Of a stretch of DNA of 64,000 nt, positions 1 through 64,000 are shown piece by piece. This stretch comes from Wenjunlia vitaminophila DSM 41686 (lineage in GTDB: Bacteria; Actinomycetota; Actinomycetes; Streptomycetales; Streptomycetaceae), in assembly GCF_000380165.1 (NCBI RefSeq), contig NZ_KB904658.1, positions 124,001 through 188,000 of the forward strand, read 5' to 3'. Both the position numbers and the translations under genes were made by a program. Position 1 is the stretch's first letter. Each line of letters starts with the position of its first letter. The notes under the pieces were generated by a model. That model saw only the letters and a list, made by a program, of their open reading frames with translations, had not been told where the DNA came from and made no database searches.

Positions 1-184
1 GGCGGCCCGGCGGATCATCGGCCTGGCGAAGGTGAGCGACGTGGAGTCGTTGGACGACGACGCCTACGCGGTCGCCGCCACCGCGTGCCTGCGGCTGAGC
101 CGGGTCCTGCTCGTCGAGCGGGAGACCCTGACCCTGGACCGGGTCGTCGAGGCCGGGCTGGCCGCCCTGGGGGACGGCGACTGA
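1..184 (+). CDS. C-terminal end of an unidentified protein (5' truncated)
   Basis: The reading frame is open from the left edge and ends with TGA at 182-184, giving about 60 residues that begin AARRIIGLAKVSDVESLDDD and end AALGDGD. The piece is helical and charged in character and has no motif I recognise. Codon use matches the neighbouring genes, so it is very likely the tail of a real gene whose start lies outside the window. A folded inverted-repeat element follows 10 bases after the stop, consistent with the end of a transcription unit. It could be a regulator of the downstream sugar importer, but nothing in the visible part shows this. Confidence 0.5.
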   Translation, partial: AARRIIGLAKVSDVESLDDDAYAVAATACLRLSRVLLVERETLTLDRVVEAGLAALGDGD

Positions 185-193
185 GTCACACCA

Positions 194-277
194 GACGTAC
201 GGCCCGAGGTCCCGGAGACGTCCGCGCCGGTCACCCCGACCGGCCCCGGAGGTGTTCCGGGCCGAGGGCCGTACGTC
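194..277 (+). terminator. Multi-stem inverted repeat, probable terminator
   Basis: An outer perfect 12-bp stem (194-205 with 266-277) encloses a 6-bp stem (211-216 with 256-261), which encloses a 7-bp stem (226-232 with 238-244, 5-base loop). It lies just after the stop of the upstream gene and has no T tract, as is common for hairpin terminators in high-GC actinobacteria. Three nested stems are more than a simple terminator needs, so another structured RNA role is possible. Confidence 0.5.
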
Positions 278-418
278 GTCCCCGCACCGCCGCCGGTGGG
301 GTGCGAGGTGGGGTGCCCCGGCCCTCGAGGCGACCTGGTTACGGTCCGACGGGGCCTGGGTTCCGGGCGAGTTGGAGCGCGGGAAGACCCTGTTCCCGCC
401 GCTGACCATTCGTCATAA

Positions 419-428
419 TGTCTAGACA
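419..428. promoter_or_regulatory. Palindromic operator, GntR/HutC type
   Basis: TGTCTAGACA is a perfect 10-bp palindrome ending 6 bases before the -35 hexamer of the sugar-importer promoter. Its core fits the GT-N-TA-N-AC pattern known for HutC-subfamily GntR repressors such as DasR. Function as an operator is inferred from sequence and position; no GntR gene is visible in the window. Confidence 0.5.
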
Positions 429-434
429 AAACTA

Positions 435-463
435 TTGACTCGATGGTGCCGTGGGGCATACAA
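435..463 (+). promoter_or_regulatory. Sigma-70-like promoter of the sugar importer operon
   Basis: TTGACT at 435-440, a 17-base spacer, then ATACAA at 458-463, about 48 bases before the ATG at 511. This patch is clearly less GC-rich than its surroundings. It overlaps no gene and reads toward the ABC importer genes. Confidence 0.55.
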
Positions 464-510
464 CTCACCCGACTCACTGCCAGGCACCGTCGGACGGAAG
501 GCAGACCAGC

Positions 511-1512
511 ATGGCCCGCAGACGCGCTTTGGTCCACGCCGCGGCTCTCGCCGCGGCCCTCGCCCTCGCCGTCGCGGGGTGCAGCGACTCGGGCGGCAAG
601 GACGCGGAGGAGAAGCCGGAGGGGAACAAGGGGACCAAGGCCGTCAACACCCCCCGGATGACCATCGCCATGGTCACCCACTCCGGACAGGGCGACACCT
701 TCTGGGACATCGTGCAGAAGGGCGCCCAGCAGGCCGCCGCCAAGGACAACGTCAAGTTCCTGTACTCCAACGACAAGGAGGCCAAGGGACAGGCGCAGCT
801 CGTGCAGGCCGCCATCGACCAGAAGGTGGACGGGCTGATCGTCACCCTGGCCAAGCCCGAGGCGATGAAGGACGTGCTGGCGGAGGCCCGCAGCGCCGGC
901 ATCCCGGTGGTCACCATCAACTCCGGTGCCCAGTTCTCCGCGGAGTACGGGGCGATGTCGCACTTCGGGCAGGACGAGGCGGTGGCCGGTGAGGCGATCG
1001 GCACGGAGCTGACCAAGCGGGGCAAGAAGAAGGCGCTGTGCGTCCTGCACGAGCAGGGCAACGTCTCGCTCGAGGAGCGCTGCGACGGCGCCAAGAAGAC
1101 GTTCGACGGCAGGATGGACAAGCTGTACGTGGAGGGCACCAACATGCCCGACGTGCTGGCCTCCCTGACCTCCAAGCTCCAGTCGGACAAGTCCCTGGAC
1201 GCGGTGGTCACCCTCGGTGCGCCGTTCGCGGCCACCGCCGCCAAGGCGGCCAAGGACGTGGGCAGCGACGTGGAGATCGACACGTTCGACCTCAACGCCG
1301 AGGTGGTCAAACAGCTCAAGGCGAAGGAGATCGGCTTCGCCGTGGACCAGCAGCCCTACCTCCAGGGCTACCTGGCGGTGGACGCGCTCTGGCTCAACGC
1401 CACCAACGGCAACGTCCTGGGTGGTGGCAAGACCGTGCTGACCGGCCCGGCGATCGTCACCGACAAGGACGTGCCGGCGCTGGAGAAGTACACGGCCAAG
1501 GGCACCCGGTGA
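511..1512 (+). CDS. Sugar ABC transporter substrate-binding lipoprotein
   Basis: Extracytoplasmic receptor that would capture a monosaccharide (ribose, fructose or inositol class) and hand it to the permease encoded next. The 333-residue product starts with a charged N-terminus, a short hydrophobic stretch and the lipobox VAGC with the lipidated cysteine at residue 24. After a charged linker the mature domain begins TIAMVTHSGQG near residue 51 and has the two-lobed periplasmic-binding-protein/LacI-like layout. The ATG at 511 is preferred over a start at 451 because it gives a proper signal peptide and has GGAAGG upstream at 496-501. It is first in an operon with permease, ATPase and probably a ROK kinase. 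The exact sugar cannot be read from sequence. Confidence 0.88.
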   Translation: MARRRALVHAAALAAALALAVAGCSDSGGKDAEEKPEGNKGTKAVNTPRMTIAMVTHSGQGDTFWDIVQKGAQQAAAKDNVKFLYSNDKEAKGQAQLVQAAIDQKVDGLIVTLAKPEAMKDVLAEARSAGIPVVTINSGAQFSAEYGAMSHFGQDEAVAGEAIGTELTKRGKKKALCVLHEQGNVSLEERCDGAKKTFDGRMDKLYVEGTNMPDVLASLTSKLQSDKSLDAVVTLGAPFAATAAKAAKDVGSDVEIDTFDLNAEVVKQLKAKEIGFAVDQQPYLQGYLAVDALWLNATNGNVLGGGKTVLTGPAIVTDKDVPALEKYTAKGTR

Positions 1513-1537
1513 CCGCGGCCCGCCCCTGGGAGAGCCG

Positions 1538-2604
1538 GTGACCAGCGCCAGCGCCGCGCCCGTGGGACCGGGGAAGACCCCGCCGGTCACCGGGGACGAA
1601 CGCCTGGTGCACCGCTCGCTGGCCCGCAGGTCGCTGGCCCGCCCGGAGTTCGGCGCGATCGTCGGTGCACTGGCCGTCTTCGTCTTCTTCAGCGTGGTGG
1701 CGGACAGCTTCCTGCAGACGTCCAGCATGAGCACGGTGCTCAACGCCTCGTCGACCATCGGGATCATGGCGGTGCCGGTGGCGCTGCTGATGATCGGCGG
1801 GGAGTTCGACCTGTCCGCGGGCGTGATGGTGACCAGCGCGGCCCTGGTCACCTCCATGTTCTCGTACCAGATGACGGCGAACGTCTGGCTGGGGATCACC
1901 GTCTCGCTGCTGGTCACCCTGGCGTTGGGCTTCTTCAACGGGTTCATGCTCACCCGCACCGGGCTGCCCAGCTTCATCATCACCCTCGGTACCTTCCTGA
2001 TGCTCACCGGACTGAACCTGGGCTTCACCCGCCTGATCAGCGACTCGGTCAGCACCAAGTCGATCGCCGACATGGACGGCTTCTCCTCCGCGCACGACCT
2101 GTTCGCCTCGCAGTTCGAGATCGGCTCGGTCAAGATCCAGGTGACCGTGCTGTGGTGGCTCGGCCTCGTGACCCTGGCCACCTGGGTCCTGCTGCGCACC
2201 CGTGCGGGCAACTGGATCTTCGCGGTGGGCGGGGGAGCGGACGCGGCCCGCGCGGTCGGCGTCCCGGTGGCCCGGACCAAGATCGGCCTGTACATGGGCG
2301 TCGCCCTGTGCGCCTGGATCTCCGGGCAGCACCTGCTGTTCAACTTCGACGTCGTGCAGTCCGGGGAGGGCGTCGGCAACGAGTTCCTGTACATCATCGC
2401 CGCGGTGATCGGCGGCTGCCTGATGACCGGCGGTTACGGCTCGGCGATCGGCTCCGCCGTGGGGGCCTTCATCTTCGGGATGACCAGCAAGGGCATCGTC
2501 TACGCCCAGTGGAACCCCGACTGGTTCAAGTTCTTCCTCGGCGGGATGCTCCTGCTCGCCACACTTGTCAACGCCTGGGTACGGCGACGCGCGGAGGCGA
2601 GCGC

Positions 2605-2608
<4 letters not shown>
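1538..2608 (+). CDS. Sugar ABC transporter permease (ribose/fructose class)
   Basis: Integral membrane subunit of the importer, 356 residues, in the family of RbsC- and FrcC-like permeases. About 45 polar residues precede the first membrane helix; thereafter long hydrophobic segments alternate with short loops to the end. The start is GTG at 1538, preceded by GGGAGA. Its stop overlaps the ATG of the ATPase gene (ATGA), so the two are translationally coupled. The product would form the membrane pore, probably as a homodimer, since only one permease gene is present. Confidence 0.88.
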
Positions 2609-3417
<809 letters not shown>

Positions 3418-3434
3418 CCGGACGTCCGGGACGG

Positions 3435-3472
3435 CGGGCGGGCCGAGGGCGTCCGCGGTGCCCTCCCGCCCG
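3435..3472 (+). terminator. Hairpin terminator after the sugar ABC genes
   Basis: CGGGCGGG (3435-3442) pairs with CCCGCCCG (3465-3472) and AGGGC (3446-3450) with GCCCT (3460-3464), with a three-base bulge and nine-base loop. It starts 18 bases after the ATPase stop. It may reduce read-through into the ROK gene. Confidence 0.5.
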
Positions 3473-3968
3473 TGCACGGGCGGTGGTCCCTGGGGCACAA
3501 TCACACTCCGGGCGACTTCGTCGCTCGGACCCCATGCGCCTCACCCGTGAGGCGGACGGCGACCGTGGCCCGCCCGCACCCACCGGTTCCACCCCCGAGC
3601 CACAGCACCCGCACCCGACGACCCGCCCCACAGGTACCGAACCACCGGGCCACCAGGCGCCGACCGCACCCGGGCGACCACCCGGAAGACTGACCCCGCC
3701 GGGGCCCGGGCACCCGAACCGCCGCATGATGTTCACCCGGGCTTCCGAGCCCGTGCCAGGGGGCACAAGCCCCGCCGACGAGACCCAGGGAACCGCTTCC
3801 GTTGCCAGCGCCCGCCAGCCGCCTCACCGCCCTTCCGACGCACCCCGGGGGCACCCCAGCCCCCCGACTCAGCGGCGGGGCGGCGAGACCGCCCGGGACC
3901 CGGTGGGAGCGTGCCTCCCGCGGTCGCGCCGGGCGAGCCGGCACCCGCGTGAGGGAAGGGGCGAACCA
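3473..3968. other. Non-coding gap between importer and ROK kinase
   Basis: About 500 bases with no convincing gene. A reading frame is open here but translates to Pro/Arg/Gly-rich noise. One clear feature is a small inverted repeat with 8-bp arms, CGCCTCAC at 3537-3544 and GTGAGGCG at 3547-3554. A purine-rich stretch at about 3951-3962 is the ribosome-binding site of the ROK gene. No promoter hexamers stood out. Confidence 0.4.
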
Positions 3969-5084
3969 GTGAGCACCCACCGTGACCGGCCGCACCGCGA
4001 CTCCGTCGCCCGGGCCACGATGATGCGGACGGTGAGCCGTCGGGAGCGCAGGTCCCACCTCACCGCGCCCAGGGTCCCCACCGTGGGCATCGACATCGGC
4101 GGCACCAAGGTCGCCGCCGGGGTGGTGGACGCCGACGGGAACGTGCTGGAGCGGCTGCGCACCGAGACCCCGGACAAGTCCAAGAGCCCCAAGGTCGTCG
4201 AGGACACGATCGTCGAACTGGTCCTCGACCTCGCCGACCGGCACGACGTGCACGCCGTGGGGATCGGTGCCGCAGGCTTCGTGGACGCCGAGCGCGCCCG
4301 GGTGCTGTTCGCCCCCCACCTGTCCTGGCGGGACGAGCCGCTGCGCCAGGCGCTGACCGAACGGCTGCTGCTCCCCGTGATCGTGGACAACGACGCCAAC
4401 GCCGCGGCCTGGGCGGAGTGGCGTTTCGGCGCGGGACGCGGCGAGGACCACCTGGTGATGATCACGCTCGGCACCGGCATCGGCGGCGCCATCCTCCAGG
4501 ACGGCCAGTTGCGGCGGGGCAAGTACGGGGTGGCCGGCGAGTTCGGACACATGCAGGTGGTGCCCGGGGGGCACCGCTGCCCGTGCGGGAACCGCGGCTG
4601 CTGGGAGCAGTACTCCTCGGGCAACGCGCTGGTCCGCGAGGCACGGGAGCTGGCCGTGGCGGACTCGCCGGTGGCGCACGCCATCCTGGACCGGGTCGGG
4701 GGCGAGGTGCGGGACATCACCGGCCCGCTGATCACCGAGGCGGCCAGGGCCGGGGACGCGATGGCCATCGAGCTGCTCCAGGACGTGGGCCAGTGGCTGG
4801 GCATCGGCATCGCCAACCTGGCGGCGGCGCTCGACCCGAGCTGCTTCGTCATCGGCGGAGGGGTCAGCGCGGCCGACGACCTGCTGATCGCTCCCGCCCG
4901 CGAGGCCTACCGGCGTACCCTCACGGGGCGTGGCTTCCGACCGGAGGCCCGTGTGGTCCGTGCGCAGCTCGGCAACGAAGCCGGTCTCGTCGGCGCCGCC
5001 GACCTCGCCCGGCTGGTGGCCCGGCGGTTCCGACGGGCCAAGCGGCGGCGGGTGGAACGTTACGCAGGGGTGTTTGATCGATGA
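3969..5084 (+). CDS. ROK-family sugar kinase (glucokinase-like)
   Basis: Phosphorylates a hexose with ATP in the cytoplasm, probably the sugar brought in by the importer upstream. The 371-residue product has the ATP-binding motif GIDIGGTK near residues 40-47, the catalytic region VDNDANAAAW near 139-148, and the ROK zinc signature with His194 and cysteines 204, 206 and 211 (CPCGNRGCWE). There is no N-terminal helix-turn-helix, so this is a kinase and not a ROK repressor; instead about 37 extra polar residues precede the kinase fold. The GTG at 3969 is chosen because GAGGGAAGGGG lies just upstream. Its stop overlaps the ATG of the next gene. Confidence 0.85.
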   Translation: MSTHRDRPHRDSVARATMMRTVSRRERRSHLTAPRVPTVGIDIGGTKVAAGVVDADGNVLERLRTETPDKSKSPKVVEDTIVELVLDLADRHDVHAVGIGAAGFVDAERARVLFAPHLSWRDEPLRQALTERLLLPVIVDNDANAAAWAEWRFGAGRGEDHLVMITLGTGIGGAILQDGQLRRGKYGVAGEFGHMQVVPGGHRCPCGNRGCWEQYSSGNALVREARELAVADSPVAHAILDRVGGEVRDITGPLITEAARAGDAMAIELLQDVGQWLGIGIANLAAALDPSCFVIGGGVSAADDLLIAPAREAYRRTLTGRGFRPEARVVRAQLGNEAGLVGAADLARLVARRFRRAKRRRVERYAGVFDR

Positions 5085-5599
5085 ACCGCTTCACCCGGGC
5101 CGTCGTGGTGGCGTTGATGGTCACCGCTCCGGCGGCCTACCTGGTCGTCGCGGCGGTGCAGAGCCTCAACGGCAGTGACATGAAGGAGCGCGTCGCGGCC
5201 GCGACCACCATGGTCCACGAACGCCCCGACCGGGCCACCCGCAACATCTACGGCGTCCCGATGAACTACAAGGCCACCGGCAAGAAGTTCTTCGAGACCA
5301 ACTCCTGGAAGAGCAGCTCGCTGTACGCCAGGTTCACCACCATCCCCCGCGGCCTCGACTGGTTCCTGAAGCAGATCGGCACCAGCCGGGACGAACTCGT
5401 CGAGGGGAAGATCCCGATCAGCCGGGAGCGGCAACAGGTGGTGGGCTGGGACTTCCACGGCGAGTGGGCGGCGGACCAGCACTTCTACGGGGTGAGCCTG
5501 CCGGCGGAGAAGAAGGGCCAGCCCGCACGCGAGGTGCTGGTCAACCTGGCAGATCCGGAGCACCCCGCGGTCTACATCGTCTCCACCATCACCTTCTGA
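5081..5599 (+). CDS. Hypothetical membrane-anchored or secreted protein
   Basis: A 172-residue protein starting at an ATG that overlaps the ROK kinase stop (ATGA), so it is made together with the kinase. A hydrophobic N-terminal segment (about residues 6-26) would be an uncleaved anchor or signal peptide without a lipobox. The rest is soluble, rich in charged and aromatic residues, and has no cysteine. I recognise no family. Coupling to the sugar operon hints at a link with sugar uptake or the cell envelope, but this is only positional. Confidence 0.7.
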   Translation: MNRFTRAVVVALMVTAPAAYLVVAAVQSLNGSDMKERVAAATTMVHERPDRATRNIYGVPMNYKATGKKFFETNSWKSSSLYARFTTIPRGLDWFLKQIGTSRDELVEGKIPISRERQQVVGWDFHGEWAADQHFYGVSLPAEKKGQPAREVLVNLADPEHPAVYIVSTITF

Positions 5600-5662
5600 C
5601 CCGCACGACGCCTGACCCGGGCCAGGGGCGGCCCCGCCCGGGCCCGGCGGTGCCGCAGGGGG

Positions 5663-6304
5663 TCAGACCGGGACCTCGACCAGCAGGCGCGCACCCACCG
5701 TGACCACGGCGGCGCCCCCGGAGACCTGCGCCACCCAGGCGAGGTACGCCTCCACCTCGGCCTCGGGCACGGCCACGTCGATCTCCACCGCGTCGGTGTA
5801 GCGGACCTCGTGGACGGTGCGCCCGGCCGCCCTCAGCTCGTTCTCCAGCCGCCCCGCCACCGGGTAGTCCGCCAGCGCGGTGACCAACAGGTGGGGGCGC
5901 CGCTCCCGCACGCCGACGGCGTCCAGCGCGGCCGACACCGCCGATCCGTACGCCCGGATCAGGCCGCCGGCACCCAGCTTGACCCCGCCGAAGTACCGGG
6001 TGACCACCGCCACGGTGTCGGTGAGCCCGCGGCGCAGCAGCACCTCGAGCATCGGCACGCCCGCGGTGCCGCCCGGCTCCCCGTCGTCGTTGGACCGCTG
6101 GACCTGACCGGAGGTCCCCACCACGTAGGCGGAGCAGTTGTGGGTGGCGTTCCAGTGCCGCTTGCGCACCTCGCGGACGAACGCCTGCGCCTGCCCCTCG
6201 TCCGACGCCCTGGCCAGCGCGCAGACGAACCGCGACTTGCGGACCTCGATCTCGTGCTCCCCGCGCCCCGCGACGATCCTGACCGAGCCGTTCCGCTCCG
6301 ACAT
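5663..6304 (-). CDS. YigZ/IMPACT-family protein (UPF0029)
   Basis: A 213-residue member of the YigZ/IMPACT family, found in most bacteria and linked in other organisms to translation control, though its bacterial role is not firmly known. The N-terminal domain shows the family motifs around KSRF, NCSAYVVG, SNDDGEPGGTAG and TRYFGGVKLGAGGLIRAY; the C-terminal part matches the DUF1949-like domain. The length fits the family. The start is the ATG at 6302-6304; the open frame upstream is low-complexity and has no good ribosome-binding site. It runs convergently with the sugar operon. Confidence 0.88.
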   Translation of the reverse strand: MSERNGSVRIVAGRGEHEIEVRKSRFVCALARASDEGQAQAFVREVRKRHWNATHNCSAYVVGTSGQVQRSNDDGEPGGTAGVPMLEVLLRRGLTDTVAVVTRYFGGVKLGAGGLIRAYGSAVSAALDAVGVRERRPHLLVTALADYPVAGRLENELRAAGRTVHEVRYTDAVEIDVAVPEAEVEAYLAWVAQVSGGAAVVTVGARLLVEVPV

Positions 6305-6552
6305 GACGCTCAGGGCTCCAGGGTGCTTGTCGGATCTTCGTTCCCACACCTTACGCTCATCGGTCAGCACTCCCGTCCTCGACCGACCGCCGTTCCCCCC
6401 AGGTTCCCGACCCGCCCCAACCACCCGCCCCGACCACCCGGCCGCGCCCTGCCGCCCCTCCAGCCCCTCCCGCCCCCGAGACCCCACCGCCCACCCCGGC
6501 TGTCCGGGGCGGCTCACCACCACGACAGCACCCACCACGACGAGGACTCCCG

Positions 6553-7968
6553 ATGACCGACGCCCCGCTGCTCAGGTACCGGCAGGACGGACCGCAGGAC
6601 GCGCCCGCGCTGGTCCTGGGACCCGCCCTCGGCACCACGTTCCAGATCTGGCACGAGCAGATACCCGACCTGTCCAGGTACTGGCGCGTCATCCGCTACG
6701 ACCTGCCCGGGCACGGGGGCTCCGTGCCGGTGCCCACGCAGACCGTGGAGGAGATCGCCGTGCTGCTCCTCGAACTGCTGGAGGCCCTGGGGGTCCACCG
6801 GTTCGGCTACGCCGGGGTCGGCCTCGGCGGGTCGGTGGGTGCCCTGCTGGCGCTCAGCCACCCGCACCGCATCGTCTCCCTCGCCCTGGTCGGCACCTCC
6901 GCCGGGCCCGGCTCGGCGTCCGTCTGGCGGGAGCACGCCGCGGTGATCCGGGCCACCGGCGTGGAGCAGGAGGCCCGCACCGCGGCCACCCGCTGGTTCA
7001 CCGCCGCCTCGCTCGCCGAGGAGCCCGCCCTCGCCGAACCCTGCGCCCAGATGGTGCGCACCGTGGACAAGTCCTGCTATGCCGCGTGCTGCGACGCCAT
7101 GGCCGACCACGACCTGCGCGGGGCCCTGGCGGCGGTGGCCGCCCCGACCCTGGTCATCGCCGGGGCGGAGGACGCGGTCGTGCCTCCGGGCGCGGCCCGC
7201 GAGCTGACCGCGCTGATCCCCGACTCCCGCCTCGCGGTGGTGCCCAACGCGGCGCACCTGGCCAACCTGGAACAGCCGGGACCGGTCACCCAGCTCCTGC
7301 TGCGGCACTTCGCCGCCACCCTGCGGGAGGCCCCCCGGCCCCCGGAGCTCCAGGCTTCCCCGTCACCCGAGCCCGCGGCCTCCAGGGCCCCGGACGACGC
7401 GGCCGGGAACGAGCCGGTGCGGCAGCGGCCGGTGCGTGACGAGCCGGTGCGTGACGAGTCCTCCCGGCAGGCGGTGGACTGGGACGGCGTGGAATGGGAC
7501 GAGAGCGACGAGGACGGCGCCGCCCGGGAGGAGGCCGCCCGGGACAGGACCGACCGGAGCCCGGCACCGGCCGCCGCGCCCCGTGTGTCCGACACCGGGG
7601 GCGCCGTGTCGGTGGACGGCCTGAAGGTGCGCCGCGAGGTGCTCGGCGACCTCGAGGTGGACAGCGCCCTGAACCGGGCCACCGACCTCACTGAGGACTT
7701 CGAGGACTTCGTCACCCGCTACGCCTGGGGCGAGATCTGGGCCCGCCCGGGCCTGGAACGCCGGGTCCGGGCCGCGGTGAGCATCACCGCGCTGGTCGCC
7801 GGGGGGCACCTGGACGAGCTCGAGGCGCACGTGCGTGCCGGACTGCGCAGCGGCCTCACCATCGAGGAGATCCGGGAGGTGCTGATGCAGACCGCGGTCT
7901 ACTGCGGCGTGCCGGCGGCCCGTGCGGCGTTCGCGGTGGCGCAGCGGGTGTTCGTCCTCGACGACTGA
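6553..7968 (+). CDS. pcaL: PcaL-like fusion: alpha/beta hydrolase + carboxymuconolactone decarboxylase
   Basis: Fusion of an enol-lactone hydrolase domain (about residues 1-265) and a 4-carboxymuconolactone decarboxylase domain (about 365-471), the PcaL layout of protocatechuate degradation in actinobacteria. The linker of roughly 100 residues is acidic, Arg- and Pro-rich, with a short repeat (VRDEPVRDE). The hydrolase domain keeps its catalytic Asp (GAEDAVVPP) and His (NAAHL), but the nucleophile elbow reads G-V-G-L-G-G: the usual serine is Gly90 (codon GGC at 6820-6822, one base from AGC). The lactonase step may therefore be lost, or the base may be an error. No other protocatechuate gene is nearby, so the role is inferred from the family only. 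Confidence 0.82.
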   Translation: MTDAPLLRYRQDGPQDAPALVLGPALGTTFQIWHEQIPDLSRYWRVIRYDLPGHGGSVPVPTQTVEEIAVLLLELLEALGVHRFGYAGVGLGGSVGALLALSHPHRIVSLALVGTSAGPGSASVWREHAAVIRATGVEQEARTAATRWFTAASLAEEPALAEPCAQMVRTVDKSCYAACCDAMADHDLRGALAAVAAPTLVIAGAEDAVVPPGAARELTALIPDSRLAVVPNAAHLANLEQPGPVTQLLLRHFAATLREAPRPPELQASPSPEPAASRAPDDAAGNEPVRQRPVRDEPVRDESSRQAVDWDGVEWDESDEDGAAREEAARDRTDRSPAPAAAPRVSDTGGAVSVDGLKVRREVLGDLEVDSALNRATDLTEDFEDFVTRYAWGEIWARPGLERRVRAAVSITALVAGGHLDELEAHVRAGLRSGLTIEEIREVLMQTAVYCGVPAARAAFAVAQRVFVLDD

Positions 7969-8167
7969 CCCGGCGGGGCGCTCGGGCGCGACGGGCCGGG
8001 ACCACGGGTCGGCGTTCCCGCCCCGCCCCGCGCCGCTCGGGGCCGCGACACGCCCCGTGGAGCCGCCGCGCGACCGCGGGCGCCGGTGGCAGGATCACCG
8101 GGGGCCGTCCGCGCCCGGCCGGGCGCCGGGCCACGGCCGGTACGCGTCACCGGGAAGAAGGGGACCC

Positions 8168-8812
8168 ATGAAGCTGACCAAGCAGGGCCACGCCTGTGTC
8201 CGCGTCGAGCGGCACGGTCGTGCGCTCGTCATCGACCCGGGCGGGTTCACCGAGCCGGACGCGGCGGTGGGCGCGGACGCGCTGTTGGTCACCCACGAGC
8301 ACCCGGACCACTTCGACGAGGGCAGGCTGCGCGCGGCCCTGGAGGCGAACCCCGCCGCCGAGGTCTGGACGCTGCGCAGCGTCGCCGACCGGATCTCCAC
8401 GGCGTTCCCCGGCCGCGTCCACACCGTGGGCGACGGGGACACCTTCACCGCCGCCGGGTTCGAGGTGGAGGTGCACGGGGAGCTGCACGCGGTGATCCAC
8501 CCCGACATCCCCAGGATCACCAACGTGGGGTACGTCGTGGAGGGGCGGCTGTTCCACCCCGGTGACGCGTTCACCGTCCCGGGGCGGCCGGTGGAGTCGC
8601 TGATGCTCCCGATCCACGCGCCCTGGTCCAAGATCCAGGAGGTGCTGGACTACGTGCGCGAGGTGGCGCCGGCGCGCACGTTCTCCCTCCACGACGGACT
8701 GCTGTCGGAGAACGGCTTCACCGTCTACGACCGGTTGCTCGGCGCGGGCGGCCCGGTCCCGGACGTGGTCCACCGGCGGCTGCTCCCGGGGGAGAGCACC
8801 GAGCTGGGCTGA
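8168..8812 (+). CDS. MBL-fold metallo-hydrolase
   Basis: A 214-residue metallo-beta-lactamase-fold protein of the short UlaG-like class. The metal motif reads THEHPDHFD near residues 43-51, with further conserved pieces GYVVEGRLFHPGDAF and a C-terminal SLHDG. It begins MKLTKQGHACVRVE, typical of this subfamily. The ATG at 8168 has an AAGGGG ribosome-binding site. A hairpin follows the stop. The substrate is unknown; most relatives are annotated only by fold. Confidence 0.85.
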   Translation: MKLTKQGHACVRVERHGRALVIDPGGFTEPDAAVGADALLVTHEHPDHFDEGRLRAALEANPAAEVWTLRSVADRISTAFPGRVHTVGDGDTFTAAGFEVEVHGELHAVIHPDIPRITNVGYVVEGRLFHPGDAFTVPGRPVESLMLPIHAPWSKIQEVLDYVREVAPARTFSLHDGLLSENGFTVYDRLLGAGGPVPDVVHRRLLPGESTELG

Positions 8813-8822
8813 CCGGCCGGCC

Positions 8823-8847
8823 GGGGTCCGCCCCGTCGGCGGGCCCC
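8823..8847 (+). terminator. Hairpin terminator after the MBL-fold gene
   Basis: GGGGTCCGCC (8823-8832) pairs with GGCGGGCCCC (8838-8847) over 10 bp with one G-U pair and a 5-base loop. It begins 11 bases after the stop and separates this gene from xthA. Confidence 0.5.
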
Positions 8848-8897
8848 GGAGCCGCTGGCCCTTCGGGTCTGTCGGTGCCGGGAGGTAGATTCGATGC

Positions 8898-9701
8898 ATG
8901 TCCCTGCGCATCGCCACCTGGAACGTCAACTCGGTCACCGCCCGGCTGCCCCGGCTGCTCTCCTGGCTGGAGAGCTCGGGCACCGATGTGCTCTGCCTCC
9001 AGGAGCTGAAGTGCGCCCCGGAGGCGTTCCCCACCGAGCCCCTGCGGGAGCTGGGGTACGAGTCCGCCGTGGTCGCCACGGGCCGGTGGAACGGCGTGGC
9101 CCTGGTCTCCCGGGTGGGCCTCGAGGACGTGGTCCTCGGGCTGCCCGGTGGCCCGGGCTACCCGCAGGACGAGCAGGAGCCCCGGGCCGTCTCGGCGACC
9201 TGCGGCCCGGCCCGGGTGTGGTCGGTGTACGTGCCCAACGGGCGCGAGGTGGACCACGCGCACTACGCCTACAAGCTGCGCTGGCTCACCGCGCTGCGCG
9301 ACGCCGTCACCGAGGACGCGCAGGGCCTGCTCCCGTTCGCGGTGCTCGGCGACTTCAACATCGCCCCGGCCGACGCCGACGTCTGGGACCGTTCCGTGTT
9401 CGACGGCATGACGCACGTCACCGAGGCCGAGCGGGCCGCCCTGGCCGCCCTGCGCGAGACCGGCCTCGAGGACGTGGTGCCGCGCCCGCTGAAGTACGAC
9501 CACCCCTTCACCTACTGGGACTACCGGGAGCTGGGCTTCCCGAAGAACCGCGGCATGCGGATCGACCTGGTCTACGCCAACGCCCCGTTCCAGAAGGCCG
9601 TCAAGGACGCCTACGTGGACCGCGAGGAGCGCAGGGGCAAGGGCGCCTCCGACCACGCTCCGGTGGTGGTGGACCTCGACCTGGACCTGCCCCACGAGTG
9701 A
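8898..9701 (+). CDS. xthA: Exodeoxyribonuclease III
   Basis: DNA repair enzyme (AP endonuclease and 3'-5' exonuclease) of 267 residues, the usual length. Motifs in order: ATWNVNSV at the N-terminus, LQELK near residue 35 with the metal-binding Glu, GDFNIAP near 151, and SDHAPVVVDL at the end with the catalytic Asp-His pair. The ATG at 8898 follows GGGAGGTAG. The 3' end overlaps the 3' end of the convergent SARP regulator gene by 91 bases. Confidence 0.93.
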   Translation: MSLRIATWNVNSVTARLPRLLSWLESSGTDVLCLQELKCAPEAFPTEPLRELGYESAVVATGRWNGVALVSRVGLEDVVLGLPGGPGYPQDEQEPRAVSATCGPARVWSVYVPNGREVDHAHYAYKLRWLTALRDAVTEDAQGLLPFAVLGDFNIAPADADVWDRSVFDGMTHVTEAERAALAALRETGLEDVVPRPLKYDHPFTYWDYRELGFPKNRGMRIDLVYANAPFQKAVKDAYVDREERRGKGASDHAPVVVDLDLDLPHE

Positions 9702-10564
9702 GCCGCGGCGCCGGGGCGGCGGCCTGCCGGGCCGCCGTCCGGTCCGGCGTGGCGGGGGCGCCGGGGCGGCGCGGGGTCCGCGGCCAGGATGCGCTGGTGC
9801 AGGTGGGTGAGCTCCGGTGACGGCGGCACGCCGAGTTCCTCCCTGAGCAGTCGCTCGGTGACGGCGAAGACCGCCAGGGCGTCGGTCCGGCGCCCACCGC
9901 GGTACAGGGCCAGCATCAGCAGCCCCCGCAGTCGTTGCCGGAGCGGGAAGCGCGCCGTCAACGCGGTGATCTCGGCGACCGCCTCGCGGTGCCCGCCAAG
10001 GGCCAGGTCCAGCTCCAGCCGCTGTTCCAGCAGGGTCAGCCGCCATTCGGAGAGCCGGGCCCGCTGGGCCTGGGCGTACCGCCCCGGCACCCCGAGCAGG
10101 GCCTCCCCGTCCCACAGGTCGAGCGCCGAGGTGAGCAGGCGCCGGGCCAGCGCCGGCTCGCCGGCCGCGCGGGCCCGGGCGGCGTCGGCGGCCAGCCGCT
10201 CGCACACCTGGAGGTCCACCCTCCCCGGCGGCAGCCGCAGGGCGTACCCTCCGCTCTCCGGCACCAGCACCCCCGGGCCGACCACCTGGCACAGCCGCAG
10301 CACGTAGGTGCGCAGCCCCTGCACCGCCCGCTGGGGTGGGTGCTGGCCCCACACGGCGTTCATCAGGGTTCCGGGCGTCACCGTCTCGCCGGCGCGCAGT
10401 AACAGCGCGCTGAGGACCACGCGCTGCTGGGAAGCACCGATCGTCAGTTGTTCGTCGCCGCGGTGGGCCCGCACCGGACCGAGCACCGTGAACCGTAGTT
10501 CTCCTTGGCCCGGCGGCGCCGTGGTGGCGGTTCCGGGCAGCGATCGACTGGCCAAAGCACACAT
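9611..10564 (-). CDS. SARP-family transcriptional activator
   Basis: Streptomyces-antibiotic-regulatory-protein type activator: N-terminal winged-helix DNA-binding domain (about residues 25-115, with ALLLRAGETVTPGTLMNAVWG) followed by the bacterial transcriptional activation domain (about 120-268), with no ATPase or TPR domain. The family activates secondary-metabolite or linked metabolic genes. The start is the ATG at 10562-10564, preceded by GGGGGA. The last 45 or so residues are low-complexity and lie partly opposite xthA (91-base overlap), so the functional protein probably ends near residue 270. It is divergent from the anion transporter gene, which is a candidate target. No antibiotic cluster lies next to it. 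Confidence 0.85.
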   Translation of the reverse strand: MCALASRSLPGTATTAPPGQGELRFTVLGPVRAHRGDEQLTIGASQQRVVLSALLLRAGETVTPGTLMNAVWGQHPPQRAVQGLRTYVLRLCQVVGPGVLVPESGGYALRLPPGRVDLQVCERLAADAARARAAGEPALARRLLTSALDLWDGEALLGVPGRYAQAQRARLSEWRLTLLEQRLELDLALGGHREAVAEITALTARFPLRQRLRGLLMLALYRGGRRTDALAVFAVTERLLREELGVPPSPELTHLHQRILAADPAPPRRPRHAGPDGGPAGRRPGAAAHSWGRSRSRSTTTGAWSEAPLPLRSSRST

Positions 10565-10861
10565 GTGATGTCCCCCGTCGGGGCGGATCGCCCCCGTACC
10601 GATGTGTGGTGCCCCAAATCCGTTGCTTGTTCAATCATCCCGGTCGGGCGCGATCTCGGCGGCTCCCCTGTCGTGACAGCTTGATGCAGGGCCGACATTG
10701 GCCACTTCCGCGATCGTCGGGGATGAGGCATCCTGACCGGCCCCTTTCGGGTGGAACGGCTCCCTCCACGATCTAACGGCCTTCGAGGTGACGCACGGTA
10801 GATCAGACGGAGGCAACCGCCCGCGTCCCCGCGGCGGGAACTGGCCCCGAAGGAGCCGCCG

Positions 10862-12490
10862 ATGTCCACCCCCAGGCAGAAGACGACAGCCCCGTCCGGC
10901 AGCACGGGCAACAGAACCGACGTGGACAAGGCCCTGTTGGGCCACGCCACCTACCGCGGCCTCGGCGAACAGCGGCTCTCCCCCCGGGAGGAGAGGTTCG
11001 AGCGCGCCCGCCGCACCACAGGTCTGTGGCTGGCGCCCCTGGTGACCGTGGTGTTCCTGGCCCTGCCGCTGGACCTGGGCGCGACCCAGCAGTCGCTCGC
11101 GGCCATCCTGCTCGGCGTCATCGTGCTGTGGGTCACCGAGCCGGTGCCCATCCCGATCGGCGGTCTGATCGGTGTGGGCTGTGTGGTGCTGTTCGGGGTG
11201 GCCCCGGCGGCGGAGGTCCTGGCGCCGTTCGGCTCCTCGACGATCTTCACCTTCATCGGGGCGTTCATCCTCGCCCAGGCCATGCTCACCACCGGACTGG
11301 CCCGCAGGTTCGCGTTCCGGGTGCTGTCCCTGCCGCGCGTCGGCAGTTCCACCTTCGGGGTCATCGTCGCGTTCGGCGGGATCACCTGTGTGCTGTCGGC
11401 GTTCGTGTCCAACACCGCCACCGTGGCGATGCTGCTCCCGACCGCGCTGGGCATCCTGTCCGTCATCGCCAAGATGCTCCAGGAACGCGGCCTGGTCGCC
11501 CCGGACTTCGACCCGCTCCGGTTGCGGGTCGGCGCGGCGCTGATGCTGATGCTCGCCTACGGCGCCGGCGTGGGCGGACTGCTCACCCCGGTGGGCACCC
11601 CGCCCAACCTGATCGGCCGCGGCATGATCGAGGAGGCCACCGGTGAGCGGATCTCGTTCGCCCAGTGGACGGCGATGGCCCTGCCGATCTGCGCGGTGAT
11701 GTTCGTGGCGCTCGCGGTCATCCTGCTGTTGCTCAACCGACCCGAGATCCGGCGGATCGAGGGTGTGGAGGAGTACGTCGCCGCCGAACGCGCCAAACTG
11801 GGCCGGCTCTCCCGCGCGGAGTGGAACACCCTGGTCGCCTTCGGGGTGACGGTGGTCCTGTGGATGGTCCCCGGCGTGGTGGCGGTGGTGTCGGGAACGG
11901 ACTCCTCGGCGTACGAGACGGTCACCAACCGGCTCAACGAGGGCGTGGTGGCGGTCCTCGGCGCCTCGCTGCTCTTCCTGCTCCCCACCGACTGGCGCAA
12001 GCGCGAGTACACCCTGAACTGGAGCGACGCGGCCCGCATCGACTGGGGCACCATCCTGCTCTTCGGCACCGGCATCATCTTCGGGTCGCTGCTCGAGGAC
12101 ACCGGCCTCGCCAAGACCATCGGTGACTCCTCCTCCGACGCGCTCGGCCTGTCCAGCTCGCTGACGATCACGGCGTTCGCCATCGTGCTCGCCGTGGTCG
12201 TCTCCGAGACCACGAGCAACACCGCGTCGGCCGCGGTGGTGGTGCCGATCGTGATCCCCGTCGCCGTGGCCGCCGGGGTCAATCCGACGGTGCCGGCGAT
12301 GGCCGCGACGTTCGCGGCCTCGTTCGGGTTCATGCTCCCGGTGTCCACCCCGCAGAACGCCATCGCCTACGGCTCGGGTGCGGTCTCCATCACCACGATG
12401 ATCCGCTCCGGCGCCGGCTTCGACCTGATCGGTGCCGTGCTGATCCTGCTCGTGCTGCCCCCGATGGCCGCCGCCGTGGGTCTGGGCTGA
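10862..12490 (+). CDS. DASS/SLC13-family anion:sodium symporter
   Basis: Membrane carrier of 542 residues for dicarboxylates or a related anion with sodium. After about 55 polar residues come many hydrophobic helices. Both signature Ser-Asn-Thr motifs that line the substrate and sodium sites in this family are visible: SNTATVAMLLP near residues 181-191 and TTSNTASAAVVVP in the second half. The ATG at 10862 follows AAGGAG. The 297-base gap shared with the SARP gene would carry both promoters, though I see no clear hexamers there. Substrate choice (citrate, succinate, sulfate) cannot be decided from sequence. Confidence 0.87.
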   Translation: MSTPRQKTTAPSGSTGNRTDVDKALLGHATYRGLGEQRLSPREERFERARRTTGLWLAPLVTVVFLALPLDLGATQQSLAAILLGVIVLWVTEPVPIPIGGLIGVGCVVLFGVAPAAEVLAPFGSSTIFTFIGAFILAQAMLTTGLARRFAFRVLSLPRVGSSTFGVIVAFGGITCVLSAFVSNTATVAMLLPTALGILSVIAKMLQERGLVAPDFDPLRLRVGAALMLMLAYGAGVGGLLTPVGTPPNLIGRGMIEEATGERISFAQWTAMALPICAVMFVALAVILLLLNRPEIRRIEGVEEYVAAERAKLGRLSRAEWNTLVAFGVTVVLWMVPGVVAVVSGTDSSAYETVTNRLNEGVVAVLGASLLFLLPTDWRKREYTLNWSDAARIDWGTILLFGTGIIFGSLLEDTGLAKTIGDSSSDALGLSSSLTITAFAIVLAVVVSETTSNTASAAVVVPIVIPVAVAAGVNPTVPAMAATFAASFGFMLPVSTPQNAIAYGSGAVSITTMIRSGAGFDLIGAVLILLVLPPMAAAVGLG

Positions 12491-12502
12491 CGTCCGACCA
12501 GG

Positions 12503-13228
12503 TCAGGTCGCCGGCGTGCGCGCCTCCCGGGTCACGTCGGCGACCAGCTCCACCACGTCGGGCCCGTAGGCCTCGGAATTGATCACCTTCAGCAGCAGGC
12601 AGAACGTGCCGTTCGCGCCGTGCCTGCGGGCCAGCGAACGGTGGTGGCGGACCAGGTAGCGCACGGCCGCCTGGTTGGTGATCGCCCGCTGCCCGCTGGC
12701 GAGGAACACCGGACGGGCGGAAGAGCCGACGGTGACCCTGGCCAGCAGCACGTACTCCACCTCGCCCGGGCGCATGGCGTAGGTCTCCCCGCCGATGGCG
12801 AACGCGCCCCGCAGCGGCCCGGGTTCCGGGCTCGTGTCCACGGTCACCCCGGGAAGCAGCGAGGAGATGTGGGCCGCGGACCGGCGGTTGGAGACCGGGC
12901 CCCCGATGCAGAACTCGGTACGCCCGCCGAAACCCGGCTGCGCCACGTCGTGGCCGACCAACTCCGCGTTCGCCTGACACTCCTTGATCAGAGCGGACAG
13001 TTCGAGCAGGGCGAAGACGTCGTACCGGGCCACGTAGTCGTGCTGCGCTCCCGCCCCGGCGTGCTGGTTGATCACCAAGAGGCACTCCGCGCCACGTGAC
13101 AGGCCGAAGAACCGCTGGGTGCGCTGGAGTCGGCGTCCGGCGACCACGCGTCGGGCGCACCAGCCCAGGGCGGCGCTCACCACACTCGCCGCCACTCCGA
13201 GCACGATCTGCACCACGGTCTCATCCAT
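12503..13228 (-). CDS. Hypothetical protein with one N-terminal membrane helix
   Basis: A 241-residue protein with a hydrophobic helix at about residues 3-24, then a basic patch (RRVVAGRRLQRTQRFFG), so the bulk should be cytoplasmic. The soluble part begins with a conserved-looking core (ECLLVINQHAGAGAQHDYVA) and contains few cysteines. I know no family for it. The ATG at 13226-13228 is chosen over a TTG at 13252 because the upstream option only adds eight residues, although neither has a strong ribosome-binding site. It ends 12 bases from the convergent transporter gene with no obvious hairpin between them. Confidence 0.65.
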   Translation of the reverse strand: MDETVVQIVLGVAASVVSAALGWCARRVVAGRRLQRTQRFFGLSRGAECLLVINQHAGAGAQHDYVARYDVFALLELSALIKECQANAELVGHDVAQPGFGGRTEFCIGGPVSNRRSAAHISSLLPGVTVDTSPEPGPLRGAFAIGGETYAMRPGEVEYVLLARVTVGSSARPVFLASGQRAITNQAAVRYLVRHHRSLARRHGANGTFCLLLKVINSEAYGPDVVELVADVTREARTPAT

Positions 13229-13492
13229 GGCACCGGGATGGTAGTGGGGCAACGGCAGTGATCAACAGGTCATGTGTTCGTATGGCGGGTCAGCCGGTGG
13301 GGGAGTGGGGACCGCGGGACAGGGAAGTGGGCACCGCCAGCCCCCCGCGGGACGGCCGACCGCCGGAGGCGTGTCGAAGGACCCAACGTCGGTGCTCCGA
13401 AGCCGCGTTGGACCGTGCGCCGGCGTCCGCACGAGCACGGACGGCGTAATCTGGTACGGACCTTTGCGGCGTCACCGGTGAGGAGCTCCCTC

Positions 13493-14188
13493 ATGCCGAC
13501 ACAACGATGGCTCCCCGTCCACGGGCAGGAGTACCGGGGTGTGCCGTACCGGCCCTCCCGGATGGACCAGGAGGCATCCCTGGCCGCCGCCCGGGACCTC
13601 AGAGCGCGGATGAACGAGCGACGCACCGTCCGTCAGTTCTCCAGCGATCCGGTCCCCGAGCAGGTCGTCCGCGACGCCATCGCCGTGGCGGCCACCGCTC
13701 CCTCCGGTGCACACCAACAGCCCTGGACGTTCGTCCTGGTCAAGGACCCCGACGTGCGAAGGCGCATCAGGGAGGCCGCGGAACACGAGGAACGGGTCTC
13801 CTACGCCGGCCGGCTCGGCGAGGAGTGGCTGGAGGCCCTGCGCCCGCTGGGCACCGACGCCGTCAAGGCGCACCTCACCGACGCGCCGTTCCTGATCGTG
13901 GTGTTCCAGCAGCGCTACCTCCTCGCCGGGGACGGCACCACCCGCAAGCACTACTACGTGGACGAGTCGGTCGGCATCGCCGTGGGCATGTTGCTCACCG
14001 CGCTGCACCTGTCAGGTCTCGCCGCCCTCACCCACACCCCCAGTCCCATGCGCTTCCTCTCCGAGGTGTTGGGCCGGCCCCGCAACGAGAAGGCGTTCGC
14101 CGTCATCCCCGTCGGCTACCCCGCGGACGACTGCGAGGTGCCCGACCTCGTCCGCAAGTCACTGGACCAGGTGCTGGTCGAGATCTGA
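13493..14188 (+). CDS. Nitroreductase-family flavoprotein, iodotyrosine-deiodinase-like
   Basis: FMN-dependent reductase of 231 residues. The N-terminal part RMNERRTVRQFSSDPVP and the FMN-binding segment APSGAHQQPWTF, followed later by YYVDESVGIAVGMLL and LTHTPSP, resemble the bacterial relatives of iodotyrosine deiodinase more than the NfsB type. Such enzymes reduce halogenated phenols or nitroaromatics; the real substrate here is unknown. The ATG at 13493 is chosen because AGGAG lies 8 bases upstream, and the frame further upstream is Arg-rich noise. It is monocistronic as far as can be seen. Confidence 0.83.
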   Translation: MPTQRWLPVHGQEYRGVPYRPSRMDQEASLAAARDLRARMNERRTVRQFSSDPVPEQVVRDAIAVAATAPSGAHQQPWTFVLVKDPDVRRRIREAAEHEERVSYAGRLGEEWLEALRPLGTDAVKAHLTDAPFLIVVFQQRYLLAGDGTTRKHYYVDESVGIAVGMLLTALHLSGLAALTHTPSPMRFLSEVLGRPRNEKAFAVIPVGYPADDCEVPDLVRKSLDQVLVEI

Positions 14189-14399
14189 CGCCGGGTCCGG
14201 GGCGGGTACCGCGGACGCGCGCCGATCCGAGCGCCCCTGAGCCCATCACTCGGGGCGAAGTTTGTACCAATCCTGTCACTTCGCGGGACCACTCCCAGCC
14301 TGCCGTGCCTACCATCAGGAGAGCGAGAGACCGGGGTGCCCGGCGCCGCCTGGTGTACGGGCCCCGGCCGATCTCGGCCTTTCGGACGGGGGATGTTCC

Positions 14400-14669
14400 A
14401 TGGGCGCAGCAGGAATGATCATCGCGATCGTCGGTGTCCTGCTCCTGGTGGTGCTCTGCATGGGTTTCATGCGGGCCGACCAGGACAGGGACGAGAGTCG
14501 ATCGGGTAGTTCGAGCAGGGGCGCAGCCGGTTCCCGCACCCGCGCAGGACACAGGTCCAGCGGGAGGAACCACACCTCCAGCAACAGCCACACCTGGCTC
14601 GGCGGTGGTTGGGACGGTGGCGGAGGCGGTGGCTGCGACGGCGGCGGCGGAGGTGGCGGAAGCTGCTGA
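14400..14669 (+). CDS. Small membrane protein with Gly-rich Cys tail
   Basis: An 89-residue protein: one membrane helix at about residues 5-23 (MIIAIVGVLLLVVLCMGF), a Ser/Arg-rich hydrophilic middle, and a tail of two poly-glycine runs each ending near a cysteine (residues about 68-89). Gly-rich cysteine tails of this kind occur on small actinobacterial membrane proteins of unknown function. GGGGGA precedes the ATG at 14400. A perfect hairpin lies 167 bases after the stop. The role is unknown. Confidence 0.6.
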   Translation: MGAAGMIIAIVGVLLLVVLCMGFMRADQDRDESRSGSSSRGAAGSRTRAGHRSSGRNHTSSNSHTWLGGGWDGGGGGGCDGGGGGGGSC

Positions 14670-14836
14670 CGCGGCACCACCAGCGCCGCACCACCGGCGC
14701 CGCATCCGGTGCCCACCGCCCGGGCACAGCGTTTCCGTCGCCTCCCGGCGGCCCGCCCGCGCGGGCGGGGACCACCCCCGTGGAACCGCGCCCGCGCGGC
14801 TACGTGTGGACGGCACCGGACCGCTCGCCTGGTCCG

Positions 14837-14870
14837 CCCGGGCCTGTCTGACGTGTCAGACAGGCCCGGG
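14837..14870. terminator. Bidirectional hairpin terminator
   Basis: A perfect 16-bp stem, CCCGGGCCTGTCTGAC (14837-14852) with its complement at 14855-14870, and a 2-base loop. It stands between two convergent genes (the small membrane protein and the SDR) and can act for both. Confidence 0.65.
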
Positions 14871-14958
14871 GACCGCGTCCGGTGCCGGTTCTGCGGCGGC
14901 CGGTGGTTCCGGCTCCCGCGGACCGGGTGGTCGTGCCCGGGGCGGGGGCGCGGCGCCG

Positions 14959-15882
14959 TCAGCGGTATCCGGTGACGTCGGCGGGCTTTCCGGCGTCCTG
15001 CACTTCCGCCAGGTACCGCCAGGCGTCCGGCTGGCTTCCGTCGAGGTCGGTGAACCCGTACTCCCTGGCGAGCTGCCCGCTGGACAGCGACTGGCCGTTC
15101 CACCGGGCGACCCGCGGGTCCGCGGCCAACTCCGCCACCGCCCGGCCCACATAGCGCGGCGTCTCCGAGATCGCGAAGTGGGGCACGGCCTCCAGCGCGT
15201 TCCGCCAGTTCTCCTCGGTCACCCCGAAGGTGTCCAACACGCCCTCCGAGCGCACCCACCCCGGTGTCAGCGCCACCGCGGTGGCGCCGCGTGATCCCAG
15301 CTCCTCCCCGAGGCTGAAACCCATCCGCAGCACACAGGACTTGGCCAGGTCGTGGAAGAACGACACCCGGTAGTTGTCCCGGTTGTACTCTGCGGTCCCG
15401 TCGGTCATCTCCACCGCGAGGCCGCCTGGGTGGCGCACCAACAGCGGCAGGGCGAGGTGGCTGGTGATCGCGTGGGTCTCCACGGCCAGCCGGAGCAGCC
15501 GCAACCCCCTGTCGAGGTCGTGCTCCCAGACCGGTCGCTTCCACTCGAACAGGGGCTCCCTGCCCCAGATGTCGTTCACCAGGACGTCCAACCGCCCCTG
15601 CTCCGCATCGATCCGCGCCACCAGCTCCCGGACCTGGTCCGGCACCAGGTGGTCCGTCGGCACCGCGATGCCGCGCCCCCCGGCGGCGGTCACCAGCTCG
15701 GCGGTCTCCTCCACGGTTTCCGGTCGGTCGTCGTCCGAGCGGTTCTCCCGGGTCGTGCGCCCGGTGACGTACACGGTCGCCCCCGCCGCACCCAGCTCCA
15801 CCGCGATGCCCCGCCCGGCCCCCCTCGTCGCCCCCGCGACCAGGGCCACCTTGCCGTCGAGTGTCACCTTCTTCGCCGTCAT
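14959..15882 (-). CDS. Atypical short-chain dehydrogenase/reductase
   Basis: NAD(P)-dependent oxidoreductase of 307 residues with an SDR Rossmann fold. The cofactor motif GATRGAGRGIA lies at residues 17-27 and an Arg after strand two (TGRTTREN) suggests NADPH. The NNAG motif is replaced by LVNDIWG and there is no clean YxxxK; the nearest is NYRVSFFHDLAK, with Tyr and Lys ten residues apart. It thus resembles the DHRS1-like divergent SDR group. The start is the ATG at 15880-15882. It is divergent from the iron-uptake operon; the iron box lies about 200 bases upstream of it. Confidence 0.8.
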   Translation of the reverse strand: MTAKKVTLDGKVALVAGATRGAGRGIAVELGAAGATVYVTGRTTRENRSDDDRPETVEETAELVTAAGGRGIAVPTDHLVPDQVRELVARIDAEQGRLDVLVNDIWGREPLFEWKRPVWEHDLDRGLRLLRLAVETHAITSHLALPLLVRHPGGLAVEMTDGTAEYNRDNYRVSFFHDLAKSCVLRMGFSLGEELGSRGATAVALTPGWVRSEGVLDTFGVTEENWRNALEAVPHFAISETPRYVGRAVAELAADPRVARWNGQSLSSGQLAREYGFTDLDGSQPDAWRYLAEVQDAGKPADVTGYR

Positions 15883-16084
15883 GACATGCCTCTTCCCCCG
15901 TGAACACCAACAAGCGGCGCGACGCCCGGCGTCGGGCCGATCCTGGGCATCCTTCCACGCGCCGCCGACGACCGACCCGCAGTGAACGCGCGTGTCGGCG
16001 GACCGGCCGGGGAGTCCGTCCGCGTCCCGTGTCCGGGGGAGGGCGGTGCGTGCCTCTTCGTCCGGACTCCCCCTCCCCCCAAGA

Positions 16085-16103
16085 TAAGGGTAGGCTAACC
16101 TTA
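16085..16103. promoter_or_regulatory. Iron box (IdeR/DmdR1-type operator)
   Basis: TAAGGGTAGGCTAACCTTA matches the 19-bp actinobacterial consensus TTAGGTTAGGCTAACCTAA at 16 positions. It ends 5 bases before the GTG at 16109, where it would cover the promoter of the siderophore importer. Iron-bound IdeR/DmdR1 would repress transcription when iron is sufficient. Confidence 0.85.
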
Positions 16104-16108
16104 GTCAC

Positions 16109-16966
16109 GTGAGAGCAGGTGTGAAGACCCCCGAGGCCGTGCCCCGCGGCCACCAACTGTCCGCGACGGGCGTCACCGTGGCGTACGACGGTGTCGACGT
16201 CGTGCACGACGCGTCAGTGACGCTGCGGCCCGGCGCGGTGACCGTCCTGGTGGGGCCGAACGGCAGCGGCAAGTCCACGCTCCTGCGCACCATCGCGCGG
16301 CTGCAACGGCCAAGGACCGCGACGCTGGCCATCGACACCGACACGGACGGCCTCGCCCTGAGCCCGCGGGAGTTCTCGCGGCACGTGGCCCTGCTGACCC
16401 AGGGGCGCCCCACGCCCAGCGGACTGACCGTGCGGGACGTCGTCGAGTTCGGCCGCTACCCGTACCGGGGCCGCTGGGGCGGGGCGGACCCCGACGGTCC
16501 GGCCGCGGTGCGCCGCGCCCTCGCCCTGACCGGCGTTGCCGAACTCGCCGACCGCGGCGTCGAACACCTCTCCGGCGGGCAGCTCCAGCGTGTCTGGCTC
16601 GCGAGCTGTCTCGCCCAGGAGACCGGCGTGCTGCTCCTCGACGAGCCCACCACCTACCTCGACCTGCGGTACCAGGTCGAACTCCTGGACCTGATCCGCG
16701 ACCTGGCGGACGACCACGGGATCGCGGTCGGCGCCGTCCTGCACGACCTCGACCAGGCCGCGGCCGTCGCCAACAGGGTCGTGCTGCTCCACGACGGCCG
16801 GGTCACCGCCGACGGCGCCCCCGAGGACGTACTGACGTCACGGCGCCTGACCGACACCTACGGCATCCGCATCGAAGTCGACACCGACCCCCTGACGGGC
16901 CGGCTGCGCACCCGCGCGATCGGCCGGCACCACACGCGAAGTGAAAGGCCCAGCACCACCCCATGA
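16109..16966 (+). CDS. Iron-siderophore ABC transporter ATP-binding protein
   Basis: ATPase of a FecE/FhuC-type importer, 285 residues. Walker A VGPNGSGKST is near residues 49-58, the signature LSGGQLQRVW near 155, and Walker B VLLLDEPTTYLDL just after. The GTG at 16109 sits only 5 bases after the iron box, so the mRNA would be leaderless or nearly so; a second GTG at 16121 is an alternative. Its stop overlaps the ATG of the binding-protein gene. Finding the ATPase first, then lipoprotein, then fused permease, all close-packed, indicates one iron-regulated operon. Confidence 0.88.
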   Translation: MRAGVKTPEAVPRGHQLSATGVTVAYDGVDVVHDASVTLRPGAVTVLVGPNGSGKSTLLRTIARLQRPRTATLAIDTDTDGLALSPREFSRHVALLTQGRPTPSGLTVRDVVEFGRYPYRGRWGGADPDGPAAVRRALALTGVAELADRGVEHLSGGQLQRVWLASCLAQETGVLLLDEPTTYLDLRYQVELLDLIRDLADDHGIAVGAVLHDLDQAAAVANRVVLLHDGRVTADGAPEDVLTSRRLTDTYGIRIEVDTDPLTGRLRTRAIGRHHTRSERPSTTP

Positions 16967-17943
16967 GACGCCTCCTGATGACCGCCGCGGCAGCGACCGC
17001 GGCGGCGCTCACCCTGACCGCCTGCGGGACGACCGAGCCCTCCGCCGACGACGCGAAGAAGCCGACCGCCGACCGCGTCACCCTCACCGACGCCTCCGGC
17101 ACGAAGGTGCGGCTCGCCGGGCCCGCCAGGAAGGTCGTGGCAACCGAGTGGAACGTCGTCGAGAACCTGGTCTCCCTGGGCATCGACCCCGTCGGAGTCG
17201 CCGACGTCAAGGGCTACAGGACCTGGGACACCGCGGTCCCACTGAAGAACGAGCCCAGGGACATCGGGACCCGGGGCGAACCGAGCGTGGACACCATCGC
17301 CTCCCTGTCACCGGACCTCATCGTCGCCACCACCGACCTGCCGCCGGCCGCCGTGAAGCAACTCCGCGAGGTCGCCCCCGTCCTCGAGGTCCGGTCCGCT
17401 GACGCCTCCGACCCGATCGGGCAGATGAACGAGAACCTCGACCTCATCGCACGGGCCACCGGCACCACCAAGCGGGCCGACACGCTCAGGAAGCAGTTCG
17501 ACGCGAAGGTCGCCGAGGGCAAGGAGGCTCTTGCCCAGGCCGGTCTCGCGGGCGCGAAGTTCGCCTTCGCCGACGGGTACCTCACCTCCAACCAGGTCTC
17601 GATCAGGCCGTTCACCAGCGGCTCGCTCATCGGCGCCGTCAACGAGCGGCTCGGCCTCGAGAACGCCTGGACCCTCGAGGGGGACGAGAACTACGGGCTC
17701 GCCGCCACCGACGTCGAAGGGCTCACCAAGCTCGGCGACGTGCAGTTCGCCTACATCGGCAACGACGGGGACAAGAACAGCACGCCCTTCGACGGCGCCC
17801 TGGCCAAGAACTCCGTGTGGACGTCGCTGCCGTTCGTGAAGAAGGACAACACCCACCGGCTGCCCGACGGCATCTGGCTGTTCGGTGGACCCGAGTCGAT
17901 GGGGGCGTACATCGACGCCGTCGTCGAGGCGCTGACGACGTAA
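16963..17943 (+). CDS. Iron-siderophore substrate-binding lipoprotein
   Basis: Surface receptor for a ferric siderophore, 326 residues, of the FepB/FhuD class with two lobes joined by a long helix. The signal peptide ends in the lipobox LTAC with the lipidated cysteine at residue 21. Mature sequence shows family features such as RKVVATEWNVVENLVSLGI and LSPDLIVAT. The ATG at 16963 overlaps the ATPase stop. No siderophore biosynthesis gene is in the window, so it may take up a siderophore made elsewhere in the genome or by other organisms. Confidence 0.9.
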   Translation: MRRLLMTAAAATAAALTLTACGTTEPSADDAKKPTADRVTLTDASGTKVRLAGPARKVVATEWNVVENLVSLGIDPVGVADVKGYRTWDTAVPLKNEPRDIGTRGEPSVDTIASLSPDLIVATTDLPPAAVKQLREVAPVLEVRSADASDPIGQMNENLDLIARATGTTKRADTLRKQFDAKVAEGKEALAQAGLAGAKFAFADGYLTSNQVSIRPFTSGSLIGAVNERLGLENAWTLEGDENYGLAATDVEGLTKLGDVQFAYIGNDGDKNSTPFDGALAKNSVWTSLPFVKKDNTHRLPDGIWLFGGPESMGAYIDAVVEALTT

Positions 17944-17947
17944 CACC

Positions 17948-20014
17948 GTGACCGCCACCCCATCCACCACCGCCACGAGGTCACCGGCGGCCACGTCCAG
18001 GACGGGCGTGGCCGCGGTGACGGCCGCGCTGCTCCTCCTCGTCGCGGGCCTCGCGATCATCGACATCACCCAGGGCACGGCCGCCGTCGGTGCGCCGGAG
18101 GTCCTCAAGGCGCTCACCGGCCAGGCCGATCCGGCCGACGCGTCGGTCGTCGTCGCCTCCCGGTTGCCGAGGATGACCGCGGGGCTGCTCGTCGGGGCCC
18201 TGCTCGGGATGGCGGGGACCGCCCTGCAGGCGGTCAGCCGCAACGTGCTCGCCTCACCCGACACCCTCGCGGTGAACGCGGGCTCCTACCTGGCCCTCGG
18301 GTTGGCCGCCGTCACCGGCACGTCGCTCCCGCTGCTCGCCTCCTCCGGTGTCGCGTTCGCCGGCGGCCTCGGGGCGGGGGCGGTCGTGCTCGGGCTTTCC
18401 GGCCTCGGCACGGGCACCGTCCGGCTCGTTCTCGCCGGCAGTGCCCTCACCCTCGGCCTCACCGCCGTCACCGAGGGCCTGCTGCTGCTGTTCCCCGAAC
18501 AGACGGAAGGCCTCTACCAGTGGAACCAGGGCAGCATCTCCCAGAACGGGTTCGACGCCGTGGTCCGGATGGCACCGATCGGCCTGGCCGGCCTCGCCGG
18601 GTTGCTGCTCCTCGCCCGCCGGGTTGACGCCCTGTCCCTCGGGGACGACGCTGCCCGGGGCCTCGGAGTGCCGGTCCGTTCCACCAGGGTCACGGTGGTC
18701 GTGCTCGCGGCGCTGCTCTCCGCGGCGGCCGTGACGCTCGCCGGACCGATCGGCTTCGTCGGTCTGTGCGCCCCGGCCCTCGTCCGTCCCGTCGCCCGCA
18801 GGTTCCGCGCGTTCTCCAAGGCGCGCGTGCACGTTCCGGTCGCGGGCCTGACCGGCGCGGCGCTGGTGCTCGGCTCGGACGTGCTCATGCGCGCCGCCGT
18901 CCCGGCGGACCTCGCGGTCGCGGTGCCCACGGGCGTCGTCACCAGCCTCGTCGGCGCCGTGTTCCTGGTCGTGATGGCCACACGGGTCCGGGACAGCGCC
19001 GGGGCAGCCGCGTCGGAGCGGGTGCGCATCAGGAGCCGGGCCGTCTTCCTGACCACCACAGCGGTCCTCGCGGTGGTGGTCGTCGGGGTGACGGTCGCCG
19101 CCGTGTTGCTGGGCGACACCAAGCTGCTGCTGGGTGACGTGGTGAACTGGGCACAGGGCAGGTCGGGCCGGACCGTCGCCTTCGTCCTGTCCACCCGGGT
19201 GCCCCGGGTCCTCGCGGCGCTCCTCGCGGGTGCGGCACTGGCCCTGGCCGGGACGCTGGTCCAGGCCGTGACCCGCAATCCGCTCGCGGAGCCCGGTGTC
19301 CTGGGGGTCTCCGGCGGGGCCGCGCTCGGCGCGGTGCTCATGGTGACCACGGTGCCCCTGGCCGGACCGTGGAGCGTGGCCGGTGCGGCGTTCGCGGGGG
19401 CCGCGCTGAGCTCCACGGTGGTCTTCGGGCTGGCCGCGCGGAGCGGGTTCCCACAGAACCGGCTGGTGCTCGTCGGGATCGGCGTCGCCACCGGCACCAC
19501 CGCACTGATCAGCCTGCTCATCGTCCTCACCGACCCGTTCAACGCGACGAAGGCGCTGACCTGGCTCTCTGGCTCCACCTACGGGCGGACACTGCCCGAC
19601 GTGGCGCCCCTCGCCGCGGTGCTCGCCGTCGGCCTGGTCGTCGCCGTCCTGCGGCACACCGAGCTCGACCTGGTGTCGCTCGACGAGGACACCCCCAGGC
19701 TGCTGGGGCTCGATCTGGCACGGGGGCGCCTCGGCTTCCTCGTGCTGGCCGTCGTGCTCAGCGCCGCCGCCGTGGCCGCCGCGGGCACGATCGGTTTCGT
19801 GGGCCTCGTGGCCCCACACGCGGCACGGGCCCTCGTGGGCCGGCAGCACCTCCGGGTGATCCCGGTCGCGGTGCTCCTCGGCGCCGTGCTCGTGAGCACC
19901 GGGGACCTCCTGGGCCGAACCGTGATCGCGCCGGCCCAGCTCGGCGCGGGCCTGATGACCGCCGTGATCGGCACGCCGTACTTCCTCCTTCTGCTCGTAC
20001 GGGGCCGCCGTTAG
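17948..20014 (+). CDS. Fused double FecCD permease for iron-siderophore uptake
   Basis: A single 688-residue membrane protein made of two FecCD permease halves (about residues 20-340 and 355-688), as in FhuB. Both halves carry the repeat hallmarks: RLPRMTAGLLVGALLGMAGTALQ in variant form near 55 and RVPRVLAALLAGAALALAG near 415, plus GFVGLCAPALVRP and GFVGLVAPHAAR, which contact the ATPase. Fusion means one polypeptide supplies the entire pore. The start is GTG at 17948, 4 bases after the upstream stop. A hairpin follows the stop. Confidence 0.9.
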   Translation: MTATPSTTATRSPAATSRTGVAAVTAALLLLVAGLAIIDITQGTAAVGAPEVLKALTGQADPADASVVVASRLPRMTAGLLVGALLGMAGTALQAVSRNVLASPDTLAVNAGSYLALGLAAVTGTSLPLLASSGVAFAGGLGAGAVVLGLSGLGTGTVRLVLAGSALTLGLTAVTEGLLLLFPEQTEGLYQWNQGSISQNGFDAVVRMAPIGLAGLAGLLLLARRVDALSLGDDAARGLGVPVRSTRVTVVVLAALLSAAAVTLAGPIGFVGLCAPALVRPVARRFRAFSKARVHVPVAGLTGAALVLGSDVLMRAAVPADLAVAVPTGVVTSLVGAVFLVVMATRVRDSAGAAASERVRIRSRAVFLTTTAVLAVVVVGVTVAAVLLGDTKLLLGDVVNWAQGRSGRTVAFVLSTRVPRVLAALLAGAALALAGTLVQAVTRNPLAEPGVLGVSGGAALGAVLMVTTVPLAGPWSVAGAAFAGAALSSTVVFGLAARSGFPQNRLVLVGIGVATGTTALISLLIVLTDPFNATKALTWLSGSTYGRTLPDVAPLAAVLAVGLVVAVLRHTELDLVSLDEDTPRLLGLDLARGRLGFLVLAVVLSAAAVAAAGTIGFVGLVAPHAARALVGRQHLRVIPVAVLLGAVLVSTGDLLGRTVIAPAQLGAGLMTAVIGTPYFLLLLVRGRR

Positions 20015-20039
20015 AACGGGCACGGCCACCCACCGCCGT

Positions 20040-20074
20040 CGGACCCGAGGCACCCGCAGCAGGCCCCGGGTCCG
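20040..20074. terminator. Hairpin between iron operon and secreted-protein gene
   Basis: CGGACCCG (20040-20047) pairs with CGGGTCCG (20067-20074), and GG/CC inside can extend the stem around a GC-rich loop. It lies between two convergent genes. Confidence 0.4.
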
Positions 20075-20135
20075 AACCGCGCGACGGTGGAACCGCTCTG
20101 CCGCTCTGCCGTGCGGCCGTGCGGCTCCGGTCCGA

Positions 20136-20756
20136 TCAGCCGCGCTTGGAGCAGGAGCAACAGCTCGTGCGCACCTGGACGTTGTCGATGACCGGCCCGT
20201 GGGCGCTGTTGGGCGTGGTGCTGGCGAACGCCAGAGTGGTGGAGGAGCGGGTGGCGACGAAGGTGAACTGCCGCGTGACGTAGCCCATGTTCGTCCGCGA
20301 CCTGCCCCTGCTGTCGAAGGAGAAGTCCTGGAAGTCCTGCCCGTCGATGAGCGCCTTGCCGGTCTTCACCCGTGGCCCGCCGCCGGTGTTCGAGGCCAGG
20401 GAGTAGGTGACCGAGTACGTGGTGCCCGGGATCGTGGTGAAGGTCTGGGCGACCGTCCCGGTGGTGGCGCCGTTCAGGTCGAGGGACTGGTCACCCTCGG
20501 CGGCCTGCCAGTACCCGTCCCCGATCAGGTCCACCGAGCCGCGGGTGACCCGCCAGGGCCCGATCGCCTGCCCCGAACGGAAGGTCTTGAACGAGTGCGC
20601 CCGCACGGTGGGGTTCTCGAAGCCGCCGTCGTCGAACCGACTCAGCAATGGTCGGTCGGCCTGCGTGCTGTGCGAGGGAACTGCTGCCGCGGTACCGCCG
20701 CCAGCCAGAAGACCGACGGCGAGGGCGGCGGTGAGGCAGGTGCGTGAAACTGACAT
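20136..20756 (-). CDS. Secreted DUF642 / choice-of-anchor-C-like protein
   Basis: Exported protein of 206 residues. It starts with a signal peptide (about residues 1-27, ending near GGTAAAVPS) and then one beta-sandwich domain with the DUF642-like order: GFENP near the start, WRVTRGSVDLIGDGYW, the tract EGDQSLDLNG, and a C-terminal GPVIDNVQV. The last residues TSCCSCSKRG hold three cysteines and are unusual for the family; they might form a disulfide or metal site. The ATG at 20754-20756 is preceded by GGGAGG. Related domains bind polysaccharides in other organisms, so a role at the wall or matrix is plausible, not shown. Confidence 0.78.
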   Translation of the reverse strand: MSVSRTCLTAALAVGLLAGGGTAAAVPSHSTQADRPLLSRFDDGGFENPTVRAHSFKTFRSGQAIGPWRVTRGSVDLIGDGYWQAAEGDQSLDLNGATTGTVAQTFTTIPGTTYSVTYSLASNTGGGPRVKTGKALIDGQDFQDFSFDSRGRSRTNMGYVTRQFTFVATRSSTTLAFASTTPNSAHGPVIDNVQVRTSCCSCSKRG

Positions 20757-21336
20757 GACCCCTCCCGAACAACGGTGTGGACGTAGTGCGCTCTTGCCAA
20801 GGTAAAGAGCTATACATAGGCCCGCATCACCCACACGAGTGTCTGGGGGATGCGCACCGAACGTCCCTACGCGGGCGCACACCTCAATGGGAGGACCACA
20901 ACCCGAGCATCGACCTACGTCTCACTGATATCCGTGTTCATGGCGCAACCACGAGATCGTCGAGGTATAGCGCACATCGCCCCCGTGTCGCCGAGCCCGG
21001 CAGGGGCGGAGCTCACCACCGTGCCCCCGGGACCCCTGTGACCAGGCCCGCTCGGGGGAGCGAGCGGGGAGGGAGCCCCAGAGGCCGCCCCCTGCGGAAC
21101 TTCGGCGAGCCCTCGCGGAACTTCGGCGAGAAAGGCATGGGGGAGGAGCTGTGGGTACCCCTTCTGAGGGGCTGCGCGGCAGCCTGACGGCTGTTTCGAT
21201 ACCGGTCATGAGGTGTTCGTCATTCGACTCCTTCTGAGTTCTTCTGACGCCCACGAGCGTCGTTCCCTTACGCAGCACGATCTGGTTCTTCTGGAGCTTT
21301 ACGCATAGTTTCTCCGTCCGGAGAAGGAGGAACAGG
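20757..21336. other. Long gap upstream of a methyltransferase, with short repeats
   Basis: No convincing gene. It holds a 21-base-period direct repeat (GCGGAACTTCGGCGAG at 21094-21109 and 21115-21130) and three CTTCTGA copies at 21161, 21231 and 21241, the last two spaced by 10 bp. At 21310-21325 an inverted repeat TTCTCCG/CGGAGAA abuts the GGAGG ribosome-binding site of the methyltransferase and could hide it. The 3' half is less GC-rich than usual and probably carries that gene's promoter. Confidence 0.4.
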
Positions 21337-22071
21337 ATGGACCGCAACATCCGCAGCGTGGATGACGTGTTGGAATTGCTGGACGGCTTGTTCGCGCCCG
21401 GAGCCGACCGTTGGACGGCCGACGCCGCCTCCTGGTGGGACGGCTTCTACGCGGACCGCGCCAGGGACGTGCCGTTCTTCGTGGCGAAGCCCGACGAGAA
21501 CCTGGTCTCGTACCTCGACCGCGGCCTCATCACCCCGGGACGAGCCCTCGACCTCGGGTGCGGCCCGGGCCGGAACGCCCTCCACCTCGCGTCCCGAGGC
21601 TTCGAGGTGGACGCCGTGGATCTCTCACCGGCAGCCGTCGCCTGGGCCGAGGAGCGGACCCGCGAGGGCGGGCTCGACGTCCGGTTCCACTGCGGCGACG
21701 CCTTCGCCCTCACCGCCGAGCACCTCGGCGGCCCGTACGACCTCGTCTACGACTCCGGGTGCTTCCACCACCTGCCCCCGCACCGCCGCGTCAGCTACCT
21801 CTCCCTGATCGAACGGACCCTGGCCCCCGGCGGTCACCTCGCCCTCACCTGCTTCGCGGCGGGGCGCATGGGCTCAGACCTCTCCGACGTGGACTTCTAC
21901 CGACAGGCCCGCCTCCACGGGGGCCTCGCCTACACCCCGGAATCGCTGCGCTGGATCTTCTCCGACCTGGATGAGGTCGAGGTGCGCCGCATGCGTGACG
22001 AACCCCCTCGCTCCCCGCGCTTCGGGGAGGACTTCCTGTGGACGGCCCTGTTCCGACGTCCCACGGCCTGA
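21337..22071 (+). CDS. Class I SAM-dependent methyltransferase
   Basis: A 244-residue Rossmann-type methyltransferase. Motif I ALDLGCGPGRNALHLA lies near residues 69-84, motif II VDAVDLSP follows, and DLVYDSGCFHHLP near 131 fits motif IV; these match a broad group that includes thiopurine- and tellurite-type methyltransferases and small-molecule enzymes. The ATG at 21337 has a strong GGAGG site, preceded by an inverted repeat that may limit access. A hairpin follows the stop. Its substrate is not evident and neighbours are unrelated. Confidence 0.85.
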   Translation: MDRNIRSVDDVLELLDGLFAPGADRWTADAASWWDGFYADRARDVPFFVAKPDENLVSYLDRGLITPGRALDLGCGPGRNALHLASRGFEVDAVDLSPAAVAWAEERTREGGLDVRFHCGDAFALTAEHLGGPYDLVYDSGCFHHLPPHRRVSYLSLIERTLAPGGHLALTCFAAGRMGSDLSDVDFYRQARLHGGLAYTPESLRWIFSDLDEVEVRRMRDEPPRSPRFGEDFLWTALFRRPTA

Positions 22072-22086
22072 CCCGGGGCGCCACGA

Positions 22087-22113
22087 CCCCCGGGGGCATC
22101 CCGTCCCCGGGGG
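22087..22113. terminator. Hairpin terminator after the methyltransferase
   Basis: CCCCCGGGG (22087-22095) pairs with CCCCGGGGG (22105-22113), 9 bp with a 9-base loop. It lies 16 bases after the methyltransferase stop and before the convergent SDR gene. Confidence 0.5.
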
Positions 22114-22159
22114 CCGGGGCGGTCAGCGTCGCCCAACCGGCCTGAAGGCCTCAGGGCCC

Positions 22160-22891
22160 TCAGGCCGCGTGGCCGCCGTCCACCGAGAACTCCGCGCCGG
22201 TGACGTAGCCGGCCTCGTCGCCCGCGAGGTAGGCGACCATCGACGCCACCTCGTCCGGGGTGCCGAACCGTCCGAGCGCCGTCATCTCGGCCTGCGGGGA
22301 GGCGTACGGGCCGTCGGCCGGGTTCATCTCCGTGTCCGTGGGACCCGGGTGGACGATGTTCGCGGTGATCCCGCGGGCCCCCAACTCACGGGCCAGCGCC
22401 CGGTTGAGACCGGTCAGCGCGGCCTTGCTCGTCGCGTAGAGCGTTCCGCCGGGGCCCGGCACGCGCTGTGTCATGCAGGTGCCGATCGTGACGATCCTGC
22501 CGCCCCGCGCCATGCGTGCCGCCGCGGCCTGCGTGACGAGGAAGACACCGCGGACGTTCACGTTGAGCACCCGGTCCACGTCCGCGAACGACAGGCTCTC
22601 CAGCGGGCCGAGCACCCCGACCCCCGCGTTGTTCACCAGCACGTCGAGCCGGCCGAACGCGTCGGCCACCTGCGCCACCGCGCCCACCGCCTCCCGCGGG
22701 TCCGCGGAGTCCGCGCGCAGGGCGAGCCCCCGCCGCCCCAGCGCCTCGATCCGCCGCACCACGTCCTCGGCCTCGTCCTTGCGCTGGACGTAGGTGATGG
22801 CCACGTCGGCGCCCGCGGCGGCCAGCCGCAGCGCCGTCGCCGCGCCGATCCCGCGGGAGCCGCCGGTCACCAGTGCCACCTTGCCGTTCAT
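22160..22891 (-). CDS. Classical SDR oxidoreductase (FabG-like)
   Basis: NAD(P)-dependent oxidoreductase of 243 residues, the usual classical SDR size. It has TGGSRGIGAATA at residues 9-20, NNAGVGVLG near 88, a catalytic serine region IVTIGT, YATSK as the YxxxK motif, and PGPTDTEM. Relatives reduce 3-oxoacyl groups or many small carbonyls, so the substrate remains open. The ATG at 22889-22891 follows AGGAGG on the minus strand. It appears to be a single gene. Confidence 0.88.
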   Translation of the reverse strand: MNGKVALVTGGSRGIGAATALRLAAAGADVAITYVQRKDEAEDVVRRIEALGRRGLALRADSADPREAVGAVAQVADAFGRLDVLVNNAGVGVLGPLESLSFADVDRVLNVNVRGVFLVTQAAAARMARGGRIVTIGTCMTQRVPGPGGTLYATSKAALTGLNRALARELGARGITANIVHPGPTDTEMNPADGPYASPQAEMTALGRFGTPDEVASMVAYLAGDEAGYVTGAEFSVDGGHAA

Positions 22892-23281
22892 CGTTCCTCC
22901 TGCGCATCAGTAGTTGCGCATTCAAGTACAGCCGGGAGGTGGGAGGCGTGCCGGCGGCAATCGGTCGTCGCGTTCGGCGACCAGTGGTCACTGGACGCGG
23001 AGGTGGCCGAACCACCCACAACTCCTGACCACTGCTCGCGAAAGTGAAGTGGAATACGTTCCGCGCGATTCCCGAGAACCCTTCATTGCGGGCATTATCC
23101 TCAGCGTTGACCTCAAGTACGCCTCGGCCTGGCGCGGGTGACCTACAGCTACCACCGATTGCCGGACGGAGCCGTCGGGCGGCCACGCTCGTCACGGGGC
23201 CGGCTCGTGAGTGGAGCGCAAGGGCTTTTGGGCTGATTCGTACAGGTCGACAGCATACGGGCGTTGACGGGGGAGTGGATC
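22892..23281. other. Gap between two divergent genes
   Basis: About 390 bases, locally less GC-rich than the genes. Short frames here give no sensible protein. Promoters for both the SDR and the anchored protein must lie here, but I could not pick out matching -35 and -10 pairs. GGGGGAG at the right end is the ribosome-binding site for the gene at 23282. Confidence 0.3.
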
Positions 23282-24112
23282 ATGGCGGGGGCGTCTGGGG
23301 GCGATTCCCACGGCAAGCTATGGATCTGGCTCGGTGGAATCGCATCCGTGATAGCGATCCTGGGCTGGTTCGGTGTGAGCAATCCGCAGGAGCTGGAGGC
23401 GCTGTTGGACGATTCGTCCCCATCCGTTTCCGCGCCCGCGCCGCATGAGTCCTACGAGGCCCCCCACGGCTCCGATGAGCCCGAGACCGAAGAAGCGGAC
23501 ACCGGCGGTCCGGGTTCGGGCGTCGACCGCGGCGACAGACGGGAGGAGTCCCCCGACTCCGGACCGTCGCCCACTCCGGAGGATCCCGCCGAAGAGGATC
23601 CCGCCGAAGTGGCATTCAAGGCCGTCTCGGTCGGAGACTGCCTGGGGGTCTACGACACCGGCTCCGGGGGCACCAGGATCGAGTGGAGCGCCGACGTTCC
23701 GCCGAGTCCCGTGCCCTGTGACAGCGGGGAGGGCCTCCTGCGCGTCACCAGCACCGCTGACGACACCTGTCCCAGCGGTCCGGGGAAGGCGTCCTGGGCG
23801 TACACGTCTGCCGTCTCGGGTGAGACCACGACGCTCTGTGTCACCCGCGTTTACCGTAAGTACTACTGCATGCTCGGCGAGCAGGTTGGTGACACGACCC
23901 GGCTGGGATCGATGACGGCCGTGGACTGTGAGGCGCGGCAGGTTCCCGCCCCGTACAACCGGATTGTCCACATCCTCGGTGTCTACCAGGCCCCGCCGGG
24001 CGCCAACGCCGGTAACTGCGTGGAGGGGGCCTACGACCAGAGGCAGTACCTCGCCTGGTTGGTGGACGACGGCAGGACGCTGCTCTGCGCGACGTTCTTT
24101 CAGGGCGGCTGA
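23282..24112 (+). CDS. Membrane-anchored extracytoplasmic protein, LppU-like Cys domain
   Basis: A 276-residue protein: one membrane helix (about residues 14-33), an acidic Pro/Ser/Glu-rich linker (about 40-115), then a globular domain with the cysteine pattern VGDCL, PVPCDSG, DDTCPS, TTLCVTR, YYCMLG, AVDCEA, GNCVE and LLCATFF. This layout resembles the actinobacterial LppU/SCO3897 type, but with a membrane anchor in place of a lipobox. The eight cysteines probably form disulfides outside the cell. The ATG at 23282 follows GGGGGAG. Function unknown. Confidence 0.65.
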   Translation: MAGASGGDSHGKLWIWLGGIASVIAILGWFGVSNPQELEALLDDSSPSVSAPAPHESYEAPHGSDEPETEEADTGGPGSGVDRGDRREESPDSGPSPTPEDPAEEDPAEVAFKAVSVGDCLGVYDTGSGGTRIEWSADVPPSPVPCDSGEGLLRVTSTADDTCPSGPGKASWAYTSAVSGETTTLCVTRVYRKYYCMLGEQVGDTTRLGSMTAVDCEARQVPAPYNRIVHILGVYQAPPGANAGNCVEGAYDQRQYLAWLVDDGRTLLCATFFQGG

Positions 24113-24174
24113 CGGTCGGCGATGGCGAGGCCGCCGGGTCGGGTGTGAGGAGCGCGCCGGTCGCGACGTGCCCG

Positions 24175-24367
24175 CGGTGCTGCCCGGGCCGTCGGGCTGG
24201 TCCTACGACCTTCGGCTTCCGTGTGACTCCCGGGGCCCGGTGTCGCGCGGGCGACGCCGCGGGCCGTGCTGCGGGTGCGTGGCAGGGCCTCCGGCGGCAA
24301 GGCGCTGTGGTGCGAACGCGATTCCGCCCGGGACACCGCACGACCAGCCCACCGCAAATGCCGCTGA
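24175..24367 (+). pseudogene. Decayed HATPase (anti-sigma-factor-like) gene fragment
   Basis: The sequence closely follows the intact ATP-binding protein gene at 34705-35193, starting from its LPGPSGWSY segment and ending at the same ...AAATGCCGCTGA stop region. Compared with the intact copy it lacks about 270 bases from the middle (the ATP-binding core) and has a one-base loss soon after the CCCGGG at the start of the match, so no functional protein can be made. Same orientation as the intact copy. Together the two copies bracket the peptide-modification gene cluster. Confidence 0.75.
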
Positions 24368-24597
24368 ACGGATCGGCGCTTCTCCCTGACCTCTGGGCGC
24401 GCTGGAATTCCGGTGGCGCAAAATGGCGAGAGCATGCCATTTACGGGAGGGTGTACCGGCCGGTATTACGGACTTTCTGGTTCCGTCGGTGATTTCAGGC
24501 CACAGGAGGAATTCGCCGGAGCGTCGAGCCCGCTCGCGAACGCCCTCGGTGGTGCGCCAGGGCTCCCCGCCCAGTCCACGCGGCAGATGGGCCACCC

Positions 24598-24903
24598 TCA
24601 GTCCCACTCCCCGTCGCCCGGGGCGGAGAAGTCCTCGCGGTCCGGAAGCGGCGGCAGGCTCAGGTCCCGCGGCACCGGGCCGTCGTCGGTCCTGCGGGCC
24701 TGGCGGTGCGTCCGCACCCGGAGGTTCATCCGGCGTGAGCGCTTGCTGAGGCGACGTCGCTCGCGCCGTCCCGTTTCGTCGTCGTGGTCCAGCTCCTGGT
24801 ACTGCCGGCGCGCCTCCCAGAAGGAGCGCTCCTGGGCGGCTGCGGCCTCGCCGGGCGTTGGCTCGTCCGGGTCGTCCCAGGTGTCGCCGAGGTCGTCTGT
24901 CAT
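24598..24903 (-). CDS. Small highly charged hypothetical protein
   Basis: A 101-residue protein, acidic at the N-terminus (MTDDLGDTWDDPDEPTPGE), very basic in the middle (RRERRRLSKRSRRMNLRVR) and acidic again at the end. No membrane segment or known motif. The frame is open further upstream but that part is Arg/Trp-rich and improbable; the ATG at 24901-24903 is used, with no strong ribosome-binding site. It lies just left of the peptide cluster on the opposite strand. I do not recognise it. Confidence 0.45.
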   Translation of the reverse strand: MTDDLGDTWDDPDEPTPGEAAAAQERSFWEARRQYQELDHDDETGRRERRRLSKRSRRMNLRVRTHRQARRTDDGPVPRDLSLPPLPDREDFSAPGDGEWD

Positions 24904-25196
24904 GAGCCACAGGTTGACACGGATCGCTGGTGTCGGCCACGTCGCGTCGGGCGCGGACGGCTCGGCCGACGGCAGGAGCCGGGCCAAGGCGTGCCTCCTG
25001 ATTCGGGGTGGGCGGCACAGCCAAAAGAATCGTTTCACCAACCTCAGTCGCCACCGCCGTAACACTGGCCGGATTACGACAGGATTTTGTCGCCGTTTCT
25101 CGCACACACTTCCAAGGCACACGGTTTCCCTGATCTTCAGGGTGACTCCCGATGAGCCCCGGGCTGCCCAGGGGCCGAACGAGAGGAAGAAGACCG

Positions 25197-25361
25197 ATGG
25201 CCCGTAGCACGGAGAGCCAGAAGACCCGCAAGTCGCTGACCGAACGCACCCAGGACGAACTGGAGATCGCTGGTTTCGACGAGGTCGAGACCCCCGAGGC
25301 GGACATCGTCAGCCTCGGCGGGGCCAGCTACACCAAGATGCTCGGCAAGATCTACTCCTGA
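25197..25361 (+). CDS. Putative RiPP precursor peptide
   Basis: A 54-residue peptide. The N-terminal part (MARSTESQKTRKSLTERTQ) is hydrophilic and basic, residues about 20-36 are acidic (DELEIAGFDEVETPEAD), and the C-terminus is IVSLGGASYTKMLGKIYS, which I take as the likely core. It contains no cysteine and no tryptophan; Ser, Thr, Tyr, Lys and Asp are the candidate modification sites. The ATG at 25197 follows GAGAGGAAGAAG. It stands first in a same-strand cluster with a PqqD-like protein, a B12 radical SAM enzyme and an MNIO enzyme, which is the main reason for the call. Upstream, CCCTGA/TCAGGG at 25128-25142 is a small inverted repeat that may be an operator. The peptide family is unknown to me. 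Confidence 0.72.
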   Translation: MARSTESQKTRKSLTERTQDELEIAGFDEVETPEADIVSLGGASYTKMLGKIYS

Positions 25362-25369
25362 TCGGTCCT

Positions 25370-25405
25370 TCGGTGCCCTGGCGTCCTGTGGCGCCGGGGC
25401 ACCGA
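25370..25405 (+). terminator. Intercistronic hairpin (probable attenuator)
   Basis: TCGGTGCCC (25370-25378) pairs with GGGCACCGA (25397-25405), a T-G pair continues, and GGCG (25380-25383) pairs with CGCC (25392-25395): a 14-bp stem with an 8-base loop. It begins 8 bases after the precursor stop and ends 33 bases before the next ATG. Its place between the precursor and the enzyme genes suggests partial termination or mRNA protection, giving more precursor than enzyme. Confidence 0.65.
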
Positions 25406-25438
25406 GAACCATCAGGCCGGACCTCGGAGAGCCAGTCG

Positions 25439-25675
25439 ATGCTGCGCATCACCCCGGAACTGCCCTACCTGGACCAGGCAGGCCACGTCTACGTGCCGCT
25501 CGCCGGACCGGCGCAGTCCTGCCTGAAGCTCAACCGCCGCGCGTCCCAGATCTGGCGCGACGCCCTGCGCGACCCCGTGGACCTCGACGCCCTGCCCGAG
25601 GCGGACCGGGACTTCCTGCTGGACCTCACCTCGCGTGGCGTCCTACGGACCGCACCCGTATCCGAGGGAGGGTGA
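25439..25675 (+). CDS. PqqD-like RiPP recognition element protein
   Basis: A 78-residue protein whose pattern fits the PqqD fold: short strands (PELPYLDQAGHVYVPLAG), then LKLNRRASQIWRDAL as the family's LN-x-x-A-x-x-IW helix, and a last helix in DRDFLLDLTSRGVLR. Such proteins bind the leader of a precursor peptide and present it to radical SAM or other enzymes. The ATG at 25439 has GGAGA 8 bases upstream. The gene ends 1 base before the radical SAM gene start, so the two are coupled. The assignment rests on pattern and context, as PqqD-like proteins vary a lot. Confidence 0.72.
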   Translation: MLRITPELPYLDQAGHVYVPLAGPAQSCLKLNRRASQIWRDALRDPVDLDALPEADRDFLLDLTSRGVLRTAPVSEGG

Positions 25676-25676
25676 G

Positions 25677-27332
25677 ATGGACACGCTGACACGGCCGGCC
25701 GTCGCCTTCGTCAACCCCTCCGTCGGCTTCTCCGACCGCCGCAAGGCCAAACCGATCGGCCTGGCCTACATCATGGCCTACCTGGAGAAGCACGGATTCC
25801 CCAGCTCCGGTTTCGACTTCGGGGACTCCGAGGACGACGCCGTCGAGCTCGCCGAACACTACGGCCTCGATCGCTTCGACGTCGTCGGCTTCTCGGTGTA
25901 CAACGAGTCGTTCCGCGCGGCGGTCGCCATGGCCGCGTGGATCAAGAGCCGCCGCCCGCAGTGCCTGGTCGTCTTCGGAGGTCCGCACGCCACCGCCGTG
26001 CACGAGCACATCCTGGGCCGCTACCCCTGCGTGGACGTCGTCGTCCGGCGCGAGGGCGAGGAGGCGATGCTCGACATCGTCCGCGGCCTGGGCGACCGCG
26101 CCCGACTGACCGGGACCGGGGGCACCACCTGGCGCTCGCCCGACGGCGACGGGCTCCTCGTCAACGACGACCGGGCCTTCGTCCCCGACCTCGACCAGAT
26201 TCCCTTTCCCGACGCGGAGTTCGTCTCGCACTCCGGCTACCCGGACCTCACCTACTTCGACGAGGTGCAGGGCCGGCTGAAGGCCGCGTTGACGATCTGC
26301 AGCAGCCGGAGCTGCCCGTACAACTGCTCCTTCTGCGGTGTGCTCACCATCGGCCGCAAGTACCGGTCACGCGAGGCGGAACGGGTCGTCGCCGAACTGC
26401 TCCACTTCCGCGAGCGCCACGGCGTCAACTACGAGCACGTCTACTTCAGCGACGCCAACTTCTTCGTCTCACCGACCCGGGCCCTGGAGGTCGCCGAAGC
26501 GCTGCACGAGGCCGATCCGCAGATCACCTTCAGCTTCGGCACGCGGGTCAACCAGGTCCTCAAGGCCGCCGAGGTCCTTCCCCGGCTCAAGGACTGCGGG
26601 CTGCGGTTCATCGAACTCGGCATCGAGTCCGCCTCGGAACCGGTGCTGGAACGGCTCGCCAAGCACGTGAAGCCCGAGGTCAACGTGGCGGCCGTGCGCC
26701 TGTTGCGGCGGCTCGGCATCGAGATCTCCCTCGACTTCATCATGCTGGACCCGGCCACCACGCTGGCCGACATCCGCGCCAACCTCGAGTTCCTCCGGGA
26801 CGCCGGCTTCTACGACTACGTGCCGCACGACCACCTCTACACCGCGCTCGTGCTCTACGAGGGCACGCCGATCCGCGACTTCTACGCCCGGCGGTTCGGT
26901 GTCGTGTTCGACCCGGACGACCTGCCCAGTCCCTTCACGCTGTTCGAGCGGCCCGAGGTGCAGCGGTTCAGCGACACGCTCCGGGAGTTCCGCAAGCTGT
27001 GGCAGGGCCGGATCGACGGCGCCCTCGCCCAGGGCGAACTCGCGCTCGCCTCCATCGGGGAGACCCCGGACCTGTCCCGAGTGTCACACGCCCGGCTGCA
27101 ACTCGACGTGGTGTCGCTGCGGCACGCGCCCAACCTCCTGGTCGAACGGCTCCTGGAGGACGCCGAAGCCGGGTTCCCCCGGCTCGACGAGGGCGGACTC
27201 GCGGCGTTGCTCCCCCGACTCGGCCACGACCACACGCACCTGCACGACCTGATCGAGCGAACCGGGGCGACGGCGCGGAAGGCAGGCTTCGCCCAGGCCC
27301 CGGGCGTCGTCGGACCGCATGGGAGGGACTAG
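25677..27332 (+). CDS. B12-binding radical SAM enzyme, peptide-modifying candidate
   Basis: A 551-residue protein. Residues about 5-140 look like a cobalamin-binding Rossmann domain (GLAYIMAYLEKHGF, DVVGFSVYNESF, VVFGGPHATAVHEHIL). The radical SAM barrel follows with CPYNCSFC, cysteines 213, 217 and 220 binding the 4Fe-4S cluster, then strands such as ELGIESASEPVLERL. About 130 residues after the barrel are not assigned. B12-dependent radical SAM enzymes most often methylate unactivated carbon or phosphorus; peptide methylation is the natural guess here. GAGGGAGGG lies before the ATG at 25677. The adjacent PqqD-like protein would deliver the precursor. Confidence 0.85.
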   Translation: MDTLTRPAVAFVNPSVGFSDRRKAKPIGLAYIMAYLEKHGFPSSGFDFGDSEDDAVELAEHYGLDRFDVVGFSVYNESFRAAVAMAAWIKSRRPQCLVVFGGPHATAVHEHILGRYPCVDVVVRREGEEAMLDIVRGLGDRARLTGTGGTTWRSPDGDGLLVNDDRAFVPDLDQIPFPDAEFVSHSGYPDLTYFDEVQGRLKAALTICSSRSCPYNCSFCGVLTIGRKYRSREAERVVAELLHFRERHGVNYEHVYFSDANFFVSPTRALEVAEALHEADPQITFSFGTRVNQVLKAAEVLPRLKDCGLRFIELGIESASEPVLERLAKHVKPEVNVAAVRLLRRLGIEISLDFIMLDPATTLADIRANLEFLRDAGFYDYVPHDHLYTALVLYEGTPIRDFYARRFGVVFDPDDLPSPFTLFERPEVQRFSDTLREFRKLWQGRIDGALAQGELALASIGETPDLSRVSHARLQLDVVSLRHAPNLLVERLLEDAEAGFPRLDEGGLAALLPRLGHDHTHLHDLIERTGATARKAGFAQAPGVVGPHGRD

Positions 27333-27335
27333 CCA

Positions 27336-28229
27336 ATGCCCACAGCAGTCACCACCGGCTCAGCGATCCCCGAACTGGGCCCGCCCGGGGTCCGCGGGAT
27401 CTGCTTCAGCTGTGACTCGATCAAAGACATGGACGTCGCCGAGGAGACGGCGACCCGACTGGGCCCCACCGCCACCTGGTACAGCGTCGGCATCCTCGCC
27501 GATGACCAGCAACTCGCTCTTGAATGTGCGGAGTTCTGCCGCCGACACGGGCTGCACGCGCTCTTCCACCCGCTGGACCTGGACGTGTGCGGCACCGATC
27601 CGCTCGACGACCGGCTGCTGCGCGAACTCGGGCGACGCGCTGACGAACTCGACTCCCCCTGGCTCAACATCGATCTCGCGATGTGGGTCCGCCAGGGCGA
27701 GACACTGCTGGAGTCCCTGGTGCCCATGCCGCTGATCGACGAGGCCGTGGACTGGGCGGTGGACCGGATCAAACACGCCCAGGACGTCATCGGCCGCCCG
27801 CTGACCATCGAGAACGCGCCCTACCCGTTCGTCGTCGGCGACCGGGACATCCTCACCCTCATGACGCGCATCGCCGAGCGGGCCGACTGCCTCATGACCA
27901 TCGACGTCGGACACCTCTACGGGCTGCGCGTCCAGCGCGGGCAGAACCCCGTGCTGCCCAGCGATGACGACATCGCCTGGGACCGGGTCGTCGAGGCGCA
28001 CATGAGCGGCACCTTCATCCGCCGCTTCGACGGCGGCGTGCGCCTCGTCGACGACAAACACGACTGGCCGGTCAGCGACGAGGTGTGGGACCTCGCCGAC
28101 GCGCTGCTGCCGCGCGCACCCCACCTGCGGTCGGTGATGGCCGAGGCAGAGGGCATGACCGCCGACGAACTGACCGAAAGCGTGCGGCGCTTCGCACGCC
28201 GGGCCGACCACTGGTGGAGCGCCCCATGA
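27336..28229 (+). CDS. MNIO (DUF692-like) multinuclear iron enzyme
   Basis: A 297-residue TIM-barrel protein with the ligand order of the DUF692/MNIO family: His78 (LFHPLDLDV), Glu159 (LTIENAPY), Asp190 and His193 (TIDVGHLY), His222 (EAHMSG), Asp240 and His242 (VDDKHDWPV), and an acidic AEAE at 269-272. The segment VDDKHDWPVSDEVWDL is especially like the family. Known members (MbnB, TglH) use two or three irons and oxygen to rearrange peptide residues with a partner protein. It is a divergent member: the usual SxHxSW-type segment reads SPWLNIDLAMW. A xylose-isomerase-type barrel is the alternative. It starts 3 bases after the radical SAM gene and overlaps the next gene. Confidence 0.72.
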   Translation: MPTAVTTGSAIPELGPPGVRGICFSCDSIKDMDVAEETATRLGPTATWYSVGILADDQQLALECAEFCRRHGLHALFHPLDLDVCGTDPLDDRLLRELGRRADELDSPWLNIDLAMWVRQGETLLESLVPMPLIDEAVDWAVDRIKHAQDVIGRPLTIENAPYPFVVGDRDILTLMTRIAERADCLMTIDVGHLYGLRVQRGQNPVLPSDDDIAWDRVVEAHMSGTFIRRFDGGVRLVDDKHDWPVSDEVWDLADALLPRAPHLRSVMAEAEGMTADELTESVRRFARRADHWWSAP

Positions 28230-29017
28230 CCCGTGACGCGACCCTCGACTACGCCAGGGTGACCGACACCACCTGGCGCGTCCTCAACGCCACCCCAGCG
28301 CGGCGAGCCGAACTCCTCCGGGCGCTGCCCCCGGCCGAGCGCGCCGTCGTCGCAGCGGGGACCAGCGGACCCGGCTTCGACATGGAGCAGGCCCGTCGCC
28401 GCAAGACGGTCAGCAACGTGCTGAACGTCAGCTTCCCCGTCACCTTCTTCGCGTACTACGGGCGGACCGGCGCCGAGGGCCTGCACACCTTCCTGGACAG
28501 CGAGTTCTGGCAGGAGCGGCCCGCCCAGCCCGGCTCCGTCTTCCCGCCCGCGGCCACCTCGTCGGCCGCCTTCGCGGCCTACCTGCGCGACGTGGACTGG
28601 CTCGCCGAACAGGAGGACTGGGTCAGGGAGGCGTTCGCCTTCGAGGACGCCTACCTCTTCGGCCACTCCCTGACCGACGCCCGACCGCGCGCCTCCGCCC
28701 GCCCGAGCCTGGTGCCCGGCGCCTGGACGGCTGAGGCCACCTTCGACGTCCCCGAGTACGGCGCCCTGCTGCGCGAGCGGGGAACCGTGGACCCCTGGCC
28801 GGAGGCGTTGCTGCTCGTCAAGCGCCGCCCCGCGCCGCTCGCCGTCGTGTCCGTCCCCGCCGGTGGTCGCATCCGCCGGGTGCACCTCAGAGGGGACGCC
28901 GTCACCGCCCTGCGCTGGCTGTGGGACGACAGCGCCCCGGTGCCCGAGGGCGCCACCGGGACCGCCACCTACGCGAAGGCCGTCAGCTCCGGCCTCGTGG
29001 ACGAGGGAACTGCGTGA
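28226..29017 (+). CDS. Probable MNIO partner protein
   Basis: A 263-residue soluble protein with an ATG overlapping the stop of the MNIO gene, the usual place for an MNIO partner. The first half is helical and carries VLNVSFPVTFFAYYGRTGAEGL, AAYLRDVDWLAEQEDWVREAFAFEDAYL, which looks like the N-terminal helical domain of DUF2063/MbnC-type partners (Tyr/Phe-Pro, then a Gly, then a fatty helix). The C-terminal half is beta-rich. In known systems the partner binds the leader peptide and activates the iron enzyme. Identification depends mostly on position, as sequence similarity among these partners is low. Confidence 0.55.
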   Translation: MTRDATLDYARVTDTTWRVLNATPARRAELLRALPPAERAVVAAGTSGPGFDMEQARRRKTVSNVLNVSFPVTFFAYYGRTGAEGLHTFLDSEFWQERPAQPGSVFPPAATSSAAFAAYLRDVDWLAEQEDWVREAFAFEDAYLFGHSLTDARPRASARPSLVPGAWTAEATFDVPEYGALLRERGTVDPWPEALLLVKRRPAPLAVVSVPAGGRIRRVHLRGDAVTALRWLWDDSAPVPEGATGTATYAKAVSSGLVDEGTA

Positions 29018-30330
29018 CCGCTCGCGGCCCGGAGCGCGACAGGGTGCCGGCCGACCGGGCCCGCACCCTGCGCGTTCGCCGCGGATACCTCCTGGTGTCC
29101 GGCATCGACTACTTCGCCGACATGCTCCTCACGGTCACGTCGGTGCTGCTGTTGCAGTCACTGGGCATGAGCTCCGGCGCGGTGTTCGCCCTCATCGCCG
29201 CGGTGTGGATCGTCGAGGGCGTCTCCGAGATCCCCACCGGTGTCCTGGCCGACCTGCTCGGCCGACGCACCTCGGTGGCGATCAGCTTCGCCCTGAGGTC
29301 GATCGGCTACGGCGCCCTGTTCTTCAGCGGCAGCGTGCAGGTCGCGGTGGCCGGCGTCCTGCTCTCCGCGTTCGGGGGCACCTTCGCGTCCGGTGCCCTG
29401 GAGGCGTGGGCGGTTGACGAGACCGGGACCAGGGACCCGCGCGGCCTGGACCGGCTCTTCGCCCAGGGCAAGATCGCGGAGAACTCCGGCCTGGTGCTCG
29501 GCACGCTGACCGGCGCGACCCTGGGCATGCTCGACCTGGCGCTGCCCCAGGTCGTCGCGGGCGCCGCCTGCGCCCTGGCGTGCGTGCTCTCCCTGCTGCT
29601 GATGACCGGGCGGGAAGAGCCCGACCGCACCCGGGGAGCCCTCACCCCACGGCTGCGGAGTTCGGTCGGGGAGGTGGTGACCGGCACCCGACTCACCCTG
29701 CGGGGCGACAGGGTGCTGATCGCACTGATCCTGGCCACCGCGTCGCTGTGGCTGTTCCGGGGCATCCCCGGCGTGCAGTGGACGGTCGTGTACGAGGATC
29801 TCGTGGGCGGCAACCTGCTGGTGCTCGGCGCCATGCGCAGCGTCGGCTCCCTGCTGGAGATCCCGCTGCTCGGCTGGACGCTGCGACTACAGGGACGCCG
29901 GGCCTCAGCCCGCCGCACCGTCATCGTCACCGCCTCCGCCGTCGGCGCCTCCGCGCTGGCCTGCGCCGCCGTGGTCCGGGAACCGGCACTCTCGGTCGTC
30001 TGCTACGTGTGCTTCTCCACCGCGTTCGGCCTGTGCATGCCCGGGGTGCGGGCAGCCATGAACGAACGCATCGACAGCGGTCACCGGGCCACCGTGCTGT
30101 CCGTCGCCTCGCTGTTCAACAGCGTGTTCACCGGCGGCGGCCTGGTCGTGACCGGACTGGCCGTCGGTGACCTGGGAAGCGCCGCACTGGCCTGGCCGCT
30201 CGCCGCGGCGGGCTTCGGCGCCGTGGGCCTGTGCGTGGCCTCCCTGGCCACGCGCCCCCCTCCCGCCCCACCCACGGAGGTCCCCGCCGGGACCTCCACC
30301 CAGGGACCTCAGGAGGTGCCCGCTCCATGA
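29014..30330 (+). CDS. MFS transporter, probable peptide exporter
   Basis: A 438-residue major facilitator with about 12 hydrophobic segments. After the first helix the family loop motif reads GVLADLLGRRTSVAIS (variant of GxLaDrxGrr). The C-terminal tail is Pro/Thr-rich and cytoplasmic. The GTG at 29014 overlaps the preceding stop (GTGA), and its own stop overlaps the next ATG, so it belongs to the peptide operon. Export of the mature peptide or self-protection of the producer is the likely role; there is no ABC exporter in the cluster. Confidence 0.82.
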   Translation: MTARGPERDRVPADRARTLRVRRGYLLVSGIDYFADMLLTVTSVLLLQSLGMSSGAVFALIAAVWIVEGVSEIPTGVLADLLGRRTSVAISFALRSIGYGALFFSGSVQVAVAGVLLSAFGGTFASGALEAWAVDETGTRDPRGLDRLFAQGKIAENSGLVLGTLTGATLGMLDLALPQVVAGAACALACVLSLLLMTGREEPDRTRGALTPRLRSSVGEVVTGTRLTLRGDRVLIALILATASLWLFRGIPGVQWTVVYEDLVGGNLLVLGAMRSVGSLLEIPLLGWTLRLQGRRASARRTVIVTASAVGASALACAAVVREPALSVVCYVCFSTAFGLCMPGVRAAMNERIDSGHRATVLSVASLFNSVFTGGGLVVTGLAVGDLGSAALAWPLAAAGFGAVGLCVASLATRPPPAPPTEVPAGTSTQGPQEVPAP

Positions 30331-31667
30331 CCGCCGCAGCCGACGTCGAGGACCTGCTCGCCGACCTGTCGCTCGGGCGCGCCGGGCTGCCCGGCCACGA
30401 CCCCGTGCCTCCGGAGGAGCGTGCCCGGCAGCTCTCCCGTGAGATCGCTGACCTGGGCCTGTCCAGCCTCGTCGCCGAACTCCTCGGCGAGACCGCGCCC
30501 GTGCCCGCGCCCACGGCCGTACTCGACCTGGAGGCCGACGAGGAGGGCCGACGCGCCTCGTACGCCACCTGGCGCGCCGAGGCCCGCGACCTGACCGGCG
30601 AGGTCTGGCGGTGGCTCACCGACCGCCGCCGCGCCGCCGGGGAGCTCCCCTGGTGGTGCGGCGAGTCGGCGCTCCCACCGCCCCGCGACTCGGTGGCGCG
30701 GCTCGCCCAGGTGACGGCCCCGGTGCGGGACCTCTCCGAGACCGCCGCCGCCTGGGGTCGACAGGCCGGCCTGCGGGACGCCACCGCGGAACACAACTGG
30801 CGTTGGCTGCTGCTCGGCAAGGGCCTGCCGCTCCCGCGGGGCGGCACCCTGCCCCCGATGAACGAGCTGATCACCCGACTCGTCGCGGGGGCGCGCCGGC
30901 ACGGTCTGCTGCCGCTCGACCACCGGATCACGGTGCTGCGCCGTCCCAACACCCCGTCCATGGTCATGCCCGTGCGGCTGCCCGGCTCCTCGCTGCTGTC
31001 CCTGCCCACCGAGGTCACCCCGGTGACGGTCCAGTACGTCCAGCACGAGCTGGCCCACCTGGCCGAGCACGCGCTGCGTCCCCGCGACGCCCCGCTCCTC
31101 GAGCGGTGGGCGTTCGACCCGCTGCGGTCGGAGGGCTGGGCCCTGCTGCTCGAGGGCCTCGTCGGATCGACCGAGGTCCTGACCGGGCTGGGGATCGACG
31201 GGGAGACCGCCGGGGTCCTCGGCCGCTTCTTCGCCGAGGAGGAGCGGTTCAGCCGCGGGCTGATGGCAGCCGACCTGACCCTGGAAGCGGACCTCGCGGG
31301 TTGCCGCACCTCCGCCGAGGCCCTGGACGCCGCGGCTGCCGCCGCTGCCGGCACCGGACTGCGGTGGGCACCCGAACTCCTCCTGCTGCGGCAGACCCAC
31401 ATCGTGCACTGGCGTGCCTACCTGGCGGGCTACGCCTGGCGCGACACCGTCCGTGCCGAGCTCGCCTCCCGCTTCGGCAGCGGCTGGGAGGACCGCGAAC
31501 CGGCCTGGGCCCTGCTGCGGCGTGCGCTGGCCAGCACCGGGTCCGCCGCCGGGTTCCTGGCCACGCTGCGCGCACCCGACCCGATGAGGAGAGCCCATGA
31601 CGACGACCGAGACCACGGCCCCGGACACCACCGGGCCACGGGCCGGGCTGCGACTGCTCTGCCGTGA
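30327..31667 (+). CDS. HEXXH-motif protein of the peptide cluster
   Basis: A 446-residue soluble protein with HELAH at residues 240-244 and a downstream Glu at 269 (SEGWALLLEG), the ligand spacing of gluzincin metallopeptidases. It could therefore cut the leader from the modified precursor, as no other peptidase gene is in the cluster. An alternative is that it belongs to the HEXXH proteins of RiPP clusters that act as 2-oxoglutarate-dependent peptide hydroxylases. The N-terminal 230 residues are mostly helical and unassigned. Its ATG overlaps the MFS stop. Its last 24 codons overlap the start of the JmjC gene by 71 bases, so the C-terminal tail (Asp/His/Arg-rich) may be dispensable. Confidence 0.7.
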   Translation: MTAAADVEDLLADLSLGRAGLPGHDPVPPEERARQLSREIADLGLSSLVAELLGETAPVPAPTAVLDLEADEEGRRASYATWRAEARDLTGEVWRWLTDRRRAAGELPWWCGESALPPPRDSVARLAQVTAPVRDLSETAAAWGRQAGLRDATAEHNWRWLLLGKGLPLPRGGTLPPMNELITRLVAGARRHGLLPLDHRITVLRRPNTPSMVMPVRLPGSSLLSLPTEVTPVTVQYVQHELAHLAEHALRPRDAPLLERWAFDPLRSEGWALLLEGLVGSTEVLTGLGIDGETAGVLGRFFAEEERFSRGLMAADLTLEADLAGCRTSAEALDAAAAAAAGTGLRWAPELLLLRQTHIVHWRAYLAGYAWRDTVRAELASRFGSGWEDREPAWALLRRALASTGSAAGFLATLRAPDPMRRAHDDDRDHGPGHHRATGRAATALP

Positions 31668-32508
31668 ACCGCGAGACGCGGACAGCCTCCCCTGGGGTGG
31701 GACGCACGCCGTGTTCGACGCCGCGCCCGACCTCGCCCAGATCGTGTCCCGGCAGGACCTGGACGACTGGTTGGACTGTAGCCTCCTCCACTACCCGGTC
31801 CTGAACGCGATGCGTGGCGGAACCCCGGTGCCACCCGAGGAGCTGACCCGGGTCATGACCGTGTCCGGTGACCCCCGGGCGGGCTATGTGGACGGTGCCA
31901 GGGTCCGCGCGCAACTGTCCGCCGGCGCCACCGTGGTCGTCCAGAACCTGCACGAATGGCACCGCCCCGCCCAGCGGCTGTGCCGTCGCGCGGCACGGCT
32001 GTTCGCGGCCAAGGCCGGCGCCGTGGCGTTCTGGACCCCGCCGGGACAGAACGGCCTGCGCGTCCACCGCGACGACGGTCACCTCTTCGTCGTGCAGATC
32101 TCCGGAACCAAGCGCTGGTACCTGTACGACACTCCGCGCGAGGCACGCGACTGGGCGCCCGGATACGTCGAGGACCTGGACGGGGCCCACGTCCTCGACC
32201 TGCGGCCCGGCCAGGTGCTGTACCTCCCCGACGGCACCGCCCACCACGCCCGCACCCTCGACACCGAGTCGCTGCACGTCACCGTCGCCATCCGGGAACC
32301 CGGGCTCAGGGACACCGCCGAACTCGCGGTACGCGCCTGCCTCGCGAGCATCCCCGCCCACGCCACCCTCTCGGGGACCGCCGCCGAGCGCGAACAGGCC
32401 GCCGACGACCTGCTCACCCGTCTCGCCGCCGCGCTCGGGCGCGTGGACCGCGGCGCGCTGGTCCACGACCTGGGGCGCCGCGCCGCGGAAGCCCGCGGCA
32501 GCCGCTGA
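31597..32508 (+). CDS. JmjC/cupin-4-like Fe(II)/2-oxoglutarate oxygenase
   Basis: A 303-residue protein of the ribosomal-oxygenase-like cupin family (YcfD/NO66 type). The iron site reads HRD at residues 157-159 with a later His in PDGTAHHART (216 or 217); the strand RWYLYD and GQVLYLPDG are typical of the fold. Relatives hydroxylate protein side chains such as Arg or His; here the precursor peptide is the likely target, which is inference from the operon. The ATG at 31597 is preceded by GAGGAGAG and lies inside the end of the HEXXH gene. The final 80 bases of this gene occur again at 33301 as part of a tandem duplication. Confidence 0.8.
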   Translation: MTTTETTAPDTTGPRAGLRLLCREPRDADSLPWGGTHAVFDAAPDLAQIVSRQDLDDWLDCSLLHYPVLNAMRGGTPVPPEELTRVMTVSGDPRAGYVDGARVRAQLSAGATVVVQNLHEWHRPAQRLCRRAARLFAAKAGAVAFWTPPGQNGLRVHRDDGHLFVVQISGTKRWYLYDTPREARDWAPGYVEDLDGAHVLDLRPGQVLYLPDGTAHHARTLDTESLHVTVAIREPGLRDTAELAVRACLASIPAHATLSGTAAEREQAADDLLTRLAAALGRVDRGALVHDLGRRAAEARGSR

Positions 32509-32537
32509 CCGGCCCGCGCAGGAGCGGTCCGCGCCGG

Positions 32538-32564
32538 CCGGCCGCCGCGCGGGGGCGGCCGGCG
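32538..32564. terminator. Hairpin terminator of the peptide operon
   Basis: GCCGGCCGCC (32538-32547) pairs perfectly with GGCGGCCGGC (32555-32564), 7-base loop. It lies 29 bases after the JmjC stop and before the convergent DUF397 gene. A slightly changed copy is in the second repeat unit. Confidence 0.6.
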
Positions 32565-32579
32565 TGCGGGGGCGGCCGA

Positions 32580-32780
32580 TCAGGCTGTGCGGATGTGGTC
32601 GAACTCGCCGGCCTTGATGCCGCGTATGAGGGCGCCGAGGGTGGCGGGTGCGGTGGTGAGGATGACGTCGGGGTTGTCGCTCTCCCGCAGTTTGACGGTT
32701 CCGTCGGGGGCGGCGGCGAGGTAGAGGCAGGAGGAAGCCTGCTGACTGAACGAGGACTTCTGCCAGTTGAGGTCAGGCAT
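32580..32780 (-). CDS. DUF397 protein, copy 1
   Basis: A 66-residue DUF397 protein (MPDLNWQKSSFSQQ..., LRESD, LGALIRGIKAGEFD), the small partner found next to XRE/DUF5753 regulators across actinobacteria, as in whiJ-like loci. In Streptomyces such pairs influence development or antibiotic production. This copy sits after a broken XRE gene, so it has lost its nearby partner, but the frame itself is intact. It differs from copy 2 at 12 residues, mostly between positions 7 and 47. Confidence 0.8.
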   Translation of the reverse strand: MPDLNWQKSSFSQQASSCLYLAAAPDGTVKLRESDNPDVILTTAPATLGALIRGIKAGEFDHIRTA

Positions 32781-32792
32781 GACTGGTCCCTT

Positions 32793-33300
32793 TCACAGAC
32801 GTTGAGCCGCTCGATTCATGAGGTCTCGTGATTCTTCCGCGGGCAAGGCGATCTCCTCCATCCGGTCCAGCAGCATGCGGTACATCTCCGCCTTTGCCGG
32901 GGCGTCGACTAGTTCACTGCCGTGAGTGGTGTCCAGTTGCACGGTGTCCAACTGGCTGACTGGACCACTGAAGTAGTCGATTCCGTGGCCGGAAGGTGGA
33001 AGAAGACGGATCGGGCGTGATCGGGTGCTTGGAGGAGTCCAGGCACATTCACCAGTTGGGAGGTGCGCACGGCTGTTGCGTGGTGTTCCAGTTCGGTGAG
33101 CTCGAGCAGCCCTGCCTGGAGTAGGTCCTGGTATTCCTCCCACCATCCGCGAGTCCGGTCCCCGGTCATTCCCGCGAGGGCGTCGATCAGGGCCCGATCT
33201 GAACAGGCGTAGTTCCGAGCCAACGCACGTACCCTGTTGCCGCTGACTCCGTACCGACCGGCTTCGATGTTGCTGATGCGGGACTGGGCGACGCCGAGTT
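32793..33300 (-). pseudogene. Broken XRE/DUF5753 regulator gene, copy 1
   Basis: Matches the intact gene at 33663-34517 but with three lesions. The N-terminal coding part, including the first half of the helix-turn-helix, is cut off where the repeat unit ends at 33300. A 241-base deletion removes the middle of the DUF5753 domain around 32992-33012, and because 241 is not a multiple of three the remaining C-terminal part (PSGHGIDYFSGPVSQ... to the stop) is out of frame with the upstream part. No functional product is expected. Confidence 0.85.
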
Positions 33301-33449
33301 GCCGCGCTCGGGCGCGTGGACCGGGGCGCGCTGGTCCACGACCTCGGGCGCCGCGCCGCGGAAGCCCGCGGCAGCCGCTGACCGGCCCACGCAGGAGCGG
33401 TCCGTGCCGGCCGGCCGCCGCGCGGGGGCCGGCGTGCGGGGCCGGCGGA

Positions 33450-33650
33450 TCAGGCCGTGCGGAGGTGGTCGAACTCGCCGGCCTTGATGCCGCGTATGAG
33501 GGCGCCGAGGGTGGCGGATCTGGTGGTGAGGACGACCTCGGGGGCGTCGCTCTCCCGCAGTTTGATTGTTCCGTCGGGGGTGGCGGCGAGGTAGAGGCAG
33601 GAAGAGGCCCTTTCGCTGTACGACGACTTTTTCCAGTTGAGGTCAGGCAT
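33450..33650 (-). CDS. DUF397 protein, copy 2
   Basis: A 66-residue DUF397 protein (MPDLNWKKSSYSERAS..., LRESD, LIRGIKAGEFD). It starts 12 bases after the stop of the intact XRE/DUF5753 gene, so the two are co-transcribed as in other whiJ-like pairs. DUF397 proteins are thought to act with, or antagonise, the adjacent regulator. Target genes cannot be inferred, though the peptide operon and the divergent ATP-binding gene are the nearest candidates. Confidence 0.85.
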   Translation of the reverse strand: MPDLNWKKSSYSERASSCLYLAATPDGTIKLRESDAPEVVLTTRSATLGALIRGIKAGEFDHLRTA

Positions 33651-33662
33651 GACTGGTCCCTT

Positions 33663-34517
33663 TCACAGACGTTGAGCCGCTCGATTCATGAGGTCTCGCG
33701 ATTCTTCCGCGGGCAAGGCGATCTCCTCCATCCGGTCCAGCAGCAAGCGGTACATCTCCACCTTTGCCGGGGCGTCGACCAGTTCACTGCCGTGAGTGGT
33801 GTCGAGCTGCACGGTGTCCAACTGGCTGACTGGACCACTGAAGTAGTCGATTCCGTGGCCGGATGGCGGGAAGCCGTCGCTGGTGAAGGGAATCACCAGA
33901 ATGGTGATGTTCTCGTGCTCACTCAGCTCGATCAGGTGCCTGAGCTGTGCCTTGGCAACGTAGGTTCCTCCGAACCGCATGTGCAGCGCCGCCTCATGGA
34001 GGACGGCGGTGTAGGGAGTGGGCCGTTGGCGATGAAGGATTCCCTGTCGCCTGATCCGGTGGGCGACCATGTGCTCGACCTCGTGCGGCAAGAGAGGTGG
34101 AACTGCTTGCCCGAAGATGGAGCGGGCGTGATCGGGTGTTTGGAGGAGTCCAGGCACATTCACCAGTTGGGAAGTGCGCAGGGCTGTTGCGTGGTGTTCC
34201 AGTTCGGTGAGCTCGAGCAGCCCTGTCGGGAGAAGGTCCTGGTATTCCTCCCACCATCCGCGAGTCCGGTCCCCGGTCATTCCCGCGAGGGCGTCGATCA
34301 GGGCCTGATCCGAGCAAGCGTAGTTCCGAGCCAACGCACGCACCCTGTTGCCGCTGACTCCGTACCGACCGGCTTCGATGTTGCTGATGCGTGACTGGGT
34401 GACGCCCAGGAGCGTGGCCGCCTCCGTGGCACTCAGAGCGGCACGCTCCCGAAGCCTGCGTAGCTCAACGCCAAGACGGCGACGTCGGGCGGTTGGTGGT
34501 GAGCCGCTCTGCGGCAT
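33663..34517 (-). CDS. XRE-family regulator with DUF5753 domain (WhiJ-like)
   Basis: A 284-residue regulator. The helix-turn-helix lies at about residues 16-70 (LRERAALSATEAATLLGVTQSRISNIE) and the DUF5753 domain at about 85-275 (YQDLLPTGLLELTELEHHA, SQLVNVPGLLQTPDHAR). The start is the ATG at 34515-34517. The next gene downstream is DUF397, and an HATPase protein is divergent across 187 bases, the three-gene set seen many times in Streptomyces and relatives (whiJ/abaA-like). It may regulate the neighbouring peptide cluster, but these loci are often independent of what surrounds them. Confidence 0.88.
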   Translation of the reverse strand: MPQSGSPPTARRRRLGVELRRLRERAALSATEAATLLGVTQSRISNIEAGRYGVSGNRVRALARNYACSDQALIDALAGMTGDRTRGWWEEYQDLLPTGLLELTELEHHATALRTSQLVNVPGLLQTPDHARSIFGQAVPPLLPHEVEHMVAHRIRRQGILHRQRPTPYTAVLHEAALHMRFGGTYVAKAQLRHLIELSEHENITILVIPFTSDGFPPSGHGIDYFSGPVSQLDTVQLDTTHGSELVDAPAKVEMYRLLLDRMEEIALPAEESRDLMNRAAQRL

Positions 34518-34704
34518 GGCTTCCTCTCATCATTCGCACTAGTGAAGAGGGTATCGCCCCTGTGGGCGGTCATGGGCTATAGGCCATCCAAAACTAGAAA
34601 GTAGTCCATGGAAGCCGAGTACGGTGTAGCCGACACGGAGTGATCGGCCGTGGTTCGGTAACCCCGGCAACTGATCGAACTCCGCTTCCTCACAGGAGGC
34701 TGCC

Positions 34705-35193
34705 ATGTCCCTCACCGTATCCCCGCCCCTCGTGCTCCCCGGGCCGTCGGGCTGGTCCTACACCCTTCGGCTTCCGTGTGACTCCCGGGCGCCCGGTATC
34801 GCGCGGGCGACGCTGCGGGCCGTGCTGCGCGTGCATGGCATGGGTGGGTGTGCCGGCGTCGCCGCGTTGCTCGCCAGTGAGCTCGTCACCAATGCGTTCC
34901 TGCACTCCGGGGGGCCGTGCTCGATGGGGGTGGAGGAGCGGGTGTCGGGTCGGCTGCGGGTGAGCGTTGAGGACTCGAACGCGTGCCTGCCGCCCGGCTT
35001 CCACGCCCCGCGCGGGGCACCGGTGCCCACCGTGCCGGACGAGGCCGAGAGCGGGCGTGGGCTGTCGTTGGTGCGGGCGTTCGCGAGCGACTGGGGTGGT
35101 CGGGTGCTGGGCGGGGCCGGCGGCAAGGTGCTGTGGTTCGAACTCGACCCCGCCCGGGACGCCGAACGACCACCCCGCCACAAATGCCGCTGA
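34705..35193 (+). CDS. ATP-binding protein, anti-sigma-factor-like (HATPase_c)
   Basis: A 162-residue GHKL-fold protein like the SpoIIAB/RsbW anti-sigma kinases. The N box reads ASELVTNAFLHS near residues 57-68 and the G box DEAESGRGLSLVRAF near 112-126. The C-terminal GGKVLWFELD is typical of the actinobacterial family. The ATG at 34705 follows AGGAGG. It is divergent from the XRE gene; the gap between them (34518-34704) is unusually AT-rich for this genome and should contain both promoters. A decayed copy of this gene lies at 24175-24367. Confidence 0.85.
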   Translation: MSLTVSPPLVLPGPSGWSYTLRLPCDSRAPGIARATLRAVLRVHGMGGCAGVAALLASELVTNAFLHSGGPCSMGVEERVSGRLRVSVEDSNACLPPGFHAPRGAPVPTVPDEAESGRGLSLVRAFASDWGGRVLGGAGGKVLWFELDPARDAERPPRHKCR

Positions 35194-35309
35194 ACGAACG
35201 GGCCCTTCGCCGTCGCCCCCGATCACGTCGAGGGCGCCCGAGTGCCGGTACCCGTTCGGGCGACGGGTGGGGGACACGCGCCGCCGGTCGGCCGAGCGGC
35301 GGGGACCTA

Positions 35310-35355
35310 TTGCCACAGTGAGGGGCAGGGCCTACGTTCCCTCTACGTGCGTAGA
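35310..35355 (+). promoter_or_regulatory. Promoter and operator of the ureidopropionase operon
   Basis: TTGCCA (35310-35315), 17-base spacer, TACGTT (35333-35338), then the inverted repeat TCTACG-TG-CGTAGA at 35342-35355 where transcription would start. The same arrangement occurs at 48734-48794 before the dihydropyrimidinase gene, which makes a shared regulator likely. Confidence 0.65.
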
Positions 35356-35391
35356 CACCGCTAGTTCGCCGCTGTCGTGAGGGAGTGCCAG

Positions 35392-36234
35392 ATGGCCAAC
35401 ATCGTGCGCGCTGCCCTGGTCCAGACGAAGTGGACCGGGGACACCGAGTCGATGATCCAGCAACACGAGCAGTACGCCCGCGCCGCCGCCGAGCAGGGGG
35501 CGAAGGTGCTGGGGTTCCAGGAGGTGTTCAACGCCCCCTACTTCCCGCAGGTGCAGGAGGCCGAGCACCACCGGTGGGCCGAGCCGGTGCCCGACGGCCC
35601 GACGGTGCGGCGGATGCAGGAGCTGGCCCGGGAGACCGGGATGGTGCTGGTGGTCCCGGTGTACGAGCTGGAGGACTCCGGTTTCTACTACAACACCGCC
35701 GCGGTGATCGACGCCGACGGCAGCTTCCTCGGGAAGTACCGCAAGCACCACATCCCGCAGGTCAAGGGGTTCTGGGAGAAGTACTACTTCCGCCCGGGGA
35801 ACCTGGGGTGGCCGGTCTTCGACACCGCCGTCGGCCGGATCGGGGTCTACATCTGTTACGACCGGCACTTCCCCGAGGGCTGGCGGGCCCTGGGCCTGGC
35901 CGGCGCCCAGCTCGTCTACAACCCGTCGGCGACGTCCCGGGGCCTGTCCGCGTACCTGTGGCAGCTCGAGCAGCCCGCGGCGGCGGTGGCCAACGAGTAC
36001 TTCATCGCGGCGATCAACCGGGTCGGCGTGGAGGAGTACGGGGACAACGACTTCTACGGCACCAGCTACTTCGTGGACCCGCGCGGACAGTTCGTCGGTG
36101 ACGTGGCGTCCGACAAGGAGGACGAACTCGTCGTCCGGGACCTGGACTTCGACATGATCGACGAGGTCCGGCAGCAGTGGGCGTTCTACCGCGACCGCCG
36201 CCCCGACGCCTACCAGGGCCTGGTGCAGCCATGA
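35392..36234 (+). CDS. Beta-ureidopropionase / nitrilase-family amidohydrolase
   Basis: A 280-residue carbon-nitrogen hydrolase. The catalytic triad is visible as Glu in LGFQEVFN, Lys in YRKHHIP and Cys in YICYDRHFPEGWR. Details such as RKHHIPQVKGFWEKYYF are those of beta-ureidopropionase and N-carbamoylputrescine amidase, which release CO2 and ammonia from N-carbamoyl compounds. With an aminotransferase next and a co-regulated dihydropyrimidinase elsewhere in the window, beta-ureidopropionase in pyrimidine breakdown is preferred. The ATG at 35392 follows GAGGGAG. Confidence 0.85.
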   Translation: MANIVRAALVQTKWTGDTESMIQQHEQYARAAAEQGAKVLGFQEVFNAPYFPQVQEAEHHRWAEPVPDGPTVRRMQELARETGMVLVVPVYELEDSGFYYNTAAVIDADGSFLGKYRKHHIPQVKGFWEKYYFRPGNLGWPVFDTAVGRIGVYICYDRHFPEGWRALGLAGAQLVYNPSATSRGLSAYLWQLEQPAAAVANEYFIAAINRVGVEEYGDNDFYGTSYFVDPRGQFVGDVASDKEDELVVRDLDFDMIDEVRQQWAFYRDRRPDAYQGLVQP

Positions 36235-36322
36235 CGGGAACCGGGCCGGGCACCGACGGCCCGGGAGGAGCCGGGGGCGGGGGAACGGGAAGCGGGACGG
36301 AGACCGGGAGGATGGAGGCAGG

Positions 36323-37648
36323 ATGACCGATGCGGCGATGTCCGGGACCGGGAACGGCCGGGTGGGGGTGCACGCGGAGCTGACCCGACGGCACCGGGCC
36401 GTGCTGCCCGACTGGCAGGCCCTGATGTACCAGCAGCCCATCGAGATCACCCATGGTGAGGGCCGCCGGGTGTGGGACGCTGAGGGGCGGTGCTACCTCG
36501 ACTTCTTCGGGGGCATCCTCACCACCATGACGGCGCACGCGCTGCCCGAGGTGACCGAGGCGATCCGGGAGCAGGCCGGGAAGATCCTGCACAGTTCCAC
36601 CCTCTACCTCAACCACCACGCCGTGGAGCTCGCCGAGCGGATCGCCACGCTCTCCGGGATCGAGGACGCGCGGGTCTTCCTCACCACCTCGGGCACCGAG
36701 GCGAACGACACGGCGCTGCTGCTGGCCACCACGTTCCGCCGCTCCAACCAGGTCCTGGCGATGCGCAACGCCTACCACGGCCGCTCGTTCTCCGCCGTGG
36801 GCATCACCGGCAACGCCAGTTGGGCGCCCACCAGCCTGTCCCCCCTGCAGACCCTGTACGTGCACGGAGGGGTGCGCACCCGGGGCCCGTTCGCCGAGCT
36901 GTCCGACGAGGAGTTCATCGCGCGCTGCGTGGAGGACCTCGAGGACCTGCTGGCCCAGCGGCGCGGGGGAGTGGCGGCGCTGATCGCCGAGCCGATCCAG
37001 GGCGTGGGGGGTTTCACCTCGCCGCCGGACGGTCTCTACGCCGCGTTCAAGGAGGTCCTCGACCGGCACGGAGTCCTGTGGATCAGCGACGAGGTGCAGA
37101 CCGGCTGGGGCCGCACCGGTGACCACTTCTGGGGCTGGCAGGCCCACGGCGCGAACGGGGCGCCGGACATCCTCACCTTCGCCAAGGGCATCGGCAACGG
37201 CCTGTCCATGGGCGGTGTGGTGGCCCGCGCGGAGATCATGAACTGCCTGGACGCCAACTCCATCTCGACCTTCGGCGGCAGCCCGATCACCACGGCCGGC
37301 GCCCTCGCCAACCTCAACCACCTGCTGGAACGGGACCTCCAGGGCAACGCCCGACGGGTCGGCGGCCTGCTGCTGAGCCGGCTCCAGGCCGTCGCCGCGG
37401 GGCTGAGCTGCGTGCGCGAGGTGCGTGGGCGCGGGCTGATGATCGGCGTCGAGCTCGCCGACGGCTCCCTGGCCAGCGCGGTGACGGAGGCCGCCAGGGA
37501 GAACGGGCTCCTGGTCGGCAAGGGGGGCCGGCAGGGCAGCGTGCTGCGCATCGCCCCGCCGCTCAGCCTGACCGTGGCCGAGGCCGAGGAGGGCGCGGAC
37601 ATCCTCGACACCGCCCTGCGGCAGGCGGAGAAGCAGGCGACGCGGTAG
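36323..37648 (+). CDS. Class III (PLP) aminotransferase, probably beta-alanine:pyruvate type
   Basis: A 441-residue PLP enzyme of the ornithine/omega-amino acid class. Features: TTSGTEANDTALLLA (phosphate site), NAYHGRS, ISDEVQTGWGRTGDHFW, and LTFAKGIGNG with the PLP-binding lysine. It lies 88 bases after the ureidopropionase gene on the same strand, with GGAGG before its ATG, and a strong terminator follows. It would move the amino group of beta-alanine (or 3-aminoisobutyrate) to pyruvate or 2-oxoglutarate, completing pyrimidine catabolism. The amine donor is inferred from context. Confidence 0.85.
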   Translation: MTDAAMSGTGNGRVGVHAELTRRHRAVLPDWQALMYQQPIEITHGEGRRVWDAEGRCYLDFFGGILTTMTAHALPEVTEAIREQAGKILHSSTLYLNHHAVELAERIATLSGIEDARVFLTTSGTEANDTALLLATTFRRSNQVLAMRNAYHGRSFSAVGITGNASWAPTSLSPLQTLYVHGGVRTRGPFAELSDEEFIARCVEDLEDLLAQRRGGVAALIAEPIQGVGGFTSPPDGLYAAFKEVLDRHGVLWISDEVQTGWGRTGDHFWGWQAHGANGAPDILTFAKGIGNGLSMGGVVARAEIMNCLDANSISTFGGSPITTAGALANLNHLLERDLQGNARRVGGLLLSRLQAVAAGLSCVREVRGRGLMIGVELADGSLASAVTEAARENGLLVGKGGRQGSVLRIAPPLSLTVAEAEEGADILDTALRQAEKQATR

Positions 37649-37670
37649 GCACCCCGAGCAGGAACGGTGC

Positions 37671-37708
37671 CGCTGGGGCCGACCCGGACGTCCGGGCCGG
37701 CCCCAGCG
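37671..37708 (+). terminator. Strong hairpin terminator after the aminotransferase
   Basis: CGCTGGGGCCG (37671-37681) pairs with CGGCCCCAGCG (37698-37708); after one mismatch the stem continues as CCCGGA/TCCGGG to a 2-base loop. It lies 22 bases after the stop. Confidence 0.7.
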
Positions 37709-37750
37709 CTGGTCACGGCCACGGTACGGCGTCGGCCGCTCACGGTGCGG

Positions 37751-37809
37751 GACCCCCGACCCCCGACCCCCGACCCCGGGGAGGCGCGGGACGCGCGGGA
37801 CGCGCGGAC
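37751..37809. repeat. Two short simple tandem repeats
   Basis: GACCCCC repeats with a 7-base period from 37751 to 37777 (nearly four copies), then GCGCGGGAC with a 9-base period from 37784 to 37809 (two full copies and one shortened). They lie in the 310-base gap between the aminotransferase and the Pro-rich frame, where I see no gene. Probably slippage-prone spacer DNA. Confidence 0.6.
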
Positions 37810-37959
37810 GCCGCTCGGGGTGGGCCGGGAGGAGAAAGACGCCCGCATACGGGGGTACCGGCCGGGTACCCGACTCTCGACCGGCCGTGGCCGCCACCGA
37901 ACGGTGACACGAGCGGCGCGACGGCCGGGCCCAACAGGTCCGACGCGGAGTTTCTTCCG

Positions 37960-38169
37960 ATGACCCAACCGCAGCCCCCGGAACCAGCACCGGTGCCGAA
38001 CCCCGGCCCCGACCCGGTGCCCCCGTTCCCGAGCAGGCCGGTTCCCGGCCCCTCTCCCGAGCCCGGACCGGGCCCCGGCCCACGTCCAGGGCCGGGCCCC
38101 GGGCCCGAGCCGAGCCCTCCGCCGGAGCCGGAACCGAGTCCCACGCCGGAGCCGGAGCCGGGCCCCTGA
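37960..38169 (+). CDS. Possible Pro/Glu-rich small protein
   Basis: A 69-residue frame made almost only of Pro, Gly, Glu, Ser and Arg, with PEP and GPGP repeats (EPEPSPTPEPEPGP at the end). GGAG lies 10 bases before the ATG at 37960. No signal peptide or membrane helix is present. Such frames arise easily in GC-rich DNA, so it may be noise; the clean start site and the run without stops are the only support. It ends 75 bases before the Hsp20 gene. Confidence 0.3.
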   Translation: MTQPQPPEPAPVPNPGPDPVPPFPSRPVPGPSPEPGPGPGPRPGPGPGPEPSPPPEPEPSPTPEPEPGP

Positions 38170-38244
38170 CCGGGGCCGGCGGCGCGCGGTCCGAGCCGCC
38201 CGGGACGGACGACGAAGCCGAGCACAACCGCGAAGGTGAGAACC

Positions 38245-38721
38245 ATGGCACTACCCGCACGACGCCGGATGACCCAGCCCACCGAGAGCCAGTCCAGGGG
38301 ATGGGTGCGCGATCCGCTGTCGGAGTTCGACGAGCTGTTCGGACGGATCGGCAACCTGCTGGAGTCCACGGTCGGCGGCAGGGCGGCGGGTGACGCCTGG
38401 GCGCCGCTGGCCGACATCAGCGAGAGCGCCGACGCCTACTACGTGGAGGCGGAGCTCCCCGGGGTCCAGCGCGAGGACATCAAGGTGGAGATCGCCGAGC
38501 GCGAACTGGTGATCAGCGGGGAACTCAAGGAGAACGAACGCGGCGACGTCACCCGTCACGGGACGAGACGGCGCACCGGCCGGTTCGAGTACCGAACGCT
38601 GCTGCCCGGCAAGGTGAAGGCGGACGAGATCTCCGCCTCGCTGAAGGACGGCGTGCTGACGGTGAAGGCGCCCAAGGCCCCCACGGCGATATCGCGCAAG
38701 GTGGAGATCTCGGGCGGCTGA
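38245..38721 (+). CDS. Hsp20-family small heat-shock protein
   Basis: A 158-residue small chaperone that holds unfolding proteins during stress. The alpha-crystallin domain spans about residues 50-150 (WAPLADISESADAYYVEAELPGV, ELVISGELK, RRTGRFEYRTLLPG, LKDGVLTVKAPK). The N-terminal arm is short. The ATG at 38245 has GAAGGTGAG just upstream; an internal ATG at 38269 is less likely. I find no HspR-type inverted repeat in front. It stands next to an Rv2629-like gene, as stress genes often do. Confidence 0.92.
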   Translation: MALPARRRMTQPTESQSRGWVRDPLSEFDELFGRIGNLLESTVGGRAAGDAWAPLADISESADAYYVEAELPGVQREDIKVEIAERELVISGELKENERGDVTRHGTRRRTGRFEYRTLLPGKVKADEISASLKDGVLTVKAPKAPTAISRKVEISGG

Positions 38722-38794
38722 CCCGGCCCGTGCCGGGCCCGGCAGGGCCGGGACCCGGCGGTCAAGACCCCGGACGTCAAGTGAGGTGACGGTG

Positions 38795-39913
38795 GTGAAG
38801 CTGTCCTTCCTGGAGCCCGTGTACGCCGAGCCCGGCCCCTACACGTCGGTGTACCTCGACACCTCGCGGGACAGCGAGGACCCGGAGGCCGACATCGCGG
38901 CGCGCTGGAGCCGGCTGGGCGAGGAGCTCATCCGACAGGGCGCGGACCGCGACTCGATCTCCGCGGTCGGCGAGGTGGTGGGTGCGGACGCGGAGGTCCC
39001 CGGCCTGCACGGCCAGGCCATCTTCGGTGCGCACGGGACGCTGGTGATGGAGGGCGAGCTGCCCAGGGTGCCGAGGTACGACTCGGCGCTGTTCAGCGTG
39101 CTGCCCGACGCCATGCCGTTGGTCAGCCAGTACCTTCCGGAGATCCCCTACGTGGCCGCGGTGGTGCACTACGCGGGGCCGCGCACCGCCGGGGAGGTGC
39201 CGGTTCGCGGGGGTGGCGGCGGGGGCGTGGAGGACGCGGGGGAGGGAACGGTCGCCGTCGAGGCGGAGGCCGGCACCTGGCCGCTGTCCAAGGTGACGCT
39301 GCGGACCCGGCTGCACCGGCGTTGCCTGGTGGACCAGTGGCACGAGACCGCGGTGCGGGTGGGCCGGGAGCTGGATCTGTGGGCCCGGCGCCTGCGCGCC
39401 GACAGCCTGGTCATCGGCGGTGACGTGTGGGCGAGCAACGTGCTGGCCCGGGCGCTGCCCGACCGGACGCGGACCCAGGTGGAACGGGTGGCTGGCCCGT
39501 TGACCGGGCGGCCGGGGCGGACCCTGCTGGAGGAGGAGCTCGACGAGCTGTTCAGCGGGCGCATCGCCGAGCACGACATGAACCTGGTGGAGGTGTTCCT
39601 GGCCCGGCGGGTCCAGGGCAGGGGCGCGATCGAGGGCCTGGAACCGGTGGTGGAAGCGCTGCGCCGGGGTTACGTGGAGGCGCTGTTGCTCAACCACCCG
39701 CAGGCGGTGCGCCGGTTGTGGGTGGGACCCGAGGCACACCAGCTCGCCGTGTACGAGGCGGACCTGGCGTCGGACGGCGTGCGCTACCGCTCGCCCGAGG
39801 ACGGGTCGCAGGCCCTGCTCAGGTCTCTGGTGGCCACGGAGGCGGAGCTCGTGGTGATCCCGGAGGACGAGGTGCCGCTGCGGGGCGGGGTCGGCGCGGT
39901 GCTGCGTCCCTGA
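38795..39913 (+). CDS. Rv2629-like (baeRF/Vms1-related) ribosome-associated factor
   Basis: A 372-residue protein with the fold of eukaryotic release factor 1 middle and C-terminal domains, as in Mycobacterium Rv2629. Recognisable parts are YTSVYLDTSRDSEDPEA at the start, LSKVTLRTRLHRRCLVDQWHE, LVIGGDVWASNVLARALP, and VEALLLNHPQA in the last third. No GGQ is seen, so peptide release is improbable; relatives include hibernation factors that sit in the ribosome A site. A Gly-rich insert is at about 134-148. The GTG at 38795 is chosen (GAGGTGA upstream); an earlier GTG at 38786 would add three residues. The neighbour Hsp20 gene suggests stress expression. Confidence 0.78.
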   Translation: MKLSFLEPVYAEPGPYTSVYLDTSRDSEDPEADIAARWSRLGEELIRQGADRDSISAVGEVVGADAEVPGLHGQAIFGAHGTLVMEGELPRVPRYDSALFSVLPDAMPLVSQYLPEIPYVAAVVHYAGPRTAGEVPVRGGGGGGVEDAGEGTVAVEAEAGTWPLSKVTLRTRLHRRCLVDQWHETAVRVGRELDLWARRLRADSLVIGGDVWASNVLARALPDRTRTQVERVAGPLTGRPGRTLLEEELDELFSGRIAEHDMNLVEVFLARRVQGRGAIEGLEPVVEALRRGYVEALLLNHPQAVRRLWVGPEAHQLAVYEADLASDGVRYRSPEDGSQALLRSLVATEAELVVIPEDEVPLRGGVGAVLRP

Positions 39914-39957
39914 CCAGGGGCGCCGAGGTCCCCGGACGATGGCGAGGTGAGGGAACG

Positions 39958-40683
39958 GTGGGTTCGTCAGCACGCGGTGGCCGGCCGGGGTCCCGAGGCC
40001 GTGGAACGGGACACGCGGCGACCGACCGCGACAGCCTCGCCACCTACCACCGCAGGCGCGACGTCGAGCGGAGCGGTGAGCCCGGCGGGGAGCGCCGGGC
40101 CGGCACCGGCGGGGGAGGGCCCGACGGGGACGGCCGACACTTCGTGGTGCAGCTCCACGACGCCCGTACCCGGCACTACGACTTCCGGTTGCAGGTGGGG
40201 GACGTGCTGCGGTCCTGGGCCGTGCCCAAGGGGCCGTCGGACGACCCCAGGGACAAGCGCCTCGCGGTGCCCACCGAGGACCATCCCCTGGAGTACGAGG
40301 GGTTCGAGGGGGTGATCGGACCGGGGCAGTACGGGGCCGGCACCGTGATGGTCTGGGACATCGGGACCTTCCGCAACGTCTCCGAGCGCCACGGGAAGAC
40401 GGTCCCGCTGGACGAGGCCCTGGAGCGTGGCCACGCCTCGGTGTGGCTGGAGGGGCAGAAGCTGCACGGCGGGTACGCCCTGACCCGGTTCCGCGGTGGC
40501 GGGGACGGCTCCGACGACGAGGCGTGGCTCCTGGTCAAACGGGACGACAGGTACGCGGCGGACCGTCGCCACCCCCCGTCCGACCGCGTCAGGTCGGCGC
40601 TGACCGGCCGCACCCTTGGCCAGATCGCCGACGACGGGGACGGGAAGCCGTCCGCGGGCGGCACGGGTCGCCACCGCTCGTAG
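39958..40683 (+). CDS. Stand-alone LigD-type 3'-phosphoesterase domain protein
   Basis: A 241-residue protein with the phosphoesterase module of bacterial DNA ligase D, here without ligase or polymerase domains. Motifs: FVVQLHDARTRHYDFRLQ with the two metal-binding histidines, WAVPKGPSDDP, EDHPLEYEGFEGVI, GAGTVMVWD, and WLLVKRDD. It trims 3' ends during non-homologous end joining. About 60 basic, Gly-rich residues precede the domain. The GTG at 39958 is chosen because GAGGTGAGGG lies just upstream. The companion ligase and polymerase must be elsewhere in the genome. Confidence 0.83.
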   Translation: MGSSARGGRPGSRGRGTGHAATDRDSLATYHRRRDVERSGEPGGERRAGTGGGGPDGDGRHFVVQLHDARTRHYDFRLQVGDVLRSWAVPKGPSDDPRDKRLAVPTEDHPLEYEGFEGVIGPGQYGAGTVMVWDIGTFRNVSERHGKTVPLDEALERGHASVWLEGQKLHGGYALTRFRGGGDGSDDEAWLLVKRDDRYAADRRHPPSDRVRSALTGRTLGQIADDGDGKPSAGGTGRHRS

Positions 40684-40760
40684 ACGCCCTGGCAGGACGC
40701 GTTGCTCGCGGCCCGGCTGGTGCCTTCGGCCCCGTGCCTAGGTGCCCTAGAGTCGGTCGC

Positions 40761-41360
40761 ATGCGGCGGAAGACAGGGCTGGCGATAGCTGGGGCCGTCA
40801 CCCTGGCCTGGTGCGAGTGGTTGAACTGGCGTTGGTCTCGGACCCTCGTGGGGAACAGTGGGGGCACTGCCGAGGCCGTGGTCGTGTTGGGGTACCGGAA
40901 CCCCCGAGCGGCGGCGAACGCCGTCAACCGGTGGCGGGTCCGTGCTGGGATTCGTTCCATCGCCGCCGGCGGTGCGCACGATACCCGTGTGATCTTCAGC
41001 GGCGGCGCGACCGGTGGCGGTGTCACGGAGGCCCAGGTGATGGCTGACTACGCGACGTCGGTGCTCGGGTTCGACGGCACCGTGCTCCTCGAGGACCGAA
41101 GTACGACGACGTGGGAGAACATCACGAACGTGATCCCACTGCTCGAGGACGTCGACCGCATCAAGATCGTCTCCCAACCAGCCCACGCCCTCAAGGCCCG
41201 CGCCTACCTGCGGCGGCAGCGCCCTGATCTCGCCGAGAGGCTGGTGCGTGCGGATGACTACCGCCCTGGCGAGTGGCTGATCGCCAAACCGCTGCTGGCT
41301 CTGTACGGACTCTGGGCGGTTCGCGGCCTCGATGCCGACGAACGGAAGGTCTCGCTGTAG
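40761..41360 (+). CDS. YdcF/SanA-family protein (DUF218)
   Basis: A 199-residue protein with an N-terminal hydrophobic helix (about residues 6-20), then the DUF218 Rossmann-like domain: AVVVLGYRN, VIFSGGATGGGVTEAQVM, EDRSTTTWENI and KIVSQPAHALKARAYLR. Members are linked to cell-envelope functions, but no reaction is established for most. The ATG at 40761 lies 77 bases after the phosphoesterase gene. Base composition is slightly less GC-rich than its neighbours. Confidence 0.83.
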   Translation: MRRKTGLAIAGAVTLAWCEWLNWRWSRTLVGNSGGTAEAVVVLGYRNPRAAANAVNRWRVRAGIRSIAAGGAHDTRVIFSGGATGGGVTEAQVMADYATSVLGFDGTVLLEDRSTTTWENITNVIPLLEDVDRIKIVSQPAHALKARAYLRRQRPDLAERLVRADDYRPGEWLIAKPLLALYGLWAVRGLDADERKVSL

Positions 41361-41881
41361 ACAGCCGCTGTCGCGTGAGGTCCGCCCGTCCGCACCGGTT
41401 CCGCCGCCCGCGGATCGCTGGGAGCTCCGCGACGGTCCGGGGGCCGGATCGCCGGTCCTGGAGCGATCCAAGCACCGCGAAGACCCGTTGGGAGTTCTCA
41501 GGGAACCGGGGGCCGGGGCGGCGGCCCCCGAGGGTGCGGCGTGCTCGGCTGCGCAGCGCCCCAAGCTCCCCACGTCCACCGTCACTGTCCGTCTGACCAG
41601 GGCGGAAACGCCTCGTACCGCCCTGGTCCAGCCCTGTTCCCGCCGGCCGTCGTCGGGTCTCCCGGCACGGCCGTGTCCCGTTGCCCTGACCGGGTCAGGA
41701 CGACGAGCGGGGTTGTCTCTTCTGCGACGGTGTCACGATTGCGACATCCCTGGCCCTTTTTCGCGTCTCCTTTCCAGCCATAGCCTCCGGGGTGCCGCAG
41801 CCAACCTCGTTGCGCGTCCCCCGCTGTCCGGAACGCGTCCTTCGGTGCTGGCTGCCCCACCACTGAAGGAGAGGCAACCGC
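41361..41881. other. Gap upstream of the secreted subtilase
   Basis: About 520 bases without a gene I can support. A perfect inverted repeat CCTGACC-G-GGTCAGG is at 41685-41699 and could be an operator or small terminator. The stretch from about 41715 to 41790 is less GC-rich and probably holds the subtilase promoter. AAGGAGAGG at about 41866-41874 is its ribosome-binding site. Confidence 0.4.
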
Positions 41882-44800
41882 GTGAGACGCACTCCTCGAC
41901 GGAGACTGAGAAGTCGCCTACTGGCCACCGCCACAGCGGTGGCGGTGGGCGCTTCACTCCCCGTCATAGCCACGGGGGCCGACGCCAAGGCCGAGCCGGC
42001 CCCCGCCAGTTCCACCCACCCGGCGTCGAAGCAGGAGGCGGTCACCACCGCCCAGGTGACGCTGGTGACCGGTGACACGGTGACCGTCACCACCCAGCCC
42101 GACGGCAAGCAGACGGTGAAGGCCGAACCGGCCAAGGGCACCACGAAGACCTTCCAGTCCGTCACCACGCCCGACGGCGACGTGTACGTCTACCCGTCCG
42201 ACACCCTCGACGTCCTCGCCGCGGGGACCGTGGACCGCGCGCTGTTCAACGTCACGCAGTTGATCGAGGACGGCCAGACCGACGCCAGGTCCCGCGAACT
42301 GCCGGTGATCCTCAGCTACGCCGACAGGCCGTCCCGGGCGACGCTCGAGGAGCGGGCCGGGGCGCTCCCGGCGAGCGAGCCGGGCGTGGTGATGGACCGG
42401 ATGGACATGGCGGCCGTCCGGGTCACCAAGGGCGAGGCACGGTCGTTCTGGAACTCCGCCCGGCCCGTCGGTGCCGAATCCGGCCGGAAGACCACCGCCG
42501 CGGCCCGGGCCGGCAGCGACGACGTGGCCAAGATCTGGTACGACGCCCCGGTGAAGGCCGCCCTGGACGTCAGCGTCCCGCAGATCAACGCGCCCACCGC
42601 CTGGAAGGCCGGCTACGACGGCAAGGGCGTGAAGGTCGCGGTCCTAGACACCGGCGTCGACCTGACGCACGCGGATGTCAGGGACAGGGTCGTCGGGTCC
42701 GCCAACTTCGTGATCCCGACGGCGTCCGTGCAGGACGGCCACGGCCACGGCACCCACGTCGCCTCCACCATCGCGGGCAGCGGCGCGGCGTCCGGCGGGA
42801 AGTACCGGGGCGTCGCCCCCGGCGCCGACCTGCTCATCGGCAAGGTCCTGGGGGACGGCGGCGCCGGGCCCACCTCCGGCGTCATCGCCGGCATGGAGTG
42901 GGCGGTGGACCAGGGCGCCGACGTGATCAGCATGTCCCTGGGTTCCCCCACCTCCACCGCGAGCACCCCTTCGTCCGAGGCCGTGAACCGGCTCAGCGCC
43001 GCGAGTGACGCCCTGTTCGTGGTGGCCGCGGGCAACGACGGCCCCGGCGCGGAGACCATCGGTTCCCCGGGCATCGCCGACGCGGCGCTGACCGTCGGCG
43101 CGGTGGACAAGTCCGAGGCGATGGCCTACTTCTCCAGCCGCGGCCCGCGGGCCGGTGACGGCGGCCTGAAGCCGGACATCACCGCGCCCGGCGTGGGCAT
43201 CGTGGCCGCCCGAGCCACGGGCACCTCGATGGGCAAGCCCGTCGACGACGACTACACCGCGGCGAACGGGACCTCGATGGCGACCCCGCACGTCGCGGGC
43301 GCCGCCGCGCTGCTCGCCCAGCGGCACCCGGACTGGGAGGGGGAGCGGATCAAGGCCGCGCTCACCTCCCACGCCGCCCCCTCGGACGCCGGCGTCTACG
43401 AGCAGGGCAACGGCCGGGTGGACGTCGCCGCCTCGCTCGACCCCGAGCTCGACCTGGCCGGGTCCGTCGACTTCGGCCGGGCCCTCTGGCAGGAGACCCC
43501 GTACGACACGGTGACCCGCAGCGCCACCGTCAGCAACCGGACCGGCGCCGCCACCACCGTGTCGCTCGCCATCGACGACTGGGGGAACCTGCCCGAGGGC
43601 GCCGTGACGCTCTCCCAGCGGGAGGTCACCGTTCCGGCCAACGGCACCGTCCAGGTCCCGTTGGTCCTCGACCCCAACGGCGTCACCGCGGGCAGCTACT
43701 CGGGCCGGCTGACGGCGACCACCGCCGACGGCGCCACCGCGCACACCGCGATCGGCTTCGACAAGGAGAAGCCGCGCTACGACCTGACGTGGAAGATCAG
43801 GGGACGCGACGGCAAGCCGGCCCGCGGCGCGGTCGCGGTGATGGGTCTGGACAACGACTTCTTCGACTACTGGTTCTACGACGGCCAGGGCACGATGCGG
43901 CTGCCCGTCGGCAGGTACGCCCTCTTCGGCACCGTCACGACCTGGGACCCGACCCTCGGGTCCCGGTCGGCCCAGGACCTGTTCTCCCTGCCCGAGACCA
44001 CGCTGGAGGACGGCCCCGTCACGGTCACCATCGACGGCACCGGGGCGAAGGACTTCGAACTGGACGTCACCGACGAGAAGCGGCCCCTGGAGGACAGCAC
44101 CTTCGCCTACGACCTGATGCGGATCAGGCAGGGCGCGAGGGGCCTCGAGGGCGCCGAGGTGTCCGTCTTCGGCGACCGCTCCTACGCCTTCGAACGTCAG
44201 GGCGCCATCCCGATGCCCACCCCGACCGCGGGTGACCTCTGGGCCTCCTTCTTCCAGCGGAAGCGGGAACCGGTCCTGCGGGCCGAGGTCGTCGGCCGCG
44301 ACGGGTTCCCCCTGTCGGTGAGGACCTCGTACTACTCCCAGCGCTTCCCGGGAACGACGAAGCTGGGCGTGGTGGACGTGGGCCAGGGCTCGGCCGAGGA
44401 ACTCGCGGGCAAGGACCTGCGGGGCAGGGCGGCCCTGCTGCACACCCCCACCAGCCGCAACGCCGAGCAGGTGCGGCGCCTGGTGGACGCCGGAGCGTCA
44501 GCCATCGTCATCGCGCCCGAGGACGGTCTCGCGCTCAACCTGAACGACAGCGCCGCCACGGTGCCCTCGTTCGGCGTGACCGAGCGGGAGGGCGTACGGC
44601 TCGCGGACCTGGTCGCCCAGCGGGGCGACGGCCGGGTCACCGTGTCCCTGCGCGGGCTGAAGGAAGCCCGCTACACCTACAGCGGCCAGTGGGAGTACCA
44701 CAACACCGTCCCCGCGGACCTGCGCACCGAGGTGAGCCGTCGGGACTTCGCCACGCTCAAGAACGCGTTCCACAGCGACCTGACGGACCGCCTCAGCGAG

Positions 44801-45715
44801 TACGAGCTGTGGGGCCACGGCCAGGCACCGGTGACCTCGTTCCGGATGCCCGAACCGCTCACCCGTGGCCACCAGCGCGACGACCACGTCTACGCGGCCG
44901 GGGACATGGCGTACCGGCAGGAAGTCACCGTCAACACCAAGGACTACTGGGCGATGCAGGGGCCGGCACGGACCTACCGTCCCGGTCAGGTGGAGCACGA
45001 GCGGTGGTACGCCCCGGCGATGCGCCCCTCGAACTCCGCCCCCCTGCCCTGCACCTTCTGCCGCACCGACACCGTCACGGTCCTGGGGGCGTCGTTCGGC
45101 GGTGACTCCGAATCCGACCACTTCTTCACGGGCTACCCCAACTTCGAGGTGGTGGACTTCTCCCGCGACGGACAGGTGATCGGGCCCGTCGACGAGTGGT
45201 GGGTCAAGGAGAAGGCCAACTACCAGCTCAGGTTCGACGTCAGCTTCCCGGAGCGGTCCGGGCTCCTGCTCGGCCGGTGGTCCTCCTCGGCCTACGACTT
45301 CGTCTCGGCCGAGCCGACCGGCATGAACGTCGAGGGGTGCCAGGAGATCGCGCCGACGGCCAGGACCTGTGAGGCCCTGCCGATGATCCTGCCCGAGTAC
45401 GACATCCCGGTGGACCTGCACAACCGGGCCGCCGCCGGGCAGGAGTACGCCTTCACCCTGAACGCGCCGCACGCCAAGGGCTGGAAGTCGCAGACCACGC
45501 CGATCACCGGCGCCGAGGTCTCGGTGAGCTACGACGACGGCGAGACCTGGCAGCGGGCCGACGTCGAGCGGATCGACCAGGACTCCTTCCGGGTGTCCTA
45601 CGACCACCCGGAGCTGACCGCCACCAACGGCTTCGTCACCCTCAGGACGGAGGTGGAGGACTCCGCCGGCAACCACACCAAGCAGACCATCGAGCGGGCC
45701 TACGCCCTGCGGTGA
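41882..45715 (+). CDS. Secreted subtilisin-like serine protease (S8), 1277 residues
   Basis: Large extracellular protease. A Sec/Tat-like signal peptide (RRTPRRRLRSRLLATATA..., cleavage near residue 35) is followed by a propeptide of about 200 residues. The catalytic domain has Asp256 (VAVLDTGVD), His292 (GHGHGTHVAS) and Ser465 (NGTSMATPHVAGA). Then come beta-sandwich domains, a PA-type insert near 820-900 (GKDLRGRAALLHTP, ASAIVIAPEDG), and a C-terminal beta-rich part ending in a Fn3-like segment. The tail motif CTFCRTDT has two cysteines. GTG start at 41882 with AAGGAGAGG. Two terminators follow, so it is monocistronic. It should degrade external protein for nutrition. Confidence 0.92.
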   Translation: MRRTPRRRLRSRLLATATAVAVGASLPVIATGADAKAEPAPASSTHPASKQEAVTTAQVTLVTGDTVTVTTQPDGKQTVKAEPAKGTTKTFQSVTTPDGDVYVYPSDTLDVLAAGTVDRALFNVTQLIEDGQTDARSRELPVILSYADRPSRATLEERAGALPASEPGVVMDRMDMAAVRVTKGEARSFWNSARPVGAESGRKTTAAARAGSDDVAKIWYDAPVKAALDVSVPQINAPTAWKAGYDGKGVKVAVLDTGVDLTHADVRDRVVGSANFVIPTASVQDGHGHGTHVASTIAGSGAASGGKYRGVAPGADLLIGKVLGDGGAGPTSGVIAGMEWAVDQGADVISMSLGSPTSTASTPSSEAVNRLSAASDALFVVAAGNDGPGAETIGSPGIADAALTVGAVDKSEAMAYFSSRGPRAGDGGLKPDITAPGVGIVAARATGTSMGKPVDDDYTAANGTSMATPHVAGAAALLAQRHPDWEGERIKAALTSHAAPSDAGVYEQGNGRVDVAASLDPELDLAGSVDFGRALWQETPYDTVTRSATVSNRTGAATTVSLAIDDWGNLPEGAVTLSQREVTVPANGTVQVPLVLDPNGVTAGSYSGRLTATTADGATAHTAIGFDKEKPRYDLTWKIRGRDGKPARGAVAVMGLDNDFFDYWFYDGQGTMRLPVGRYALFGTVTTWDPTLGSRSAQDLFSLPETTLEDGPVTVTIDGTGAKDFELDVTDEKRPLEDSTFAYDLMRIRQGARGLEGAEVSVFGDRSYAFERQGAIPMPTPTAGDLWASFFQRKREPVLRAEVVGRDGFPLSVRTSYYSQRFPGTTKLGVVDVGQGSAEELAGKDLRGRAALLHTPTSRNAEQVRRLVDAGASAIVIAPEDGLALNLNDSAATVPSFGVTEREGVRLADLVAQRGDGRVTVSLRGLKEARYTYSGQWEYHNTVPADLRTEVSRRDFATLKNAFHSDLTDRLSEYELWGHGQAPVTSFRMPEPLTRGHQRDDHVYAAGDMAYRQEVTVNTKDYWAMQGPARTYRPGQVEHERWYAPAMRPSNSAPLPCTFCRTDTVTVLGASFGGDSESDHFFTGYPNFEVVDFSRDGQVIGPVDEWWVKEKANYQLRFDVSFPERSGLLLGRWSSSAYDFVSAEPTGMNVEGCQEIAPTARTCEALPMILPEYDIPVDLHNRAAAGQEYAFTLNAPHAKGWKSQTTPITGAEVSVSYDDGETWQRADVERIDQDSFRVSYDHPELTATNGFVTLRTEVEDSAGNHTKQTIERAYALR

Positions 45716-45723
45716 CCGAACGC

Positions 45724-45756
45724 GGTGGGGCGGGGTGAGGCAACCCCCGCCCCACC
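45724..45756 (+). terminator. Hairpin terminator 1 after the subtilase
   Basis: GGTGGGGCGGGG (45724-45735) pairs perfectly with CCCCGCCCCACC (45745-45756), 9-base loop, 8 bases after the stop. Confidence 0.75.
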
Positions 45757-45775
45757 GGTCCCCGGAGCACGGGGG

Positions 45776-45808
45776 ACCAGGGCGACCACGACAGGTGGTC
45801 GCCCTGGT
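45776..45808 (+). terminator. Hairpin terminator 2 after the subtilase
   Basis: ACCAGGGCGACCA (45776-45788) pairs perfectly with TGGTCGCCCTGGT (45796-45808), 7-base loop. Together with the hairpin 20 bases upstream it forms a double terminator. The remaining 270 bases up to 46076 show no gene. Confidence 0.7.
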
Positions 45809-46076
45809 GCCGTTCTGCCGCGGCAGTCGTCGCCGCGCCGTGGCACGCGGCCGTGACAGGACGATCCGGCTGCTCGTCGGGCCGCCGGTCCGGAGCTGAC
45901 CAGCGAGCACAGGAGGGAGGGGAGCCGAGCGGCGGGGGCGGATTCGGACGAACTCTGGAACACCTATGGAGATCGCATGAATGCGCCAACCGATGTCGCT
46001 GCCCCGGGCTCTTCCTGGCCGAGCTCGGCACCGTCTCGAGGTGCCGGATTTGTGATCGAGGAGACCCGTACTCCCC

Positions 46077-48062
46077 ATGAAACTGCGCAGTGCGAACCAC
46101 GCCGGGAAACCCGGGCAGACCGAGAGCCCGCAATGCGGACGCCGTTTCTCGCGCAGAACGAAAGGGGCCAGCGCCGCCCGGAAGACCCGACGCTTACGTA
46201 TTGACTATCCCAGGAGCGGATTACGGGGCTGGCGGCGTTGGGTGCCTTCCTGGAAGCTGGTCTCCGGCCTGTTCCTGCTCGGTGTCGGCGCCCTCGTGGG
46301 CCTGTTCGCGATCCTCTACACGCAGGTCGAGATCCCCGACCCGCACGACTCCGCGCGTCGGCAGGCCACCGTCTACTACTGGGCGGACGGCAGCCGGATG
46401 GTGAGCGTCGGCGATGTGAACCGGCAGGACATCGACCTCTCCCAGGTGCCCGAGTCCGTCCAGGAGGCCGTCGTCGCGGCGGAGAACGCGGACTTCTACA
46501 GCGACTGGGGCGTCTCGGTGAAGGGCATCGCCCGAGCTGCCCTGAGCGCCGCCAAGGGCGGGGAGACACAGGGTGGTTCCACGATCACCCAGCAGTACGT
46601 GAAGAACACCTACCTGACCCAGGACCAGACCGTCAGCCGGAAGGTGAGGGAACTGGTTCTCTCCTTGAAGGTCAGCAACCAACGATCCAAGTCGGAGATC
46701 CTCGAGGGGTACCTCAACACCTCGTGGTTCGGCCGCGGCGCTTACGGAATCCAAGCTGCCTCGTACGCCTACTACGGTGTCCCGGCAAAAGACCTGAATC
46801 CCAGTCAGGGGGCCTTGTTGGCGAGCCTCCTCAAGGGCGCGGACAGTTATGATCCGTCAATCAGTCCCGCCAACCACCGTCGGGCCGTGGACCGCTGGAG
46901 CTGGATTCTGGACCGGCAGGTCGAAACCGGCTCGATGAGCCCCGAGGAACGCGCGAGGTACCAGGAGTTCCCCGAGCCGAAGCCTCCGGTCAAGCCGACC
47001 AGCCAGGCGGGGCAGATCGGCTATCTCATCGACATCGCCAACAAGTACATCAAGAGCCACAGTGGGATCACTGACAGGGATCTCGCCGGTGGCGGCTACC
47101 GCGTCCACACCACCTTCGAGAAGGACAAGGTACGCGCGCTCACGAGGGCCGTCGAAACCGTGCGCGCGGACCGCCTGGACCCGCGCAAGCGCGCCGCCGA
47201 CCGGCATGTCGAAGTGGGTGCCGCCTCGGTACGTCCCGGCGACGGGGCGATCGTCGCGGTCTACGGAGGCTCCGACGCGACCAAGCACTTCACCAACAAC
47301 GCGGACACCTCGGGCGTGCCGGCGGGGTCCGCGTTCAAACCGTTCGTGTACGCCGCTGCTCTGGAGGCGGCAGACGTCTCCGAGGAGAATCCCGAGCCGG
47401 CGCGGCCCCTGAACCTCGGCCGGTCCCTGGTCGACTCGGACACCAGCCCGTTCGTGGAGGTCGGCAAGAAGATCGGGCTGAGGAAGGTCAGGGCGCTCGC
47501 GGTCGCGTCGGGGCTGCGGGAGGAGAGCATGGCGAAGCTGGAGCCGACCTTCTCGATCGGCACCTCCACCCCCAGCGCCGTCCGACTGGCCAGCGCCTAC
47601 ACGACCTTCGTCAACGGCGGCCAGGCGACCGAACCGTACTCGGTGACCAGGATCGAGCGGAACGGCGTCGAGGTGGACGGCTTCGACCGGCCCGGGAAGC
47701 GGCGTGTGATGGACCGGAAGGGCGCCTCGCTCGTCTCTGAGGCGCTGCTGGAGGTGGGCCTGGCAGCCGTCACCCCTCCGGGGGACAGGAAGCCGGCCCA
47801 CTACCCGGTCTGGGCGGGCCGGACCGGTCCGAACGATCACATGAAGTCGGCCTGGTTCATCGGCGTCACCGAGAAGCTGAGCACCTCGGTGACGATGTTC
47901 CGCACCAAGCCCGGTGTTCCGCACCTGCTGCCCATGCGGGGCGTGGGCGGCCCCGGTTCCGAGCGGGGCAGCGCCTTCCCGCCGCTGATCTGGAACGCTT
48001 ACCACGAGGCGGTGACGCCGTCACCGGGCCTGCACCTCCAGAAACCCGAGACGTTCTCGTAG
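46077..48062 (+). CDS. Class A penicillin-binding protein (GT51 + transpeptidase)
   Basis: Bifunctional peptidoglycan synthase of 661 residues. A basic cytoplasmic N-terminus is followed by one membrane helix (about residues 60-82). The GT51 glycosyltransferase domain shows AAENADFYSDWGV (a variant of the EDxxFxxHxG motif), GGSTITQQYVKN and EGYLNTSWFGRGAYGIQAA. The transpeptidase domain has the SxxK serine at residue 418 (GSAFKPF), but the KTG box reads RTG at 582-584 and no clear SxN is seen. Activity of the second domain is therefore less certain than the first. GAGGAGA lies before the ATG at 46077, a little far upstream. Codon use is somewhat less GC-biased than in neighbours. Confidence 0.85.
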   Translation: MKLRSANHAGKPGQTESPQCGRRFSRRTKGASAARKTRRLRIDYPRSGLRGWRRWVPSWKLVSGLFLLGVGALVGLFAILYTQVEIPDPHDSARRQATVYYWADGSRMVSVGDVNRQDIDLSQVPESVQEAVVAAENADFYSDWGVSVKGIARAALSAAKGGETQGGSTITQQYVKNTYLTQDQTVSRKVRELVLSLKVSNQRSKSEILEGYLNTSWFGRGAYGIQAASYAYYGVPAKDLNPSQGALLASLLKGADSYDPSISPANHRRAVDRWSWILDRQVETGSMSPEERARYQEFPEPKPPVKPTSQAGQIGYLIDIANKYIKSHSGITDRDLAGGGYRVHTTFEKDKVRALTRAVETVRADRLDPRKRAADRHVEVGAASVRPGDGAIVAVYGGSDATKHFTNNADTSGVPAGSAFKPFVYAAALEAADVSEENPEPARPLNLGRSLVDSDTSPFVEVGKKIGLRKVRALAVASGLREESMAKLEPTFSIGTSTPSAVRLASAYTTFVNGGQATEPYSVTRIERNGVEVDGFDRPGKRRVMDRKGASLVSEALLEVGLAAVTPPGDRKPAHYPVWAGRTGPNDHMKSAWFIGVTEKLSTSVTMFRTKPGVPHLLPMRGVGGPGSERGSAFPPLIWNAYHEAVTPSPGLHLQKPETFS

Positions 48063-48199
48063 CGCGGGGTCCCGGGGGGGCGCGTTCGGGGTCAGGCAGT
48101 TGGAGGCGGCCCGGCCCAGGCCAGGCCGTCGCTCCGCCGCGGCTGCTCACCACCGTGCACTGCGCGCCTCTCGGCGGCCGACCGTTCCGTGCCGCCCGC

Positions 48200-48610
48200 C
48201 TACCCGCGTCGCCCCGGACCGCCCGGCCCGGGGCGACGCCGTCGTGTGGCATCCCGCCGGTCAGCGGTGGCCAGCGCGGTGTTGACCAGCGCCGCGACGG
48301 CGAAGGCACCCGCGACCTCGGCCCGGCCCACCCCGTACAGGGCCAGGGTCGCCCCGCCGAAGACCAGCGCCTTGACGGCCAGCGCCGCGGGCAGCGGCAC
48401 GGAGAACCTGGCCTTCGGCGCGGCGAACAGGCCCCACAGGACCACAGCGGCCAACGGCGTGCCGAGGCCCAGCAGGACGTGGACGCCCAGGTTGTCGCCG
48501 ACGCCGAACCCCCACCAGCCGAGGGCGACCAGGGCCGCGAGCTCCAGCAGGAACGCCAGCACGTCGTTCGGACCCACCCGGGCGTCGGGAGGTGGGGGGT
48601 GATGTCTCAT
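48200..48610 (-). CDS. YrdB/DUF2568-family membrane protein
   Basis: A 136-residue protein with four hydrophobic segments and the family start (NDVLAFLLELAALVALGWWGFGVG), then GLGTPLAAVVLWGLFAAPKARF. The C-terminus is Arg/Pro-rich and probably cytoplasmic. The ATG at 48608-48610 has GAGAGG upstream; a longer frame is open but unlikely. Family function is unknown. It is divergent from the dihydropyrimidinase gene and convergent with the PBP gene. Confidence 0.78.
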   Translation of the reverse strand: MRHHPPPPDARVGPNDVLAFLLELAALVALGWWGFGVGDNLGVHVLLGLGTPLAAVVLWGLFAAPKARFSVPLPAALAVKALVFGGATLALYGVGRAEVAGAFAVAALVNTALATADRRDATRRRRPGPGGPGRRG

Positions 48611-48733
48611 TCGTGCGCATCCTCTCGTGACGACTGCATTCTGCACAGAGGTCCGCGATGTGACTGACTCCGGGGCGGTACCCCCCACGGAGTGGTGGGG
48701 CGGGGCCGTCCGCCGTGATTCGGCGCGACGGTA

Positions 48734-48794
48734 TTGCCACGGCGGGTAGTGCGCTTCTAGGTTCTTCTCCCACGGTGGTCTACGTGCGTAGACC
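48734..48794 (+). promoter_or_regulatory. Promoter and operator of the dihydropyrimidinase operon
   Basis: TTGCCA (48734-48739), 18-base spacer, TAGGTT (48758-48763), then the perfect inverted repeat GGTCTACG-TG-CGTAGACC at 48777-48794. The inner 14 bases are identical to those at 35342-35355 upstream of the ureidopropionase gene. Confidence 0.65.
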
Positions 48795-48818
48795 AATTCG
48801 CCCGTCGAGGAGCCGCTG

Positions 48819-50228
48819 ATGCCCGACCGTACCGTCATCCGAGGCGGATTCGTCATCACCGCCGCCGACGAGGTCCACGCGGACGTCCTGGTCGAGGGCG
48901 GCAGGGTGGCCGCTCTCGCCACGCAGGACAGCCAGGTGTCCCAGGGCTGGGCCGAGTCCGCGGACCGGGTCGTCGACGCCACCGGGTGCTACGTCATCCC
49001 CGGCGGCGTGGACGCGCACACGCACATGGAGATGCCGTTCGGCGGAACCGTCGCGGCGGACACCTTCGAGACCGGGACCCGGGCCGCCGCCTGGGGTGGC
49101 ACCACCACCATCGTGGACTTCGCCGTCCAGCAGCGCGGGCGCTCGCTGCGCGAGGGCCTCGACGCCTGGCACGCCAAGGCCGACGGCAGGTGCGCGGTGG
49201 ACTACGGCTTCCACATGATCCTCTCCGACGTCAACGAGCACACGCTCAAGGAGATGGACGCCCTGGTGGAACAGGGCGTGACCAGCTTCAAGCTGTTCAT
49301 GGCGTACCCCGGCGTCCTGTACAGCGACGACGGCCAGATCCTGCGGGCCATGCAGCGCACCGCCGCCAACGGCGGGCTGACGATGATGCACGCCGAGAAC
49401 GGCATCGCCATCGACGTCCTGGTGGAACAGGCCCTCGCGGCGGGCAGGACCGACCCCCGCTACCACGGCGAGGTGCGGCACGCGCTGCTCGAGGCCGAGG
49501 CCACCCACCGGGCCATCCAGCTCGCCCGGGTCACCGGCTCCCCGCTCTACGTGGTCCACGTCTCCGCGAGCGAGGCCGTCTCCGAACTGGCCCAGGCCCG
49601 CGACCTGGGACTCAACGTGTTCGCCGAGACCTGCCCCCAGTACCTGTTCCTGTCCACGGACAACCTGGCGGAACCGGACTTCGAGGGCGCCAAGTACGTC
49701 TGCTCCACCCCGCTGCGCCCGGTGGAGCACCAGGCCGCGCTCTGGCGGGGGCTGCGCACCAACGACCTGTCGGTGGTCTCCACCGACCACTGCCCGTTCT
49801 GCTTCAACGGTCAGAAGGAGCTCGGCAGGGGCGACTTCTCCCGGATCCCCAACGGGCTGCCGGGCGTGGAGAACCGCATGGACCTGCTGCACCAGGCGGT
49901 CCTCGACGGCCACATCTCCCGCCGCCGGTGGATCGAACTCGCCTGCGCCACCCCTGCCCGGATGTTCGGCCTCTACCCGCGCAAGGGCACCATCGCGCCC
50001 GGCGCGGACGCCGACATCGTGGTCTACGACCCGAACGTCACCCAGGTGATCTCGGCGGAGACCCACCACATGAACGTGGACTACTCGGCGTACGAGGGCA
50101 GGCGGGTCACCGGGCAGGTGCGCACCGTCCTGTCCCGGGGCGAGCTCGTCCTGGAGGACCGGGAGTACGTGGGGCGGGCCGGGCACGGCCAGTTCCTGCC
50201 CCGCGGCACCTGCCAGTACCTGCTGTAG
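48819..50228 (+). CDS. Dihydropyrimidinase / D-hydantoinase
   Basis: Zinc amidohydrolase of 469 residues that opens the ring of dihydrouracil or dihydrothymine to an N-carbamoyl beta-amino acid, the substrate of the ureidopropionase at 35392. Metal ligands are seen in GGVDAHTHME, the carbamylated lysine in TSFKLFMAYPG, later histidines in MMHAENG and VHVSASEA, and Asp in STDHCPF. Length fits the family (450-470). AGGAG lies before the ATG at 48819. It is first in an operon with an LLM oxidoreductase. Specificity for hydantoins instead of pyrimidines cannot be excluded. Confidence 0.9.
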   Translation: MPDRTVIRGGFVITAADEVHADVLVEGGRVAALATQDSQVSQGWAESADRVVDATGCYVIPGGVDAHTHMEMPFGGTVAADTFETGTRAAAWGGTTTIVDFAVQQRGRSLREGLDAWHAKADGRCAVDYGFHMILSDVNEHTLKEMDALVEQGVTSFKLFMAYPGVLYSDDGQILRAMQRTAANGGLTMMHAENGIAIDVLVEQALAAGRTDPRYHGEVRHALLEAEATHRAIQLARVTGSPLYVVHVSASEAVSELAQARDLGLNVFAETCPQYLFLSTDNLAEPDFEGAKYVCSTPLRPVEHQAALWRGLRTNDLSVVSTDHCPFCFNGQKELGRGDFSRIPNGLPGVENRMDLLHQAVLDGHISRRRWIELACATPARMFGLYPRKGTIAPGADADIVVYDPNVTQVISAETHHMNVDYSAYEGRRVTGQVRTVLSRGELVLEDREYVGRAGHGQFLPRGTCQYLL

Positions 50229-50319
50229 CCCGGCACCGAGCCGTCCCACCCACCAGGAACCCGCAACGCACCACCGGCACCCAAGCGGACCCACCGACAA
50301 CGCAGACAGGGGGAGCCCT

Positions 50320-51339
50320 GTGGACTTCGGCCTCGTCCTCCAGACGGACCCGCCGGCCTCGGCCGTCGTCGAGCTGATGCAACGAGCGGAACGCCAGGGG
50401 TTCAGCCACGGCTGGACCTTCGACTCCGCCGTGCTGTGGCAGGAACCGTTCGTCATCCACAGCCGCATCCTGGACCACACCACGCGCATGGTGGTGGGGC
50501 CCATGGTGACCAATCCCGGCACCCGGAGCTGGGAGGTGACCGCGTCCGTCTTCGCCACCCTCAACGAGATGTACGGCAATCGCACCGTGTGCGGGATCGG
50601 CCGCGGTGACTCCGCGATGCGGGTGGCCGGCCGCCCCCCGGCCACCCTGGCCAGGCTCGGCGAGGCCATGGAGGTGATCAAGGAACTCGCGGAGGGCCGC
50701 GAGGTGACCGTGGACGGCACCCCGGTGCGACTGCCCTGGGTCAAGGACGGCCGGCTGCCGGTGTGGATGGCCGCGTACGGGCCGAAGGCCCTGCGGATGG
50801 CCGGCGAGCGGGCCGACGGGTTCATCCTCCAACTCGCCGACCCGTACCTCACCGAGTGGATGGTCCGGGCGGTGCGCACCGCCGCGGAGAAGGCGGGCCG
50901 GGACCCGGCCCAGGTCACCGTCTGCGTGGCCGCCCCCGCGTACGTCGGCGACGACCTGGCGCACGCCAGGGAGCAGTGCCGGTGGTTCGGCGGCATGGTC
51001 GGCAACCACGTGGCCGACCTGGTCAGCCGGTACGGGGAGGACTCGGGGGCCGTGCCGGAGGCGTTGACCGCGTACATCCGGGAGCGACAGGGCTACGACT
51101 ACCGCCACCACGGCAGGGCCGGCAACCCCGACACCGCGTTCGTCCCGGACGAGATCGTGGACCGCTTCTGCCTGTTGGGCCCGCCCTCCGCGCACATCGC
51201 CCGGCTGGAGGAGCTTCGTCAACTGGGCGTTGACCAGTTCGCGGTGTACGCGATGCACGACGCCAAGGAGGCCACGATCGACGCCTACGGGCAGGAGGTG
51301 ATCCCGGCGCTGACGGCGGGTGGGCCTGTGTCAGAGTGA
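50320..51339 (+). CDS. LLM-class F420-dependent oxidoreductase
   Basis: A 339-residue luciferase-like TIM-barrel protein of the group that regularly accompanies hydantoinase genes in actinobacteria. Features: MDFGLVLQTDPPA at the start, GIGRGDSAMR near residue 94, WMAAYGPKALRMAGERADG and DQFAVYAMHDAKE at the end. It is expected to use F420. In this pathway it may reduce the pyrimidine ring before hydrolysis, replacing dihydropyrimidine dehydrogenase, of which no gene is seen; this is inference. GTG start at 50320 with GGGGGAG upstream. Confidence 0.85.
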   Translation: MDFGLVLQTDPPASAVVELMQRAERQGFSHGWTFDSAVLWQEPFVIHSRILDHTTRMVVGPMVTNPGTRSWEVTASVFATLNEMYGNRTVCGIGRGDSAMRVAGRPPATLARLGEAMEVIKELAEGREVTVDGTPVRLPWVKDGRLPVWMAAYGPKALRMAGERADGFILQLADPYLTEWMVRAVRTAAEKAGRDPAQVTVCVAAPAYVGDDLAHAREQCRWFGGMVGNHVADLVSRYGEDSGAVPEALTAYIRERQGYDYRHHGRAGNPDTAFVPDEIVDRFCLLGPPSAHIARLEELRQLGVDQFAVYAMHDAKEATIDAYGQEVIPALTAGGPVSE

Positions 51340-51343
51340 GCCC

Positions 51344-52828
51344 ATGGAGAGTGCTTCGACCAGCGCGGCCGGTTCCGACCGCGCGGCACGGACGGCGGGC
51401 CAGGCGGTGGACGCGGTGGTCGTCGGGGCCGGCCCCAACGGACTGACCGCGGCGATCGCCCTGGCCGAGTCGGGGCTCGAGGTGGTGGTGTACGAGGCCG
51501 CCGGGGCCGTGGGCGGCGGTGCGCGCACCGAGGAGCTGGTGCCCGGGTTCCGCTACGACCCGTGCTCCGGGGCCCACCCGACGGGCGCGGGCTCACCCGT
51601 GTTCGCCAGGATGCCGCTGGCCAAGCACGGACTGGAGTGGGTCCAGCCGGAGCTGCCGATGGCCCACCCGTTCCCCGACGGCTCGGCGGCCGTGCTGTCC
51701 CGTTCCGTGGCGGAGACCGCCGAGTCCCTGGGGCCGGACGCCTCCGCCTACCGGCGGCTGATGGCGCCGTTCGCCGGGCGCTGGCCGCAGTTGGTGGACG
51801 CGGTGATGCGACCGCCGCTGGCCGGGCCGCCCCGGCACCCGGTGCTGTCGGCCCGGATGGGCAGCTACGGGGTGCTGCCCGCCACGGTCCTCCAGCGGAG
51901 GTTCGCCGCGGAGCGGGCACGAGGACTCTTCGCCGGGATGGCCGGGCACGGGAGTGCCCCGTTGACCAGCCCGCTCACCGCCGGGTTCGGGATGATGTTC
52001 GCGCTGTCCGGGCACGACGTGGGCTGGCCGGTGGCGCGCGGCGGGTCCCAGGCGATCGCCGACGCGCTCGCCGGGTACCTGCGGTCCCTGGGCGGGGTGA
52101 TCCACACCAACCGCCGGATCCGTACGATGGCCGAGCTGCCCCGGGCCCGCGCCTACCTGTTCGACACCGCCCCGGAGGGGCTGCTGGAGATCGCCGGGGA
52201 CCGGTTGCCCGCCCGTTCTGCCCGGAGCCTGGCCCGCTACCGGCGGGGCCTTTCGGTGTTCAAGCTCGACTACGCGCTGGACGGCCCGATGCCGTGGACC
52301 TCACCGGACGCCCGGCGAGCCGGAACGATCCACCTCGGGCCCACCGCCACGGAGATCAACGCCTCGCTGACCACCGCGTCCCGCGGCCGGATGCCCGAGG
52401 TGCCGTTCCTGCTCACCGGGCAGCCGACGGTCGCCGACCCGGGGCGCGCCCCGGAGGGCAAGCACGTGTTCTGGGCGTACGGGCACGTGCCCTACGGGTG
52501 GGACGGCGACGCCACCGAGGCAATCGAACGGCAGATCGAGCGGTTCGCCCCGGGGTTCCGGGACCTGGTGCTGGCGCGCAGGGTGACCACCCCGGCCGAC
52601 CTGGAGGCGCACAACCCCAACAACGTCAACGGCGGCATCAGCGTGGGGAGCACCGCCGGGCTGAACGCGCTGTTCCGGCCCACGTTCGCCCCCGTCCCGT
52701 ACGCGACCGGCAACCCGTCGGTCTTCCTGTGCTCCTCGGCGACCCCACCCGGGCCGGGGGTGCACGGGCTCTGCGGCGAGTACGCCGCGCGCACCGCGCT
52801 GCGCCGGGTCTTCGGCCGGCGCCGGTAG
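51344..52828 (+). CDS. FAD-dependent oxidoreductase (phytoene-desaturase/PYROXD2-like)
   Basis: A 494-residue flavoprotein. The dinucleotide-binding motif VVVGAGPNGLTAAIALAE is near residues 26-43, followed by YEAAGAVGGGARTEE; the C-terminal FAD segment includes NPNNVNGGISVG and GVHGLCGEYAA. It resembles the phytoene dehydrogenase-like NAD(P)/FAD proteins of unknown substrate, not true carotenoid desaturases, as no carotenoid genes are nearby. The ATG at 51344 is 4 bases after the LLM stop, so it may share that operon. Confidence 0.83.
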   Translation: MESASTSAAGSDRAARTAGQAVDAVVVGAGPNGLTAAIALAESGLEVVVYEAAGAVGGGARTEELVPGFRYDPCSGAHPTGAGSPVFARMPLAKHGLEWVQPELPMAHPFPDGSAAVLSRSVAETAESLGPDASAYRRLMAPFAGRWPQLVDAVMRPPLAGPPRHPVLSARMGSYGVLPATVLQRRFAAERARGLFAGMAGHGSAPLTSPLTAGFGMMFALSGHDVGWPVARGGSQAIADALAGYLRSLGGVIHTNRRIRTMAELPRARAYLFDTAPEGLLEIAGDRLPARSARSLARYRRGLSVFKLDYALDGPMPWTSPDARRAGTIHLGPTATEINASLTTASRGRMPEVPFLLTGQPTVADPGRAPEGKHVFWAYGHVPYGWDGDATEAIERQIERFAPGFRDLVLARRVTTPADLEAHNPNNVNGGISVGSTAGLNALFRPTFAPVPYATGNPSVFLCSSATPPGPGVHGLCGEYAARTALRRVFGRRR

Positions 52829-52895
52829 CCGCCGCGGCCCACCGCCGGCCGTCGGTGGCCGCTCGGATAGGGTCCCCACCGACGAGGGGAGCACG

Positions 52896-54038
52896 GTGGC
52901 AGCAGGACCACGGGTGCTGATCGCACCGGACAAGTTCAAGGGCTCGCTCACCGCGGCGGCGGTGGCGCACCACCTCGGTCTCGGGCTGCGCCGCGCCGTC
53001 CCCGACCTCGCGGTGCGGGTGCTGCCCGTCGCTGACGGCGGCGACGGCACTGTGGACGCCGCGGTGGCTGCGGGGTTCGAGCGCCTCGAGGTGGAGGTCA
53101 CCGGGCCCGTCGGCACACCGGTGCGGGCCGCCTTCGCGGTGCGCGGGGGCACGGCCGTGGTGGAGATGGCCGAGGCGTCCGGGCTGAGCCGGCTGCCGCG
53201 GGGCCGCCTCGCACCGTTGGAGGCCGGGACCCGGGGCACCGGCGAACTGATCGCCGCGGCGCTCGACGCCGGGGCGCGGCGGATCGTGCTCGGCGTGGGC
53301 GGCAGCGCGAGCACCGACGGAGGCGCGGGCATGCTCAGCGCCCTGGGCGCCCGGCTGCTCGACCGGGCGGGCCGGCCGCTGGCGTCCGGCGGCGGCCCCC
53401 TGTGCGACCTGGCCACCGCCGACCTGTCTGGGCTCGACCCCCGGCTGGCCACCACGGAGGTGGTGCTGGCGAGCGACGTGGACAACCCGCTGCTCGGGCC
53501 GACCGGTGCCGCCGCCGTCTACGGTCCCCAGAAGGGGGCCGACAGCGGACAGGTGGCCCGCCTCGAGGCGGCGCTGGACCACTACGCGCGGGTCCTCGCC
53601 GACTCCGTCGGTCCGTCCGCGGCCGACGCGGTCTCCGCGCCGGGAGCCGGGGCGGCGGGCGGCATCGGCTACGGCGCGCTGGTCGGCCTCGGAGCGACCT
53701 TCCGGCCCGGGATCGAGTTGCTGCTCGAGGTGCTCGGGTTCGCCGAGGCGCTGGCCCGGGCCGACCTGGTGATCACCGGCGAGGGTTCCCTGGACGCCCA
53801 GACGCTGCGCGGCAAGGCCCCGGTCGGGGTCGCAGGCGCGGCCCGGCGCTGGGGCGTGGAGGTGGTGGCCGTGTGCGGGCGGCTGGCCCTCGAACCCGAG
53901 GAACTGCTCGGGGCCGGGTTCGCCAGGACCTACGCGCTGTCCGCCCTCGAACCGGACCCGGCCAGGTCCATGGCCGAGGCCGGGCCGCTGCTGGAGCGGG
54001 TGGGGGAGCGGATCGCCCGCGACTTCGCGCTGCGCTGA
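52896..54038 (+). CDS. glxK: Glycerate kinase
   Basis: A 380-residue kinase of the GlxK/GarK type that phosphorylates D-glycerate. Motifs: LIAPDKFKGSLTA at the start, PVADGGDGTVDA, GLGVGGSASTDGGAGM in the form VLGVGGSASTDGG near residues 128-140, and ITGEGSLDAQT near 289. GTG start at 52896. It would feed glycerate from photorespiration-like or glyoxylate routes into glycolysis; the link to the ethylmalonyl-CoA genes nearby through glyoxylate is possible. A very strong hairpin follows. Confidence 0.9.
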   Translation: MAAGPRVLIAPDKFKGSLTAAAVAHHLGLGLRRAVPDLAVRVLPVADGGDGTVDAAVAAGFERLEVEVTGPVGTPVRAAFAVRGGTAVVEMAEASGLSRLPRGRLAPLEAGTRGTGELIAAALDAGARRIVLGVGGSASTDGGAGMLSALGARLLDRAGRPLASGGGPLCDLATADLSGLDPRLATTEVVLASDVDNPLLGPTGAAAVYGPQKGADSGQVARLEAALDHYARVLADSVGPSAADAVSAPGAGAAGGIGYGALVGLGATFRPGIELLLEVLGFAEALARADLVITGEGSLDAQTLRGKAPVGVAGAARRWGVEVVAVCGRLALEPEELLGAGFARTYALSALEPDPARSMAEAGPLLERVGERIARDFALR

Positions 54039-54093
54039 GCGGCCCCGGCGGCCCCGGCACCCACGGGACGGACCGACCGGTCCACCGGAACAG

Positions 54094-54130
54094 CCGTGGG
54101 GCCCGAGCGCGTCGCGCTCGGGCCCCACGG
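54094..54130. terminator. Bidirectional hairpin terminator
   Basis: A perfect 17-bp stem, CCGTGGGGCCCGAGCGC (54094-54110) with its complement at 54114-54130, and a 3-base loop. It separates the convergent glycerate kinase and pssA genes. Confidence 0.8.
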
Positions 54131-54141
54131 GGACGTTCGGG

Positions 54142-54990
54142 CTACCGCAGGTGTGCGGCGCGGGCCTCGCGGCGGTTGTCCCGGACCGTGTTGATCCGGC
54201 GCGCGGTGGCGAGCAGCGGGATCAGCGCGGCCGACACCAACTGGAACGAGGCGCCCATGTGCAGCAGCGCGGTGCTGCCCGGGGCGTCCACCGTCCAGGC
54301 CGCCAGACAGGCCATGGACAGGAAGATCCAGCAGAGCGTGGCCAGGGCCAGCCGGCCCCGCGGCTTGGGGTACTCGACCCGGCTCACCATCAGCCACGCC
54401 ACACCGACGATCGCCGCCACGGTCGGGACGAAGGGCAGTTCCAGCAGGACCACGGAGATCACCGTCAACGCCCCGAAGGGACTGGGCATCCCCTGGAAGA
54501 CGCCGTTGGGCATGGTGGTGCAGGAGAATCTCGCCAGCCTCAACACCACGGCCAGGAGCAACACGATGGCGGTCACCGCGGACACCCGCTGGTGCCCGTC
54601 GTCCGCCACTATCCCCCAGACCAGGACGAAGTAGGCCGGGGCCAGGCCGAAACTGGTCAGGTCGGACAGGTTGTCCAGCTCGGCGCCCATCGCGGAGCTC
54701 CGCAGCTTGCGGGCGACCAGGCCGTCGCACAGGTCGAAGACCGAGGCGAGGAGCATCAGGATCACCGCGGTGGCCGCGCTGCGCCGGGCCATTCCGCCGT
54801 CGCTCGCGCCCATCAGGTGCGGGACCAGCACCCCGGTGGTGGTGAAGTACACCGCCAGGAAGCCGCAGGCGGCGTTGGACAGGGTGAGGGTGTCCGCTAT
54901 CGACAGCCGCATGGACAGCGGCATCTCGTCCGGCTCGTCCACCCCGTCCGGCACCCAGGCTGCCTTGGTATCGGGATCAATCACGGTCAA
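54142..54990 (-). CDS. pssA: CDP-diacylglycerol-serine O-phosphatidyltransferase
   Basis: Membrane enzyme of 282 residues that makes phosphatidylserine from CDP-diacylglycerol and L-serine. The CDP-alcohol phosphotransferase signature is intact: DGLVAR, then eight residues, G-AELD-NLSD (near residues 87-110). Several hydrophobic helices surround it. The start is probably the TTG at 54988-54990 (GGGGTGA upstream) or the GTG at 54982-54984; either overlaps the end of psd. The product is converted by the decarboxylase encoded upstream. Confidence 0.9.
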   Translation of the reverse strand: MTVIDPDTKAAWVPDGVDEPDEMPLSMRLSIADTLTLSNAACGFLAVYFTTTGVLVPHLMGASDGGMARRSAATAVILMLLASVFDLCDGLVARKLRSSAMGAELDNLSDLTSFGLAPAYFVLVWGIVADDGHQRVSAVTAIVLLLAVVLRLARFSCTTMPNGVFQGMPSPFGALTVISVVLLELPFVPTVAAIVGVAWLMVSRVEYPKPRGRLALATLCWIFLSMACLAAWTVDAPGSTALLHMGASFQLVSAALIPLLATARRINTVRDNRREARAAHLR

Positions 54991-55708
54991 GGCGTGTCAC
55001 CCCAGCCTGTGTGGTCTGTCCGACTTCGACCGCGGGCTCGACGCCCTCGGGGAGGTAGACGTCAACCCGCGAACCGAAGCGGATCAGGCCGACCCGTTCT
55101 CCTTGTTCCACCTTGGCACCAGCATCCACATAGGGAACGATGCGTCGGGCCACCGCGCCCGCGATCTGCACCATCTCCAGATCGCCGAGTTCGCTGGCGA
55201 AATGCCACACTACCCGCTCGTTGTGCTCGCTCTCCTTGTTGAAGGCCGGCACGAAGCCGCCGGGCACGTGCTCGACACTGGTGACCGCTCCCGCTACGGG
55301 TGCCCTGTTGACGTGCACGTTGAGGGGGCTCATGAAGATGGCCACCCGGGTGCGTCCGTCCGGCCACGGCATGATGCTCTGCACCACGCCGTCGGCGGGC
55401 GAGATCACCCTGCCGGTGCCGATCTGGCGCTCCGGGTCACGGAAGAACCAGAGCATCGCCCCGGCGAGCGCGGTGACCGGCACCGCCGCCGCTGCCCAGC
55501 GCGCGGAGCGCCGGGAGCGGGCCAGGCAGAGCGCTGCGGTGGCCACCGTGGGCACCAGCCACGGCGAGGCCCCGCGGGCCAGGGTGACACGTCCTGGACC
55601 GCGCGGCGCGTGGCCCGAGCCCCGGGCCCACCAGCGGGACACAGGGGGCCCCCAGTCCGCTCCCTCGGCTGTCGCAGAGGATGACATAGACGGCTGGTTG
55701 TGGGGCAT
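54977..55708 (-). CDS. psd: Phosphatidylserine decarboxylase proenzyme
   Basis: Pyruvoyl enzyme of 243 residues that turns phosphatidylserine into phosphatidylethanolamine. The self-cleavage site is the Gly-Ser in LIRFGSRVDVY near the C-terminus; other features are WFFRDPER, SPADGVV and FMSPLNVHVNR. It is the short type. A hydrophobic stretch at about 64-82 would bind the membrane. The ATG at 55706-55708 (GAAGG upstream) is preferred over that at 55687. Its 3' end overlaps pssA, so the pair is coupled. Confidence 0.88.
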   Translation of the reverse strand: MPHNQPSMSSSATAEGADWGPPVSRWWARGSGHAPRGPGRVTLARGASPWLVPTVATAALCLARSRRSARWAAAAVPVTALAGAMLWFFRDPERQIGTGRVISPADGVVQSIMPWPDGRTRVAIFMSPLNVHVNRAPVAGAVTSVEHVPGGFVPAFNKESEHNERVVWHFASELGDLEMVQIAGAVARRIVPYVDAGAKVEQGERVGLIRFGSRVDVYLPEGVEPAVEVGQTTQAGVTRLDRD

Positions 55709-55876
55709 GGAAGACCTTCGTGGCGGAGGATGCCGCAGAGAAAATGGGGACGGCGGCTTTCCACGATGGTATCGGCAGTCGGTGCCAACTGAGCAAGCCA
55801 GACCGTGAGTCGGTGGCCGAAACAGAGAGCTCACCCGGGTTATCGACGGCGAGAAAACCCGCTCGAACTCGGACAA

Positions 55877-57088
55877 TCACCCCGTGATTCGGTACTCTTC
55901 CAGCAGCCTTCTACCGATGATCATTTTCTGGATCTCTGCGGTGCCCTCGCCGATGAGCAGCATCGGGGCCTCCCGGTAGAGTCGCTCGATCTCGTACTCG
56001 GCGGAGTACCCATAACCCCCGTGGATACGGAACGAGTCCTCCACCACCTCTTTGCAGTATTCCGACGCCAGGTACTTGGCCATCCCCGCCTCAAGGTCGT
56101 TTCGTTGACCGGAATCCTTCTTCCGGGCAGCGGTGACCATCATCTGGTGCGCCGCCTCCACCTTCGTGGCCATCTCCGCCAACCTGAACTGGATGGCCTG
56201 GTGCTGCGCGATCGGCCGGCCGAACGTCCGTCGCTGCTGTGCGTACACCACACCCAGTTCGAAGGCCCGCAACGCCATGCCACACCCCCGCGCCGCCACG
56301 TTGACCCGGCCCACCTCGATGCCGTCCATCATCTGGTAGAAGCCACGACCGGTCGCGCCCCCCAGGACCCGGTCGGCCGGAACCCTGACGTCGTCCAGGA
56401 CCAGCTCGGTGGTGTCCACCCCCTTGTAGCCCATCTTCTGGATGCGGCCGGGGACGGTCAGCCCCGGGACCCGCGGGTTCTCCCCGAACCCCGGGTCCTT
56501 CTCGATCAGGAACGTGGTCAGCGAGCGGTGCGGCGGGGTGCCCTGCGGGTGGCCCTCGTCGGTGCGGCACAACACCGCGACCAGGCTCGAGCTGCCCCCG
56601 TTGGTCAGCCACATCTTCTGCCCGTTGATCACGAAGTCGTCGCCGTCGCGGTCCGCGCGGGTGCGGATCGCCGCCACGTCCGAGCCCAGCTCCGGCTCCG
56701 ACATGGAGAACGCGCCGCGGACCTCCCCGAGGGCCATCCTGGGCAGGAAGTACGCGCGCTGTTCCGGGGTGCCGTGGTGCTGGAGCAGGTAGGCCACGAT
56801 GAAGTGGGTGTTGATGATCCCGGACACGCTCATCCACCCCCGGGCGATCTCCTCCACGGTCAGGGCGTAGGTGAGCAGCGACTCGCCGAGCCCGCCGTAC
56901 TCCTCCGGGATCATCAGCCCGAAGATCCCCAGGTCCTTCAACCCCTCCACGATCTCCGCCGGGTACTCGTCCCGGTGCTCCAGTTCGGTGGCGACCGGCA
57001 GGATCTCCTTGTCGACGAAGTCCCGGACCGTGGCCAGGATCTCCCGCTGGACGTCGGTGAGGCCTTCGGTGTGCGCGAGGCGGCCCAT
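55877..57088 (-). CDS. mcd: Acyl-CoA dehydrogenase, probably methylsuccinyl-CoA dehydrogenase
   Basis: FAD enzyme of 403 residues. Features: EYGGLGESLLTY, FSMSEPELGSDVAAI, the flavin-side WLTNGGSS, RRTFGRPIAQHQAIQF, and IHGGYGYSAEYEIERLYREA, with a catalytic Glu near the C-terminus (IGEGTAEIQ). It stands next to genes for the ethylmalonyl-CoA route, in which (2S)-methylsuccinyl-CoA is oxidised to mesaconyl-CoA; this fits better than fatty-acid oxidation. The ATG at 57086-57088 follows AAGGAG. Assignment to this substrate rests on context. Confidence 0.82.
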   Translation of the reverse strand: MGRLAHTEGLTDVQREILATVRDFVDKEILPVATELEHRDEYPAEIVEGLKDLGIFGLMIPEEYGGLGESLLTYALTVEEIARGWMSVSGIINTHFIVAYLLQHHGTPEQRAYFLPRMALGEVRGAFSMSEPELGSDVAAIRTRADRDGDDFVINGQKMWLTNGGSSSLVAVLCRTDEGHPQGTPPHRSLTTFLIEKDPGFGENPRVPGLTVPGRIQKMGYKGVDTTELVLDDVRVPADRVLGGATGRGFYQMMDGIEVGRVNVAARGCGMALRAFELGVVYAQQRRTFGRPIAQHQAIQFRLAEMATKVEAAHQMMVTAARKKDSGQRNDLEAGMAKYLASEYCKEVVEDSFRIHGGYGYSAEYEIERLYREAPMLLIGEGTAEIQKMIIGRRLLEEYRITG

Positions 57089-57224
57089 GTCTGCTTCTCC
57101 TTGTGAGGCGGTGCACCGGTGGGGGCGCCTCCCGGCCGGGCCCGGCCTCGGGGGCCGGGCGGGGCCGGGAGCGGTGACGGCGGGCGTCGGCGGGCGTCGG
57201 CGGGACGTGGCGGGCGTGGAACGT

Positions 57225-57746
57225 TCAGCCCAGGGCCGGACCGGTGTCGGCGGGGCTCGGGCGGGCCGGCTGCTCACCGCCGTGCTCCGCCACGTGGAGC
57301 GCGGTGGGCACCATCACCTTGCGCCGGAAGACGCACACCACGGTGCCGTCCTGCTTGTACCCGCGGGTCTCCACCTGCACCACCCCACGGTCCGGCCGGG
57401 ACCGCGACGGGGTCTTGGCCAGCACCGTGGTCTCGCCGTAGAGGGTGTCCCCGTGGAACGTGGGGGCGACGTGCCGCAACGACTCCACCTCCAGGTTGGC
57501 GATGGCCTTGCCGGACACGTCCGGCACCGACATGCCGAGCAGCAGCGAGTACACGTAGTTCCCCACCACCACGTTGCGGCCGAAGTCGGTGCCGTTCTCC
57601 GCGTAGTTGGCGTCCAGGTGCAGCGGGTGGTGGTTCATGGTGAGCAGGCAGAACAGGTGGTCGTCGTACTCGGTGATGGTCTTGCCCGGCCAGTGCCGGT
57701 ACACGTCACCGACGGTGAACTCCTCGAAGGTCCGCCCGAACCGCAT
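57225..57746 (-). CDS. MaoC-family dehydratase, probable mesaconyl-CoA hydratase
   Basis: A 173-residue hot-dog-fold hydratase. The MaoC catalytic region is present as TMNHHPLHLDANYAE with Asp and His in the usual spacing, followed by GNYVYSLLLGMSVPD. In the ethylmalonyl-CoA pathway the matching step is hydration of mesaconyl-CoA to beta-methylmalyl-CoA. The ATG at 57744-57746 is 5 bases from the end of the lyase gene, with GGGAGGGG upstream. Single-domain length suggests a homodimer or higher oligomer. Confidence 0.8.
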   Translation of the reverse strand: MRFGRTFEEFTVGDVYRHWPGKTITEYDDHLFCLLTMNHHPLHLDANYAENGTDFGRNVVVGNYVYSLLLGMSVPDVSGKAIANLEVESLRHVAPTFHGDTLYGETTVLAKTPSRSRPDRGVVQVETRGYKQDGTVVCVFRRKVMVPTALHVAEHGGEQPARPSPADTGPALG

Positions 57747-57751
57747 CGTGG

Positions 57752-58738
57752 TCAACCCCTCCCGTCGCCCGGTTCGCCCGCCTGCTGCGGCGGGGTGAAC
57801 GCCGTGGTCCGCCTCAGCCCGGCGGCCCGGCCCTTGCCCGCGACGACCAGCGCCATCTTCCGGGAGGCCTCGTCGATCATCTCGTCGCCCAGCATCGCCG
57901 ACCCCTTCATCCCGCCCTGCTCCGACGTGGCGTGGGCGTAGGCGTCCAGGATCAACTCGGCGTGGTCGTAGTCCTCCTGGGACGGGGAGAACACCTCGTT
58001 GGACACCTCCACCTGCCCCGGGTGCAGCACCCACTTGCCGTCGAAGCCGAGCGCCGCGGCGCGCCGGGCCACCTCGCGGAACCCCTCCACGTGGCGGATC
58101 TGGAGGTACGGCCCGTCGATCGCCTGGAGGTCGTGGGCGCGCGCCGCCATCAGGATGCGCATCAGGATGTAGTGGTAGGCGTCGGCCGGGTAGCCCGGCG
58201 GCTGCTCGCCCACCACCAGCGACTTCATGTTGATGGAGGCCATGAAGTCCGCGGGACCGAAGACGATGGTCTCCAGGCGCGGTGAGGCGGCGGCGATCTC
58301 GTCCACGTTCACCAGGCCCCTGGCGTTCTCGATCTGGGCCTCGATGCCGATCCCGCCGACCTCGAGGCCCACGGTCTTCTCGATCTGGGTGAGCAGCATG
58401 TCGAGCGCCCTGACCTGGGTGGCGTCCTGGACCTTGGGCAGCATCAGGCAGTCCAGGTTCGCTCCCGCGCCCTCCACCACGGTGACCACGTCGCGGTAGG
58501 TCCAGTGGGTGGTCCAGTCGTTGACCCGGACCACCCGGGTCTTCCCGGTCCAGTCGCCGTTGTTGAGGGCGTCGACGATCAGGTGCCGGGCCTTTTCCTT
58601 GGCCAGCGGCGCGCAGGCGTCCTCCAGGTCGAGGAAGACCTGGTCCGCGGGGAGCCCCTGGGCCTTCTCCAGGAAGCGCGGGTTGCTGCCCGGCACGGCC
58701 AGGCAGGACCGGCGGGGACGTTGGCGGTTGACGGTCAT
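57752..58738 (-). CDS. mcl: HpcH/HpaI-family CoA lyase (malyl/beta-methylmalyl-CoA lyase)
   Basis: A 328-residue CitE-like aldolase. Features: SCLAVPGSNPRFLEKA, DQVFLDLEDACAP, VRVNDW, LMLPKVQDA, IEAQIENARGLVN and VFGPADFMASI, which bind Mg and the CoA ester. It would split beta-methylmalyl-CoA into propionyl-CoA and glyoxylate and may also act on malyl-CoA. The ATG at 58736-58738 overlaps the stop of the mutase gene (ATGA). Order and spacing show it is part of the ccr operon. Confidence 0.88.
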   Translation of the reverse strand: MTVNRQRPRRSCLAVPGSNPRFLEKAQGLPADQVFLDLEDACAPLAKEKARHLIVDALNNGDWTGKTRVVRVNDWTTHWTYRDVVTVVEGAGANLDCLMLPKVQDATQVRALDMLLTQIEKTVGLEVGGIGIEAQIENARGLVNVDEIAAASPRLETIVFGPADFMASINMKSLVVGEQPPGYPADAYHYILMRILMAARAHDLQAIDGPYLQIRHVEGFREVARRAAALGFDGKWVLHPGQVEVSNEVFSPSQEDYDHAELILDAYAHATSEQGGMKGSAMLGDEMIDEASRKMALVVAGKGRAAGLRRTTAFTPPQQAGEPGDGRG

Positions 58739-60825
58739 CGGTGCGGGGGGTCCTCTCGGTGAACGGGTCCGGCCGGGGGGTGGTGGCCGGAACCTGGGCC
58801 GGCTGTCGATCCGGTCGCGTCCGCCGGACGGGCCCGGGGTTCCAGGCCGTGGGCCCGGCGGATCTCCTCGACGATACGACCGATGATCTCGGTGATGCCG
58901 AAGTCCCTGGGGGTGAACACGGCGGCCACCCCGGCGGCGCGCAGCACCTCGGCGTCGGCGGCCGGGATGATCCCGCCCACCACCACCGGGACGTCCGGCG
59001 CGCCGGCCCCGCGCAGCCCCGCCAGCACCTCGGGCACCAGCTCCCCGTGCGAGCCGGACAGCACGGACAGACCCACGCAGTGCACGTCCTCGGCGACGGC
59101 GGCGGCCACGATCTGCTCCGGGGTGAGCCTGATCCCCTGGTACACCACCTCGAACCCGGCGTCGCGGGCGCGCACCGCGATCTGCTCGGCGCCGTTGGAG
59201 TGCCCGTCCAGCCCCGGCTTGCCGACCAGCAGCCGCAACGGTCGGCCCAGAGCCTCGCTGGTGTCCGCCACCGCGCGCCGGACCGCGGCCAGCCCCGGGC
59301 CTTCCGCGGCCACGCCCACCGGCGCCCCCGACACCCCGGTGGGCGCCCGGTACTCCCCGAACACCTCCCGCAGCGCGCCGGCCCACTCCCCGGTGGTGAC
59401 CCCGGCCCTGGCGCACTCCAGGGTCGCCGGCATCAGGTTGGCGTCGGTCGCCGCGTCCCGGCGCAGCCGGCGCAGCGCCGCGGCCACCCCGGCCGGGTCA
59501 CGTGCCGCGCGCCACCGTTCGAGGGCGGTCACCAGGCGCTTCTCGTGGCCGGGGTCGACGGTGGTCACCGCGGTGCCGAGGTCAGCGGTGAGCGGACTGG
59601 GCTCGGTGGCCCGGTAGCAGTTGACGCCCACCACCCGCTGGGCGCCGGACTCGATCCGGGCCCGGCGCTCGGCGTGCGCGGCGACCAGTTCGGACTTCAG
59701 GTACCCCGACTCCACGGCGGCGACGGTGCCGCCCAGCTCCTGCACCCGGGCGATCTCCGCGGTCGCGGCCTGGGCCAGCGCCGTCACCTTGTCCTCGATC
59801 ACCGGGGACCCGTCGAAGATGTCCTCGTACTCCAACAGGTCGCTCTCCTCGGCCAGCACCTGCTGGACCCGGAGTGACCACTGCTGGTCCCAGGGGCGGG
59901 GCAGTCCCAACGCCTCGTTCCACGCCGGGAGCTGGACAGCCCTGGCCCGGGCCCGTTTGGAGAGCGTCACCGCGAGCATCTCCAGCACGATCCGCTGGAC
60001 GTTGTTCTCCGGCTGGGCTTCGGTCAGGCCGAGGGAGTTGACCTGCACCCCGTAGCGGAAGCGCCGCTGCCGGGGGTCGGTCACACCGTAGCGTTCCCTG
60101 GCGACGGCGTCCCATACCCGTGCGAACGCCCGCATCTTGCACATCTCCTCGATGAACCGGACGCCGGCGTTGACGAAGAACGACACCCGGCCCACCACCC
60201 GGGCCCGCTGCTCCTCGGGCACCTGTCCCGAGGCGAACACCGCGTCCAGCACGGCGATGGCGGTGCACATCGCGTAGGCGATCTCCTGGACCGGTGTCGC
60301 TCCCGCCTCCTGGAGGTGGTAGCTACAGATGTTGACGGGGTTCCAGCGCGGGATGTGCCGGACGGTGTACGTGATCAGGTCGGTCGTCAGCCGCAGGCTG
60401 GGCCCGGGCGGGAAGACGTGGGTCCCCCGGGACAGGTACTCCTTGACGATGTCGTTCTGCGTGGTCCCGGTCAGCGACGCCACGTCCACGCCCCGCTCCT
60501 CGGCGACCACCTGGTACAGGGCCAACAGCCACGGGGCCGTGGCGTTGATGGTCATCGAGGTGTTCATCGCGTCGAGCGGGATGCCGTCGAACAACCGGCG
60601 CATGTCGCCGAGGTGCGCCACCGGCACGCCGACCCGGCCCACCTCGCCGCGGGCCAGGGGGTGGTCCGGGTCGTAGCCGGTCTGGGTCGGCAGGTCGAAG
60701 GCGACGGACAGCCCGGTCTGGCCCTTGGCCAGGTTGCGGCGGTACAGGGCGTTGGACTCCTCCGCCGAGGAGTGCCCGGCGTAGGTGCGCATCAGCCACG
60801 GGGTGTCCCTGCCGGTGCGGGCCAT
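58735..60825 (-). CDS. ecm: B12-dependent mutase, ethylmalonyl-CoA mutase
   Basis: A 696-residue single-chain mutase of the methylmalonyl-CoA family. The substrate barrel begins RTGRDTPWLMRTYAGHSS and includes GLSVAFDLPTQTGYD; the cobalamin domain near the C-terminus has the DxHxxG signature in KPGLDGHSNGAEQI and GLSVLSGSH, GGIIPAAD. Its place directly after crotonyl-CoA carboxylase/reductase marks it as ethylmalonyl-CoA mutase, making methylsuccinyl-CoA. The start codon shares a base with the ccr stop, and the stop overlaps the lyase start. The last 30 residues are a Pro/His-rich tail. Confidence 0.9.
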   Translation of the reverse strand: MARTGRDTPWLMRTYAGHSSAEESNALYRRNLAKGQTGLSVAFDLPTQTGYDPDHPLARGEVGRVGVPVAHLGDMRRLFDGIPLDAMNTSMTINATAPWLLALYQVVAEERGVDVASLTGTTQNDIVKEYLSRGTHVFPPGPSLRLTTDLITYTVRHIPRWNPVNICSYHLQEAGATPVQEIAYAMCTAIAVLDAVFASGQVPEEQRARVVGRVSFFVNAGVRFIEEMCKMRAFARVWDAVARERYGVTDPRQRRFRYGVQVNSLGLTEAQPENNVQRIVLEMLAVTLSKRARARAVQLPAWNEALGLPRPWDQQWSLRVQQVLAEESDLLEYEDIFDGSPVIEDKVTALAQAATAEIARVQELGGTVAAVESGYLKSELVAAHAERRARIESGAQRVVGVNCYRATEPSPLTADLGTAVTTVDPGHEKRLVTALERWRAARDPAGVAAALRRLRRDAATDANLMPATLECARAGVTTGEWAGALREVFGEYRAPTGVSGAPVGVAAEGPGLAAVRRAVADTSEALGRPLRLLVGKPGLDGHSNGAEQIAVRARDAGFEVVYQGIRLTPEQIVAAAVAEDVHCVGLSVLSGSHGELVPEVLAGLRGAGAPDVPVVVGGIIPAADAEVLRAAGVAAVFTPRDFGITEIIGRIVEEIRRAHGLEPRARPADATGSTAGPGSGHHPPAGPVHREDPPHR

Positions 60826-62246
60826 CAGGCGCTCCCGACCCGCCGGGCCGCCAACCCGCCCGTTCCGTTCCGTTCGTGGGTCGGCTCCGGTGGGTCCTGG
60901 CGGAACAGGTTGATCGACCGCAGGTGGCGTTGGCGCAGCTCGTGGTCGCGGACGCCCAGCCCCTCCCCGGGCGCCAGGGCCAGGACGCCCACCTTGCCCT
61001 GGTGCACGTTGCGGTGGACGTCGTGGGCGGCCTGCCCGGTGTCCTCCAGGCGGTAGGTGCGGGACAGGGTGGGGTGGATGCGGCCCTTGGCCAGCAGTCG
61101 GTTGGCCTCCCACGCCTCGCGGTAGTTGGCGAAGTGGGAGCCGATGATGCGCTTCAGGCTCATCCACAGGTACCGGTTGTCGTACTCGTGGACGTAGCCG
61201 GACGTCGAGGCGCAGGTCACCACGGTGCCGCCCCGGCGGGTGACGTAGACCGAGGCGCCGAACGTCTCCCTGCCCGGGTGTTCGAAGACGATGTCCACGT
61301 CCTCGCCGCCGGTCAGTTCGCGGATGCGTTGGCCGAAGCGCTTCCACTCCGCGGGGTCCTGGCGCCGCTCGTCCTTCCAGAACGCGTAGCCCTCGGCGGT
61401 GCGGTCGATGACCGCCTCGGCGCCCATGGCGCGGCAGAGCTCGGCCTTCTCCGGGGAGGAGACCACACACACCGGGGTGGCGCCGCCGGCCAGGGCGTAC
61501 TGGGTGGCGTAGGAGCCGAGCCCGCCGGAGGCGCCCCAGATCAGGACGTTGTCGCCCTGCTTCATGCCGGCCCCGTTGCGGGAGACCAACTGCCGGTAGG
61601 CGGTGGAGTTCACCAGCCCCGGGCAGGCGGCCTCCTCCCAGGTGAGGTGGTCCGGCTTGGGCATGAGCTGGTTGGACTTGACCAGGGCGATCTCCGCCAG
61701 GCCGCCGAAGTTGGTCTCGAAGCCCCAGATCCGCTGCTCCGGGTCGAGCATGGTGTCGTTGTGGCCGTCGGCCGACTCCAGCTCCACGGACAGGCAGTGG
61801 GCGACCACCTCGTCGCCCGGCCGCCACAGGTTCACCCCGGGGCCGGTGCGCAGCACCACCCCGGCGAGGTCGGAGCCCAGCACGTGGTAGGGCAGGTCGT
61901 GGCGGGCGGTGAGGGCGGAGAGCCGGCCGTACCGCCGCAGGAACGCGAACGTCGGGACCGGCTCGAAGATCGAGCTCCACACGCTGTTGTAGTTCACCGA
62001 GCTGGCCATCACGGCGACCAGGGCCTCACCGGGGCCGAGTTCGGGGACGGGCACCTCCTCGACGTGGAGCGACCGGCGGGGGTCCTTCTCCCGGCTGGGC
62101 ACTCCGGCGAACATGTCCACCTCGTCGCTGTGGACGGTCACCGCACGGTAGGAGTCGGGCAGCGGCAGGGCCGCGAAGTCCTCTGGGGCGACCGCGGAGC
62201 CCCGGGTTGCGGTCGAGGCCAGGATCGCGTCGATGATCTGTTTCAC
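60825..62246 (-). CDS. ccr: Crotonyl-CoA carboxylase/reductase
   Basis: NADPH-dependent enzyme of 473 residues that reduces and carboxylates crotonyl-CoA to ethylmalonyl-CoA, the committing step of the pathway and a source of extender units. It is a zinc-less MDR protein: NYNSVWSSIFEPVPTF near residue 86, HVLGSDLAGVV, WGFETNFGGLAEIALVKSNQLMPKPDHLTWEEAAC, and the cofactor motif WGASGGLGSYATQ. The GTG at 62244-62246 has GGAGG 8 bases upstream. It heads the operon; a palindromic site lies about 170 bases upstream. Confidence 0.93.
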   Translation of the reverse strand: MKQIIDAILASTATRGSAVAPEDFAALPLPDSYRAVTVHSDEVDMFAGVPSREKDPRRSLHVEEVPVPELGPGEALVAVMASSVNYNSVWSSIFEPVPTFAFLRRYGRLSALTARHDLPYHVLGSDLAGVVLRTGPGVNLWRPGDEVVAHCLSVELESADGHNDTMLDPEQRIWGFETNFGGLAEIALVKSNQLMPKPDHLTWEEAACPGLVNSTAYRQLVSRNGAGMKQGDNVLIWGASGGLGSYATQYALAGGATPVCVVSSPEKAELCRAMGAEAVIDRTAEGYAFWKDERRQDPAEWKRFGQRIRELTGGEDVDIVFEHPGRETFGASVYVTRRGGTVVTCASTSGYVHEYDNRYLWMSLKRIIGSHFANYREAWEANRLLAKGRIHPTLSRTYRLEDTGQAAHDVHRNVHQGKVGVLALAPGEGLGVRDHELRQRHLRSINLFRQDPPEPTHERNGTGGLAARRVGSA

Positions 62247-62410
62247 TTCGGTGCCTCCGGCGTGGCGCGGGGAAGACGCGTGAGGGAACGCTCGGTCAGC
62301 GGGTGATCGGGTGGTGTGACGGTGCCGGTGACGCGGCTCGGTCCGGGCGCTGGAGGGGACAGACGGCGTACGGAGGGCTCTGCACGTCGCCCGACCGGAC
62401 CACGGCCAGG

Positions 62411-62453
62411 TTATGGCACGGCGTGCCATGAGTAAAGACACTCGGTGCCATAA
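62411..62453. promoter_or_regulatory. Palindromic operator region upstream of ccr
   Basis: ATGGCACG-G-CGTGCCAT at 62413-62429 is a perfect inverted repeat. A further half-site GTGCCATAA (62445-62453) is complementary to TTATGGCAC (62411-62419), so three TGGCAC half-sites lie within 43 bases. The sequence between is AT-richer than elsewhere, as expected of a promoter. Binding by the adjacent TetR protein is the simplest guess. Confidence 0.55.
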
Positions 62454-62524
62454 ACCGCGTTCGGCCGGCGCGCACAGCAGAAGTGGCCGTGCCCCCGAGG
62501 GGACACGGCCACCGCTGGACCGCC

Positions 62525-63325
62525 TCAGCTCCGATGGGCCTCCAGGGCCCGCTCGATCACGCGCATGACCTCGGGCAACGGCGCGTCCGTGCGCGCCACC
62601 GTGACCAGGACGTCCCCTCCCGTGGTCACCCGCGCCGGGGCCCGGTGCAGGTCACCGACGCCGATCCCGGTGCCGAACGTCGTCCGGATCACCTCGAAGG
62701 CGTGGTCGAGCTGGGCCTCCACGTCGCCCTTGCCGCCCGCCCGCAACCAGCGCCGCAGCACGTGGTTGTGCGCGGCCACCACCGCCGCGGCGGCCACCTC
62801 GGCCAGCATCGGGTCGTCGTCCCCGTCGAAGTGCGCGGCGTCGTCGAAGTGACCCAGCAGGTACCGGGTGAACAGCCGCTGGTAGCGGGCGACCGAGGCG
62901 ATCTCCCGCTCCCGCAGCGCGGGCACCTCCCGGGTGAGGCGGTACCGCTCCACCGAGACCGTGGGGGACTCCGCGTACATCCGCAGCACCTCCTTGATGC
63001 CACGGCACACGGTGTCCAGCGGGTGTTCCCTGGGATCAGCGGAGGCGAGCAGGTCGGCGCAGCGCACCAGGGTGTCCTCGTGGTCCGGGAAGATCGCCTC
63101 CTCCTTGGACTTGAAGTGCCGGAAGAAGGTGCGCCTGGCCACCCCCGCGGCGGTGGCGATGTCGTCCACGGTCGTCGCCTCGTAGCCCCGGGTCGCGAAC
63201 AGCTTCATCGCGGCGGTCGCCAGGTCCTGACGCACCCGGTGGCGCTGCGCGGAGAGCCGCCGCCCGTTGGCGGCCTCCGGTGGGTGCGGTTCCGGCTTGC
63301 GTGCGGTGGCGCGGGGCTCAGACAT
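62525..63325 (-). CDS. TetR-family transcriptional regulator
   Basis: A 266-residue repressor-type protein. The helix-turn-helix is at about residues 30-77 (LATAAMKLFATRGYEATTVDDIATAAGVARRTFFRHFKSKEE in overlapping pieces: TTVDDIA, RRTFFRHF). The C-terminal ligand domain is helical and of unknown specificity. The start is the ATG at 63323-63325, preceded by a basic 25-residue arm. Located just upstream of ccr on the same strand, it probably senses an acyl-CoA or fatty acid and controls the ethylmalonyl-CoA genes; this is inference. Confidence 0.88.
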   Translation of the reverse strand: MSEPRATARKPEPHPPEAANGRRLSAQRHRVRQDLATAAMKLFATRGYEATTVDDIATAAGVARRTFFRHFKSKEEAIFPDHEDTLVRCADLLASADPREHPLDTVCRGIKEVLRMYAESPTVSVERYRLTREVPALREREIASVARYQRLFTRYLLGHFDDAAHFDGDDDPMLAEVAAAAVVAAHNHVLRRWLRAGGKGDVEAQLDHAFEVIRTTFGTGIGVGDLHRAPARVTTGGDVLVTVARTDAPLPEVMRVIERALEAHRS

Positions 63326-63524
63326 GTGCGGAACGTAACACGGGACGGCCCGCACGCCCCCCTCCGGGCGAGGAGCGGGCCACGGCCCCGGCGCCAACAG
63401 CCCGCCCCAGTCCGCCGCGTGGCGCCTGACGTGCCCGTCCGCGGGCCCCCGCGCGTTCACCGGGTGCCCACCGCTGCGGGCACCCGGAACCCGTTCTCGT
63501 CCTCCCCGTTCCGGCCCGCGACGG

Positions 63525-64000
63525 TCAGTGCCGGGCATGCTCGCGGAAACCGCGCCCGGTCTTGCGGCCCAGGCAGCCCGCCGCCACCAGGTGCTCGAGC
63601 AGAGGGGCCGGAGCCAGCCCCGGCTCCCGGAACTCCTGGTGCAGCACCCGCTGGATGGCCAGCGAGACATCCAGCCCCACCACGTCCAGCAACTCGAACG
63701 GACCCATGGGGTAACCGCCGCCCAGCCGCATCGCCGTGTCCACGTCGTCCACGGTGGCGTAGTGCGACTGCACCATCTTCACCGCGTCGTTGAGGTAGGG
63801 GAAGAGCAGCGCGTTCACGATGAACCCCGCCCGGTCGGAACAGCGCACCGGGTGCTTGCCCAACGAGGCGCACAGACCCACCACGGTGCTGGTGACCTCC
63901 TCCGAGGTGAGCACCGTGGAGACCACCTCCACCAGCCTCATCGCCGGCGCCGGGTTGAAGAAGTGCATCCCCACGACGTCCCGGGGGCGCCCGGTGGCCC
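63525..64000 (-). CDS. 3-hydroxybutyryl-CoA dehydrogenase (N-terminus outside window)
   Basis: The frame runs off the right edge, leaving the last 158 residues. The segment DVVGMHFFNPAPAMRLVEVV is the end of the NAD-binding domain with the catalytic His, and the rest (DRAGFIVNALLFPYLNDAVKM, AMRLGGGYPMGPFELLDVVGLD, GCLGRKTGRGF) is the C-terminal domain of the short-chain 3-hydroxyacyl-CoA dehydrogenase family. It supplies acetoacetyl-CoA/3-hydroxybutyryl-CoA conversion leading to crotonyl-CoA, which suits the ccr operon 1.3 kb away. The stop is at 63525-63527. Confidence 0.9.
   Translation of the reverse strand, partial: ATGRPRDVVGMHFFNPAPAMRLVEVVSTVLTSEEVTSTVVGLCASLGKHPVRCSDRAGFIVNALLFPYLNDAVKMVQSHYATVDDVDTAMRLGGGYPMGPFELLDVVGLDVSLAIQRVLHQEFREPGLAPAPLLEHLVAAGCLGRKTGRGFREHARH

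Follow-up and report, generated by a model that had tools for sequence, protein, structure and literature searches.

The question raised by this locus is what is produced by eight genes that lie on the same strand at positions 25197-32508 of the window, i.e., of the whole 64-kb stretch of DNA analysed here. We regard it as likely that they form a RiPP biosynthetic gene cluster working as proposed below, of a family which was not found described in the titles and abstract openings listed by the literature searches. On sequence grounds a new RiPP family is probable, and its product has probably not been described previously. From the synteny we infer that all eight genes act on one peptide. The ORF coordinates bore out the interval and the gene order given in the preliminary description of this DNA, namely a precursor peptide, a small protein, a B12-binding radical SAM enzyme (B12-rSAM), an MNIO, its partner protein, an MFS transporter, an HEXXH protein and a JmjC-type oxygenase. 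Overlaps by 4 bases, which had been ascribed to most of the genes, occur at three of the seven junctions (MNIO/partner, partner/MFS and MFS/HEXXH); the HEXXH and JmjC genes overlap by 71 bases, and the remaining three junctions are gaps of 77, 1 and 3 bases. A sigma-70-like promoter or terminator was not found in 24500-25700.

The precursor ORF on the plus strand (25197-25361, with ATG at 25197 and the stop codon ending at 25361) encodes 54 aa, as originally read, and its C-terminal end is ASYTKMLGKIYS. Orthologs in the related loci L040-L043 are 93, 87, 91 and 52% identical, and in these and the window, five loci in all, the segment ASYTKMLG[KR]IY is invariant, only residue 51 alternating between K and R; the residue after it varies among S, A and N. 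The segment is kept in the precursor of Streptomyces sp. WM6378 although this is 52% identical overall. Residues 43-53 of the precursor (ASYTKMLGKIY; 25323-25355, plus strand) are proposed to be the core peptide. Cys is absent from the precursors of the window and three close loci and from the WM6378 core, and the proposed core contains no Cys, Asn or Asp. When the last 34 precursor codons are compared, the window differs from L040 by four synonymous and no nonsynonymous changes and from L042 by three synonymous changes and one nonsynonymous change. At the DNA level the core does not differ among four loci, silent sites included, nor does it in WM6378 outside the K/R codon; the codon data are therefore no evidence of selection acting on the core peptide itself. 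The precursor has one match in its own genome. Its profile gave two matches in 345 genomes of the class, that of the own genome and one with E 0.008 inside a 404-aa frame, which was taken as chance, and a scan of viral contigs (30 stretches) gave no relative. A literature search for TKMLG led only to unrelated subjects, such as SNAP-25 and botulinum toxin.

A scan of genome contigs with two exact peptide patterns found five related loci, which is a lower bound. S. phaeochromogenes and S. tauricus each have all eight genes in the same order, and S. beigongshangae has seven of the eight; the variant of WM6378 has the precursor, the 78-aa small protein, the B12-rSAM, two MNIO-partner pairs, the HEXXH protein and the MFS gene. 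Recurrence of the ordered set in other species makes the grouping of these genes more than chance. Conservation of the small peptide beside homologous enzyme genes, a point chosen beforehand as a possible refutation, was observed in five loci and supports reading the locus as a RiPP cluster. WM6378 has nearly the same core, two MNIO pairs and no JmjC match, and therefore the products may differ. Three related loci lie elsewhere on the chromosome, with a gene for a class II (D/K/N) tRNA synthetase as their neighbour; the window flanks compared have no such gene. An MNIO match was found in 265 of 293 genomes of the order, and identity above 40% was reached, among the matches listed, only in the own genome, S. 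tauricus and S. netropsis. In the plasmid collection, 234 records matched the MNIO; in every one of them coverage of the query stayed below 80% and identity below 60%.

The 78-aa protein (25439-25675, plus strand) is a possible discrete RiPP recognition element. It had been called a PqqD-like recognition protein; the small gene is indeed conserved, with homologs of 47-79% identity in L040-L043, and the likeness to PqqD proved weak. The protein of the window has no Pfam or NCBIfam match at E 1, the PqqD profile matches the L043 homolog alone (15.5 bits, below the cut-off of 23.4), and hhalign against PqqD gave a probability of 0.5%.

Upstream of the precursor we also observed a conserved divergent ORF of 101 aa on the minus strand (24601-24903), which was absent from the preliminary description. 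Its homologs lie upstream of the precursor in L040-L043, and it was found in five of 197 genomes of the order: the own genome, S. tauricus (G159), S. netropsis (G091), G121 and G078. The homolog of S. netropsis is partial, the cluster there having decayed; that of G121 lies beside a cluster remnant, in which, compared with WM6378, one clean deletion has removed the precursor and all that follows it as far as a point within the MFS gene; and that of G078 occurs without any cluster gene found in 20 kb. This ORF, for which no Pfam match was found at E 0.1, travels with the cluster.

The MNIO (DUF692/PF05114; 27336-28229, plus strand, 297 aa) matches PF05114 at 99.6 bits (2.3e-28; cut-off 25), and H78, E159, D190, H222, D240 and H242 are also the residues of all 31 other and all six biphenomycin (bip)-type MNIOs compared; we take these six invariant positions to be metal ligands. 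A sugar-isomerase reading of this TIM barrel was rejected on the ground that PF05114 is the sole Pfam match at E 1; with the six positions kept as well, the protein does not group with sugar enzymes, a grouping that had been named in advance as one that would tell against the cluster. D113 and H193 are common to the window MNIO and the bip-type MNIOs, and 29 of the 31 non-bip MNIOs have H and N there. A rough view of the gene neighbourhoods of two other D/H-type MNIOs (L033 and L036) was uninformative. Its PDB relatives are 3bww and 8hci_D (the DUF692 chain of 8hci, 2.5e-8). The best NCBIfam models, BufB (81.4 of 310 bits) and HvfB (75 of 360), scored far below cut-off, and the ApyH model gave 40.6 of 400 bits. 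In a tree of 44 rows, with long branches flagged, the window and bip clades are separate and each supported, and one supported branch divides these clades and three other rows from the rest. The gene adjoining the MNIO (28226-29017, plus strand, 263 aa) had been taken as its probable partner. A sequence search of the PDB with profiles of the 78-aa, partner and HEXXH proteins gave weak matches only, taken as chance, and therefore the folds of the latter two were predicted. The AlphaFold2 model of the partner (mean pLDDT 82.7) agrees with the assignment: it is TglI-like (PME-type 2), Foldseek matching it to chain A of the TglHI entries 8hi7 (1.3e-4) and 8hci (3.1e-4) with the next row at 1.7, and VIA placing 8hci_A (Z 10.0), 8hi7_A, NGO1945 (3dee) and MbnABC chain C as its top four.

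The assignments of the B12-rSAM, MFS and JmjC proteins, like that of the MNIO, held with Pfam scores above the cut-offs. The B12-rSAM (25677-27332, plus strand, 551 aa) matches B12-binding PF02310 (63.9 bits, cut-off 32.1) and Radical_SAM PF04055 (73.1 bits, cut-off 29.5), and its CX3CX2C motif is CPYNCSFC at residue 213 (26313-26336). The closest solved sequences are TokK (7.5e-18) and OxsB (9.9e-15), with apramycin oxidoreductase also among the nearest; all three are small-molecule enzymes, a point that counts against the RiPP reading and leaves the B12-rSAM half of the refutation chosen beforehand undecided. It scores far below every NCBIfam cut-off, the best model being ApyD (131.2 of 750 bits), and phmmer reaches two of five bip loci (3.4e-10 and 6.7e-6), the bip proteins forming a separate clade. 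The probable exporter (29014-30330, plus strand, 438 aa) matches MFS_1 PF07690 at 73.8 bits (cut-off 33.4) and has homologs in L040-L044. The JmjC-type oxygenase (31597-32508, plus strand, 303 aa) matches JmjC_2 PF08007 at 66.9 bits (1.6e-18; cut-off 22) and has the HxD motif as HRD at residue 157 (32065-32073). It has no match in the S. beigongshangae locus or in WM6378, where a YqcI/YcgG-like gene follows the HEXXH gene, and JmjC is thus not universal in the cluster family.

The HEXXH protein (30327-31667, plus strand, 446 aa) is where two readings of the cluster part. The motif reported for it is present as HELAH at residue 240 (31044-31058), and H240, E241, H244 and E269 (31131-31133), the last being 29 residues past the first His, are invariant in six homologs. 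HExxH-x24-E is the ligand pattern of the M2/M3/M32/DUF885 families, and both these residues and the predicted fold resemble the gluzincins M3 (oligoendopeptidase F), M32, M2 (ACE) and DUF885, from which the protein differs in having no Pfam membership: there was no NCBIfam match and no Pfam family at E 1, and three homologs had none at E 10. Confidence in the model is low, with a mean pLDDT of 63.3; VIA gave oligoendopeptidase F (2h1j) at Z 18.5 and rmsd 4.8 over 312 aligned residues, followed by Pz peptidase, ACE2, neurolysin and M32 carboxypeptidases, with identities of 8-17% among the matches listed, and the best Foldseek match, at 2.6e-3, missed the threshold of E <= 0.001. Enzymes of the aKG-HExxH type accompany MNIOs in the bip and pfl/pos clusters, are described as zincin-like, and include PflC, which can also hydrolyse peptides, so that the protein might instead be an aKG/Fe(II) beta-hydroxylase like BipH, with the leader protease encoded elsewhere in the genome. 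We consider this unlikely: TIGR04267 (aKG-HExxH), against which three bip HEXXH controls score 66-70 bits (cut-off 40), does not match the protein at E 0.1, the M2/M3/M32 matches extend over most of the chain, and the invariant Glu fits them. The best 50 VIA rows name no aKG-HExxH enzyme, which is not diagnostic. By its fold model the protein is more likely an M2/M3/M32-type zinc peptidase than a modifying oxygenase, and this predicted gluzincin may be the leader protease.

The same bip clusters pose the question whether the whole locus is a biphenomycin (bip/pbs) family member that has lost its arginase and TldD genes. MNIO, partner, B12-rSAM, JmjC, aKG-HExxH and MFS genes are already united in the bip cluster (Strunk 2025, PMC12707348; Padhi 2025, PMC12257519), so the enzyme combination is not in itself undescribed; both have one operon with a precursor holding aromatic residues, and the kinds of genes are nearly the same. 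Further likenesses are D113/H193, the supported branch that joins both MNIO clades with three other rows, and a JmjC relative, the bip query aligning to a portion of the domain at 37% (2.9e-6); related bip clusters without Arg lack arginase, according to the same papers. However, the window precursor lacks the FRF (FHAFRF), YHxYxY and FHTFMF motifs, and the FHAFRF pattern does not occur in the own genome; the MNIO and B12-rSAM clades are separate, the HEXXH protein is of another kind, and the 78-aa protein is extra. When ten bip proteins (MNIO not among them) from L082, L083 and L085 were searched by tblastn against the 64-kb window, only JmjC matched; the arginase, TldD, aKG-HExxH, partner, MFS and B12-rSAM queries gave none at E 0.01, while every one of them matches in at least two, and up to four, of the four remaining bip loci. 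The aKG-HExxH enzyme is not constant among bip-like loci, none having been found in L082. Plain membership was rejected on the two clades and the tblastn result, and the family reading, largely refuted, is left with a very small chance. Also considered was an intracellular signal or a cofactor derived from the peptide, built out of the Tyr/Lys segment by the logic of PQQ or mycofactocin and not secreted. It would suit the near-perfect core conservation and the order of a small protein before a radical SAM gene; against it, an MFS gene is present in all five related loci, themselves a lower bound, the cluster is rare and losable, with decayed or deleted copies, and no dedicated user enzyme was noticed nearby, which leaves this reading improbable. 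Hardly credible is a copper-binding, bufferin-like product: BufB and HvfB head the NCBIfam models far below cut-off, yet the copper-chelator reading was rejected for want of Cys in the precursors and core named above, and the D113/H193 pair differs from the H/N of most non-bip MNIOs.

Two further known systems are instructive. TglHI acts on a C-terminal Cys; it resembles the window in its DUF692 chain and in chain A, on which our partner is modelled, and differs in that the window precursor has no Cys. The aminopyruvatide (apy) cluster (PMC11117315) likewise has an MNIO and a B12-rSAM on a Tyr-containing precursor, ApyD making beta-methyltyrosine there. The window differs in having no P450 or methyltransferase among its eight genes, a C-terminal Ser/Ala/Asn and not Asp in its precursors, and proteins far under the ApyD (750) and ApyH (400) cut-offs.

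For the RiPP cluster of a new family, which we prefer, the following course is proposed. Two proteins would bind the acidic leader (approximately residues 20-41), namely the 78-aa protein and, through its C-terminal domain, the MNIO partner; the MNIO-partner pair would act as a TglHI-type heterodimer oxidising the core ASYTKMLG[KR]IY. The MNIO and the B12-rSAM are too distant from characterised enzymes to predict the modified residue; a first guess is hydroxylation at Tyr45 and/or Tyr53, because the core is free of Cys, Asn and Asp and the D113/H193 variant is shared with bip-type MNIOs, whose hydroxylation target is Phe, or Tyr when the peptide is engineered. The B12-rSAM would then C-methylate the core (beta-methyltyrosine is the product of ApyD, and TokK, the closest solved sequence, is a methyltransferase), or alternatively cross-link the tyrosines in the manner of BipD/PbsB; PbsCD and PbsB accept Tyr in a YTY variant. 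Optional side-chain hydroxylation, perhaps of Lys, would fall to JmjC. The HEXXH protein, whose model resembles the zinc peptidases ACE, oligoendopeptidase and M32, would remove the leader, and the MFS protein would export the product. The order of the steps, the sites and the chemistry are put forward as a proposal. A more specific version is held tentatively, at somewhat less than an even chance: a new RiPP class whose core Tyr residues are remodelled jointly by an MNIO that hydroxylates aromatic residues and a B12-rSAM from an uncharacterised lineage, with an ACE/oligoendopeptidase-like metallopeptidase recruited to cleave off the leader and a 101-aa protein travelling along with the cluster.

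To our knowledge, few MNIO reactions are known; Cys, Asn, Asp and Phe are among the sites reported. The present cluster offers an MNIO with a proposed core free of Cys, Asn and Asp, together with a B12-rSAM to which no characterised enzyme is closely related. Its operon is compact, and named Streptomyces strains have orthologs of it. The cluster would be a test of whether MNIOs of the D113/H193 type generally hydroxylate aromatic residues, and of whether an ACE/M3-like peptidase can be a RiPP leader protease.

Eight plus-strand ORFs occupy 25197-32508 of the window, encoding a 54-aa precursor, a 78-aa protein, a B12-binding radical SAM enzyme (B12-rSAM), an MNIO, its partner, an MFS transporter, an HEXXH protein and a JmjC protein, and their junctions are, in order, gaps of 77, 1 and 3 bases, three overlaps of 4 bases and one of 71 bases. 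The domains found over the Pfam cut-offs were B12-binding plus radical SAM, MNIO (PF05114), MFS_1 and JmjC_2, and the Pfam and NCBIfam searches gave no match above cut-off for the precursor, the 78-aa protein, the partner and the HEXXH protein. The genome, of 6.43 Mb, belongs to the family of Streptomyces and to another genus in our kinship table. Directly after the cluster lies a tandem duplication (32428-34517) that repeats the end codons of the JmjC gene, a DUF397 ORF and a gene for a helix-turn-helix/DUF5753 regulator (repeated stretches of 134 nt at 96%, 300 nt at 90% and 297 nt at 95%), the first copy of the regulator being apparently incomplete.

We judge this to be a real, conserved and rare RiPP cluster with its own clades of MNIO and B12-rSAM. 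A scan of genome contigs with the MNIO alignment gave 105 pattern stretches and 11 relatives, five at 43–93% identity and six generic MNIOs at 28–33%, a count that is a lower bound since the scan rests on two exact peptide patterns. All eight genes were found in the same order in S. phaeochromogenes and S. tauricus, and seven in S. beigongshangae, where a search of the locus, with the sequence 3' of the HEXXH gene read as well, gave no JmjC hit. Streptomyces sp. WM6378 carries the precursor, the 78-aa protein, the B12-rSAM, two MNIO-partner pairs, the HEXXH protein and the MFS transporter; a YqcI/YcgG-like gene 3' of its HEXXH gene (14202-14795 of locus L043; 22.7 bits against a cut-off of 27) is a possible substitute for JmjC. 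The S. netropsis locus (8600-14200 of L044) has two MNIO-partner pairs, neither MNIO being a full-length match, with an HEXXH gene, a YqcI-like gene and an MFS gene. It looks like a decayed relative of the cluster, because searches there for the precursor, the 78-aa protein and the B12-rSAM found none, and because the match of its first MNIO starts only at residue 140. In three species the cluster adjoins a gene for a class II (D/K/N) tRNA synthetase, judged from sequence to be aspS, and the window flanks gave no match to the flanks of these species at that side.

In the order sample, some MNIO match occurred in 265 of 293 genomes, and identity above 40% was restricted, among the matches listed, to the window's own genome, S. 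tauricus and S. netropsis. B12-rSAM matches were found in 165 of the 293; behind the window's own genome and S. tauricus (88%), the next by E-value was at 30%. The precursor was present in one of 61 relatives and convincingly in one of 345 class genomes, in each case the window's own. A divergent 101-aa ORF (24601-24903, minus strand), with homologs upstream of the precursor in the four Streptomyces loci other than that of S. netropsis, was found in 5 of 197 order genomes: the window's own, S. tauricus, S. netropsis (partial), G121 and G078. Around about 9315-10042 of its locus L118, G121 has flanks collinear with those of WM6378 (about 91% on either side) but lacks WM6378 7501-15551, a stretch that starts shortly before the precursor and ends within the MFS gene. 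This is the scar of a lost cluster, made by one deletion that spared the divergent ORF and the last part of the MFS gene. In G078, a search of 20 kb turned up no cluster gene.

The proposed core, ASYTKMLG[KR]IY, is invariant in five precursors except for K/R, and the final precursor residue varies (S, A or N). The last 34 codons of the window and of locus L040 differ by four synonymous and no nonsynonymous changes, which leans to purifying selection. Across the core, all 33 bases agree among four loci, and WM6378 departs from them only at the K/R codon; since silent sites do not vary here either, codon data are uninformative about selection acting on the core peptide itself.

The preliminary description regarded the enzyme combination as undescribed, which at the level of gene kinds has to be withdrawn: the published biphenomycin (bip) operon has a precursor, MFS, TPR/arginase, B12-rSAM, MNIO, partner, JmjC, aKG-HExxH and TldD (PMC12707348), and the pbs cluster resembles it (PMC12257519). 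The window cluster would work like those of biphenomycin and aminopyruvatide (apy), yet falls outside both when tested for membership. Taking five bip-like loci recovered through FHAFRF as yardsticks, we searched the window with ten bip queries (two TldD, two arginase, two B12-rSAM and one each of aKG-HExxH, partner, JmjC and MFS; MNIO was left out, as bip MNIO does match). Only JmjC matched at E 0.01, and the TldD, arginase, B12-rSAM, aKG-HExxH, partner and MFS queries gave no match in the window at that level, whereas each query, as a control, picked up between two and four of the four remaining bip loci. With phmmer, the window B12-rSAM found bip counterparts in two of five loci, and these belong to another clade. 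In a 44-row tree, for which the program warns of long branches, window and bip MNIOs fall into two distinct clades, each with full support; two further MNIOs (loci L017 and L025, genomes G100 and G068) adjoin the bip clade on very long branches. One supported branch nevertheless parts both clades, with three other rows, from the rest, and D113/H193 occur both in the window clade and in each of the six bip-type MNIOs, at sites that are occupied by His and Asn in 29 of the 31 others. Because of these shared features, hydroxylation of an aromatic residue is the favoured candidate for the MNIO reaction by analogy; PbsCD is described as hydroxylating Phe and also a Tyr variant (PMC12257519).

The partner model (pLDDT 82.7) matched chain A of two entries of the MNIO-partner pair TglHI at 1.3e-4 and 3.1e-4, the next row being at 1.7. 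Chain A is by exclusion TglI, as the MNIO profile matches chain D, named DUF692. VIA also ranked these two chains first (Z 10.0, rmsd 6.0; Z 9.3, rmsd 6.5), followed by NGO1945 (7.9) and chain C of MbnABC (4.5). The modelled partner thus fits the PME-type 2 partners, of which PMC12452194 names NGO1945 and TglI as relatives.

For the B12-rSAM (25677-27332), with CPYNCSFC as its cluster-binding motif, the nearest solved sequences are TokK and OxsB, and the best NCBIfam model is ApyD (131.2 of 750 bits). Models of small-molecule enzymes, BchE and ArsL among them, reach almost the same score, so that the family gives little guidance on the reaction. ApyD is described as forming beta-methyltyrosine (PMC11117315), and BipD and PbsB as cross-linking enzymes (PMC12707348, PMC12257519); by analogy either methylation or cross-linking is possible, and we prefer neither. 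A sub-cut-off match to the DprA winged helix at residues 508-535 (18.2 of 22.9 bits) may point to a C-terminal domain of the recognition type.

The HEXXH protein has no Pfam or NCBIfam match, whereas in the same search those of three bip loci match TIGR04267 at 66–70 bits (cut-off 40). Its AlphaFold2 model from six sequences has a mean pLDDT of 63.3, with ten-residue blocks at 52–90 over residues 131-420 and mostly lower values before. The best Foldseek match, at 2.6e-3, missed the E <= 0.001 threshold, and the first 25 rows are all entries of M32, ACE/ACE2, M61, thimet oligopeptidase or neurolysin. VIA-align placed oligoendopeptidase F first (Z 18.5, rmsd 4.8, 312 residues), then Pz peptidase, ACE2, neurolysin and M32 carboxypeptidases, with DUF885 at 13.4; for mostly helical models the best Z is typically 14, and rank 50 can still reach 13, so that the top rows rise above this background and the lower rows do not. 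Six homologs all share H240, E241, H244 and E269, and E269 lies 29 residues after the first His, a spacing close to that of ACE and thimet oligopeptidase. On these fold matches, invariant residues and spacing, the protein is probably a peptidase, whose role would be leader removal. Against this reading we count that aKG-HExxH enzymes are also termed zincin-like, and that one of them hydrolyses peptides (PMC12636437).

No description of the precursor family was found in the literature searched. In our judgement, the enzyme combination itself has precedent, and it is the precursor family and the clades of MNIO and B12-rSAM that set this cluster apart.
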